A stretch of DNA of 64,000 bases, taken from contig JALJCO010008701.1 in assembly GCA_023101725.1 (NCBI GenBank), positions 62,001 to 126,000 of the forward strand, given 5' to 3'. The translations under genes were made by a program, and so were the position numbers. Positions 1-64,000 of this stretch are shown here, one piece after another. Position 1 is the stretch's first letter, and the number at the start of each line of letters is the position of its first letter. The notes under the pieces were generated by a model. It saw nothing but the letters and a program-made list of their open reading frames with translations, was not told where the DNA came from and searched no databases. Source of the stretch: Atherinomorus stipes (taxonomy: Eukaryota > Chordata > Actinopteri > Atheriniformes > Atherinidae).

Positions 1-1378
1 AGGACATGTAGGCTATCTGGAAATACATTTTTTATCATTTACAAGAAAGCTGCTTATTTGGGAGTGGGCCAGTTTGCTAATCCACAGGAATAGCTGGAGT
101 GATGTCAGTGGCAGTGACTGAGATGTGCAGCAGTCTGATAAACAGCTGTCTCCCCTCAGATAACCCTCATCAGACAGGAGGCACAAGCCTGCAACCCACT
201 CATCACACTGACTGAAAAATAGTCTAAGATATTGGTATTATTAAGTAAATAATAGAAGCAATACTGGCAATAACTTAAAAATGTGTTTTAAAATATTAAC
301 CCAAGGGATATAAGTGGATTTCATTGTGGTCCCAAGTTAGTAGCAGTCCATTTTTGTCATACACAAGGTCTGTCTCTGCAACCCGCTGGTTAACCACATT
401 ACATCCCATCATGTGTAATCCTTTGTATTAAACACTGCTGTTTTTGAATAAGAGATTAAGCATGGGACATAATATGATGATAATTTAATTTAAGACAACC
501 ATCTGTGGAAAAGGGTTCTGTGTATCAAACAAAGGCTTCATAGTAATGTCTGGTCGCAGCCACAACCCTTTGATATGATGAGCCCTGAATTAAACGTCCT
601 GTCAAACATGTTTTTATCTTCCTACAGGTCTCAGATCAGATGAGCAGTTATCCCAGTCAGATCAATAATAATGTCTCAACATGATACCTTCCTTGATGCC
701 GTTATTCCAGGGGGGCACGAATGAGTCCCACACTTGACCTAGATAAACAAAGACGTCACCCCCCTCCGCAAACTACAGAGATAACAGCAAAACTTTAATC
801 AGTTATTGTTTTCTTAATCTTTTAAGATCGTGTGTAAACACGGAGATTAAACCATTGATTTCTCCCCCCCCCCCCCCCCCACAGCTCGTCAGTTTTCAGG
901 ATAAACACACGTGGAAACAGAAAACTAACAATCAGCTTTCAGTAAAGAATGACAAACATTAAGTTAATAGAGATACTATATGATGGGGAAATTGTTTTAG
1001 CTAAAAATCTAAAGCTATTTGTCTTTGCAGAGGTTTTAGTGAAGCTAACCCCGCTGCAGACAGATGTTGGAGACCATTGTCTGGAGCACAATGTAATACC
1101 AGCGTACTGATACTGTACAACTGCGCGGAAGCAGCGTCTCGCTACGCTGCACAGAGTTAATACTTAAACTGTCAAATCCATCTTATCCTATCTATAATAA
1201 AGTAGTATAAACAAAGTAAGCAGTCTAGTTTCGTTATGTAGTAAATACGCGTTAAGTCATGGCAGTTATGCTGGGCTAGCCGTCAGGAGCTGCAGTAAAC
1301 TGCTGCTAACAGCAAAAAGAAAAAAGAAAAAAAACAAACACGGAAAAACAAAAAAACAGAAAGCTAACAATAACTCAC
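1..1378. other. Non-coding stretch at left edge (intergenic or intron of the left-hand gene)
   Basis: No coding exon was recognised on either strand. The stretch is AT-rich with a poly-C run near 867-880 and an A-rich tract at 1,315-1,357. If the donor site at 1,377-1,378 is real, this stretch is the first intron of a minus-strand gene running off the left edge. Confidence 0.4.
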
Positions 1379-1620
1379 CCAGTGTAGTTTTCTCAGAGAT
1401 GTCTCGGAGCAGCACGTGCTACCGCTTCAACCTTCTCCTTCCCAACTCTCTTCATTTCTCTGTGTATGAGCGAAGCATTCAACCGACGAAAAGTGCAGCA
1501 GCTCGGTCAGCTACACCTTTCCGCGCTAGCTAGCAGCTCGCAGTCAGCTGGCGACACAAGCAGGCCAGACTTCCGCTTTCCCAGGGCTTTAAATGCACCC
1601 TCGAGGCTCATCATCAGCTG
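1379..1620 (-). promoter_or_regulatory. Candidate promoter and non-coding first exon of a minus-strand gene leaving the window
   Basis: The block is GC- and CpG-richer than its surroundings. On the minus strand it ends in a good splice donor (GTGAGT, complement of 1,373-1,378). A TTTAAAT motif near 1,588 could act as a weak TATA element, and a CACGTG E-box lies near 1,414. The only ATG read on the minus strand that opens a frame reaches a stop just before the donor, so the exon would be 5' UTR. In mammals the gene after RAB11B in the same direction is MARCHF2; synteny makes that a candidate here, but nothing in the window identifies it. Confidence 0.35.
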
Positions 1621-1983
1621 GCTGCCTCTGCTGTGAGGACAGGGCGGCAGACTGCACGAGGCAATCCGGACGGGTTAAAGTGTGACAGTGAATGACAGCA
1701 GCTTGTCAAAGGGAGGGGCGTTCACAGGAAAAAAGGAGTCACGTGCTTCTCAAAGCCTCAGGAAATAAACAACAGACCGGAGATGATCTTTTCTAGGACA
1801 GATTCAAAAGTTTATACAACTAAATGTGTGTTTGGCTTTTATACTTTTTTTTTTTTCAATTTTACAAAACAGTGCTAATTTTACATCCGTGCTGACACTG
1901 ATCTGCCTTAAATGCGCTATAATGCCATGATTCATCCGAGCAGCAGATACACGCAGATAAAAGTTGCCAGGTTTGAGTATATA

Positions 1984-2003
1984 CCCCCCCCCCCCCCCCC
2001 CCC
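1984..2003. repeat. Poly-C homopolymer
   Basis: About 20 consecutive C residues. Such runs are length-unstable and prone to sequencing error, so the exact length is uncertain. Confidence 0.85.
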
Positions 2004-2037
2004 TCTTGTACAGCATCCAAAAATAACTGTTTACCAT

Positions 2038-2095
2038 AGGGTGATGTGGAATACGTTTATTCTTCTTTATATTTTGAGAAATACAAAGAAACACA
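2038..2095. repeat. Fragment shared in inverted orientation with the element at 6,728-7,160
   Basis: The reverse complement of about 50 bases here recurs near 6,964-7,016, with only about one difference seen across the core (ATGTGGAATAC ... AGAAATACAAAG). This segment lacks the terminal repeats present in the second copy, so it is read as a fragment of the same dispersed repeat. Confidence 0.6.
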
Positions 2096-2406
2096 ATGTG
2101 CATATTTGCACACTTTACATACACTTCAATGAAATGTGAATCATGACAAGTGAAAAATCATACGAAGCATTTCTAACCAGATGGATGGCAAACAAGGCAT
2201 TTTATCTAGCATTTAATAAATTTGCATTTGTGTTTTTCAGTTCCTTTTTCTCAATTTGCAACTATATGCAAGTGAAAGTGTTAAAAGAAGTGTGCTCTTT
2301 GATGGTGTTCATTTTCAGAATCAAGTTTTTAACCACTCACCCCTCAACATATACATTCATCTGACAGCAAAGGCTGATTTAAATAAATCATCACTCACAG
2401 TGTGGT

Positions 2407-3453
2407 TTTATTTTTGTTGTCATCAACAGTTTCCACCTTTCAACCAACAAAAATCATTGTTTCTTTATGAGAATGTTGAGGTGTAAATATGAAAATTTGC
2501 TCCACTGAATTTTTTTGGACCTTAGTGCAGTAACTATTTTCATTCAGAGACAGATTGAGTTTGACCTGAGCTAAAACAACTGAAGGAACAAAAAGCTTGA
2601 TAGTCTCACTTCAAAAATAATAAGTCATAGAGTGAAAATCAATAACAATACATCTCCTATGGAGCATTACACATTTTTTTGCAAACAGCCTGGACTCAGC
2701 AGCTTGAAAAACAATTCAATGAGAAACGCCAAAATTGATTACATCTGCATCCTTTCCTTTGGTATTTTTGTGCACTATGATTAACAAACACACACACACA
2801 TACACACACACACACACAAAAAGTAGACATACCATTTGTTTCACACTTGCCCATATTAAGTCAGTCAGTCACAGCCAGTTTGGTCACTAGCTTGTGCTAA
2901 TTTCATGCCAGAGTGGGCGAAGGGCTCAAAGTAGCAACTGGAAACTCCAAACTACACAACAGTACTCCAAATGTACCTTCCTCTCAGCTCCTCTTCACTT
3001 GCAGGAAAGACAGAATCAGGTCAGCCGCGCATGAAATGAAAAAGTTTCCACCATGGCAAACCATGACATTTGTCTATATGCAGGCTGAGAGCAGGAGGCA
3101 AGGAGAGACAGTTTGGAGCACTGAAGAGCAGGTCTGCTGATCCCTCACCAGCCCTCAACAGGAGTGGGTCAATAGGATCATCATCTAGTGAATTAAAAAG
3201 GGATTGTAGTTTACTACAGCTTCGACCTCCTTGTAGCTTTACACCCCTCCCCCGGCTACCCTGAGGCTGTGATATATTTTAGACAGATTCCTCTGGAATC
3301 AGAGAGAGACAAACAACAAGGAAAACAGAAAAAAAGGAATGTCAGATTTAAGTCTTGACGTTCGAAACTTCTGAAACAAAAGGACATTAGCAGCATGACA
3401 GCTAAAACAGATTGTAAAAGATTTAAAGAGAGAAATAAAGAGAAGTGTGAGGG
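2407..3453 (-). other. rab11b: rab11b 3' UTR
   Basis: Begins directly after the rab11b stop codon. A minus-strand AATAAA (complement of 2,407-2,412) is the first strong polyadenylation signal that fits, giving a 3' UTR of about 1.05 kb. A CA microsatellite (2,789-2,819) lies within it. The true cleavage site is not visible from sequence alone. Confidence 0.45.
2789..2819. repeat. CA/TG dinucleotide microsatellite
   Basis: Alternating CA units broken once by TA, inside the presumed 3' UTR of rab11b. Confidence 0.85.
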
Positions 3454-5767
<2,314 letters not shown>

Positions 5768-5799
5768 CTTCGAAGACTATTTCTAAAATGCTGTTATTT

Positions 5800-6000
5800 T
5801 TATTCTTTACCTCAGATATCAACAATCTCCGTCTGCCGGCTAGCTAACTAGTTGACACCGCCCTCAAGGGAAGCAAAGAGCACGTGAGTTTAACCACCTC
5901 CGTTTAGACCAATAGGAAAGTTTATCAAACTGTCTGACAAATCTATCAGCCTACCATTGCACGCCTTTGAAAATACTGACCAATCAGCGTTCACAGCTGA
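5800..6000 (-). promoter_or_regulatory. rab11b: rab11b promoter region and 5' UTR
   Basis: Directly upstream of the rab11b ATG. CCAAT pentamers occur at 5,909-5,913 and 5,980-5,984, the second in the NF-Y-like context CCAATCAGCG. A CACGTG E-box lies at 5,881. No TATA box is evident, which suits a housekeeping GTPase. The transcription start is inferred only, probably between 5,800 and 5,880. Confidence 0.5.
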
Positions 6001-6342
6001 GAAAACGACAAGGTATTACACCCTTTGTTCTCCTAATTTAGACGTATTGTGCCTTTTCAAGACTGGACATTACTGTGAAAACAGCTTATGTCACTGCGTG
6101 CTGTTTACTAGGAGGAAATAACACAAGTATAATCATTATGAATGAATTAGTGAAATGGTTAAGAAGAACTACATAGTATTGCATTTGAGGTGACATGATG
6201 TCCATTTGTACTCTAGTCTGATAAAATGTTGCCACAAATGGCTTCCAGTTGCTCCTTCAGGAATCCTCAACAAATTAACATAAGTAAAAATACTTAAAGA
6301 GAAGAAAAGGTAGCTCTCCAACTACTGGCTTAAGCAAGTAAA

Positions 6343-6605
6343 ATTAGTCAGTCATTTTCTGTACTGCTTATCCAATTCAGGGTCGCGGGGTTGCTGGAGT
6401 CTATCCCAGCTATGATCAGGTGAGAGGCGGGGTACACCCTGGACAGGTCGCCAGTCTGTCACAGGGCCAACACAGAGAGATGGACAACCATTCACACTCA
6501 CATTCATACCTAGGGACAATTTAGAGTGTCCAATTAATCTAACATGCATGTCTTTGGATGGTGGGAGGAAGCCGGAGTACCCGGAGAGAACCCACACATA
6601 CACGG
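6343..6605. repeat. Dispersed fish repeat (SINE or LINE-tail type)
   Basis: A stretch reading CTGGAGTCTATCCCAGCT, GGGGTACACCCTGGACAGG and TTTAGAGTGTCCAATTA is a widely repeated teleost consensus familiar from many fish loci. A shorter inverted copy of its left end occurs at about 33,586-33,630. Open frames across it are not genes. Confidence 0.65.
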
Positions 6606-6727
6606 GTCCTCCAAATGATTTTACTTTACCTGTATGACACCCGCCCCCCCCAAAAAAAAAACAAAAAAAAAAAAACAATCCCAGATATTACAAGATTATT
6701 TTTCTGAATTTGCCAATATGACATATA

Positions 6728-7160
6728 CAGTTGTTCTCAAAATTATTCATACCTTCTAATTAAATAAAAGGCTAAATTCATAATAGTGAATTTAGTGAAT
6801 TTAAATAACAAGAAACTCAAGAAACTAATAATAAATAAAAATTTACAAAAGTATATTTTAGTAAAATAAAATATTGTTTTAGAATTGTGGTTGGAGATAG
6901 CAATTTAAGAAAAAAAACTGTCTGAGACACATCAGAGCACTTTTCCCATGCATAGTATAAACTTTGTATTTCTCAAAATATAAAGAAGAATAAATGTATT
7001 CCACATCACCCTTTTCCCAAACTACAATTATGAATCAATGTCATGATTTTCATACAATTTTATTATTTTTTTTGTCCATTTTGAACTTATTTCACTGACA
7101 GATGATTTTTTCCCCCCTTTTTTAATTGGAGGGTTTGAATAATTTTGAGGACGACTGTAG
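6728..7160. mobile_element. Non-autonomous Tc1/mariner-like element
   Basis: Inverted ends CAGTTGTTCTCAAAATTATT and AATAATTTTGAGGACGACTG are flanked by TA on both sides. At about 433 bp with no transposase frame, it is a miniature element. A relative with the same ends lies at 60,416-60,943. Confidence 0.75.
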
Positions 7161-7597
7161 TTTTCACAGTTGCTGCAGATTTGTTGGCTGCACATCCATA
7201 ATGACAATCATCTGTACCACCAAATCCCTAAGCTGCTGTACTGGATTGAGAACTGGTGACTGTGGGGATGCTATTGGAGTACAGTGAACTCATTGTCATG
7301 CTCAAGAAACTAGTTGGTGACGATTTGAGCTTTTTGGTCTGAACTCTTTTTTTCAGACCATTCTCTGTAAACCCTCAAGATGATTGTGTGAACTACCATG
7401 CCACGTTCAAATTGTCTGAAAATCCCTTTTCTTCTTCTATCTGATGCTCAGGTGAAGTGAGTGAACACATGCTCCTGTCTGAGAGTAGATCAGTTGAGTC
7501 TAAACACTTGATACATTTACCATGATCATGAGCAAATTATTTCAACAAGGATTTAATTAAAGACATTGTATTCATGGACAACAATTCATAGAACTGC
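7161..7597. other. Intergenic stretch between pip5k1c 3' end and the Tc1-like element
   Basis: Nothing recognised as coding. The stretch near 7,195-7,430 reads weakly like a decayed transposon but no terminal structure could be defined. Confidence 0.4.
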
Positions 7598-10500
7598 TTT
7601 ATTTTGTTTTCATTCTGATTGAGTCCAAACACACGCACACACAGCCATCTATTTATCCTCGTGTATAAATAGATGAATATACACAGATATACATAAATAC
7701 ACTTTTCTGATATGCATATTCATTTTGAAATCATGCTATGTCTCTGTAACGGACTCTTCCTATTGGATGAGGGCACACAGCAATTTGAAAACACAACACA
7801 GCTGAACATTTGGAAGAATCCCTACTGATCTGGATGTACAGTAAAATGCACAAATCTTTCAGTTCTTGGATGTCATACAAAGAAGCAGCTGGGGGAGTTT
7901 ACAGACCATAAATATACAGCAGCTGCATCTCAACAGACACACTGAAGATTATGGTACAGTAAATTATGTAGATTGCAATAAATTCTTGCTCAGCAGCAAA
8001 AATAAAACCAAATAAAAATAATATTCTCCGATTCAAATGGAAAATATATTTGTATATCTTTATATATGTATTTATAGATTTATGTACACATTCTCAGGAG
8101 CACAACTATGAGGAAGGAAAATAAATGCAACAACACAAGTGAAAAAAAAGAAGATACAAACAGACCCACATGTAAAATTTTCAATAAGGCGATTAAAATG
8201 AAGTCGAATGATAAGACTGTACAAAATATTGCTGCTATGGTCTTCATCTGATGAACAACAGCAAACTGATTACAACTGGCCACTGCACATCATGAGAACA
8301 AACTGATTTCTATTTTACAATGTCTGACATTGATGCGTCCTCTCCGTACACACACAAACACACACAGAGATGCACCAAAGAAAACAGAAGAGAGTTGCTC
8401 TGAAAATGCCTGTTTTAAGTCCTAAGATGTGCACCACAGAGAGAGAGACCACAGTAAACACTAACCGTACGATGACTGTGATTGACTGCACTGACACACG
8501 CTCACGCACAGTCCTAAAAGAAATATCTAAATATCAGCAGGTGTGAGCAGAAACTCTTATCTAAAGACTTAAAAATAGGATTTCCTGGATGATGTGATTT
8601 ATGTTTATTTGGCCTCTATCACTAGTTCATCTTCAGGTCCTCTTCAGAAGTGCAAACAACATTCAATCCATTCTCAAACTTCTGTGTTTGTCCATATATA
8701 CAGATAACGAGTACGATATTGACTGCAAATACTACAACTGATGGTCTACAACTACAAACATTTGAGCCGTCAGCTCCATGGATTTTTTTTTTTTTCTGGG
8801 AGGAGGGCAACTGGATAGAAAATGTCACTGGTATCTTTAATGTATCTAAAAAAAAATCATTCCCCAGAAAGTTTGATTTTGTGTGCATCTGTCCGAAAAA
8901 CGAGCAACACTGGAAGACATTGCAATGAATGGATTTACTGTAATGACAATGTCTGCGGCCTTAGTGTTGTAATCGATGCCTTTATGTTTTGAAGGAAAGA
9001 GTTGAATCCTCAGCAGTTTTCCACACGTAGTGATGCTGCATTCACATGACAAACTAGAAACTAGTTTGGACTAAATAAAAAAAGCTGTGAGGAAATCATC
9101 AAATCAAAAATGAAAAGTTCTTTGGATGCATATAAAAAAATGAAGCTTTTCAAAGTGAAAAAGTACAGATAACAGCAAATTCCTTTAAATTAAGTACAAA
9201 CAAATACATTTTCAGTTGTAAAACAGCGGAAAAAAATGATCAAATAAAAATGTAGCAAAAACACTGAAGTTATAAATAACTATATCGTAAATTCAAGAAC
9301 CTCAAAATATTTTCACTAAAGCTTAGTGTTTAATTTCTTTCCCTTATAAGCTAAACTGCATATTTTTAATTCTATAGATGTGTGGATGACCGATATGTCC
9401 ATATGATCGGTTTTGACTGACTTGATGATGGTTTTCGATGAAAATGCTGTTCTGTGAGCACAGGCAGAGCCGTCCGGCTTTTCTCACCGAAAGCCTTGAA
9501 ATCTGCAGGCGCTCCGCTGCAGCACGCAGAGGCAGCACCACCGAGTTAATGCAAATTTCCACTGAGCCGTGATGTGCGAGTAGTTGCTTTAAGGTTCAGG
9601 AAGTCCCGCTAATCCGATATCCTCAGGAAGTTGCAGTTGGGTGGATAGGAAACTAGCTGGTTCACTTGGAAACATCCAAACACAGTTAAATTTCTGTCAT
9701 GTAACCAATCAATCTGTAGCTTAAAGGTATTCTCAGGCATTATTGATTGAAAATGTTCTGATTGAGTGTTTACAGGAGTATTGATAGTTATTATAGTCGC
9801 ATATTTGACTATGTATGACCAGAAACCTTGTTAAAAAGGATTTGTTTGATGCTTTTACCTGGTTTTCTAGTAAATCTTTTAAACTGGGCGATGAAATTGA
9901 CTAATACTCTACAGGCTGTGGAGGTTTGCTTGCGTTTGATCTGGAGCAGAAAGAAAATATTGTTGAACTGCTGGCTCAAAAAGAAATTGCCTTTCCATGA
10001 CACAACTCTGGTCTTGGGCTGGCTGACAACAAACATAGGAGGCTTGTAAACCAGACAAATGCAGCATTTCTGAGAAGATGGTATGAAATCTTGAATCTGT
10101 ATCTGAGCTGAAACCATGGCGACATGGGCATGTGCGCTACACCGGGAATACAAAAGATCTTCCTGATTTGGTTGTCAAACTGGACCTGTGGTTGAAATGC
10201 TTTCAATTTCTCCTTGTAAATTATTTCTGTGATGTAAATTCAAATGACAGGCGCTGCAATTTTTCACTTCGATGAGCAAACTGTAATCTGATTTGAATTT
10301 GATGTCACAAGTTAACCTTCAAACACCAGTAACCCAGCAGAAAAGGCGGGGAAGAAGGCAGCTAATCGATGTGAACAAAACAGATTCTATGAGTGAAGTT
10401 CTCCTGTGTTTCTATATGAAATAACATTGAGGATTATCACGACAACAAGCTGAAACCACCAGAGCCAGCAGCCTCTCGCTTCACCCTGCACATTCAGTGA

Positions 10501-10871
10501 GAAAGCCGGTCGGAGAGCTGCGCTCGTGTGCAACAGAACATACGGGAAGTTATCACGGTGTTCATGTATGTCAAACACATACGACTACAGCCTTATACAG
10601 ACTATGTCACACATACACATACATATTTAGTAAATTGATATAATAAATTTCATCTGTCAGGGGTGAAAGGCAGGGATGGTTGGAAATCAGTGATGTCATC
10701 ACTGTCAGGATTTCTCCCCACTTTAGTGCTCAAGTCACTGTTTCCTCTCAGAATATTTCCATATGCATGTTTAAAATCCTGGTTCAGACATGGCTCCCAC
10801 CGAGGTCTGGACGTCAGACTGATGAGTCCTCTCCGCTGAGGCGTTCACTCGTCTCTGCCAGAGAACCGGCT
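7598..10871 (-). other. pip5k1c: pip5k1c 3' UTR
   Basis: Follows the stop codon at 10,872-10,874 in the terminal exon. A minus-strand AATAAA (complement of 7,598-7,603) is a suitable distal polyadenylation signal, giving a UTR of about 3.3 kb, similar in scale to the mammalian gene. Another AATAAA complement near 8,604 could give a shorter form. Open frames in this stretch are chance. Confidence 0.5.
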
Positions 10872-10874
10872 TTA
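10872..10874 (-). CDS. pip5k1c: pip5k1c terminal exon: stop codon at the exon's first base
   Basis: An acceptor with a pyrimidine-rich lead (GTCTGTCTTCCGCAG) is followed at once by TAA. With phase 0 entry from exon sixteen, cassette A or cassette B, the protein ends at the last upstream codon (TDIYF, CGP or RET). This matches mammalian isoforms that end at DIYF or at DGESDT. Confidence 0.78.
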   Translation of the reverse strand, partial: 

Positions 10875-13800
10875 CTGCGGAAGACAGACGCAACAAATTA
10901 GTGTGCACACACGAGTGTGAACAGATCTATCTCTGGATGTAAAAATCTGATCTGAGACAGCAAATCAAAATGAATTTATAAAAGAGAAAGGAGACAGGAG
11001 GATAGGACAGTCAGCGCAGGCAGAACATTTTATAAACAAAGCAACCACCCAAAAAGGTCCTTAACATTGAGCTGTGTCCTGCAGGTTGAAAGGATGGCAG
11101 TTTTTTTTTTTTTTTTACATGGCATGCAGTTAGTGCTCTTTATAGGCTGCATAAATCTGACTGAAGCAAATTTCAGGTCTGCTTTTATCAAATCCTGATA
11201 TAATAAACATTTTTTTGCAATATCAAAGATCAGGTAATGTTCTGGCTGCAGAGCTTTAATCAAAATCAGTGTATTTTTTGTAGCTCATTGTTGTCTTATA
11301 TTGTAACCCAGGTGTTCAACATCACCCCAAACTCTTGTTTCTCTTGTATGTCCACAGTCTGGAATACTTTCTAATGGATAAAAACGGAGGCACTCAACGG
11401 CAACCGCAGATGTGATTTTGCTTGTTTCATATAAACTTCTTAACAAAAAAATGTTGGGAAATGTTTTGGTTGATTATATTTCCCTTCACACTCAAACATA
11501 GAGGTACCAATTTGTACTTAAAAGGGAATAAAGCTTGTTGCTGGGGGTGTTCCTTTTTGAAAGACATTTCTGTACCCTTCAGTCCCAGTCCATTTTTGTA
11601 CCTTATCAAGCTGTATGAGTTAATAAAGTACAATTAAAGCAATTAAAAATGATTAATAAAAGTCAATAAAATAGAGATTATGACAACAATCAAAGATGCT
11701 AATAATAAATGAATAATATTTATATAAATATTAGGCCAAACACATATATAATTATGCATATAATTATTACTATGATTTAATGAAAGTCATAATATAATAA
11801 CTATAATTATACTACTGTTTAGAAGGACTGCTATTTATAGATATTGTACAAGCTGTAGTGACTAAGTCACTCAGCTGGGTGAGGGGAGAGATTGTTTGTA
11901 ACGTGCTTCCCACAAAAGTCCTAGAGATTTACTTTCCTTTGGGTGATGTTCCCATTTATTTTCCTTTGCTGATTATTTAGCTGGCAGGTTACGTTGTAAC
12001 AAAATAAAAAAGAGTGCAAAAAACAAAGGAGTGAAAGCGGTAAAAAACTGTGCGCCCTCCCGCACCCAAGCCAATTAAAAGGACCCCGCATCACCTGTGA
12101 CTGCCATTTAGTGAACCTGGTGCCCCCCCCTTACTGCCACCTACTGTGATAAAACAAAACAAAAAATACAAGTGAAGAAAGAAACAAATGGCTCCAACAC
12201 AAGCTACGCACATTTTTCAATGCTGCAGGTACCCTTAGGGTTGAAATGGTACAAATGTGTACTTTATATTACTTTGGACCCTTTTTCATGGTATATAGGT
12301 ACACTTCTGGCCTCATAAAGATCAATATTGTATATTTGTATAAAATGTACCTCCAGGTACAGAAATGTTCCTGTCTTGTACCTCTATTTTTGAGTGTGTT
12401 TAGTAACACCAGCTGGTGTATTACAGACAGTTGGAAAGCCTGGTTAGTCACCTTTCCAATAAAGTTAAACTTTTAAGGATCATGCATTTGTGAGCTGAGC
12501 AACACAATCAGAGGTGGACAACTCAGGTACCATAAAGTTCAAATCCTGCCATGTTTTTGGATCTGCGTGGACATTCAGATCAGCTGTTTTCATTAACAGG
12601 CTCATCTACTTGGCAGATGAGTGTGCTAATTAAGTCCAACTGGTTTAGTGATTGTATTCCCTCCACTGTGTTAAAGTGGCCAACTTATGTAGTTTTTCTT
12701 CCCCTTATTACTGTGGGAAAGAGCAACCATCTCATCCACCGAGCAACTCAGAACAAGGAGAATAATGCAGGGGATTACCTACATGTTTAGCTGTGTTACT
12801 CATTCCACAGAACCACAATCTTTACAAGTTATCCCTCATTGTAAAGGTGACTAATCAGGCTTTCCAATAATGTGTAATACAGCACCAACTGGTATTAATA
12901 GAAAATAAAAATAAAAAATCTACCAAAATAATGTTTCCAAGCTTCTTTTAAGGAGTTAATTTAAGACTATCACATATTGTGTTTTTTTTAGCCTACAGAA
13001 GTACACAAAACAAAGTTTGGCCATCCATGAGTGTTTAGATAAAAAGATATTGATGGCACCCTATTAGAGCACGGCATACAGCGCAGTTTGGGGGAAAAGC
13101 TGCTACAGAGCTCAGAAAACAAGCAACCCTTTATGCATGACCTGATTAAAAACCTCAAAGAGAAAACAGTCACAGCCAAGAAGACATCATTTCCATCCCA
13201 ACTCTGCATGATTAAACGTCTAATTATCTAATCGGACAGATTTGTCAAACGGGCAGAAAATGTTACTTTAAAACTCAGCTTTTCATGTCCGTGTTCTGTA
13301 AAATCTTGTGAGGTTTGTTCTATGATCTCCAGCAGAGTGACATGCTGTATGGGCGGCTTCACTCAGCCAGTGGATGCATGTTTAACAGCTTCAACAGCTT
13401 GTTGTTGGACGCAGACATGGATGGTTTGTCATGACCCAAATGATCGTGCATGGAGTTGATGACCATTTTCACAAATTTATCAATGAAGAATGAGAGCTGT
13501 AATGTGGGGGCGGATTTCTTGAAAGAATAAAAAGGACCTGAGAAGCTTCATTGCAGAAGCTTCTCCCATGATGCAAGGTCACAACTCGTCCTCTCCATCC
13601 TCGTTTTGCCAGATGAGTGATCACCTCAGCTGATCTGATTCCTCATCTGAGGGAATTTTCTGTGCTTTATATTTTAGTCTGATGCTTCTCACTTACTGTC
13701 TCTCTTTCCCAATCCCCATCTGGCAGGGCCTTAGACTCTGAGCCATAGTGTAGCGGAGAGTACACCCAGGTCCTGTCCTCTGGAGGCTGTTTTTACACAC

Positions 13801-16800
13801 CCACCACAGCAGAGGGGGCCAGAGGGACAGAGGAAAGGCCAAAGGCACAGACACAAGCAGCAGGGGCAGGCAGGAGAGAAAGACACAAGAGATCACAGGA
13901 GAAAAGACAAGACAGGAAATGAAAATTAGGGATGCATAAAGGAGAAAATGTTTTTGAGACAAATCAGAAAGTGTGAACTTGACATGTTGAAAGTGCTCTG
14001 GAGGAATGCGTCAATCCTGGCTGTTAATGTTGGCAAATAACACGTAGACGTGTGAATGTGTAATTATCAACATAAGTCTTCTTCATGTCTGTTTTATCAC
14101 ATGTCTTTGTGGACTAGCTTTAAGAGCAAGTACACAGAGCAAGGGATGAGATGCTGCATCAGCCAAGCAGGGGAGCATGAGGAGTGAGAAGGAGATGGGA
14201 AAGCCAGGATGCCGAGAGAGTCAGACATAGAAAGCATCCTCGAGAGCAAAGCAAGGGAACAGGATGTTTGTTTTTTTTCCCCAACAAGCAAAGTGCTGTT
14301 TGCAGTACGAGAAGTCGCACCCAGTGTTGTCCAGGGTCTCTGAAAAGCCAGAGATAGCAGCTCTTTAAGCTAGAAAAGCAGCTGGCATGTTTGTGATGTT
14401 GAGTTCATGACACTCACACTTCAATAAATAAACGTGCAACTCTGCAGTGAACATGCTGGTGCAGAGTGTGAGTGTGGAAACACTTAAACCAGCGATTAAA
14501 CATTGTAGAGTCTTTACTATCACAAAAACATCAGCAGCGGGAAAAAAAAAACAAAAAACCACACAAATCAACAAGACAAGTCTAGTTCTTTTTCACCACT
14601 GTGGATCACAATAAAATAAGCAGGGTCAACCTAGCCTAACACCAGGACAGCCACACTGATGACTACTGGGGTCTAAGTCACCTCTCACTTACTGGCCCAC
14701 AGGATTTCCTCCTCTCTCGGAAGGGAGAGACCACCCAGGTCCTCCCATCAGGAAACTGACCGCAACACAAGTAGATGGCACATGGACAAACAAACAGAGA
14801 GGATGAGGGGAGGTAGAAAAGGACAGTGGAGCAAAAAGTAAAACAACACAATGAAAAAAAAAAAGGGTGCATGCTGAGGTGAAAATGGAAGATGGCTCTG
14901 AACCCCTGCAGCTGAGTCAGTGGTGACGGATAGATTCACAAGTTTGGCAGCCAATTTCTTTTTAGATGCTGCTTCCACTCACGCCACCACCATCTCACCA
15001 CTTTTATTATGACTCAGGAGGACATTCGCATGGATGAGACAATGCGGAGAAGATGAAGGGCATGATGGGAGTAAAGAAAGGGGGAAGGTGAAAATGACTT
15101 GAGAGCTGGAGTTAAACGGATAAAGATAAAAAAAAAGAAAGATAATGGCAAAAAGAAGTGAGGAGTAAGATGGTTAGTGCTCAGACACCTGTGACGTGGT
15201 CAGACCTGGTCTATAAGTCTCTTAAACTGCCAGTCCTAACAATGTAGGCTGCCCCTGACTGTCCTTGGACTGTCCAGCCCATTTGTGTTGGTCAGTTGCA
15301 ATTAAAATATAAAGCACTTTAAAATGAGCGACTTCTTAGCTCATGTTTATTAACGGATCAAAATGAGGAATTTTTGGGTGCAGGTCCAGATAAAAACTAC
15401 AATAAACGATGGTTTCAGATCTACATTTGCAGGACTCTTGTATTTGTCTCTGCAAACAGAACTGATGCAGACTATGTGTTTATTTGATGAGATGACAAGT
15501 GGTCACTTGAGATGCACATGAAGCACTGGTGTGAAGTGATGTTCCTAAAGTGTCCACTTGAGATTGGATCACTCAAGAGGCGAATGCACATCACGTACAA
15601 GCAGGGCCAGAGATCCTTTGATACCAACTGGATGCGCCTGCGGTTTGACTTTCAATTGATTGACACTGCAACCTTGTAAAAAGCAGTAACGGTGACGCAC
15701 GGAGAAAAATGACTGACTTGAGCTTTTAAGCTCTGTCTGATAAAACATTGCCACTGCTCTGTTATAGGATTTTATGTAGTTGAAAGGAGGCTGAGCGATA
15801 TAGCAGAAACTTGATTTAAGTGGAAAATCAGAGGGAAGAAGTGGTGATAATGAGGGTGCTAACAGAAAAAGTTATTAGCTAAAAGTTATTAGCTGGGTTT
15901 CCATTGCTGGTTCTGATTCATATTTAGATGATATGAATGAAACTGTGAAAATCATAAACCAGAGTTGCTTGAGGTTTTTCTTGTCCGTTCCAAAATAGAC
16001 TTAAAGATCATTTGGGAGAGAATAAAAGCGCATCACGAGCACCAACCTTGCAGTTTAATTTAAATTAATCAATGGAAAAGTGTTTGATTCACATTGTTTC
16101 AGATTTTCTTCATCTGACTGCTGAGCTCAAAGGATGAGAAGATCAGCTACCAAACTTTATAATATGTTGAAAATCCAGTTTAAATATCCCTCTCCATCCA
16201 TGTAAGACAGGGGTGTCCAGCTCCGGTCCTCGAGGGCCACAATCCTGCAGGTTTTCCATGTCTCCCTTCTCCAACTGACTCAAATTCATAGGCTTTTAGA
16301 TTCTTTTAATTTGAGTCAGCTGTGCTGGTGCAAGCAAGCATGGAAAACCATCAGGACAGCGGCCCTTGAGGACCGACTTTGGACACCACTGATGTAAGAG
16401 GTGTGGCTGTTGCAGCTCACTTTGGATTTTCAGCAGTGCATGAAAAGTCACTAAACGCCATCTTTCCCCTTGGCCAGTCCCCAGAAGCCACTTGCGGCCT
16501 CATTGCCTCCAGCATGTTTTCTGTGTAGTTACACTTCAGTGTCAGTGTCACTCTGCCTCACACAGCGCTACAAACCCCCCCACTGCTGCACACAATGGGA
16601 GTATCTCCTGCGTTTGAAGGATAAGCTGAAAGTCGGCCAGAATGAGGGAGTTGGATGAGGGGAGCTGTTAAATAACCGAGGACCTCAATGACTAACCTGC
16701 TGGTCATTCGGCTTTCTCATGACAGGGTGTTTTATTCCAGACAGAAGACACCCAGCTGGAGTACAGCCACGCGGGCACGTTCTTATCTAAAACCGGGACT

Positions 16801-19800
16801 GTTGGCTATACTCTTCGTCCTCCACCTGAAACTCATACATTCATTTATTGCGGAGCTTAGATCTGCCAACACAAACAGGGCCAGAGGTAGCACCTTGCTT
16901 TTAGTGGGGCAATCCAGGAGGCTGAACACATGCAAACTGCAAAAAAGCTCCAACTCTTCTTCAGACAGAATCCATCATGTGTGCCTTCTTCAGGACCCCA
17001 TCAGGACTGAACAGAAAATCAAGGTGCACATGCTTTTATCACAACCTAACAAAGAGTGAAAAAGCTGATTTTGGGAGCTATCCAGCATATGATGACTGAC
17101 CTGACCCTCACCTGCCTTCTGAAAATATGAAGCTGTTGCCACCAGTCTTAGCAAGGCAGTAAGACTGGATCACAGGTGTCAACTTATCTCTCAGCAAGAG
17201 TAGTTAATAGTTTTATTTCAAAACCATTTCCTTTAGTGAAATGCACCACACACTGCAAACAAGAACTGCACACACTTGTTCCCATACCAGCCTGGGCTTC
17301 CTCTCCTCGTCTCAGCGCCTCTGTTGGACGGCATCGCACAGCTCAGTCAATAATACACATATTGAACCAGAGAGTAAAGGTGTGATAATGTGGTGGATAA
17401 TAAAAATATTGAAAAACAAAAGGCAGTTAAGATGATTAAAGCTGCTGCTTTTGTGTGAACAGTCATGCATCTGGATGTGTGCTTCTGTTTCTTTTCTGCT
17501 CAGGGTTTTACTTACAAAGTAGATATCTGTGATTGGCACATCGTCTTCATCGTCTACTGAAGCCTGGCTGGTGCACCCTGACCCGGACACCTGGCTGGCC
17601 CTGTCTGCCTCCACCACCACCACTTTGGGACTGGAGGGGGCTTCTTCAGCCGGTCCTGGAGACGGGGGAGCGGCTGGGGCAGACGGGGAGGATGAGGCTG
17701 CTTCGGGTGGAGACAGGGAGACGGAGGACGCCCCCTCCTCTGAGCCTGCTGCTTCCTGAAGCCCACTGTGGGGAAAAAAAGAACGGGGGTTCAGAAAATG
17801 AATTTGAAAACTTGTTTTCAACAAAGTGTTTGCAAATAGGAACCATTAAATCATGCTGAATCATATAAGCTGAATTTATAAGCTAAATCAACACTAAGAT
17901 AACCAGATTCCTGTTGTCCATCCAGACCTTTCCCTTCCCTGTTATCTCACCTTACCTGATGTCTCTGCTGGTGTGTCCTTGTAGATTAAAGGAAAAAAGG
18001 AACAACCACACACTTGCAGACAGTTACTGACACTAAAAACACTCTTCTTTCGCAAGACAAAGGACAAAACCATCCCAGACTAAAATTTAACAATCATGAC
18101 AAAGTGTAAGTTTCTTTGCTTTAACGTGCTTGAGGCCCTATTTCAAAGATGTGCCAGCTGGACGAACACGGCCACAATCCTTTATTGTTCCTGGCCAGAT
18201 CATCAACTATTAGGGAGGATTTAAGTGCTTGTGCGTTGCTTTCTCAGCTCCTGTGTTTAAGCTGAGCTCCATAAGCGGACGAGTCTGGCAGCTGGCCAGT
18301 GAAGCAAAAAAGCGGACTTGGCATCTCAATGAGAAAAAAACGATTGGCTGAATAAATGAGAAGGACAGGATGGTGGTTGCCATGCAGAGAGATTGGCTTT
18401 CATATCACTCCAGTACACCCCTCCTTTGTTTTTCAATTTCATAAACACTTTTACTCTCATTTTCCCCAAGTCTGATTGTTTTTCTCTTTGTCTGCCTCCC
18501 ACTTTTACTCTTCATCTTCTCTTTTTATCTCTTCCCCTCCAATCGATCACCCCATTTCCCTTTTTTCCCCAGCTCATCTCTGTCTCCACACATTCATCCA
18601 GCCAGTTAGTCCATGCCTTCCTCCCCGCCAGCCTCTTGCACACCCTCAGGCCATATGTCTAGCCACTGCCCTCTCAGCATCAAACCAGATTATTCAGTTG
18701 GTTTCCCTCGACAATCACACCAAAATCCTCTCTGATGTAACCCATGAGCAAACGGGAACTTTGCCCTCATGTCTGGTATCGTTTGGAGTCTTGCTCTCTG
18801 TGTGATTTAGCTGTTAGAGACAACAAAATGCCCAAACCAGTGCATGTGTAATTAAAAACCAGGTTAAAATTGTGTAAAGTTTTATGGGAGCAGCCTCAGG
18901 TCTGCAGGCTTCCTGGCCTACTGCCCTATTTCTGCAGGCTTGCCCCCCCCCAATCAAATTTGTTGGCCCACTGTCTGCTTCACATGCAACAAATGCACCC
19001 ACGACACAAATTTACATGCATGTGTGCACCTCTCCCATAACCCAATTACTGCAGCACCTGCAGCTTTTTTTGTCCATAACAATGGACTCTTGAGAACAAT
19101 AAACAAATGGGTTAAGCTGCTTTCAACTCTGTGTGTGTGTGTGTGTGAGTATATGAGTGCGAGAAAAGTGTACTAATCCAACAGCTGTCTGAAACCAGGT
19201 GAGACACTGGCAGCAGATTATTTATAGTGCCAGTCAATCGGAGTCACAAACTGGAGATGATTGGGGTCATGGAGGCTCTGCAACTTTTCCATCCTGTATC
19301 AGGGTCAGACATTATAATGTTGCTTCTTTTAGATTTTATAGCAAGGGCAGAGAGTGTGTATGTGTAGTGCAGACAAAGTGCATTTATCATCCACACCACC
19401 CATCCAGAAAAGGTCATTACCTGGATTCAAATAGGCAAAAGGGTAAAATACTCTCATTGGATAATTATAGCATTGATTATGTTTCAGCAGGCAAAAAGTT
19501 ATTTAACCCAGACTTATTAGGTGGGTAGCTTCTAATTTCTTAATTTCTGGAGCAAAAAAAACATATCTAAAGAGATGCTGAAACTGTTACAGCTGGGTTA
19601 AGAACTGTCCAATGCATCATTACAAACTGGAAGGCTAGTGGGGAATCATCTTCCAGTAAGAAATGTGGCTGGAAAAAAATCCTGAATTATTATGATTGGT
19701 GTTCACTTAACATTTGGTGAAATCAAATTGAAGGAAAACAACAGTAGAACTCCGGAATATGTTTAATAGTGAAAGTAAGCACATTTGCACACACACAATG

Positions 19801-22800
19801 TGAAGAGAACTCAAGGGATTGGGACTAAACAGCTGTGTAGCCATAAGAAAACCACTCATCAGTGAGGCTAATTGGAAAAAAGGCTTCAATTTGCAAGGAG
19901 CATAAAGACTGGACTCTAGAGGAACGGAAGGTTATGTGGTCTGATGAGTCCAGATTTATCCTGCTCCAGAGTGACGGGAGCATCAGGGTAAGACGAGAGG
20001 CGGAAGAATCCATCACATTCTATTCCCTACTGTACAAGTCTATGGGGGAAGTCTATGATCTGAGTTCAGGAACATTTTGGGCCCATACACTAAAAACACC
20101 TGGGTCAAACTGGTGGGTTAAAATAGGACCAACTAATTCCTGGGTTATTTCAACCCAAACATTTGGATTCTTGTTTTTTGACCCAACTTTTGGCTTAATA
20201 ACCCAACATTGTAGTCAACATAACCAAACTTCTGGGTCAAATACTGAACCCGAAAGTTGGGTAAAAAAAAAAAAAAAAACCAATTTTCTGGGTCAAAGTA
20301 ACCCAGAAATTAGTTGGTCCCTTTTAACACACTATGGGTTATTTTTGACCCAGGGGTTTTTAGTGTGCAAAGAAGAGGTCAGCTGATACCTGAATACTCA
20401 GTGACCAGGTTATTCCATCAATGGATATTTTCCTCCCTGATGGCACAGACTTATTCCAAGATGACAATGCCAGGATTCATGGGGCTCAGACTTATAAAGA
20501 GTCATTCAGGAAGCATGAGACATCATTTACATCGATTGGCCACCAGAGTCCAGATCTGAATGATGTGCTGGAGAAGGCTTTGTGTAGTGGTCGGACTCTC
20601 CCAACATCAATACATAATCTGGGTGAGAAATTTACTGTATGTAACACTGGATGGAAATAAATCTTGTGACACTGCAGAAGCTTATAGAAACAATGCCACA
20701 GCGAATGCTGCCTTTATCAAAGCTAAAGGCATTCCAACCAAATATCATGTTGCGGATTATTAGTGTAGTTTCCCATATTTTCTCACTATGAAAACTGAAA
20801 GTAATATTGGTTATATTCTTGTTTTTCTCCATCTGTGATTCTCAGGCTACGTTCACATGGCGACGATCAGAAGAGAAGACGCAAAAGTGGCGTCTCATCT
20901 TCATCTTTATATCCGCGTTCACACGAGCATCGTCATAAAGAAATCCGCATGCATATAAGGACGCAAGTGTGTATGGAATTTGATTGGGTATGCACGCCAG
21001 GCCTTTAGGTGGTGCTGTGACAGAACTCCACAGTGTCCGCACGCATGCGTGCAATCGTTTGTCTCCGTTCGCTTCAAAATCAAAACAACTATGGCAGCGG
21101 TGTGGAGGAACTTTGTGTGGACAGATGAGGAGGTAGAATGACTTCTCCAAACGACACTCGATTACAAGCTCGCAACGTGGAGATCCGCTGGGCCTCCGTA
21201 GTCCGACATTGTTGTTTTTCCTGTGTTGTGTGACGTCACGCGCATGCGACATGAGCACGGGGTCAGCAGGTCTGTGGGTGGGTCCACCATCATTTCTGCG
21301 TTTTGGACCATGCAGACGAGGGCGCAACAGCATTGCGTCCTCAGGAATTCCACTTAGGAATGAGTCTTCAGATTTTTGCGTCTTCAACCCAGAATAACGC
21401 CGTTGCCATGTGAACGAAAGGCACTTCTGATGAAATATTTTGCCGTTTTTACCTGCAATTGTCCTCGTGTGAACGACCCCTCAGTCTGGTTTGGGTTTTC
21501 TTTACTGTATCTCAACTTTTGACGTGATAAAAAAAAAAAAAAAAACTGAAGAAGATATAATCACACTTGGAGTACCTGGTTTCAGTTGATGGCTGCGGAC
21601 CAGAGATGGTGGGTTCACTGTCATGTCTCTTCAGCTCCACCTCCACTGTGATGGTCTGCTGATCCTCCTCGCGCACACGCATCTCGTCCTGGGTCCTAAA
21701 TGCAACCACATATGAAAAAACTCATGAAGACAAAATAAAACATCCAAAAACACACACATAGCAACAGGGCAAAAAAAAAAAAAAAAAGGGCTCACTCACA
21801 AACACACTGACTTCATATTTTTCTTAGCTCTCCACCCACCACACCCACAGACATAATGCTGAGAAAACATGGAGGCCTCAGAAGTCTGTAAAACCATCTG
21901 AGCATATGCTGCTTAAACTGGGTTTATTATTCAGCTCACCTTCCGTCATGGCTGAGAGACTGGGTGTGTCTCCTGTAGACAGAGAAAACACTGAGTACAA
22001 GCTGTGAATGAAAACTACAGTAGCTGCTAACATAACACCGCTGACACCACAAGGTCGATGATAAAATGTGACAGGAAAGAACTTGAAATAATAATAAATC
22101 TAAATCCAGAACCCAGCTGAACGTCAGAATAAAGAGGAAAATAAAAATATAAACAATTGATTTCCTGGGATAATCTAACATAAATGCTATGCTGTTGGGT
22201 GTGTTGCAGATTTTTTAAACCAGCTGAAAGAAGTTGATGAACTCCTTCATTATTAACCGTAGATGAATCTGCCAGCGTGTTCGGGGTTATGATAGTTGCC
22301 TTTTTTAGTATCTTTTCAAATCTTCAATCTTCAACACGGAGTTAAGAATGTTAGGATATTCTTTTGATGGGACGGGATTGGCTAAAGATGTGGTGATGTC
22401 GGTGATGAGTCTGTGTTGCCCATAGCGACTGTAAGGTCATTCAACCTGGGAATAATATGACAAGTGTACGTTTCCTAATTGAAGACAAAATCCAGATGTT
22501 GGTGTGCTTTAGTATTTTGTCTTTTTTTTTTTCAGTGCTTACTGTAAGTGTGTGAGTCAGTACCTGTAGCGGGGATGCTCGGCTGTGTCTGAGGGAGATC
22601 GCTCTGGGATCGACAAGGAGGTGGTGGAGGAGAGGGTGGTGGCAATTGATGCTGTGGTAGCCTCCTCAAACGACGGAGGAGTACATGGAAGGAGATCCGG
22701 TCGTCCTGATAGGAGGAGACAGAAGTTATTGCTTCTTTTTGGGGGGGGAGCTTGTGTCTGTCAGCTTACTCTCGTTTTTATTTTTGTTGGCATTTCATTC

Positions 22801-25800
22801 GTTTCTTCTCACAGACTGTTCTGCTTGTGTCGCCTCTACTTTCCCACAACTACAAATTAGTGGTTTGACAGTGACTGCTTGCAGCGACTTTATTTGTTTA
22901 TAAATGTCTGCAATTTTCTCTCTCTCTTCCTTTTAAATCTGATCTGAGCTGCGTGAGCTGCAATGCAACAGCTCACTAAATGATGATTTCTGGTTCTGTC
23001 TGATCTGCCTACGCTGTGTATTTACCCTCATCTTCCAGTGTTGGGAAGCTGCGAGCTCCTCTCAGGTCATAGATGTTCTCGTCTCTCTCAGAGGCTAGCT
23101 GGCTGGCTGACCAGGCTGCACCAGGTCCAGCACACTTAGGCACCGTCAATGACACACGACCCTTCTTGGATGGAGAGGATTTCAACGCTAAAGGAGAATG
23201 AATAGAGACATAATGAATGTAAGATATCTGGAAGTTACAACACTAATGCTATATTTCATAGTAACAAGTAGGGATGTATGATATTATCTGCCTACCGATG
23301 TTATTGGCTGATATCAGCATTAAAATGAGATATCAGAAAATATCGGTATCAGATTTATCGGACCGATATTTTTACTAACTAAATCTCACAAGATCTCGCT
23401 GTTCCATTCTGAAATCTGGCGAGATCTTGTTCTATTAGCACTGGTCCAGCATGTAGAAAAGTCGTTATTGTGGAAGAACTTCATATCCCAGCATTCCTTT
23501 TAAGAGTCATGTGACTACGGTGCAGCTGCTGCTGTGACAGACTGACTTGCTTTGAAGCTGCTTATGTCTGGTTTTAAGTTGTTGATTAATTTACAAAGTT
23601 GTCAGAAACATTAGAATTAGCCCCATGTTGGCTAATACCTGCTAGTATCTGATATCTGGCAGCCAGATGTCCAAAATTAACTCCTCTGGGTGAGTTAACG
23701 GTATTTTGGGATCTTTGCTCTTGGAGCAGAGTATAGTTGTATTTCTCTAAATATGAGAGATAAAACCTCACATTGTCTGCATATATCGGTAGATATCGGA
23801 TATCAGAAATTTAGAGTTGAACAATATTGAATATCGGTAAAGAAGACAATATTGAACATCCATAGTAACAAGTCATGAAAAAAATGGATCAAATCATAAT
23901 TTTAAAGGGTCATTTTGCTGAAATCTAAACAACATATTAACTCTCCTTCATCACTGTGTGAGAAAAACTACAAAAAAAAAAAAAAAAAAAGTCAAGCAGA
24001 TCAAAGAGAGATTTTTTTCTTCCTCTCACATGGCATTAAGCAGCACCAAATAAGGCTTTTAGCTTCAGTATCTGATTTTCCGATCAAGGCTTGGGAGTAA
24101 ATGAGACAGAAGCCTGGCATCTGCCATTTGTGGCTCTGCCTGGTTCATCCCACACAGCCCTGTCAGACTATGTAAGGCAGTGTCTGGATGGAAAGTGAAC
24201 TCACAGGAGCTCTTCTTAAAAACCGTGCTGCTCATGAACTTGAAGAATCTATCGGCATAGAAACCTGGCCGGTGGACTGACACAGTGTCCTGAGGGAGAG
24301 ACAGAGAGATTAATGAGACAAATGGTGCATGAATGAAATGATCAAACTGGTGCTTACGATAGATTAAACTCTCTATTTGTCCCTTTAGCGTCCCATTTCT
24401 GTAATTCTTTTCTCTGGGTCAAACAGCACTGCTGAGCATCGCATACACATGCTGCAGCAGACACACAGAAACACCATCACACGAGGCCACAGACACTTCG
24501 CTTCATTATTTATGTATCAGCAGACTTAGATAACGGTGCCAGCAGACTGACAGATGACACTTGGTGTTTGGTTTAAAGGGACAGAGGACATGAGGAGGAC
24601 CTGGGAAATAAAGAGACAGCATCCCAATTTCTAGCTTTTGCCGAGGCGTCACATTACTCAATATGAGCAACATTTTTTTATACATTCATAAACTGTGAGT
24701 AATCTACAAAGGGTGTTCACTACAGTCAGCAACACTGATGCACAAGAGTGTTTGCTGTCCTACACATTTCTCACGAATGAGAGCATTTCAGAGTGGGGAG
24801 AAAGCAGTGAGTAAGAAAAGAACTGATGCTGCCAATTCTATCTTGAGAGCAGACTTGTGATGATGTGCAGCTTCAACTCCTCAGGGGATAAAAAGACAGG
24901 AGCGGCTTCAGAAGTGAGGAATCAGGCAGAGTATAGAGAATAAAGGGGAAAAAAACATGATTACAAAACTCCCATTGGTGCTCAATTCAATCTATTCTCT
25001 GGTTAAATTAGATTGTAGCATCAATTATGATGGTACCACAGAAAATATGTACAAATAAAGTCATAAAAGAGCCTTTTTGTTACTGTTTTTCTGACATCTC
25101 AAAATAGTCTTAGATACTTTTACTAAATGTGGAGGAAAGTTGTGTTTGGTTGATCATTTTTCCTTTTTGATGAAACCAATTATGGTGCTGTATTATACAT
25201 TGTTGGAAAGCCTGACCAGTTACCTTTACAATGTGGTTTAACTTATAAGGATTGTGTTTCTGTGAAATGAGCAACACCGCTAAACATGCGAGTATTGCCC
25301 CCAAAACTGGTCAAAATCCCTTGCAATACTCTCCTGTTGGTATTTACTGCCAGGTGTGTGTCAATTACAGATGTATGACTGGCACATGATTGACAGGCAG
25401 ACATATTGGAATGAGATTCAGGAGCCAGCAGCCATCCCATTACTCCAGATTCTGGGTTTCAACTCCATCCTGATGACAAAAATCTCCACCACAAAGTCAA
25501 GATCATCACGGACTCCAGAAATTGGGAGTGGAGGAGATGGACTGACCTGCTGTGAGTAGCTATGCTTCAACCCAACTGTACTCTTGTGGGACCAGCTTGG
25601 ACATGCTGTGTATGCCAGAGTGATCAACACAACCCTTCCACAACTTCTGGTTGAGGAATGGGATGCCATCCCACAGCGAAATGTCACCAATCTGGTGACT
25701 AGCGCGAGGCTAAATGAATAAAGTGAAAAATGGCTAATATGTGTTAGGGCTGGCCGATATGGACCAAACATCATATCGCAATGTATTCGTTTTAAATGGG

Positions 25801-26559
25801 GATATACAATATATACCGGTATTTTTACCCTAATTTGTCTGAATGTTTCATTTCATATTAAGCACCTGTTTTTTTTACATGTTTAGCTTAAAGGTATAGC
25901 TTCACTTCAATGATGGAATTGACAAAACACTGGTTAGAAAGTTTAAAAAAAAAGAAAAGGGGGAGGGAAGGGACGGGGAAAAAGGGGGGGAAGAAGAGAA
26001 AACGAGGAAAACCAAAGGCAGGCCGTTAAATCGAAATAATTCAAAATAGTTGGCTGGTCAATTATGATTTCTTTGTAGAGGGCTTTGGGAGGATTGTCTT
26101 CCAGAAGAGATAGTTTAAGTGATCTGGTGACACCTTTGTTGTCAGTCGAGGAGAAGCCGGGTTATTACTAAAAAATAAAACAAAAACATATGCACAACTA
26201 ATATCGCGATATAATGGTATATTAGGGGTACGCAAAGCAACCTGTATTTGTATCTGTGTTTGTATTTGTCGAGGGGGGATAAGTATTTGTATTTGAGTGA
26301 TTTTTTTTTTTTTTTTTTTTGCATTACACTTCTAATTTACGTCAAGCTTTGCTTTAAATGAAGCTAATAGGTGGTTGAAACAGACTTGCAGAGGCAGAAC
26401 ATGTCTGTGATGATGAATTGGTGCTGGTGTGAATTCAAAATAATAAAAGAAATTATGAAAATAACACTTTGAATTGCCCTGTAAATGGTGGGATCTCAAA
26501 GTGCTAAACTTTCAAGGGCCAACTTGTCATTTGGGGGTGCTAGAATGAAGACCAGGGAT

Positions 26560-26594
<35 letters not shown>

Positions 26595-29500
26595 ACCACC
26601 ACCACCACACCCTGTGCTGAAACAGAAACATGGTAACATGGCATCTTATGTAGCGACCAGTAGCCAATAATATTCTCATATTAATTCATACATTTAATTT
26701 CAAACTAGGCTGAGACTGCATGAACAAGGTTAAAGAGCATGTGTTCATGCATCTGTAACAGTTAACCTCCCTATTACTGAACGAGCTATAACTCAATCAT
26801 TTCATCATCATGTGACAGCTGAACGCTGTGAAGTCACGTCACATTTCCAAACTTCATCATGGAATAATTTCACATAAATGACTGAAATGAGTTGATTAAA
26901 AAATCCACTGATGACAGAAAAAATTCCTGATGAAACCGTTTCATTAGGTGGAGTTGTGCTGAAGTTCAGATTTGAGGGAACTGGTGACATTATTAAAACC
27001 TACACGTTTTCCGACATGCGCTCTGTGCGGCGCTGCTGGAGCGCACAGCTGAGGATGCACGTGTGCGCGTTTAAAGAACCACACACTTTATTTAATTTTA
27101 TGGCAATTTTTTTTTTTACATAGTGTAACGGGGTCCACTCAGGCTGGACTTTGCTCTCGTGGCCAGCAGACAGAGGTCAGTCTGATGGTTTGGGGGGGTC
27201 CCTCTTGGCTCTTGGTGCCTTAGGTCTACGAGCAGTGCGTAATGCGCGTGGTGAGAGCGACAGCACTGTACGCAAGCTTTGTTTTAATCTCTTTAACCAA
27301 ACGTTAACGTTACTCTGTTAACAGCCTGTTGTCTAAATGACAAACTGACAGAGCTACGTAAACGGAGTGAACATGAGAGACCCGACTGTAGACGTCAATA
27401 ATCTCCCGATCAAACTCCCAAACAGACAACAGGTTCAGTCTTTCGCTTAGCCAGCTTTCTCTGGAGCAGCCTGTCACACTCCTCCTGAACGTCACTCACT
27501 CATCCGGGCGCACTGCAGTCTCATGAGAAGATCCAGCTTTTTGATGTTATGTTTTTCTTCTTCTATTTTTAAAAATATTTGTTTGAAATAAGTATTCGTA
27601 AAAATCACATTATTTGTGCCATTCTGAATACCATATTCGGATTCGGCTCCCCCCTATGGTATATGTAAATATGATATCTCCTTCATGTAAATATCATACC
27701 GGTATATCGTCCAGCCGTAATATCTGTTGCTTTTTCCTTGTTACTGTGGGAGACTTATTGGACTTAAATTATCTATCTGCTAGGCAACTAATAAAATGAG
27801 TCTTTACTGCCAGAAGAATATTTCTGGAGATTTTGGCACATTTTTCTTTTTTTTTCTTTTTTTAGCTGTGTTGCTCATGCTTCAAAAGCATGATGTATAC
27901 AAATTATACCTTGTTGTAAAAGGACTAATCAGGCTGTCCAAAGATGCATAAAACAACATTAGCTGGTATTATTGAAGAAGAGAACTACTGCACCAAGTTC
28001 TTCAAGCACTGTGGTAAAGGTATGTTTTATTTCAATTTATTGCTTTTACAATAATTGTATTGATACTGTTAGTTAATTTCTTTCCTATTGTTAATATTAG
28101 GCATCTCTGTGGTGACATGTGTCTGACATAGGCGGTTTTAATTGGAAACAAACTGAAAAAAAAAAAAAGGTCTGTGCCTCTGCCAGCCTTGTGTTGGGAA
28201 TCGGTATCTCTCCAAGCCAGTAAATATTGACTGAACCAGGTTTCCAAGAGAACCGGACCTGCCAGCACACAATGTAAAAACACTGTAGGCTGGTGGCAGC
28301 TGTCAGTCTTCATGGCTCTAATATCTTTTTACAGACCCACACTTAAATGAAAACAACCATGGCCTCTTTATAATTAAATGTTTGCAAGGCATTAATTATT
28401 TAAGGCCCACATGCAGCATGTTTCAAATAAGCAACAGGGTTTCTTGGAAACCACTTCAATTTTCTCATTCAAAGGGAAATTTTTTCATTAAAATAGGTAA
28501 ACGTTAACAAGACAAAACAGCCTGAGGTAAAAACTCCCTTTCAAAAAGCAACGTATGACTCATTACGTTTATTTATTTCAGTAAAGCTCAGACATTCATG
28601 ACAATAACAGAAAAATGAGAGGATTAACTATTATGAAGTATGCAACAATACTTAAATATTACCACTATGAATACATTGTGGCTGTCAATCTGAATAGAAT
28701 TTACACTGACTTTAGTAATCCACAGCTCTTCCCTAAAGCTGCTTTCTAATAAGCTTAAATCAACACACATAGATACAAATGCATCTCAATACATGACTAT
28801 ATGTCTGACAGGTTGGGAGAAAAGGAAATTGGCAGCTTTGTGTTGTATATATATGATTTACTGAAGCAAGAAAAAGAGCAAGAGTCACAGGTGAGATTTC
28901 ACAGGTAACTCTTTTCCAAACCATCAACATTTGCTGGGCTTAAAGTTGGTCAAATTTCCACCACCTGAAGAGCTGTGTGTTGTTTAAAGAGCTACAAAAC
29001 TCACCCCGTCATGAACCAAAGCCTTCCACGTGTGCTCCAGTTTCTTGATTAGCCTGCAGAAACAAAAAGTTTACATGATGCTGAGCAGGTCTCATACACT
29101 GAAAACACATCATGTTTTCAGTGTAAGCTGAGGGCTGCAAATGTGCTGCCTAGGGATGAAGTCCAAGAACAAAAGCACACGGAGCTGCAGGAGGATGCTA
29201 CATGATGTACTCATTGTTTTAACTTCCAAATCAAGGCTGTTTCACACCGTCTGATGATGACTTGTGTGATTATCACCTGTAGGACTGCAAGATGTCGATG
29301 ATTCCGATGTAGAGCAGGAGTCTTTCCCCTTTGCCATTAACAGCTGGAATCCCGCCCATCCTGGAAGAAGGAAAGTAAGACTTAAAGTAAGAATATTACC
29401 ATGTTTGCACATGCAGACTCTGTATTATTAACTAAATTATTTTGTTCTTTCTTACATCAAGTGTAGTCCAACTTCTTGTTAGAAATCTAAAGTTAAGAAT

Positions 29501-32500
29501 ATTTTATCATCTGATCATACTGACTGTTTACAGTCTGAGCCCTGACAATAAACTACTGTCTGCTTTACACACAAGTTTGACCTGAAAGTTATTTGAAAGT
29601 GAAGAAGCGTGCCTCAAAAGAATCTTTTAAAAAAAATAGTTCATATGTCTTCTTAAATTTTCTTACACAAGTTTGTGCCTTTTTTGGTATTGTTTATGTA
29701 TATGGCTAACTCCACCACTTGAACGCCACTACCCTGCAGGTTTTAGATGTTTTTCTGTTTTATTTTTTTGTTTGTTTGTTTTTTTGGTGCAGAGCTTGGA
29801 TCCATTCCCTACTCTAAGAGGAAAATACAAGCTGAAATCTGTGTAGTTGTTACCAGTAAAAGTTTTTTTTTAAAAAAAGAAGAAGTTACGATTCAGAGTA
29901 GTTTAAAACATTTATTTTGGGGGGGGAGTAGGGGTTGGGAGTCATCATCAATATGTGTGTATGTGTGTCTTTGTGCTATATACTTGGATGTGTGAAGGCT
30001 TGTTTTTATTTTAATGTGCATTTGTTTTTATTATGTCAGGCACTTTGTGATGCTTTTTAATGGCATGAAAAGTGCTTTATAAATAGTTTGATTTGATTTG
30101 AATTGATTTATTTACTGGGAAAAATCAATAGAATTTGTTCAAAAAGCAGATGAAGTTAAAGTTTTGAATGCCAATTGGATTTAAAAATGGCATGTTAAGT
30201 TTACATGGCTCCATCATGTACGCTAAAATCTGCTCAAACATTCAGCTGAGAAGAACATACATACAGAGGAACTGAAAAAGTGAAGGAAAAAAAGAGGCAT
30301 CCTAAACTATATACTTTTCATATATCGATGTAACAGGTGCAGAGAAAACAAAGGGACTTTATTTCTTAGTAGAAGATTTAATTAAGGAACTTTGTGGGGA
30401 AGTTGTGGCAGTAATACAAAAGGCTCTACTCATTCTTAGTGGTTTTGTGTTTGAGTATTGGATAAAAAACGGAAAACGGATTTATTTTAAGGTGCCGATA
30501 TGAAAAAGCATCAAATATAATGTGTTTTATTTGTGCTCATTTATTTCAAATGATTGAACAAGTTCAATCCTGTACCTCCTCTTTTACTGTATTATGGTAA
30601 ATCTGATACGCGGGCTCTCTATTCTTTACGCGTCACATTTATCACAGTGCTCCTCACGTGTCGTCAGTGTCGATGGACCCTCCGCAGGCGGCTCCCCCCT
30701 GGATGGACTCCATGGCAGTGGAGTACAAGGCCTTCTGCTGGGCCACAGGCCTCTTCTCGTCGCTGTCGCCCTGGGAGCCTTCCATCTGCCTCTCCCTCTC
30801 TGCCTGGTCCATGTTGTGGACCCCGAGCAGCAAGCTGTAGTCCATGATCTTGAAGCTTTCCAGCACCTGAGCACAGACCACATGCGGACAAAGAGAAATG
30901 TGAACTTGTTGATTGACATGCGATCTTTAAACCTTGCTGAAAGTTTCATTTCTTTAATCACTAAGAAAGAGAAAAGCTGAAGCTTTTACACCAAAATTGT
31001 GCTCAAGATGCACAATGAATACGAAATGCATCTGAAAACCAGAGTGTGCACACTTTCCTCCAAAGACAGGGCCAATAAATATAAACATGAGGCCGTGATT
31101 TACAGACCAGACACTCTGTTAAAAGTCTGGCTCGTAAAAAAAGTTCTAATTTATAGTGAGGAATCGGGGGGGATGCCAAACACTCTCTCAAACAGATTCT
31201 GCCTTCCCTTCCATTCCTGTCATCAATGAATCTTTGACCCCCACCCCATGTGTCCTCCTTCACAACTAGTAAACAACCCCAACCTCTCCTATGTCCCTAA
31301 CAAACTAGGCAGAGTCTTTGCAGCCATTTTTTTCTCACCAGGCAGTCTCTCTGTAGAGTCTTCACCAGTGCGTTGTAGGTGTCCTGGTCCAGCATCAGTC
31401 CATCCTGAATGTCTTGCATGAAGTCCAAATCTTTGAAGGTGGGCCTAGCCTTCTCCCTTTCCTTCTTGGATGCCCGCCTCTTGTAAGTGGAGCCTTTTAG
31501 GTCATATTTGAGGTGCATGCGAACCACGCGGGGCAGGACGTTGTTCATCACCACCACACGGATGTTCTTCCCGCCTGACTGGACGCAGTACAGACCGAAG
31601 AACTTGGGCAGCAAAGTGCGAGGGTTCTGATTCAAGTTCTGAAGAAGAAAAAGATGGAGGAAACCAAAAGGTCACAATTGGGTTTAGAGAAGTAAAGTTA
31701 AAGATAGACTTCATTTTACAAGGTAATGATTAAAATCTATAGTGTGGAAATGTGCCTTTTACAAGACAGTCAAAACAGCATAACCTGGAACGTCAGGGAG
31801 CGTCAGCTTACTGTATAGTGATCAAACATTTATGAGCTATAGGATCAGTGGTGCTTGTTACGCAAACGGTTGCGTGACAAACAAGATGCAACTGTGAGTG
31901 AAAACACTTGGTCTACAGTTAAACTTCTACCACCTGATCACATTGGGAAGCCTTATGTAACAGAGGGAACTCAAGTCAACATTTACCCCACAGCGATACA
32001 GTATATGTGATACATGGAAACAGCAGAGCTCAGTCTGAGGTCATACTGCTGTATAGTCAGAGCACAGGGAAGCCCAAGTACATACAGACCAAAATGAAAA
32101 AGGAATGCAATCAAAAGTATATAAGCCAAGTTTTAACTATTCAATTTGAAATATGAGGCTAAAATTAAACCTAAAACCTTCTCCTTGCATCATAGTCTCT
32201 TCGTTCAGGGATGTGAGGAGAGGGAACAAAGACAGTTGTAAAGAAAGAGGAGAATATAAAGATATTTTACTAAAAATGGACATTTTTCACTTCATAACCA
32301 GTATTTTATCCAAAATCAATTTTATGTGATGAGTGATATGGCTCTTTCTACCCTTCTGCAGAACGTTATTATTTCTGTCAGATGAGCACTTAAGAGATTA
32401 TACTTACATTTACTTCAATTTACAAAGTGGGATTAACATGTCACATCCCCTCGAGATGTTACAGAAACCTAAAAGACTTCTGCAGAGGATGCAGCCATGT

Positions 32501-35500
32501 GTCTTGCTACATGAGGAGTTAATCAGATTTAATCTACGTTTTATAAACTGTGCAACATCCAGATTTAGTGAGATTATAGCAAACCAGATCTTTCATTCCC
32601 AGAATAGAGGATGCCACACAATTACACAGTTCTATAGGCTGTTATTAGTGAATCTGTCACTGTATTATTATGACAAAGACACTAAAATAAAGACAAATAT
32701 GAATAATTCCTTTACCTTATTAATCCCAAATGGCACTCTGGTGGACTGAACTCAAATTACTCCAGACCCAAGTCCACCTCTGTAACAAGTGGGCAACCAC
32801 TACCCCTTTGGTGTGAAATCATTGTGATTGCATAATAATAAGCCAATAAATAAAATAATTGATAATGTGAATGTTATGTGTAGTGTATGCTAATTAGGGA
32901 TGTTCGATATTGGCTTTTTTACCGATATCCGATATTGTCCAACTCTTAATTTCCAATATCCAATATCAGCTGATACCAATCTGCCCAGAGAACTGTGAGG
33001 TTGTATCTATCATATTTTGAGAAATACAACTATATTCTGCTACGAGAGCAAAGATCCCAAAATAGCCTTAACTCAGCCAGAGGAGTTCATTCTGGACATC
33101 TGGCTGCCAGATATCAGATACTAGCAGGTATTAGCCAACATGTGGCCAATTGTAATGTTTCTGACAACTTTGTAACTTAACCAACAACTTAAAACCAGAC
33201 ATATAAGCAAGTCAGTCTGTAGCAGCAGCAGCAGCACCGTAGTCACATGACTCTAAAAGGAATGCTGGGATATGAAGTTCTTCCAGAATATCGGGGACTT
33301 TTCTACATGTTGGACTGGTGCTAATGGAGCAAGATGACGAGTGACGAAATCTTGTGAGATCTTGTTGCTCCGTTATGATATCTCACGAGATTTCATCAGA
33401 AAAATATATCGGTCCGAAAAAAAAGTTTATATCTCACATTTTAATGCAGATATAAGCCAATAATATGAGACATCTATAACGTAAATGTACTGTATATCCT
33501 ATTCGGGAACAAATCCTAATAAATCCTAATAAAATATAGCAAGAGGTTCATTTTTCCTTTTATCTGTTTAGTAACCACAATAGAACCATAGGCTCCAGCA
33601 ACCCTGAAATGGACTACGTGATACAGAAAATGAATGAATGAATGAATGAGTGAGTGAATGAATGTTGGCTTTGCCATGGCTGCCAGGATTGTTTTGGCTA
33701 AACTAGATGCAATAGTGGCATCTGTCGATTAGCTGGTTAATTAAAAGAAAAAAGAAGAGGGGATAGGAGAGGATTAACATTAAGACAAACTTTGTCTGGA
33801 TTTTGGAAGAACAAGGAGGCCTAGTTGAGACTGAATGGCATCAATATGTGTAGCTTGATTTTATTTGTTCATTTCATCTTATTCTGTTTTGGGTTTTTAA
33901 ATTGCAATTTGTAATGCCCTGAAATTAAATGGGAAAATAATATCAGAGCAGGGTGCAACAGTGATGCTTTATAGAAAAGGAAAATTTAAAATACCTCCAA
34001 ATTACCACTGATGAACAACTTAGAAACCAGCTGTCTTCCATACAAGGTTCTCTTCTCCTGCCTCCAATCTGCTCTGAATATTTCAGTAGTCAATCCAAAT
34101 AAATGAGGTTAGTCGGGCTGGGTGCTCAGAGAAAACCTGCTTTGACCTTGGGAACCGGGCCAACCGAGTCCCATTAGAGAAATGAGGCCAGCGAGAGAAA
34201 GCGATAGTGCAAGCCCTCAAAGTGGAAACGCACAGAATTCAGAAGTGGAAATGGCAAAGAGGAGAAAAAAAGATATGCAGACAGAGGGGTGATAAAGGAT
34301 GAATGTGGAAGTGTGGCCAAGAGGGCTCAGCATTCAATGAATGACCTTTGCTGCATGGGAGAAACCGGTAGAGGAAGTGGCATGAAAGAGGGAGACCGAA
34401 CACACACAGAGAAAGAGCGTCCTCCGCCCTCAACCACACACGACCCTTCTGTTGATGCTAAGAGGGCAGAGCAGTGACGAGCCAACAACACTGACACGTG
34501 AGGAGGAGGAGAGGTAGCAGAGGGATGAACAAAATGTGAGCAAGGGAGAAAAGCAGTAGAGAGGATGGATTAAGCATGAGGATGGAATTAGAGATAAAGG
34601 AAAAAATAATTAGTTATAGCAAAGAGACTGAGAGGCTTTATACGAAGGGGGATAGAAGAAAGAAGCGTGTAATATGAGGGCAAATACAAAGGGAGAGAAG
34701 TGGAAGCAGGGAGTCAGTTACATCACTGCGATCAGCATGCTGCCCAGAGCCAGACGCCTCAGCCAGTCAGCTGTGGAAGACATGTGGAGCTCCAACGGCA
34801 GCCTACATTATGTGTTTGCTGCAAATACAAATGAGTTTGGAGCATTAAAACAACAGTTTGCAGTTTTTATGGTTTTCTGAGTCGCTATGAACGTGAGTAT
34901 GTAAAGCAGTTTTCCTCAGTCCGGCTGCTGTCGCCACGGGCAACAGCTTCTCTATGTGAGCCTGAATGTCTGCACTTTCATTACACCACTTCTTTAACAC
35001 CAATTATACCTGCAAAAGTGCTGCAGAGCACAACCAAGAGTATGGAAAGGTCACAGTAAATGTGCTGAGTCTTTAACATCCCTCAATGATTAACCCCTTG
35101 TGAGGTGTTCAGGTCTATTGGATCCATTATTAACATTTACTGAGAGAGAGAGAGAGAGAGAGAGAGAGGGAAGGGGGGGGGGACTAATTTGCCCTCCTTC
35201 ACATTTTGAATCTACCATATACCTGAGCCTGTGAGTGTGTGTTTGCAGCACCTTCCTCAGGCTGAACCCTAAGCTTATTCCCATCGCCTGCAACCCCATC
35301 CAATCATGTTGCTCCTCCAGACCCCAAACAGAGAGTAGCAAAACAATCACATACAGTAAGGGCTAGATGAGTTCCTGCAGGGGTCTTTGCCCGCGGCTGT
35401 CGGCATATAAATAAACACAAGGCCGAGGGGCCGTGAACCTGAGAGGCTGGAGGAGCAGCATGGACATACATGGAGCTGTTGCTGGCTGATTTCAGTCAGA

Positions 35501-38500
35501 ATGAACCAGCAGATTGCAGACTGGATGGGCTGGTGTTGGTGCAAGTCATGCTCTGTTCAGCTTCAGGACAGTACATCCAGCTACTTAAAAACACCAGCCA
35601 GTCTCTTATGAAGCCGCGTGGCCTGAGGTTTCAAAGGAGATGATCAGAACTATCATTTCTGCTGTGCATGAAAAGGATGTCACGCTTGGAGGGGAAATTT
35701 CCAAGGTCTTACATAAATCTAAACCAAAGCATCAGGAGAAGTCATGAATCACGTGTGCAGTGGCCCTTTTACACTGCCAGGCTTCTCCGTCTTTTCTGCA
35801 GTACTTATAAATATGTGGCTCAGTAAAAGACAACCCTGCTGTTATATTTGCACAGATCAGCATGTTTTATTCTCTATGTGATACCCTGCAAGTGTGATGC
35901 CTACCATAAAAAGTATCAGCCGGAGTAGGAAGAGCCCAGCAGCTGAGATGTGCTGGCAGGTTATTTCAATTACAACATAATTCTCTGACAGTTTTACCAT
36001 CCGTGACACACTCTGTTAAGAACAACCTCTTTAAATCATTCAGACTTTGCACCAGAAGCCAAAAAGCATCTCTCCTTTATGCATTTGGACTTTTGCTTAC
36101 CATGTAGTATCCAGGCAGCAGTTTCTGTAAGAATTCAGCCTCCTTGTGCATCACAGTTTTGATGATGAACTCATCGTCCTTCGTAAGATAAAAGACCGAA
36201 CCACTGGCTCCAGGGTTGGACAGCTCGATCAGGGGCTCATTGCACAGGGAGTACTGCAGGTTCACACAGAAACAGAAACATAACAGACCAAAACATTACA
36301 TTAGCTTTTGCTTTTTAACCCTACAAATACCAGGCAATCTAGTTTAGAGGATGCTCATTTGATCACAGAAGAAGATGATTTTCTTGGCTGGTTATAACTA
36401 TTATCATGTAAGTTTAAAGGCTGCAGAAGAAGCAGCTAAAGTGCTTTAATTGCTTTGGTAAGCTGTGTGTCACAGCTTCTGCAGCCACAACTGTGATGTG
36501 TTGGGTTGAATCAGCGGGTTTTCAGGACATGAGTATTTATCAGTAAGCACCTCCTTGTTTCACCTCCCCCACATCTCCCTGTGTGCCTCCTCTTCAACTT
36601 TCCCCTGTGCCTAGCAGTCTGAAAACCCTTTTTTTATACCATTACAGTACATATTACTAAAACTAGTGGAAGAAACAGCTAAAAGATGTGACTCTGCTTT
36701 TAGAAACTCCTCCAATGTCCTATCTGTAAAGCAGACATTATGTATACACTTGTATGTATGCACAAAAATTCATATTATGAGCAAATAGTATATGAGAGAG
36801 ATGCACTGTGAAGAGTTCAGTGAGTAGAACAGAGGCAGTATCAGATCCACTTTCCTATTAGACTTGATGGGAAAGTGTGTACAACCTTTTGGCAGGTACT
36901 GCATCCAGTAACACAGTTAGATTGAGTTAGATGTCAAATAATGACAAAGATGTTAATTCTCCACTTGTTCCCACACATCAGTCTCCTGCTGATGTGATGA
37001 TTAGCTCAACTAATGAGCCTTTTCTACCCCTGTCTGCTCGACTAATGGCTCACTTTTCAAATAGACTTCATTTCAAATAGACAGTCTGGCATTTAATTTC
37101 ACACCTTTATTTTTTCTATAAAGACGAAGCTGAAAGGGTTGTAGGGAAAATGTTAAGGTGCCTTAATAATCTGAGCAATACCAGCCAAGTCAGTCTAACC
37201 AGCCTTAATGAAGAGACTAAAACAAGTCGTGCTGCCTTGTCCTCAGTTGACTTGTGTGCACATATGCAGATAAGAATGAAGGGAAAAAGCAGGCAAGATG
37301 GGGTATTTCCACATGGTTGGAGTACCAACACGTTAAAGATAACAGCATAAGCAGTGACTAAGCAGTTAATGTATATATGCAGCTCGACTGCTCCGGGCAG
37401 GCGGTGAATCATGCAGACTTCAGGGTCTCGACTTTAATGGAGGAAGACGAGCTGCAGACTTTCCCTCTCCTCTCTTTGATGTTGAGGGTTTCTCGTCCTG
37501 ATTGCTCCTCAATTTGGTTCGACTATTACCCAATGTCTCATCTATTTTCACATTAAATGTAGCCATGAAGTGTTTCAATGTCTTTCTTCGCTTCAATCTC
37601 ATATCTGTCCCTGTTGCTATGTGGTGCCGACTCCTGCTCCCCGTTTCCTCATCCTACGGCCGTTCAGTTTCCACCATAGTCAGCCACCTAAATGCAGACT
37701 TTTCCATCTCTAAATAATGCTGAGGTCTAATCTGTCATAGCAAGTGAGAAAGAAAAGAAAAGAAAAGAAAAGAAAAGAAAAGAAAAGAAAAGAAAAGAAA
37801 AGAAAAGAAAAGAAAAGAAAAGAAAAGAAAAGAAAAGAAAAGAAAAGAAAAGAAAAGAAAATCACAGAGGAGTAAGTCTTACCAGGTAGTCATCTGGCCT
37901 GATGCCGAACAGTTCTCTGAAATAACGGAAGGCCACTGGAGCATATGTTTTAAAGCGGAAGTCTGGGAAATGATGCGCTGGAGTGAGGTTGCTTCCTTCA
38001 CTAGAGTGTAGAACAAAATCAGAGCAAAAACAATCAAAATAGATAAGCATTTCAAGGAACTTTTAAAAATACAAGTAACTCTTAAAGAGTTCATGGAATG
38101 GCTTGGTGGGTGTAGCAACCTGGGGAAAAAGATGCTCTCCACCACGTAGAAATCCTGCATCAACACATCCCTCTCTGGCTTGGAGCTTAAGTTGCCCACT
38201 GTGTAACCGATTCCCAGCTGGATGGCACCTTTCAAGGCTGATGATGTGGTCTGCAGGGTGAGTAAGGGAGGAAGAGGGCCATATAGTAAACAAAAAGCTC
38301 CAAAAGCAACTCAAAATACTTAAAAAAAAACTAATACAGCACTTTTTTATATGTAGTTTCTCCTGATGCATCCACTCCTCTATGGCCAATCTTCTTCCCC
38401 TGACCAGGCTGGCCTGAGGATGAGGGCATCTGATGAGAGGTAGAGAGACAGATTCGTATCATAGAGGGTTATGCATCTGCTCATTATCATTAATAAATGT

Positions 38501-39153
38501 ATATATTGAACATTGAGGATTGACAATGGAGAGCAATTTCAAGCTTTGTTGTTTTTCACAGCACAGACCAGGTGTTAGTTTACCTCAGCCAAGCGGACCC
38601 GGTTCACGGCACGAGATCTGAATGCTTGGCTTGGAACTTAATCAGATTTAACAGCAGAAGCTGAATTGGATGGATTAGATCCAATCCAGCGATAATACGT
38701 CTGGTACTGTTGTAAGAAATATCAGTGGAGCTTTGGGTCTGAACTGGCATTAAAGTGGAATTAAATTCTCAGCAGACTCTAATTAAACAAATTGTGCAGC
38801 AAGGTTTGCTTTAATGTACTGAACGAAATCTGAAGTGCCAGATGAAAGGGATTTATCAAATTAGAAGGATTAAGATCAAGTGAGCTCTGTTGTCCAGCGA
38901 AGGAATACAGCATTTACTGCTGGGGATCCCAATATAAAGTCTAAACTGACATCTGTGGTAGCCTTTACACTCCAAATGAGGAAAATGCTAGAGTGAATTA
39001 ACTAATCAAAATATCATTAGACCAATATAATGAGACATTTATGTTGTTTTCATTTATCTTAGAGCACTGAGGAAGCAGATCTTATTTGGAAGATCAAAAA
39101 GAAGCTAAAAGAGCAGCTCACCTCTGTGATGAAGGCTTTCTTAGCAGCTGCAT
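10872..39153 (-). CDS. pip5k1c: Phosphatidylinositol-4-phosphate 5-kinase type-1 gamma, 5' exon missing
   Basis: Makes PI(4,5)P2 from PI4P at focal adhesions, synapses and endosomes. Coding exons in order: 39153-39122, 38429-38343, 38250-38120, 38000-37883, 36253-36101, 31638-31339, 30866-30658, 29360-29277, 29053-29005, 24289-24205, 23187-23026, 22705-22564, 21972-21940, 21695-21576, 17765-17516, alternative 14755-14693 and 13786-13697, stop 10874-10872. The kinase core shows [14 protein letters not shown] with the ATP-site lysine, [21 protein letters not shown] and a specificity loop ([30 protein letters not shown]). The glutamate of LEHTWK is the residue reported to mark type I enzymes. 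About 652 codons are recovered to TDIYF. The [18 protein letters not shown] tail and talin-binding exon identify gamma rather than alpha or beta. The start codon exon was not found. Confidence 0.95.
11487..12398. mobile_element. Element with inverted ends CACACTCAAACATAGAGGTA
   Basis: The left end CACACTCAAACATAGAGGTA is mirrored by the right end TACCTCTATTTTTGAGTGTG about 910 bp away. Short GTAC-rich sub-repeats follow each end. No transposase frame is present. Either one long miniature element or two inverted copies would give this picture. Confidence 0.55.
12402..12897. mobile_element. Tc1-like miniature element with long inverted repeats
   Basis: About 100 bp at the left (CCAGCTGGTGTATTACAG, TTGGAAAGCCTGGTTAGTC) is repeated in inverse at the right (GACTAATCAGGCTTTCCAA, CAGCACCAACTGG). 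A larger relative with the same ends is at 25,171-27,974. It starts within a few bases of the preceding element. Confidence 0.65.
13697..13786 (-). CDS. pip5k1c: pip5k1c alternative C-terminal cassette B, talin-binding
   Basis: A 90-nt phase 0-0 exon with acceptor AAACAG and donor GTAAGT. It encodes [19 protein letters not shown] and ends DWERET. It aligns with mammalian [14 protein letters not shown], the tail that binds the talin FERM domain and clathrin adaptors and is phosphorylated on the Tyr and Ser of WVYSP. The spacing from TDIYF is identical to the mammalian isoform. Confidence 0.88.
13787..14692 (-). other. pip5k1c: pip5k1c intron between cassettes A and B
   Basis: About 0.9 kb without a recognised exon or repeat on either strand, apart from short homopolymers. 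Confidence 0.55.
14693..14755 (-). CDS. pip5k1c: pip5k1c alternative C-terminal cassette A (DGRTWVVSP)
   Basis: A 63-nt phase 0-0 exon with acceptor TGCGGTCAG and donor GTAAGT. It encodes 21 residues beginning [12 protein letters not shown], followed by a basic patch RERRK. After TDIYF this resembles, from memory, the FADGRYWIYSP tail of a mammalian PIP5K1C splice variant. If the intron were retained, translation would stop five codons on. Functional assignment to a specific isoform is inference. Confidence 0.75.
14756..17515 (-). other. pip5k1c: pip5k1c intron between exon sixteen and cassette A
   Basis: Non-coding. It contains the 184-bp hAT-like element at 16,208-16,391. Open frames in it have no recognisable family. 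Confidence 0.55.
16208..16391. mobile_element. hAT-like miniature element with 8-bp duplication ATGTAAGA
   Basis: Ends CAGGGGTGTCCAGCTCCGGT and its degenerate inverse at the right (GACTTTGGACACCACTG) are flanked by ATGTAAGA at 16,200-16,207 and 16,392-16,399. It is 184 bp and non-coding, of a type common in fish genomes. Confidence 0.85.
17516..17765 (-). CDS. pip5k1c: pip5k1c coding exon (sixteenth): variable linker and TDIYF
   Basis: A 250-nt exon with acceptor CCCACAG and donor GTAAGT, ending in phase 0. It encodes a Pro/Ser/Ala-rich low-complexity linker and then [18 protein letters not shown]. This is where mammalian isoforms diverge. Confidence 0.93.
19130..19147. repeat. GT dinucleotide microsatellite
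   Basis: Short uninterrupted GT run. Confidence 0.8.
19560..20760 (+). pseudogene. Tc1-like transposase fossil, interrupted
   Basis: Plus-strand fragments show Tc1 transposase signatures in order: [20 protein letters not shown] near 19,938-19,998, then [17 protein letters not shown] near 20,455-20,510, then HQSPDLN near 20,540. These carry the second-half DDE landmarks. The frame is broken by shifts and stops and by a 280-bp insertion at 20,088-20,367. It cannot encode an active enzyme. Confidence 0.85.
20088..20367. mobile_element. Small palindromic-ended element inserted in the Tc1 fossil
   Basis: The left end CACTAAAAACACCTGGGTCA is mirrored by the right end TTTTGACCCAGGGGTTTTTA followed by GTGTG. 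The interior is rich in AACCCA/TGGGTT units. The Tc1 reading resumes on the other side. The target duplication is uncertain (TACA/TGCA). Confidence 0.7.
20841..21484. mobile_element. Non-autonomous element with PIF/Harbinger-like MYB-domain fragment
   Basis: Ends CTCAGGCTACGTTCACATGG and TCGTGTGAACGACCCCTCAG are imperfect inverted repeats. Inside, from 21,090, the plus strand reads [16 protein letters not shown], a stop, then [19 protein letters not shown] is typical of MYB/SANT-like proteins carried by Harbinger-type elements. The stop makes it non-functional. The interior is CpG-richer than the surrounding intron. Family assignment is tentative. Confidence 0.5.
21576..21695 (-). CDS. pip5k1c: pip5k1c coding exon (fifteenth)
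   Basis: A 120-nt exon with acceptor GCATTTAG and donor GTACTC. It encodes [20 protein letters not shown] and a variable segment, parallel to EEDLQQITVQVEP in mammals. Confidence 0.92.
21940..21972 (-). CDS. pip5k1c: pip5k1c coding exon (fourteenth), 33 nt
   Basis: Small exon with acceptor TCTACAG and donor GTGAGC. It encodes [11 protein letters not shown], matching mammalian RRRTQSSGQDG. Confidence 0.88.
22564..22705 (-). CDS. pip5k1c: pip5k1c coding exon (thirteenth)
   Basis: A 142-nt exon with acceptor CTATCAG and donor GTACTG. It encodes [20 protein letters not shown] and a serine/threonine-rich stretch ending in HPRYR. An open frame on the opposite strand is a shadow. Confidence 0.94.
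23026..23187 (-). CDS. pip5k1c: pip5k1c coding exon (twelfth)
   Basis: A 162-nt exon with acceptor CCTTTAG and donor GTAAAT. It encodes [30 protein letters not shown] and SFPTLEDEG, matching the mammalian C-terminal region after the kinase domain. Confidence 0.94.
23188..24204 (-). other. pip5k1c: pip5k1c intron between exons eleven and twelve
   Basis: Occupied mainly by the hAT-like element at 23,269-23,864 and a poly-A run near 23,971-23,990. Confidence 0.6.
23269..23864. mobile_element. hAT-like non-autonomous element with 8-bp duplication GTAACAAG
   Basis: Ends TAGGGATGTATGATATT and AATATTGAACATCCATA are inverted repeats flanked by GTAACAAG at 23,261-23,268 and 23,865-23,872. The interior has repeated ATATCGG units and a minus-strand open frame (23,586-23,771) that recurs in other copies. 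Related copies lie at 32,895-33,478 and 42,449-42,904, and a fragment at about 60,110-60,230. Confidence 0.88.
24205..24289 (-). CDS. pip5k1c: pip5k1c coding exon (eleventh): specificity loop end
   Basis: An 85-nt exon with acceptor CCCTCAG and donor GTGAGT. It encodes [19 protein letters not shown] and STVFKKSS. The open frame continuing past the donor is intronic. Confidence 0.95.
26223..27656. mobile_element. Innermost hAT-like element with 8-bp duplication TGGTATAT
   Basis: Starts TAGGGGTACGC and ends GGCTCCCCCCTA, flanked by perfect TGGTATAT copies (26,215-26,222 and 27,657-27,664). It is 1,434 bp and has no intact transposase. It contains a poly-T run near 26,300-26,320 and a poly-C run at 26,561-26,594. 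Being undivided and with a perfect duplication, it is the youngest of the three. Confidence 0.85.
26561..26594. repeat. Poly-C tract followed by CCA repeats
   Basis: About 34 C residues, then ACCACCACCACCAC. It can form G-quadruplex or i-motif structures, and its length is likely unreliable. Confidence 0.85.
29005..29053 (-). CDS. pip5k1c: pip5k1c coding exon (tenth)
   Basis: A 49-nt exon with acceptor TCTGCAG and donor GTGAGT. It encodes [17 protein letters not shown], the first half of the substrate-specificity loop region. Confidence 0.95.
29277..29360 (-). CDS. pip5k1c: pip5k1c coding exon (ninth): IID metal-binding motif
   Basis: An 84-nt exon with acceptor CTTCCAG and donor GTGATA. 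It encodes [19 protein letters not shown] and [11 protein letters not shown] is the PIP-kinase counterpart of DFG. Confidence 0.96.
29361..30657 (-). other. pip5k1c: pip5k1c intron between exons eight and nine
   Basis: AT-rich intron with a LINE-type 3' tail near 29,995-30,120 and short homopolymers. Nothing coding is recognised. Confidence 0.55.
29995..30120 (+). repeat. LINE (L2-like) 3' tail remnant
   Basis: The sequence GGCACTTTGTGATGC followed by AAAAGTGCTTTATAAATA and TGATTTGA-type units is typical of the 3' end of fish L2-like LINEs. No reverse transcriptase sequence accompanies it. Confidence 0.55.
30658..30866 (-). CDS. pip5k1c: pip5k1c coding exon (eighth): catalytic MDYSLLLG
   Basis: A 209-nt exon with acceptor GTGCTCAG and donor GTGAGG. 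It encodes [18 protein letters not shown], the [20 protein letters not shown] segment and IDTDDT. Confidence 0.96.
31339..31638 (-). CDS. pip5k1c: pip5k1c coding exon (seventh)
   Basis: A 300-nt phase 0-0 exon with acceptor TTCTTCAG and donor GTGAGA. It encodes [35 protein letters not shown] and KTLQRDCL. Confidence 0.97.
32895..33478. mobile_element. hAT-like element, second copy of the 23,269 family
   Basis: Starts TAGGGATGTTCGATATTGGC. The interior matches the reverse complement of the 23,269-23,864 copy, including the frame at 32,995-33,180 ([20 protein letters not shown]). The right end (ATATGAGACATCTATA) is degraded and no clean target duplication could be read. Confidence 0.8.
33586..33664. 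repeat. Dispersed-repeat fragment ending in a TGAA microsatellite
   Basis: CTCCAGCAACCCTGAA and TACAGAAAATG match the inverted left end of the repeat at 6,343-6,605. A run of TGAA units follows from about 33,628. Confidence 0.6.
35142..35168. repeat. AG dinucleotide microsatellite
   Basis: About 13 AG units, followed by a G-rich tract. Confidence 0.85.
36101..36253 (-). CDS. pip5k1c: pip5k1c coding exon (sixth): nucleotide-binding loop
   Basis: A 153-nt phase 0-0 exon with acceptor CTGCAG and donor GTAAGC. It encodes [19 protein letters not shown], the IIKTV lysine and LLPGYYM. Confidence 0.96.
36254..37882 (-). other. pip5k1c: pip5k1c intron between exons five and six
   Basis: Non-coding. 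It ends with the long AAAAG microsatellite. Open frames near 37,116-37,717 are not conserved with any family known to me. Confidence 0.55.
37750..37861. repeat. AAAAG pentanucleotide microsatellite
   Basis: More than 20 near-perfect AAAAG units, about 110 bp. Read on the pip5k1c transcript it is a CUUUU tract that begins about 20 nt inside the intron from the donor at 37,881-37,882. Confidence 0.95.
37883..38000 (-). CDS. pip5k1c: pip5k1c coding exon (fifth)
   Basis: A 118-nt exon with acceptor CACTCTAG and donor GTAAGA. It encodes [17 protein letters not shown] through FGIRPDDYL. The donor lies about 20 bp from a long AAAAG microsatellite. Confidence 0.96.
38120..38250 (-). CDS. pip5k1c: pip5k1c coding exon (fourth): start of kinase domain
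   Basis: A 131-nt exon with acceptor CCTGCAG and donor GTTGCT. It encodes [19 protein letters not shown] through ESIFFPS. Confidence 0.95.
38343..38429 (-). CDS. pip5k1c: pip5k1c coding exon (third): [19 protein letters not shown]
   Basis: An 87-nt phase 0-0 exon with acceptor CTCATCAG and donor GTGCTG (weak). It starts [13 protein letters not shown], parallel to mammalian MTAQPGPGHGKK. Its first codon is ATG, so a downstream start could be used if exon 1 were skipped. Confidence 0.88.
38430..39121 (-). other. pip5k1c: pip5k1c intron between the second and third coding exons
   Basis: About 0.7 kb with no recognised repeat or exon. Confidence 0.6.
39122..39153 (-). CDS. pip5k1c: pip5k1c coding exon (second): [10 protein letters not shown]
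   Basis: A 32-nt exon with acceptor TTTCAG and donor GTGAGC, entering in phase 1. It aligns with the AQKKAAPTEV region of the mammalian N-terminus. Being short, it is supported by position, splice sites and phase as much as by similarity. Confidence 0.75.
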
Positions 39154-40599
39154 CTGAAAGACAGAAAAAGGACAGAGAGATGGCTCTGTTAGTCGATTTG
39201 TGAGAAGATGTTCCATCACTCAGCCTCATCAGAGCACCGTGACAACGATGAATCCCGAGGGGAAGATGAATCAGTCTAACATTATGTAATAACACTGTCA
39301 AACACAAGCAGCTAACAGAGTAACTGCAGCTTGAAGGGCACCTAGTCCTTCTATAAGCCACATGTGCAGAGTGTGTGACTTCAGGCATTTTGTTTTTGCC
39401 ATGCTGGCAGCAAAGCATAAATCACACTGATGTAAGTCTGTCTGACAGCTGGATGGTCCACTGTTTTGGTCCAGAGTAAATATCTCTAATTCATTTGATG
39501 TATTGCTGTGAAGCCTAATGGGACACTACGGTCCCCGCAGAGTGAATGCTAATGATTTCAGTGACCGGTCATTGTTGTGGCCACATCAGCTTCTTGGAGC
39601 TCTCATGTAAGACCAGCGCAAGCACTGGAGATAAATCGTTTCCATTAACGGTAAACTGCAAATCTAATTAGTCTCACATTAGATTCAGCAAGTGCACACT
39701 GAAAAAAACATGCGTTCATCTTGACTGAGAAAAAGTGGTGACACCTTTGTACTCAGGTAAATAACCAAACACCTCATCTACCAAAACTAAAATAGCAAAA
39801 TGCATGTTCAGTCATGCTGTCTTACATCTGCTATATTATGATAATTTCAAGTTTAATAACAGGATGTAGGCGGGAAAGGCAATCAGAGGTCTGTTTTCAC
39901 CAGAAGGGCCTGAAATAGATGCATAATTACAGACTCATAACACTCAGCATAATAATCTAGAGGAGGGTGAGAAAAGCAGGAAAGAGAGATCACAAAATGA
40001 GCAAAAGAAAGAGTGGAAAGAAACTGGAGGATGGGATGAGAGAGGGCTTCAGACAGGGACAGATTTAATCAGCCTGCATTGTTTTCTTCGTAACCACTAT
40101 CACACTCAGCTGCCCACATGGTGGTATTTATAAAAGAAGCGCAGCAACACAGTCTGACTGCTGGAAATAACAAATAAAGATGCACTGATGTGTTCAGCTT
40201 TACACACGGCCGGGGACCAGATGAGAGTCTGAATATCAAAAAAGACATTGTGTCTGATACAGTTACAAGAGGAAGTTAAAATAGCCTCTAAGCTGAGATT
40301 GTTTTTCCTCCAACGGGGTGCATATTGCAAAGCTGGAACAACTGGTGGTGAGAGTGGTAATAACAAAGGTTTGTGGCCTCTTTTTACTTACAGATCAGTG
40401 AAATTTATCGATTGAGAAATGAAGTCAAAATATTCATTGTTGACCTAAACACTTAAATGTTATGTGTCTTAGTTGAAAATTTGTTTCAACTATAAGTAAA
40501 GTTGCAATTATAATCAATACAAGAAAGTTTAAGGGGGCACTTAATGTGTTTGAGTATCTGGAGTTAAAATGAAAAATTAATATGATGACTAGTAAATAT

Positions 40600-41590
40600 A
40601 AAGTTTAGTCTAGTTTAGTTTAGTTTATTTGCACCATGATACATGAAAAGGAAATGGAAATAGTAAAAAACAACAACAAAATATAAAGAAAGTGCAGGAG
40701 AGACAATGAAGCCCAAAATAGGCTTTTTCAAAGTACCTCCCTGAACTAATTAAAAAAGAAAGTAGACAGAAAGATACAAAAGCCAACAACAATTAACAAC
40801 AACAGCAAAAGCAGCAAAGAAAACTAATTAATCAATACACAAATGACAAAATGACAATTAAGGGTAAAAGGAAAAATTAAATGTGATAAGTAAAAAGAAG
40901 CTATTGTGAGTCTTGATGTAAAAGATGGGACTTCAGTACAGACTAGGGATGTAACCATTACCGGTAAAATGGTTAATCATGATAAAATTACCAACCATTA
41001 GTAATACCGTTCCAAATTTTAATTATCGTTAGAACCGTGACTGATTAAACTCCCAGTGATGCTGCTCATTGGCTGGAAAAGCAGCAGCAGTCGGAGTTTC
41101 TAATGTTTCATTTATGAAAACATGGCAGAAGGCAACAAGGATGACATATCTCTTGAGATTTTTCCCCCTTTAAAAAGGACAAAGTAGAAATTTAGACACA
41201 TTTTGGATATTTTTAAAGATGCTGGTGGGTATTACTATAATACCACAAAAAATGATAACCATGATCATGTTGGTCACAATAACCGTGATATAGAATTTTC
41301 ACATTGTTGCATCCCTAGTGCAGACTTAAAATGAATCAAAGATGTAGTTGTTTTAGCCAAATGAAAATATGAATTCCAAAGTAATGAACCTCTGTAACTA
41401 AAACAATATTGACTTTGTGTGGTACGACAAAGAGGAAGATGAAGTTTAACGGGGCATCTAGTATTGTAGGAGTGAATCTGAGAGTTCATTGAAAGATTTA
41501 GCAAGAAGATGTGGAGAATGAATATATTAATAGATAAATATGCAGGCTTGAAGCATATTAATGTCAAAGATTGACAATATGTTAAAGTTT
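40600..41590 (-). pseudogene. LINE retrotransposon remnant, split by an hAT-like element
   Basis: The minus-strand frame near 41,335-41,490 reads YNTRCPVKLHLPLCRTTQSQ, then FSYRGSLLWNS. This pattern of R-x-N, basic residues and LWN is characteristic of the C-terminus of L2/CR1-type LINE ORF2. The sequence continues at 40,600-40,940 on the other side of the inserted element. It is 5'-truncated and non-functional. Confidence 0.6.
40944..41317. mobile_element. hAT-like element with 8-bp duplication GTRCAGAC
   Basis: Ends TAGGGATGTAACCATTACCG and ACATTGTTGCATCCCTA are flanked by GTACAGAC (40,936-40,943) and GTGCAGAC (41,318-41,325). It is 374 bp and non-coding, inserted in a LINE remnant. Confidence 0.82.
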
Positions 41591-42448
41591 TTTTTAAATA
41601 AATCCAAAATCCATCTGCACTGCAGGAGACTAAACATGTCTTTTAGTCTGACCTCCTTTGAGACATCCTCCTCAAACTAGCTCATTAGGATGATGCCACC
41701 AGCTAACCATAACGTTTCTCAGGACCGAGTTACCAACCTCTGCACACTGACTGAGTTTTGCAGCTGAACTGCTACCCAGCCTCTCCAGTCTCTGTGCGCC
41801 TGTCTGCCAGCCTCTCGTGGATGCCCATGTGACTGAGCTGCAGCACTGTCTGTTTGCCACCCCTCCTCCAGCGCTCCCCATCTCTCCCTCCCTCTGTTGT
41901 GCACATATTCGCACTGGGATAAGCAAACCAAAGCATGCCAATAGAGCTCCCTGCAAGCTGGAACATCAGGGGAATAAAATTTTAAGAGAGAAGAAAAAAC
42001 AGAAACATTCTGATGAAAGAATGTTTGCAATGCAGATAATTAAAGGCATGCCTGCTTTCTACAGTGCTTACTGTTCATTCCTGCATGTGTATACATGCAT
42101 GTAATTGTCTGTTTTAGTGCAGTCCTTCCATTTCTTTCCTGCAATTTTCAAGTGCTTATTTCACAAATGTCCTGCATGTCTGCGCCTGTTTAAAGCCCAA
42201 AAACATGTCTCCATGTCTGCAGGTGTATATGGCTCTCCATGCATGTGCTCTCTTTGCAAGACAGGCAGCAAACATCCACCATGTCAGCTTATAGCAAAAC
42301 AGATCCACAGTTAATGTCAAACGTCTGTTAAAAGCTGTGAATCAAACAGCAGTCAGACACTGAGGTAATCATTAAGCATTTTTTCATAAAAACTTCCCCA
42401 AAGTACAATATTCACTTCATATCATCATCGATTATCCCAAGAGATTAT

Positions 42449-42904
42449 GATATTATAGGCCTGCCATTGTTATCGGCCAATACTGGCATTAAAATGTAAT
42501 ATCGGAAATAATTAGTATTGGTTTTTACGTTTTTAAAGGGCAAAATATTTTTCTTTGACTATCTAGTAACATTATATCCGTTTCTGTAAAAAAAAACTTA
42601 AAAAGAAGGCAGAGAATGATGGACAATTTGGTGTGGTGTTAACAAAGCAAACTAAAATTTGCAAAAATTGGCAATATCAAAGAATCCCAATTTAAATCAA
42701 ATCAGGATGCCAAAAATTCATAAAAGAATCGAATCGATAGAAAAACATAACCTCCCAGCACTATTCAAAATGCCAAAATATTAGAGATACAACCTCACAG
42801 TTGCCTGCACATATCAGTATTGATTGATATTGGTAAATAAAGAGTCGGACAATATCTGCATATTAGATATCGGTAAAATAAAAAACAAAAACAATATGGA
42901 ACAT
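42449..42904. mobile_element. Degraded hAT-like element, third copy of the 23,269 family
   Basis: Interior units TATCGGCCAATACTGGCATT, TATTGGTAAATAAAGAGTCG and AGATATCGGTAAAATA correspond to the family ends. The termini are eroded, so the borders are approximate. Confidence 0.65.
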
Positions 42905-43160
42905 AATTATTCCACTCTCTATCAATATAAAGTACACCCAGATGGATCAGTATATTAGAAATGAGTTAAACTACTGTATAGGCCATAACTTTGAGAAGAT
43001 GATAGGCAAAGGACCCAAAACCACAATTAAGTTTGTGGCCTTTTAATTGATGTTAATGTAGTAGTGATACTATTGTATAGGAAGTTATAACATTGTAGTT
43101 ATAAGATAGCACAAATAAATACAAACATGATGCCCTGGAGCTGTTACATAATAACATTAA

Positions 43161-43492
43161 AGCAACCTTTACCAATCTTGCATTTCAGAAAGCACAGCAA
43201 GACAATTTGAATATAAACAGTCCCGCCTCACTCTTAAGACACACCCCTTCATTCCCTCCACCTCCCAATGCAGAATCAAAGGTCTGACAGGCAGGTCCGT
43301 TGGACAATCCTAGAGGTGCACCCCACTTCAAGGATTGGTTGGAGTTTTCATTGAATATTTAGAGATTGGAATAATATTTTATTTTGATTTAATGGTGGGT
43401 CTGTCTTGTATTTCAGAGTTCCATTACCTCATTCATAGCATTTTACCCTGTTAGAAAAATAGTGTAAGAATGCAACATCGGTAAAGGTTGCT
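43161..43492. mobile_element. TTAA-flanked miniature element
   Basis: Inverted ends AGCAACCTTTACC and GGTAAAGGTTGCT are flanked by TTAA at 43,157-43,160 and 43,493-43,496. A TTAA target is used by piggyBac and Kolobok superfamilies. It is 332 bp with no transposase. Confidence 0.75.
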
Positions 43493-46400
43493 TTAAGTGT
43501 GATGGGACAGAAGACTTTCATCATCAACCCTTCATTTATTTAATAACTTTAGAGAAGTTTACCTTTGCGATTCAGCATTAAGACAGTGAGGAAATCTGGG
43601 TCCTGCCTCACTGTCATGCTGCAGCAGGCTCTATAGATCCTCAGGGAACGGAACAACAAATAGACTCTTCCAAATAAATAGCTGCTTGCCGAGTCTGTTA
43701 CCTAGCTGGACTGCTATGTGTTGGTTTATGGCTTTTTTCTTGCAACCCTTGAGGGATTTGTCCACAACTGTCTGGTAATGGCTATGCACTGCAGAACAAG
43801 ACACAATTACTGATATCGTTGTCATGCATAAATCCTGTGTGTGTGTTGCATGCATATGATCATGTGTATGGCCCACATTCAGTCTGTTTATATGAATCTA
43901 ATGCCACAGCTTACCATTTAATATAAAACCATCCTGAGGCATTTAGCTAAACCTCAGAGCAGATCTGTTAAAGTTCATTCATTAAAATGGTCACGGATGC
44001 ATCAGATTAGCGCATCCTATGTTTACTTTGCACGTACTCTACACTGAAGCAAACAACCTGCTGTAACAGCTGATTAAATCAGAGATAACTCACTCTGATC
44101 TCATCTTTGTCCAAATATGCTTTGCAATGTGCAGGGTTGACTTTATACGAGTGCCTTAGATCCATCCCAGGATATAATAAATTGTTTTACCTGATATTTA
44201 CCCCAATTCTTTATAATTAAACCAAATTTATGGCATTTTCTTCATTGAAAAACCTTTTCCATAAATGTGATTCTGAGCTGATACTTTCTGTGTCCTGGCA
44301 TGATGTTTATATTTTCTCACTGTCACAGTTTTCCTCCCTCTTGTTTCCATGGTGCCCTGAATTGAGGTCAACCAGCGTTTTTATAACTAATGCACGTGTG
44401 CCTTGAATCAACAGCAGATGCTGCGCTCTACATGTCCTCTCATGATGTCGCTGAATAGGGCATTAGCACAGCCGCGCAGCAGGACATGCTGAAAATTACA
44501 CATACACGTGCAAGTGTACTACAATCGTTACTCACTGGTCTAAACAAGCACGTGTGGGAAAAATGAAAAGCTGCATCATGTGATGCAACAAAAGGAAACG
44601 ACATAGCTGACATATACATATAACACACTTGAATGTATTAGTAAGTTGAGCCAAGCTGCAAATCATATAACAAACCTTCACTCAGAGTAAAGTGTTTTTC
44701 CCACAAATATCCAACCATTTAAAAACCAGTAACTATTCGCATCTGGCAGCTTCTATACAGTTCAGAGTTCCAGATAAGATTCGAGTAGCACAGCTATATC
44801 CAAAATCTCCTGCGGTTAATATGTTGCAAGAGCATTAATGTGTAGGATGCAGGTTGGCTCACGATGAGCATTGTGCTGCCCAAAGAGAGAAACAGCTCTA
44901 ATCTAGTAGGTAGAGAAACAAATATGGCAGTTTCAGTATATTATGCTAAATTACAGATACATAATTTCATTATGGAGGCCAAAATAGGTTTGAATGCTTA
45001 GATATTCAAAGAACACATATCTTTTCTTGAACAACATATAGCAAGACCTCCTCTTGTCAGCATTGCTAGAACATCTTTGTGTTCACTTTACAGTGGAAGT
45101 GATGAAGCTGAAGAGATGCTGATGCAACTCAGACAATGATAACTGAAAGGACCTGTGTTAGAAAGATGGAGGTTGAGTTGGGTTGAATGCAGCTCTTTTA
45201 GCTTTTGTTTCCCAGTCTGTTCCAAAAGATCGGCTGATTGGTCAGAAACGAGGAGTGCAAAGCAGCTGTTTTTTTTTTGTTTGTTTGTTTGTTTGTTTAA
45301 AGATTTGAAAAACGAATTAGTGTGCAGGTTTTTTTTGACAATGTAAGCCATTATTTAACAAGATAAGTCAGTTGAGAACAATTTCTCATTTACAAAGCTC
45401 AACTTGGCTAGAGACAGCCCAAGAAAAATGGAAAAAACCAAACAACAAAAGACACATCAGAAAATATATTCATGCCAATTTAAAAGGGAATGTAATAGAC
45501 AAAAAATTCGTTCAACTAGCTATAAAAGCAAGTGCAACAATCGTGGGCGGCTTCCATTAGCAAATATCTAAAAGGTGAGAGTGGTATAAGAAATGAGCTT
45601 TACTTTCTCCTGCACGTGATTCCCGTCATCTGCAGCCAGAAACTGAAGAGATAGACTATAGGTAGTGCAGACTTTGGGATGAGCAGGTGAATGAGGATAC
45701 TTGAGTGAGGAGTACAGATGATGTTAAGGAATCTGAGTAATTAGCAAAGATACAACAGTGTGTTTTCACTGTGACGACGTAAAGTCCAGAAAGAAAAACC
45801 TGGACTTAAACGAGATGTTTCAGAGAGTCTGGATTGGCTGCTTTGGGATTCAAATTAAACAGTGAAAATGGAATCAAATTGAAAAAGGGAGTGATATATT
45901 AACAAGTAATCTACTAACTTAAAAGCGATTTGATTGTTAGGGTCGTGATATGATGAAACAGACACTTTTCTTCATTTTCCCACGGTAAATTCATCATTTA
46001 CCATTTGCAATGTAAAATCTATCATTCATAAAGAAAGCGTAACCTCAAATTTGGAAGTAAGAAAGTGATGAAAATGCCAATAGATTTGCTAAAAGCTGAA
46101 GAACAAAATAAAGTGACGACAGATTTGATCAAACTGACTTTTACTTAAAAACATGGCTGCTAATCTAATAATTGACTTTCATCATTTACAGCAAGTAACT
46201 TGACGCTTCTGTCAAGGGTTTGTGTTAAACAAGGCTGGTAGGCCATAATCTTCTTTTTTTTAGTCTGTTTGGCAAGAAAAGAGCAAAATCTGCTAATTGT
46301 GAAAAAATGTCCGCTGGATGTTGTGAATGATGAATATGATTAACAGTGGCTCTATTTGCTTTCCATCATAACTGTTTTAATCAAATCAGTTTCAAATGAA

Positions 46401-47759
46401 TCAAATGATAATTTATTATTGTTTTTCCAAACCTATTTTAGTAAATCATTCTTAACTCATATGGATTGCCACCATCTCCATGTTCACTGTTGAAATTTTA
46501 CATAAGCTGCAGCAGAATTTATGTTTTGCTTTTTTTTGCTGTCTGATGCAAATGTGATCAATAACGGGACTCCGTGCATATGAGCTGAGTAAAAGGCAGT
46601 CTCCATCTTGGCAGAGCCAAAGTAATGGTGCTATTGATTGGGGCTTAATTTTCCAAGCCATAAGAAAGCAGCTTTTCATTACTGCATCATAGATCCAACG
46701 TACAAAAAGCAGAAATCCACGAGTCTGTCAATTTTAAAAGGGCAGAAAAATCAACAAGACTGTGTAGTAAAGCATGACGGTATTTTACCTGGTGGCCAGA
46801 GCTGTGGGGCTGTAACTCTATCACTAGCAACAGTGTGAGGATGTTTTAGAGGACAGACCTGCTGTTTTTAAAAAGTTCAGATGGACAGCACTCCCTAAAG
46901 GAACTACTTCTGTCAGGATATGCTCATTTATGGCTTGCTGAACCTGGGTCACTCCACTGGTGAGCATTATGCTTGTTTAAAGGCAAACTGATCCTAAATC
47001 AGTGTCTTCAGGTTTTTCCCCACTTGATCCCTTGATCTCAGTGGCTAGCAGGCTGTGTATTTTTCCATGACCACACCAGTAAGCCGGTGTGGTTCTCATA
47101 ATTCCTCTCTGTCCGCAGCACAGAATGAGTAAAACAGTGCAAAGATATTTACTGTGACCTTTAAGGAAAACCTTAAGGATTTATTGTATTGCCATATAAG
47201 TTGACTTAACTTTAAAAACATAAAACATAAGTAAATAATTACAACAACGCCTTAAATCAACAGGAAAATAACCCAGAACTACATATCTGTGAGTTTCTGC
47301 ACACACAGAAACGATCAAACTACTCTGAGAGTCTGGTGTTGATATCTGTGTTTGCATCTGTGACCTTTCCTCCTCAATCAGCTACTTGGATACCAACACT
47401 TATAATTGAGGCATCATCAACCTGCAAACGCTAAGCTTTTTAAAGAGGCTTTAAATGTTCTTCGCAATTACGGCACTCTGGTAGAATAATATCCTTACAG
47501 CTTAGCCTAAGTGCTTTTGCATGTAAACACAGACTGAAAATCACAGTCAGTGTGCAAGCTACTTATAGATTTTGAGAAGAAACTTTGGTTGAACCCTGCT
47601 CAAAATATGCTGCTGGGGCTTAAAGGGCTACTTTGGTTTTTAACTGGGAGTTGCAGGAGATCCCCTCAGTTCCAACAGGGAACTCGAGATGTTGGATGAC
47701 TTCCTGCAGAACTTGCTGTGAAGGACAAAACCGACGATTTTACATCTGTAAATGTGATA

Positions 47760-48420
47760 ATAGATCATTGACCAATGAGTAAAAAAATTGTTCTTGTGAA
47801 TTTGATATTTCCGCCTGTTTTTTTGGATCTGAGAAATTGAAGAAGTATGAGTAAAAAAAAAATAAAAAAAGAATAATAAAAAAGATATATCACAAGATAA
47901 GGAAAAAAAATAAGAAAAAGAAAAAATTCTCTATAATAAATCAAAAACAAAAAAGAAAAAATAAATAGACACACAGAAAAAAAAAAAATAATCATGTGTG
48001 TTGTGCTGATTGGGTGATGAAAGAAAAGTAGGGGAGGGGAGGGAAGGGAGGGGAAAAAAAAAAAGGATTATAGGATTGAAGAAAAAAAAGAGAGAAGGGG
48101 TTAAGAGGGAAAAAAAATGGATACGAAAATATCGAAATATTATATCTAAATATAAAATAAAAAGATATATATATAATTGAAATGAGTTGTGCAAAAAACC
48201 GGGGGTAGAAATCTGAGAGAAAAGAGAAGAAGAGAAAAATAGGAATTATAAAATAGTATTTATTTATATAAAAAATATGAAAAAGATATGTGAATATATA
48301 TTTCCAATGATGGATGAGGAGGAAGAAGAAAAAGAATACAGAGAGGGAAATAAAAAAGAAAGAAGATGAAAGCTAAGATAGATAAAAATAAATTGCTCTA
48401 TTCTAGATATGAATTGTTAA
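47760..48420. repeat. Purine-rich low-complexity tract
   Basis: About 650 bp made largely of A with AAAGA, GGGAGGGGA and ATAAAA units on the plus strand, and almost no C. The opposite-strand open frames rich in Phe, Leu and Ile are compositional artefacts. Origin is not clear. Confidence 0.7.
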
Positions 48421-48553
48421 CCTGTCATTTGTAAATTTGTAATTTTCTTGAGTTGGGCTTTAAGCACAGCGTACCAAGCTAAGCAGTGTTCACAAACAGA
48501 TGCTTGAGCTCGATGCCTTTATTGTCCTCAGTGGTGTACAAGAGGCCATATCT

Positions 48554-48719
48554 TTTCTTTTTTTTTTTTTTTTTTAAATCGCATTCACCCAGTCACACAC
48601 ACAATCACACACACATTCATACCCCGATGGGCACATCGGGAGGCAACTTGGGGTTCAGTGTCTTGCCCAAGAACACTTTGGCATGTAGTCTGGGGAGCCA
48701 CCTGAGCTACAGCCGCCCT
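48554..48719 (-). mobile_element. SINE-like retroposon with 14-bp target duplication
   Basis: The duplicate AAGAGGCCATATCT flanks it exactly (48,540-48,553 and 48,720-48,733). A poly-T run at the left marks a minus-strand A-tail. The body contains GGGGTTCAGTGTCTTGCCCA, a familiar fish repeat. Confidence 0.85.
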
Positions 48720-51099
48720 AAGAGGCCATATCTAATTACAGATATATAGTCATGTTTCTTTCTTTATTTTCACTTTTCTGGTATCAATTATGTTTCAAAC
48801 AGCAGCTGTTCTGCTAAAGGAAGCTGGAAATCGCAAACATCCTCGATGCTTTTTCCTGTATTTCTACTGTCAAAGAGAGAAATGTTCAGAAACATGTTTG
48901 CAATATAGTTTCCAGAAACAAGCCTCCAATGTCCCTGACAGATACAGCAGAGGTTCTGCAGCCTTTTCCATATGTTTTCTCTGACAGGAATCCAGAGTTA
49001 AAATGTAGTATTTATTTATTGTTGACAGAGCAGAAGGGATCCAGTTGGAATGGGACTTTTTAGCTACTTCACTTTGTGGCTATATCATTTTGAAATGCCG
49101 TCATATGTTATGCTAAGTTGTTTTTTAAGTTGCCATTAAAAGATAGAAATAAATAAAACTCAAAAGACATAAAAGGAAAGTTGATGTGATTTTATACTTT
49201 TAGGGTGTGGTGAATTTAACCAATCAGCTTAAACTCAAAGTGAATTTAAGACATAACTGTGATTATTTCTCTGAGAATAAAGAAAATCTGGAATCATGCA
49301 TCCCTAACTACAACCTTCCCTCTACAACACATTCCCATCACTGTTGGCTTGAACAGCTCAGTGCACAGTTGGGGGCAACCACTCTGTCCTCCGGAGCATA
49401 TTATACATTCTGTATAATATAGTGAATGCATGGAGCGAGCAGGCGGCTGGAAAGCACGGCGCTTTTACGATGCCAAGTCATCCATTACAATCAATAGCAC
49501 CAGGGAGGGAGGCACACTTAATAAAAAAGCTTCCTGACTGCAGCAGGCTTAAAACGCAGACCTTTTGGAGACTTAGCTTGAAGCAATAATAGGCCCTGCA
49601 AATCAAATGCACACAAGGAAACAAACATAAGGTCCTTTAAGCCTTCCTGAATAATACAGGGCTGTTAAACCAAGGCTAGGGACTAATTTATTGATCAATC
49701 AGTCAATGTACAGGAAAAGTTAAAGCTGCTGCAGCTGTTTCTCCACCACAAATAAGCAGGTTTTCTCAGTTCTCTCATGCCAAGCCTTGGCTTTTTACAC
49801 AGCTAGTCAGTCTGTTGTTCAAAACTGAAATATAACAAATATTTAAAGGATTGGCATGCAATTTTGTACAGGCATTCGTGGGCCCCAGGGGACACAATTT
49901 CAAGTTAATGATTACAACTTATAAAGCACTTCAAGACATTATATATTTTGCTTATATCATCAAATATCAAATCGATGAAAGAAAAAGACAGAAGCATAAA
50001 CTTTACAAACAGAACATGGAGGTTGCTGCAGGTGAGTGACATGCAGTCTCTGCTCATAGAGCTAAAATGAGTAAGAAAGAGGAGAATAATAATAATAAAA
50101 AAAAAAAAGAGTATTTTTTTTTTTGCTAAAAAGAGGAGCGATGGACTGAAGACATGAGTCAGTTCTTCAAATGAGCAGCAGCCACCTGTTAAATCAGACT
50201 CGTTCTCTCAGACTGAGAGAAAATAAATGTCTGGCTGCTTCGGCAGGAATCCTAACAGTCTTCTTGGCAGACCCAGCTGTTCCTCCCTCTTTAGGGCCAG
50301 AGGGACAGGCCAATTGGTCCCATCATCTCTCCTCTGGTCTGTCTACACATCAAAAGCTACTCAGAGATGGCGTGTCTCTGCAGACTCCTTCCTTTCTTTA
50401 GCCGCGAGGCTCCACTTTTCAAAGCTTTCCCCATTGCCTCTGACAGCATTCTGCAGGTTCATAATTCACTAGAACTAGTTCAAAGTTTAGTTCACAAAGA
50501 TTAAAAAGCTCTTTATGGTTTCACAGAGTAACCGTTTGAGGTGCTGCTAGCCCCCCCGCAAACTGAGGTTTCCTCAATTCAGACGAGCAGACGTGCAACC
50601 CTCCAAAAACCTTACAACACACAGCCTTGGGAGCGGACACAACGTGTTTGTCGAATGTTCCTGAGCTGAAAGTCAGGTTGACCCTGGGGTGGCCGACTCA
50701 GGCAACAGATTCAATAGCAAATATAATAAAGCGCCAGAAAAGTAGCAAAGAAACAGGTTAAACAGCACAGACAGCAGCTGTACCGGAAAATATTTATTAT
50801 AATATTATCATAACAGTTTCCCTCCTCGTATTTTGTTTCTTGTTACTGCTTTTGCTTTTTTTCTTCCTAAGCCTAACAGGTGATGATAAGAGGGAAAAAT
50901 AAACATTTTCTTTTTCAGCCCCCATTGCACATTGATTGACAGCTGACAATTATTGTGACAAGAAAGTAGTCAATAAAACATTTAAATAAGACGAGCACAC
51001 TTGGCACACTCTTACTGCTAATACTTACTACCAATATTGATAAAACTGCAACATCCCATCATTTAATCCCAACTCCAAATGACAGCACATCTATATTAG

Positions 51100-51345
51100 T
51101 GCTATCAAGCAATTAATCTCATGGCATCACTAACATTAAGTCATTTCTTTTGTATGGAGCTGCACAACATACACCACTGCTCAAAAGTTTGGGATCACTT
51201 TTATATTGGATTAAATTGGATTTAAATAAACTGAGTGTTTCAGCTGATCTGAGGTTTTCTGGGAGTTTGTTCCAGACGTGTGGAGCAGCTGAACGCAGCT
51301 TCTCCATGTCTGGATCTGACTCTGCACTGACTGATCCATAACTAA
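51100..51345 (-). pseudogene. LINE ORF2 C-terminal fragment
   Basis: The minus strand reads LRSAAPHVWNKLPENLRSAE and TLSLFKSNLIQYK. The A-P-x-WN-LP-LR-SL-FK spacing is typical of the C-terminus of L2/Rex-type LINE reverse transcriptase proteins. The body is missing, with an hAT-like element inserted at 51,350. Confidence 0.7.
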
Positions 51346-51349
51346 TAAA

Positions 51350-51880
51350 GAGGGATGCACCGAAAATTTGGCCACCGAAAGTTTCGGCCAAAAATGACCA
51401 AAAAGTGCCTTTTCGGTTTTCGGCCGAAAGACATAAATCACTGAAACAAGAAGGCTGAAACTTGTGACTTGTGGTAAACACATATCCAGCACACGAAGTA
51501 TGCACTTTGTGTTTTTATGCGAGAACATATTTAATTTCACAGTCTGTCAGCAGGTCAGTCAGTTCTAAGCCTGTACACTATTATTTGTTGTCGTAGTCCT
51601 ACAGAGAAAAATTTAAAAGGCATTATGTAATGTGCACAAGTGGGGTCAAACTAAATATTCTATTTTGAATTTTAATTTATATTGTGCTGTATTGTCAGTG
51701 GTAAATAAACATTTTGATACTTTTGTACTTGATTTATTGCAATGCCTTGATTTTAGTGAGGTTAGTACACATCATAGCCAAAAATGCTATGGTTCTAATT
51801 AACATAATTTCTTTCAGTGTTTCAGCTTTGGTTTGCTCATTTTTTATTTTAGGTTTCGGTCAAGAATTTTCATTTCCCTA
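51350..51880. mobile_element. hAT-like element with 8-bp duplication CTAATAAM
   Basis: Starts GAGGGATGCACCGAAAATTT with a CGGCCGAAA-type sub-repeat and ends TCAAGAATTTTCATTTCCCTA read through its last 20 bases. Flanks are CTAATAAA (51,342-51,349) and CTAATAAC (51,881-51,888). It is 531 bp and non-coding. Confidence 0.75.
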
Positions 51881-54489
51881 CTAATAACTAACAGTATGAT
51901 CATGTTTTTTGTGTGTTTTGCAGATATTTTTGTTGTTGTGATTCATGAATTTCTTCCATCTTGCTATTTATAGGTGCTCCTGATGACTGTGAGCTTTTGT
52001 TTTTCTTAAAGATGCTGCAGGTTGTTTCTCTGCTTTTTCCCTGTTTCGACTGAACAGCTGATGCTGTAGCTTTTTGCTGGGGTTATCCTTGTCTCTTCTC
52101 CTCCTCTTCACTCTCTTTTTCTCCTCATTCCTTTCTTTTCCCCCCACCCCCTTTGTTAGGTCTAGTAGATTAGCTTAAAAATGAAGCATAATTAAATATC
52201 AAGCTAAGCTTGGACACAAATATCCACAAAGCTCTTTTTGGCAAAACAAATTTGTTCATCTCAACACAGCAGCCAGATCACCATTCTGCTTGCAGTGATG
52301 CTGAATGCACCAGTTTGTTTAGTTGGGGCAGAACTGGGCAATCTTATATTTTGAGCTCATTATTGCAAAAACAAGACTCAAGCTCGAACACTAACTTGGT
52401 TTTGTAAACAAATCTAATGGGACAAACATGCTCAGAGACAAGCTGAAGCAACAGCAAATGTAAGCAGATGAAAACTGTCTGAGCTGTAAAGCGTTTCTTA
52501 ACTCCCATCATCTTCAGCTCAGGACGATTACGACGCAAAGCCACCACACTTTGTGGTGGTTTTAACTAACACACAACCAGTATTTTCTGAGGTTTTAGAG
52601 GAATCATACAGACAAGCAGCAATCCAAATGTAAAACTAGTCAAATTATGGTTTGTGTTACTTCATAGGCCTTAATCCCAATCCCCATTCTCTCCAGATTA
52701 TGAGGCTAACTGTCTGGATTACCCGGATAAGATGGCATGAATCTGAGGACAGGTGGACGAGAGCGTCTGTCTGTTTTTCCAGGTTGTTGGTCCAGTCTCT
52801 GCCTTGGTGCTACACAGGGGCAAATTATGTAAAAACCAACTCTAGCCAACATGTTGCCTATTGTTTATCACACTTATGTTAAAAGATACATGTTTTTTTT
52901 TTAGAATCATAATATAATAATAATAAAAAAAAATGACAATTTAAAGCCCTACACCTGCTGATACTCATGAATGCCCACACAAATTAATCTGACATTCAAA
53001 TTGAGTAAAAAGTGGATGAGATGACTGGCTTGCTTATAAAGCCACTTGAAACCTTGTGGTTCTGAAGAGTCTGTGGTGCTAACATCTTCATTTCACACTG
53101 TGGATTGGACTAATGGAGCAGGTGGCTATGAAAGTGTAATTTTTCCTCAGTGAAGCCTGAAAGCTCTGCGGGCTTTGAAATGGAAATTCAAAAAGAGATG
53201 ACAGAGTCGCCTTTATGAGCACAGCAGCTCGGACAATTGCATCGCATGAACACACGCAAACACATACAGTAAGCGCACCACGACTAGTCAATACAGCATA
53301 TCCCGCAGTCAGCGATGAATACACGAGTGTTTGTGGAAATGTGATAACTGCCCACAGAGTAAGTCAATATGCAGACTGTTAGCAGTCAATGCAAATGTGA
53401 ATAAAGATGTAGCAAATGATATCCTTAACATCTGCTTTTATACTCTCACTAGAGAAAACAGCTCGAATGTGTTAATCCTACTGGATGCTATATGTTGACA
53501 TAACTGCACAATCGGCTCCTTGCTGCTTCAGAGAAAAACAGCAGCATCCTCTTCTCCATGCAAAACTAAAAGCAACTCAGTCCTTCTGGCAAAATGACAC
53601 AAGTGCTCAAACTTATGCAATTTCAGTGTTTTACATGACTGTGATAAAATGATTTGTGATCTTTGCTGATCCTAAAAAGCCAAGAGAAAAGGTCCTCTAG
53701 GGAGTGAGGAGAGTAACGTATGAAGTGATAATAGAGGTAAACAGGGCGCTGATCAGCCACACTCCTTTGTAACTGCTGAGAGAAGCACCTTCTCCAGCGG
53801 TGGTGACTCAGTACAAGGTAATCTGTTCTAACTACACCAGGAACAGAGTTACACAACACTGCAGGTAATCATTGGTCTCACACCTGCACAAACATCTGCA
53901 GATTTCATGTCACATTAAAGCCAAATTGTCTGGACACAAACTACTTAGATGCTTGTATCATATAATTAGATTACCATACAGTTTTTTTTTCACAAATTAG
54001 CCACATGTTTCTGTCTTCTCTCATAGAAAATTTTGTCTCCATGCATTCATTCCTGCTTTCACCTACAGGATAATCTCAGACACAATGCTCTACATATCAT
54101 CTTTGCAGCCTGCCATCTAAATAAAAACCCTGAATAGAGATGATTTAGCACAGTTGCTGCAGCACCAGGTATACACTGATTACTCAGCAAGGTAGAAGTC
54201 ATTCATTTACCGCTCCACCTACAGAAGCCAGCCTCTATATTTTCCTCAGTGTGAGACTGCGCCACGTGCGGTGTGGTTACAAAGAAAAATCCTTGCTACA
54301 GCAACTGGAGGTCAGGATGTATGATCACAGATAAACTTGCAGAGGCAGCCTTGATCTTTTGTAAAATACAATGCAGCCAATAACTCAGCCCACAGCTGCT
54401 GAGCTTTCTTGCACAGGAAATACTGATGTTGTTCTGAAGCAGAACATGTTACAATCTGTATGTAGGCATTTAAAAATGGTCAAGACAAC

Positions 54490-56640
54490 TTGATGAAGCT
54501 CAAATTGAGCATCAGAATGAGGAAGGAAGGGGATTTAAGTGACGAGGGATGGCTGTTGGTGCCAGACTGGCTGGTCTGAGAATTCCAGTAACTGCTGATC
54601 TGCTGGGATTTTCACACACAAGCATCTCTGGGGTTTACAGAGAAGGGTCCAAAAAGGAGAAAATATTGAGCTGTCTGGATAAAAATACTTTGTTGATATC
54701 AGAGGTCAGGGGACAATAGGCGGACTGGTTGGAGATGGTAGAAAGGCACGAGGATCTCAAATAAGCACTGGTTCCAACAAAGATACGCAGAATACCATCT
54801 CTAAACAAGTCAAACCTTCAAGCAGATGGGCTACAGCAGCAGAGACCACGTCAGGCGCTAGGCATGCAACGGTATGGAAATTTCACGTCACGGTTATTGT
54901 GACCCAAATTATCATGATTATCAATATTATCAATATTATCATGATATTGCTCATAATGTTAAAAGCTTACTTAAACAAACACTGAAATAATTTCACTGAG
55001 TTTTATTAAATAAAAATGAACAAATTAACAAGCATAATGCACTTTCTTTTGGCAGAATCATTAAAATAACATGCATTAAATAAAAATGCATAACGTGCAT
55101 TAAAGACAGCCTTATGACCATATGAGGAAACTGTACTTTGTGCAAATTGTAGATAAGAACCAAGAATAGTTTTCATTTAGGGCGATATTTTATCGTGTGC
55201 GATATATTGTCAAAGAAATTTTCCCACAATAACAATTTGAATTTATTGTTTTTATGGTGAGATGACAATTTATCAGGTTGTGTTTGCAGTTGCACTACTT
55301 TGTTTTTTTTAATAAGCCAAGTTAGTTTTTCTGTTTGCATCATTTGAATAAATGTGGCATTTGGTCTCTCATATTTCAGACTTGTTTGCTTGGTGTCACT
55401 ACAGTTTTGAAATACAGGTGCACTACTTGAACTTAATTGATATACAGTAGTTTAGTGCCTGCTTGTATTTTGTAGGGCTTTCAAGAAAGAATTCAGAGAC
55501 AGATTCATAATACAAGACATTTTGCTGATAGTTTTATCGTCACTTATCGTTACCGTGATAAGATAAATTATCGTGATACAATTTTTAGTCCATATTGCCC
55601 ATTACATTCAGTGCTCAAGACTTGATCTTGTCTTACAGGTTTCAGAAGAACTGGTCCAGAAAGGACACTTTCACCATTTTATGTACCTTCAGTAGAAATT
55701 ATATGTGCATGGAAAAGCAACACTGTCATATCAAACGTTGTGCTAGAAACATTTTTAAAAAAATACCATAAATAAATAAATAAAAATAAAGTTTCTTCCC
55801 AGCATCCTTAAAGGGGAAGTTTGCTTTTTTTCAACCTGGACCTATTCAAGTACACCAAAACTGTCTGGGTGAGTAAATGAACGTATTTCATGCTAGAAAA
55901 TAGGTTCAGGTTGAAAAAACAAAACAAAACAAACTTTCCCTTTAAAAAGTCCAAAATACATCCAGACTCCACACTTTGTCCTTTAAGAGGACAAAAATCA
56001 CCAGAGCTGTCCATGTGGTGCCTTGGGTGCCTTCCGCCATGTTTTCAGAGGCCAAACATTGCAAACTGTGCCTGAGAGACAGCTGCTTTTCTTGGAAATG
56101 AGCAGGATCACGGTGAGTTTTTAAAGTACGATGATCACAATTTCACGATAATCATAATTACAAGGAATTATATTGCGATTTTTCTTTTTCTTGATTACTG
56201 TTACATCCCTACTAGGCGCCACTATTTTTGGCTAAGGCAGGACACTGAGGCTACAAGTTTAAACTAAACTAGACAATAGAAGATGGAAAAACTTTGACTG
56301 GTCTGAAGAATCTCAATTTCAGCTGCAGCAATTCAGATAGTAGGCCAAAAAAATTGGTGTAAACAACATGAATGAACATCCTGCCTTGGATCAATGGTTC
56401 AGGCTGCTGTTGTAATAGTGTGAGGGATATTTTCTTGGCACATTTTGGGCCCCTTAGCATCCAAACACCACAGCCTTCTTAAATAATGTTGCTGACCTTG
56501 TCCATCCAATAAAAAGCACAGTGTGCCATCTTCTGATAGACCAAAATCTCTTTGTAATGTATCCAAACCCTCATTGAATCAATGCTACCAAAATTTAAGG
56601 CAGTTTTGAAGAAAAAGTACCCACTACAAGCAAGATGCAC
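54490..56640 (+). pseudogene. Tc1-like transposase fossil split by an hAT-like element
   Basis: Before the insertion the plus strand encodes AVGARLAGLRIPVTADLLGF and SHTSISGVYREGSKK (54,550-54,655), the helix-turn-helix DNA-binding part of a Tc1 transposase. After it (56,212-56,640) lie frame-shifted catalytic-domain relics with WINGSGCCC and FLAHFGP. Several stops and frameshifts are present. Confidence 0.75.
54859..56211. mobile_element. hAT-like element inserted in the Tc1 fossil
   Basis: Starts TAGGCATGCAACGGTATGG and ends TACTGTTACATCCCTA. Flanks are TCAGGCGC (54,851-54,858) and CTAGGCGC (56,212-56,219), an 8-bp duplication with two mismatches. It is 1,353 bp, rich in ATTATCRTGATA units, and has no intact transposase. 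Confidence 0.7.
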
Positions 56641-57887
56641 TTAATAAAGCAGTTAGTAAATGTGCATTTAAGTAATAAAGCTATTCAATAGCAAGAGTTG
56701 AAAATGAGCTTATATATTATATATTAAGGAAGCTTAATAAATTTGGAAAAACTGCTTCCACACAACAACCTTGCCTTGATATTGGAGGATAAATCTACAC
56801 CAACTACACTCAACATACAGTATCTCCCCTCATTTTTTACACTCATTCCCAAAACACATTAACAAAAGAAAATGAAAGTGTAGTTATTATAACTGTGTGT
56901 AAGCCGAGTTTCATCATCATGATGCCAGCTCAATAAATAAAATGTCACAACAGTGGATACAAAGAGCCTCCGTTACAAGGGTCAAAAAGTTCAGTGCATC
57001 TCCCTCTGAAAGGCAAATAAGATCGGTGAATCCTGAAACTGCAGCTACGACTTGATCTGTGGTGCAGGACACACAACACCTGACAGACACGGGACAAGGT
57101 AGCCGCGCTTATCTAAGTCATCTCTGTTCTCAGAGTCCATGGCAAATGCACCATGAGATGGGAGGAGAGTAGGCTAAATTTGCCAACTAGGCCCACACTG
57201 TTTAATGAATGAAGATATGCTCTCACTGCTCAGATCCTATTAAACTTACATGAACCCTGCAGCATCTTTCTCTTGCACTTTGCAATGCTGTGTGTGCCAT
57301 TCACTTTGAGCAGTCTCACACTGCAAGCGATCAACAGATTTATCCTTAAAATCAGCGGGAATCAGAGGACAAGGTACATCATGCATGACTGATGCGAGTT
57401 AGATTAAATTGCCGGTTCTACAGTCATTGAACTCAAAACAACAAGTTAACCGGCTTATACAATTACCAAGAATATAAGTGGATGTCTTAGAGGAGCTTGC
57501 TTTGTAAGAAAAGCTATCGAAAATATGAAAATATTTAATTTGCTGACAGTAAAAGCTATAGTAAATGGTAAATCTTTTAATTTCCAAAGCTTGAATCTAT
57601 TTATTCAAATATGTGAATCCATGTAGATTCTTAGGTTCCAGCTCAAGTCTGTAATCACTACATAAACATCTTCTCATCTCTTTGCTTCCAAATATAAACT
57701 AAATTCAAACTCTGCATAAAAATCCTTCATAACTGGCTTTTTAATCAGTTCCCAATATCTCTTAACATTCGCTGAGGGATGGTTAAAACTACTTTAAAAG
57801 AGTATCACAGGTCTAACACAACTTAACCAGAGTTAAGGGTGAGCTTATGAGCTGGCACCACTCTGCTCCTTCATTGGTTAAAAATTA

Positions 57888-60800
57888 CCATATTTTCCAG
57901 ACTATAAGTCACACTTTTTTCATAGTTTGGCTGCTCCTGTGACTTATAAAATCAAAATATACAATTTATAACATATTTGTGTTAATTCGTATAGATTAAT
58001 CCAGCAAAACGCTGCCAGTAGACGTCCACCATTGCTTAGGGAACATATCTGTACATGTGTAATTAGAACAGATGAGAATCATACTTAATTTTCTTAACAA
58101 TATCGAGTAAATCTGGAAGGACTTGCATATTCCTTGGTTGTTGGAACAGCAGTGGAAAACTTTAATTGCAGTAAAAAGTCAACGAGAAGATCACTGATAT
58201 TTATTTCATGAAGACTGTCTGTGACAGAAGTGGACGGTGCTGCTGCTCAGTCCACTGATGTCAGTGTTTGTATTGACAGTTATTTTGTGACGTCACGGCA
58301 TGTAGGGAACGCCCCCCTGGCGCACAAAAAGCACTCTAGCTCGCCACCTGCAGGCTGAGAACAAGCTTGAGAAACACACAGTTACGCAGCTGGAAAATAC
58401 CAGACGGTTGTTTTGCGATAGGGTACACAAACCAGCGGGGGGAAAAAAAAGCCGGGGTTGTGTTTTCACTGCATTCCGTCCTATAAAGACACCCTGAGAG
58501 CAGAAATCTGTGGATCAGTTCTAGCAAACGCACCTCGGCCTCAGCCCCCCTATCGACACGTTCTAGCAGCAAACACTTCATCAACGGTCAGTAATGCCCA
58601 CCACTACATTCATCCGTTTATAGTTAGCATAGTTTTAGCCACAAATAATACCTTATGTATACGTGTTAGCGTGATTTGTTGTCATATTGAGGCGACCAGC
58701 TGCCCGTCGTCATTCTAATGAGTTGACATTAGCTGCTAGCTAAAACGGAGGGATGGGGTAACGCAAATAAACTCCTAAAGGAGGGATGTGGACATCATGT
58801 TACACTCATATTCAGCTGAATAGCACAAAGACAAGATGTAACACTGATATTTAGAATGTTATTCTTTGTTTTTCCTGCACACTTGTCCTATATGCTTTTT
58901 ATTTACGTTTTCATAGCACTGTATCCTTTCTAAACCTGAGGTTGTAATAAGTTAAAATTAAATGAGAGGAAATTATTCTATTTCTGTTATTTCTGTTTGA
59001 ATAGTAGTTTTTAGTGAGAACAGTCGGTGCTCTAATATACCAGACAGATGTAAATATCCCTGAATGCAGGCTCAGCAGGGATGTGGTGATGTTTAACGGC
59101 TCGTATACAGCAGTCGTTTCTCTATATGGGTTACAACTGTCCAACACTTCCAACTTGTTTCTGTATATTTTCTTCTCGGCGACTGACAGCCGATTTAAAC
59201 AACTATTCTCTAGTCTGTCTGCTCAGAGTCCGCTGCGCCCCGTCATCTTTTGCCCGCCAGGGCTGCCGGCAGGTCATGTGACTGAAAACTATCAATTGGG
59301 GACGGGAGGAATATCGGACACACAGAGCAGAGGAAGAATACCATGCTGCCACGACAGAGAAGACACTGGATTTAATCCCCAACAACAAAAACACGGTAAA
59401 TTTTGGTGAACACTTATTATTCTGACTGACACTATATTTCACGAATCCACGCTCCCGAAAATGACGCACCGCATAACATTATTGCTAGCAAATGCTAACA
59501 AAGACAGCTGTGGTGTTGCTGTGAGTTAATGACTAATCTGGGAGATAAAGTGAAATATAACGTTATTTGCTCTGATAAGGGCAACGTGACCAGAAAATAA
59601 AAATTGCTCTGTCTAAAACACAAATAGATCACGAAGACGGTGTCCTGAAGCCTTTAGTTTCATCTGCAGGACATGTGACGGCTATCTGTACAGTCCTTAA
59701 AACAATACCAAAAGCCAAATATGTGACAAAATAGAAAAGTAATGACCTTTGAAAGAGTTTTAAAGTTGTTTTTTTAAACCAACTTTGATAAGTAATAACA
59801 TATATTCCAGTGTGGCTCGTCAATGAAATCAGTTTCTGGAGATGAATAATAGTTTACATGAATGCACCGATGTGAAAATATGTCAGAATGCCTGAGATCT
59901 TTGGATAACGTACCTGTAGGTTATCATTACCTTAGACGACTGTCCAACATTATCCAGATATTCACGCTGCTTCCTATGTTGGCAGACAGGAGGTAATCGG
60001 GACTAAAGCCCGAAACAAGAGCGACGCCACAAGATGGCGCAACACACAAAGCGTTCGTTGGATTAGTCTACTGACTGACATTAGCCAAGGAGCAAACAAT
60101 ATCGTCTAATATCACAAGAGAGCGCCTACGGCTTGTGACAACTATATTCTACTCCAAGGGCAAAAAATCCCAAAACAGCCTTATCTCAGCGAGAGGAGTT
60201 AATTTTAGACATCTGGCTACACTGCCTGCGCGGTGGAACAAATCCTCAAAAAACATGTTTATCCTTCTTAATTATGATGTTTATGATCATCTACAGGCTT
60301 CAATTTGGAATTGGAGTGATTGGAGAATTTTTAGCAGTAACAAATAGGATATGAAAAATCTGAAAATTGCCCTATTTTCAATAAATAAATACGACTAATA
60401 GTCCGGTGTGACTTACAGTCATCCTCAAAATTATTTATACCCTCCAATTAAAGAAGGAAAAAAATCAGCTGTCAGTTAAATAAGTTGAAATTGACAAAAG
60501 TGATAATAAATAAAAATTCTATGAAAATTGTGACACTGATATTGAATAGGAGTTCAAAGAAATATTACAAACAGACACAAAGAAATAGAACATGCAAACA
60601 AACATAATGAGGCTCCGGAGCCAAAATTTTATTGAGCAACACTTTGAGGCAATAACTGCGGTCAAGTGTTTTACTGTAACGTCCAAAAATTCTTCCACAC
60701 CTGTTGACAGGTATTTTGGTCAAATGTTAATGGGAAAGGTGCTCTAATGTGTCTTAGTTTGTTTTTTTTGTTTTTTTATTATTATCATTTTCAACCACAA

Positions 60801-61040
60801 TTCAAAAGCAATAATTTATTTCACTAAATTATAATTTTGTAAATTTTTATTTACTACTAGTTTGTTTAGTTTCCTGTTATTTGAATTACTATTGTGAATT
60901 TAGCATATTCTTTAATTGGAGGATATGAATGCTTTTGCATGCATACATAAATATACGGTATATGTTTTTCTTTCTTCTTCACACATTTTTTGACTGATGC
61001 GACTTATACTTGGGAGCGACTCATAGTTTGTAAAATACAG
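57888..61040. mobile_element. TA-flanked composite element with ACTATAAGTC-type ends
   Basis: The left end CCATATTTTCCAGACTATAA and right end AGTTTGTAAAATACAG (with CTCAT before it) are inverted repeats flanked by TA. CGACTTATA-like motifs sit near both ends, a known fish DNA-transposon pattern. The interior of about 3.1 kb includes a Tc1/mariner-like insertion, an hAT-family fragment at 60,110-60,230 and an unexplained GC-richer segment (58,290-59,420). Two elements meeting by chance cannot be excluded. Confidence 0.5.
60416..60943. mobile_element. Tc1/mariner-like element, relative of 6,728-7,160
   Basis: The left end CAGTCATCCTCAAAATTATT follows TA. The right end (TTTAATTGGAGGATATGAAT then a degenerate TTTTGCATG) precedes TA. 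The interior also corresponds in part to the 6,728 element. It is non-coding and inserted within the composite element. Confidence 0.65.
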
Positions 61041-61320
61041 TATTATGAAGTCAATGTGGGTAGCTCAGATAACGTTGATGGCTTTATGCTTCTCTATGAC
61101 TGAGCTCATGCTCCAGGTGCCTCTTATGAAATAATAACAGCCTATGCTGTGGGCACATAACTCTCTTAATTGAAAACAGCAGGCCTTTGCTCTATTTCTT
61201 CTCGAGGGAAGCCAGGACAGCATGACACTGCACCCACCTATGTGTGAAACTAAGCCAGAGCCTCATCCAGTGACTTTTAAAGCTGCAAATTCAACATGAT
61301 AGGAAAATTTGGCGATAGTT

Positions 61321-61350
61321 GTCGTCCCCCCCCCTGCCTCCCCCCTCCTT
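61321..61350. repeat. C-rich tract
   Basis: Short run of C with interspersed T. No further significance is apparent. Confidence 0.6.
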
Positions 61351-64000
61351 TCCTTTGTGTGCCTTCCTTTTTCTCACTTTTCCACCTAGTATGTATGGAT
61401 CACAAACTGCAAAACAAGTACAGACAGCTCTCGGTGGTGTCTACAGGATGGCTGCTGTAGCACACATCCCCCCACTTGCCAGCAAAATCAGCAGCATGTA
61501 AAATGCAATGCGTCATCATCCACGTCAAAAACTGTGACATCATAGAACCTGGCAGACGGTCAAAAACCCTTTACGCACTCCCTGAAAATACCACCCGAGT
61601 ACAAACTGATCCTGGTGGGATGCAGCAATGGAGACAGAGAGGTGGGGGGCAGAGAAAGGCCATGCTGCATGGAGGAGGAAGCAGATGGATGGTAAATTCC
61701 ACAGGAGGGAACCTAGCCTTTGTGCTTCTGTCAGCAGTTCTGACAGGCCATGCCTAAAGAGGAGAACAGTGAAAAAGAGAGCGTGGGGGAGGACTGATGG
61801 GTAGTGAGAAATGAGTTGAGCTGAGGGAACCACTCACCGTGGAAAGAGGAGGAAATTATATCTAAACTTGAAGGTTAGAGGATTTCAATATGAACGTAGG
61901 AAGGAGAGATGAGTGAGATTAGAGCTGTCATAATGGCAGGAGGACTGTGGGGACAAATTACGACTGCTGGAGAATGAGAAGCTTAGAAAGGGACTAAATG
62001 CTCAGACAGCTATTTAACAGCCAGCTGTGACACCCACACAGCGCTGTATTCACACATTTAGAGCAGCTGAGCTGCACAGCCCAACCCGCAATTACACATA
62101 CGCAGATCCGACGTTAACACTCATATCGCGTTCACATGCAAACACTGATCAGCTCTGAGGAACCAATAAGAATTAAGCTGGATTTTTGCAGTTGACTTCC
62201 AATTATTCATATTGATATCTACAGAGTATTCATCAGAATTTAACATAAACAAAGCTGAATCATCTTTAACAGACTTCGCTAACAGATGATGCTTGGCTGT
62301 TACTGTGTGATCCTCACACCCCTACTTGTTGTGGGGCTGTTAACCTGCTAAGGCTTTGTATGAGAAGAGGACACACACACACAATATCATCACTTTTGGG
62401 TTTTTACAAACACTGAATGGATTTTTTTTCTTTTACGCCACAAAAAGCCAAGTGACGGGAAAAAAAGGTGGTTGTTTTACCATTATTGCTCATGCTCCTC
62501 TATACACACACACACACATGGCAAGAGCAGAGGTGAGTTTAAGATAATGTGTAGCCCGGAGCTAAAAGGTGTTGTGCTCGACCACAGCTCCACTGTGGGA
62601 ACATTGGATTAAATCCATTTAACATGTGTGGATAATGTGGATAAGCAATAGAATATCATCTCAGATACTTCATTTGCATTATCATTATATCAGCCGCATA
62701 AAATGGACTGAAAATAATTGATAGATTTTATTGCTGTTGTTTGGATTTATATTCCATCCAAACAAAAGCAGAAACTGTAACAAAGTAGTATCAATAAATA
62801 TGAATATTTATGTCCAGATCCCAACAAACATAAACAGTTTACTACAGGACTGAGTCACAATTGTGTGCACAAAATATCTGTTTGTTGCATCCTCAATTTC
62901 CATCGATCTATGACAGCCACCTCTGTGTAAAATGTCAACATTAATATATTTGACAGAGCAGAGATAGAATGAATAATGCATGTTTAACACCATTCATCCC
63001 CACAAAGCTTGTGTTTCCCATTGCATGTGAAGTAACAGTGACTGAGCAGGCGCACGCTTGTGAAATTACCCGAGGTGATCGAGACACACGCCAGAGAGCA
63101 CGCTGGAAAGAAACGTGTGCACCCAAATGCACCAAGCGTCCATTTTCCCCACCTCAAATACAGCAACGCTTGGCCCACTCCGATCATCCCTGAGATTCAT
63201 GTGGTTGGTGTGGAGATGCTGAACTTCCCATAAAGTCAGCACTTTCCTCACTGGGGACATATAAAAACCACTGCCATTTACAGCAAACGTGAGCAGTGAC
63301 TGCAGCATGATTGATGGCTGTTTAGACTTAAAGGTTGAACATAAAGCTGAAGGCAGTCATGCTTTCTACTCACATGTGCACATCCACTGGTAGGCTTTAG
63401 AGTCAACACTTCAGTAGACTACATAATATTGTGACATTTACATGCCTGCACAAAACGGCAATTATGTTGTTACTTTTAATTAATGATCTTGGCTAACTGT
63501 TGCCTGCTCTAAACAATCACTACATTGTTATTAATCTATCATTTGATGTACATAAATGCAATGAGAAAAAGTTTCTTAACAGGTAATTATAATCAATATC
63601 CATGCATTCAAGTTGGAGATCTGTATGTATGTACGGGTTATCAGCTTTGCAAATGACAGAACTTAATCAAAATGGAGCCATCTCTCACCTCTTTATCGCA
63701 AGAAAGCATAATTTGTGTAACTGTTTATTAATAAAGTCTAAAAATGATTTACAATAAGATAAAAATTTGTCCACAAACTTGTTCAGCTACACAAAGTAAA
63801 CAGATGTGACTGATGATCGCCAGCCTAAGCAAACCTCCCTAACATTTCAACACCACTATTACCTGTCACATCATGTTTAAGGTGTTGCCCTGATCAGCTG
63901 CAGAGTTGCTGCTTTGATTTCCACAGCAACCATCGTTTCAATACAAGATAACAGCAGGATGCAGCTGTGATATAAATGAGTGATGCTGTGAGCTCAGTTT

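Follow-up and report, generated by a model that had tools for sequence, protein, structure and literature searches.

How many C-terminal tails can a fish pip5k1c gene produce by splicing alone, and do these tails correspond to those known from mammals? We addressed this question in a 64,000-nucleotide stretch of the Atherinomorus stipes genome (contig JALJCO010008701.1, positions 62,001 to 126,000; hereafter, the window), for which a preliminary description had claimed two alternative cassettes followed by a last exon whose first codon is a stop. In our reading, to which we assign a probability of about 0.94, the tail of this gene is the fish counterpart, by orthology, of the C-terminal splice module already described for PIP5K1C. 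Two phase-neutral exons, tandem duplicates of each other, would each be included or skipped, with all combinations in frame and ending on the TAA of the shared last exon.

The pip5k1c gene and the layout of its tail

The gene on the minus strand of the window is pip5k1c, the fish orthologue of PIP5K1C. The catalytic exons were located with PIP5K stretches as queries, and 12 exons (38250 to 17516), with matching phases and GT-AG ends, join into 601 codons without a stop; one further stretch, ending TYKK, lies just upstream of these, at about 38363 on the same strand. The assembled protein matches the Pfam PIP5K domain (PF01504; E = 6.3e-101), and its best match among solved structures is that of PIP5K type I alpha, 4tz7 (E = 9.6e-185, compared to about 1e-50 for type II), the two matches together marking a type I catalytic domain; a 27-residue stretch and, further on, TDIYF mark the tail as gamma-type. 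Among the matches listed, the 14 top-scoring relatives fetched are 91 to 95% identical to the protein, with two models of the silverside Odontesthes ranking highest. The kinase exons are also matched by the kinase part of a camel PIP5K1C-cactin fusion model (P0239), with 92% identity in the GRPDLL exon. The cactin half of the same model, used as a query for a neighbouring cactin gene, gave a match at 52153-51983 (33% identity, E = 0.026), which was discounted as weak.

Table 1. Features of pip5k1c in the window (positions are those of the window)
Feature	Positions	Strand	Basis
Catalytic part, 11 upstream coding exons with the PIP5K domain	21576..38250	-	joined reading, domain match
Last constitutive coding exon assembled, 3' phase 0, ends TDIYF	17516..17765	-	tail matches camel PIP5K1C model P0239
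Candidate cassette C, 33 nt, between TDIYF and A, reads RR then stop (low confidence)	17288..17320	-	Kryptolebias model P0134
Cassette A, 63 nt, 21 residues, phase 0-0; counterpart of the mammalian i3/i5/i6 insert	14693..14755	-	sequence, fish and mammal records
Continuation past the A donor in frame, VSER before a stop; i5-like tail absent	14681..14692	-	sequence
Cassette B, 90 nt, 30 residues, phase 0-0, with WVYSPLHY; corresponds to the i2/i3 tail of mammals	13697..13786	-	sequence, fish records
Continuation past the B donor in frame, VSEKHQTKI before a stop	13670..13696	-	same 9 residues end Etheostoma P0054
Second donors 4 nt past the A and B donors, within GTAAGTGAGA	exon ends 14689, 13693	-	splice score
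Last exon, TAA at first position (10874); 10500 is the end of the reading, not an exon boundary	10500..10874	-	sequence

The coordinates, lengths and phases given in the preliminary description for the TDIYF exon, the two cassettes and the TAA are all correct (Table 1). The TDIYF exon closes with ACA GAT ATC TAC TTT, followed by gtaagt, and cttccgcag directly precedes the TAA. The four joins (neither cassette, A, B, and A plus B) stay in frame and reproduce the ends claimed for them, namely, TDIYF, CGP, RET and RET. The first ATTAAA signals on the minus strand past the start of the last exon are found at 9370 and 9334. Disorder would be expected in the tail of the protein.

To look for comparable segments in the 6.6 kb that separate TDIYF from the TAA, 397 AG and 389 GT dinucleotides were scored with a splice matrix; the acceptor and the donor each had to score no lower than the weaker site of its kind in the two cassettes, which for acceptors (-2.2) is a lax bar. 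Only three open phase 0-0 segments of 45 to 150 nt pass, namely, A, B and 16786-16697. The layout formed by A and B exceeds the chance expectation.

Tails in mammals and in other fish

This arrangement is already known from rats, mice and humans, and the layout is real but ordinary. Xia, Irvine and Giudici (2011; PMC3176900) describe, for rodents and humans, v1 with neither cassette, v2 with B, v3 with A and B, and v6 with A only, v3 being brain-rich and v6 widespread, and report that the last exon of mammalian PIP5K1C begins with the stop codon. The tails with neither cassette, A, B, and A plus B in A. stipes correspond to v1, v6, v2 and v3, respectively, and the fish gene shares with these variants the position of A before B, the phase neutrality of both cassettes, the four products and the stop that opens the last exon. 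The cassettes differ in size, with 26 residues each in rodents, according to that article, and 21 and 30 residues, respectively, in A. stipes. The consequence of an unused A donor differs as well: the human A exon is described there as having a GTAAGT donor 78 nt in and, when this donor is unused, continuing into the long i5 tail, whereas in A. stipes a stop follows after 4 codons. No paper on tail splicing of fish pip5k1c was found among the titles and abstracts listed by the literature searches, which is not proof of absence.

Protein searches fetched 240 records (the first search contributed the best 120 of 278 matches), most of which, judging by their names, are predicted models. One of them, the Sarotherodon PIP5K1C-like protein P0003, bears the source name 'dehydrogenase/reductase SDR family member 7C'. 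Tail classes were counted in P0001-P0138 (fish where named), and P0139-P0240 made up the mammal set. Among the matches listed, the former group consists of 69 records with B only, 30 with A plus B, 7 with A only, 10 with donor read-through (9 B and 1 A plus B), 3 with a frame opened by a donor 4 nt downstream (2 B and 1 A plus B), 2 with another insert before B, 2 with A plus other sequence and 15 others; these counts are not frequencies because the records are clustered, the searches were keyed to the tail, and the matches are those listed. The mammal set, which comes from a search keyed to A, includes 56 records with A plus B, 37 with A plus other sequence or read-through, 3 with A plus B and read-through, 3 with A only and 3 left over. 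None of the 240 records fetched ends at TDIYF, as the i1 form does, the searches having scored the tail and so disfavoured this form. The proposed conservation of the layout from fish to mammals holds for spiny-rayed fish, represented by A plus B, B and A models, and mammals; gar and zebrafish are outside the records compared.

The claim that all tails end on the TAA stands for the four joins. Other tails occur in fish models, through read-through of the B donor, the downstream donor frame or other inserts, and the TAA is therefore not the sole end. VSE[KM]HxT is present in 8 of the 10 fish read-through records (by eye, among the matches listed), and 6 of these 8 stop after nine residues; the corresponding VSEKHQTKI in the window could be either a genuine tail or simply the conserved beginning of an intron. 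As for cassette C, the stretch 17530-17315 can be aligned with P0134, a Kryptolebias model (E = 1.7e-13), and short inserts occur at the same place in the cichlid records P0135-P0138, Kryptolebias P0133 and Cololabis P0036, although these are not alignable to the window. The Kryptolebias models and, less surely, those of cichlids and Cololabis suggest a small extra exon near 17320. For the inserts present in Odontesthes P0033 and in Cololabis P0036, the window gave no convincing match, among the matches listed for part of the search.

Origin and binding residues of the cassettes

Judging from their sequences, A and B arose by tandem duplication and align in register. The best DNA match between them covers 18 of 20 nt at an equal offset from the exon start in both; its score was reached by none of 5000 shuffles of A and none of 622 other segments taken from the same 6.6 kb, and the protein score was reached by 1 of 5000 protein shuffles. 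Over residues 1-13, compared using one hand-picked form per cassette per lineage, fish A and fish B share 7 residues and mammal A and mammal B share 8, the same cassette shares 7 (A) or 9 (B) between fish and mammals, and the two crosses share 6 each. P2, T6 and V8 are common to fish A and fish B, and F1 and G4 to fish A and mammal A. One old duplication followed by some exchange between the copies would fit these few sites.

The WVYSPLHY of B is identical in PDB 2h7d, an integrin-PIPK chimera that we take to be a peptide bound to talin. This identity supports the talin-binding role attributed to B in the preliminary description, as does the binding of i2 to talin and AP-2 given in PMC12886786. 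WVYSPLHY is shared between A. stipes B and the PIPKI-gamma i2 tail, but the rest of the tail differs, the C-terminal end being DWERET in A. stipes B as opposed to DGESDT in most mammal records fetched.

The resemblance of A to a mammalian variant tail, also proposed at the outset, is borne out by F-x-D-G-R-x-W-x-x-S-P, which is shared with the mammalian i3/i5/i6 insert. In common with the human PIPKI-gamma i3/i5 insert, A. stipes A has the place after TDIYF, the F-x-D-G-R-x-W start, the SP and basic residues; it differs by T in place of Y646, V instead of Y at the ninth position, and F, not R, H or C, after SP. According to PMC12886786, the human A insert binds septins via Y646 and W647 (so the main text; the letters are swapped in one figure legend), and tagged i5 did not pull down talin. 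At the positions of this pair, A. stipes has T and W. At the sixth position, 39 of the 41 fish A records among the matches listed (17 distinct 15-mers) carry T, one carries S, one carries A and none carries Y, compared to Y in 98 and H in 1 of the 99 mammalian A records. All 41 fish records among the matches listed have V at the ninth position, where all 99 mammalian ones have Y, and at the twelfth position fish, among the matches listed, have F, L or V and mammals R, H or C; G4 and W7 were demanded by the pattern that selected the A records. In livebearers (P0026, P0027, P0028, P0031 and P0032), A reads LPNGSTWVVVPF and similar, and R5 and S10 are lost.

YxxPhi is a sorting motif that B keeps as YSPL. 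A lacks it in either lineage because the ninth residue is V in fish and the twelfth is R, H or C in mammals. The motif is missing by opposite changes, with VSP or VVP followed by F, L or V (no Y) in fish, and YSP followed by R, H or C (no hydrophobic residue) in mammals. We propose tentatively, at somewhat less than even odds, that A took on different partners in fish and in mammals; given that fish A has no septin-binding Y and may keep talin-like contacts, recruitment of septins by A would belong to the mammalian lineage. This fish-mammal difference in the binding residues of A is a new comparative point.

Choice among tails and rival readings

Under the preferred reading, A. stipes would splice all four tails, with B bringing the kinase both to talin and to the clathrin adaptor and A yielding a tail with other partners. 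The acceptor scores obtained with the splice matrix are -2.2 for B (the lowest of 16 scored), 5.8 for A (middling) and 7.1 for the last exon, and the donors of both cassettes are GTAAGT. These scores fit regulated inclusion with skipping as the default, whereby weak cassette acceptors would be set against a stronger terminal acceptor and inclusion would be tissue-regulated. Rbfox, Nova, PTB, QKI and MBNL motifs around the cassettes were listed without a chance control, so no inference was drawn from them.

Three other readings of the locus deserve consideration. Some transcripts might escape the TAA via the donor located 4 nt downstream within GTAAGTGAGA, adding a 35-residue tail after A or B. 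The window contains this second donor at both cassettes (score of 5.9 at each, compared to 7.1 and 6.9 for the main donors), and its use would open 33 whole codons in the last exon (10874-10774, minus strand); such a tail is found in three fish models, Caranx P0011, Scomber P0039 and Menidia P0049, two of which, however, are labelled only 'hypothetical' or 'unnamed'. The identities of this frame to the three models are 21/33, 15/21 and 22/33, but a competing frame reaches 14/19 in both P0087 and P0125, which gives no sign of a coding constraint peculiar to this frame; with the rival frame equally similar, coding in the +4 frame is not demonstrated and the conservation could be due to chance, so we consider an escape of this kind unlikely. 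Somewhat less likely still is that in spiny-rayed fish A is a duplicate undergoing decay and is spliced in as noise, with only B being of consequence. By eye, A is more variable than B, has drifted in livebearers (P0026-P0028, P0031, P0032) and is absent from 97 of the 138 records among the matches listed, a poor measure in view of clustering and search bias; nevertheless, V8, V9 and P11 are invariant in 41 of 41 fish A records among the matches listed (as are G4 and W7, albeit required by the pattern), the frame and splice sites of A are kept, and fish have both A plus B and A-only models.

The preliminary description further held that splicing of the cassettes chooses between adhesion (B) and endosomes (A), which we find very unlikely. 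PMC12886786 places human i5, an A-containing variant, on endosomes. However, i5 exceeds i1 by 67 residues (707 versus 640), of which A accounts for 26, so that about 41 come from read-through; in A. stipes, the frame after A reads VSER followed by a stop, and no i5-like tail can therefore arise in this manner. Moreover, mammalian i6, with A alone, is described in PMC3176900 as residing, like i2, chiefly at the plasma membrane of COS cells. With endosomes tied to i5, the early stop after A and i6 at the plasma membrane, a switch between adhesion and endosomes is unsupported here.

The general picture is unchanged by these observations: under the orthologue reading, the tail-splicing module of mammals is now seen in a spiny-rayed fish as well. 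The natural variants of A in fish could be used to test which residues of the insert bind septins.
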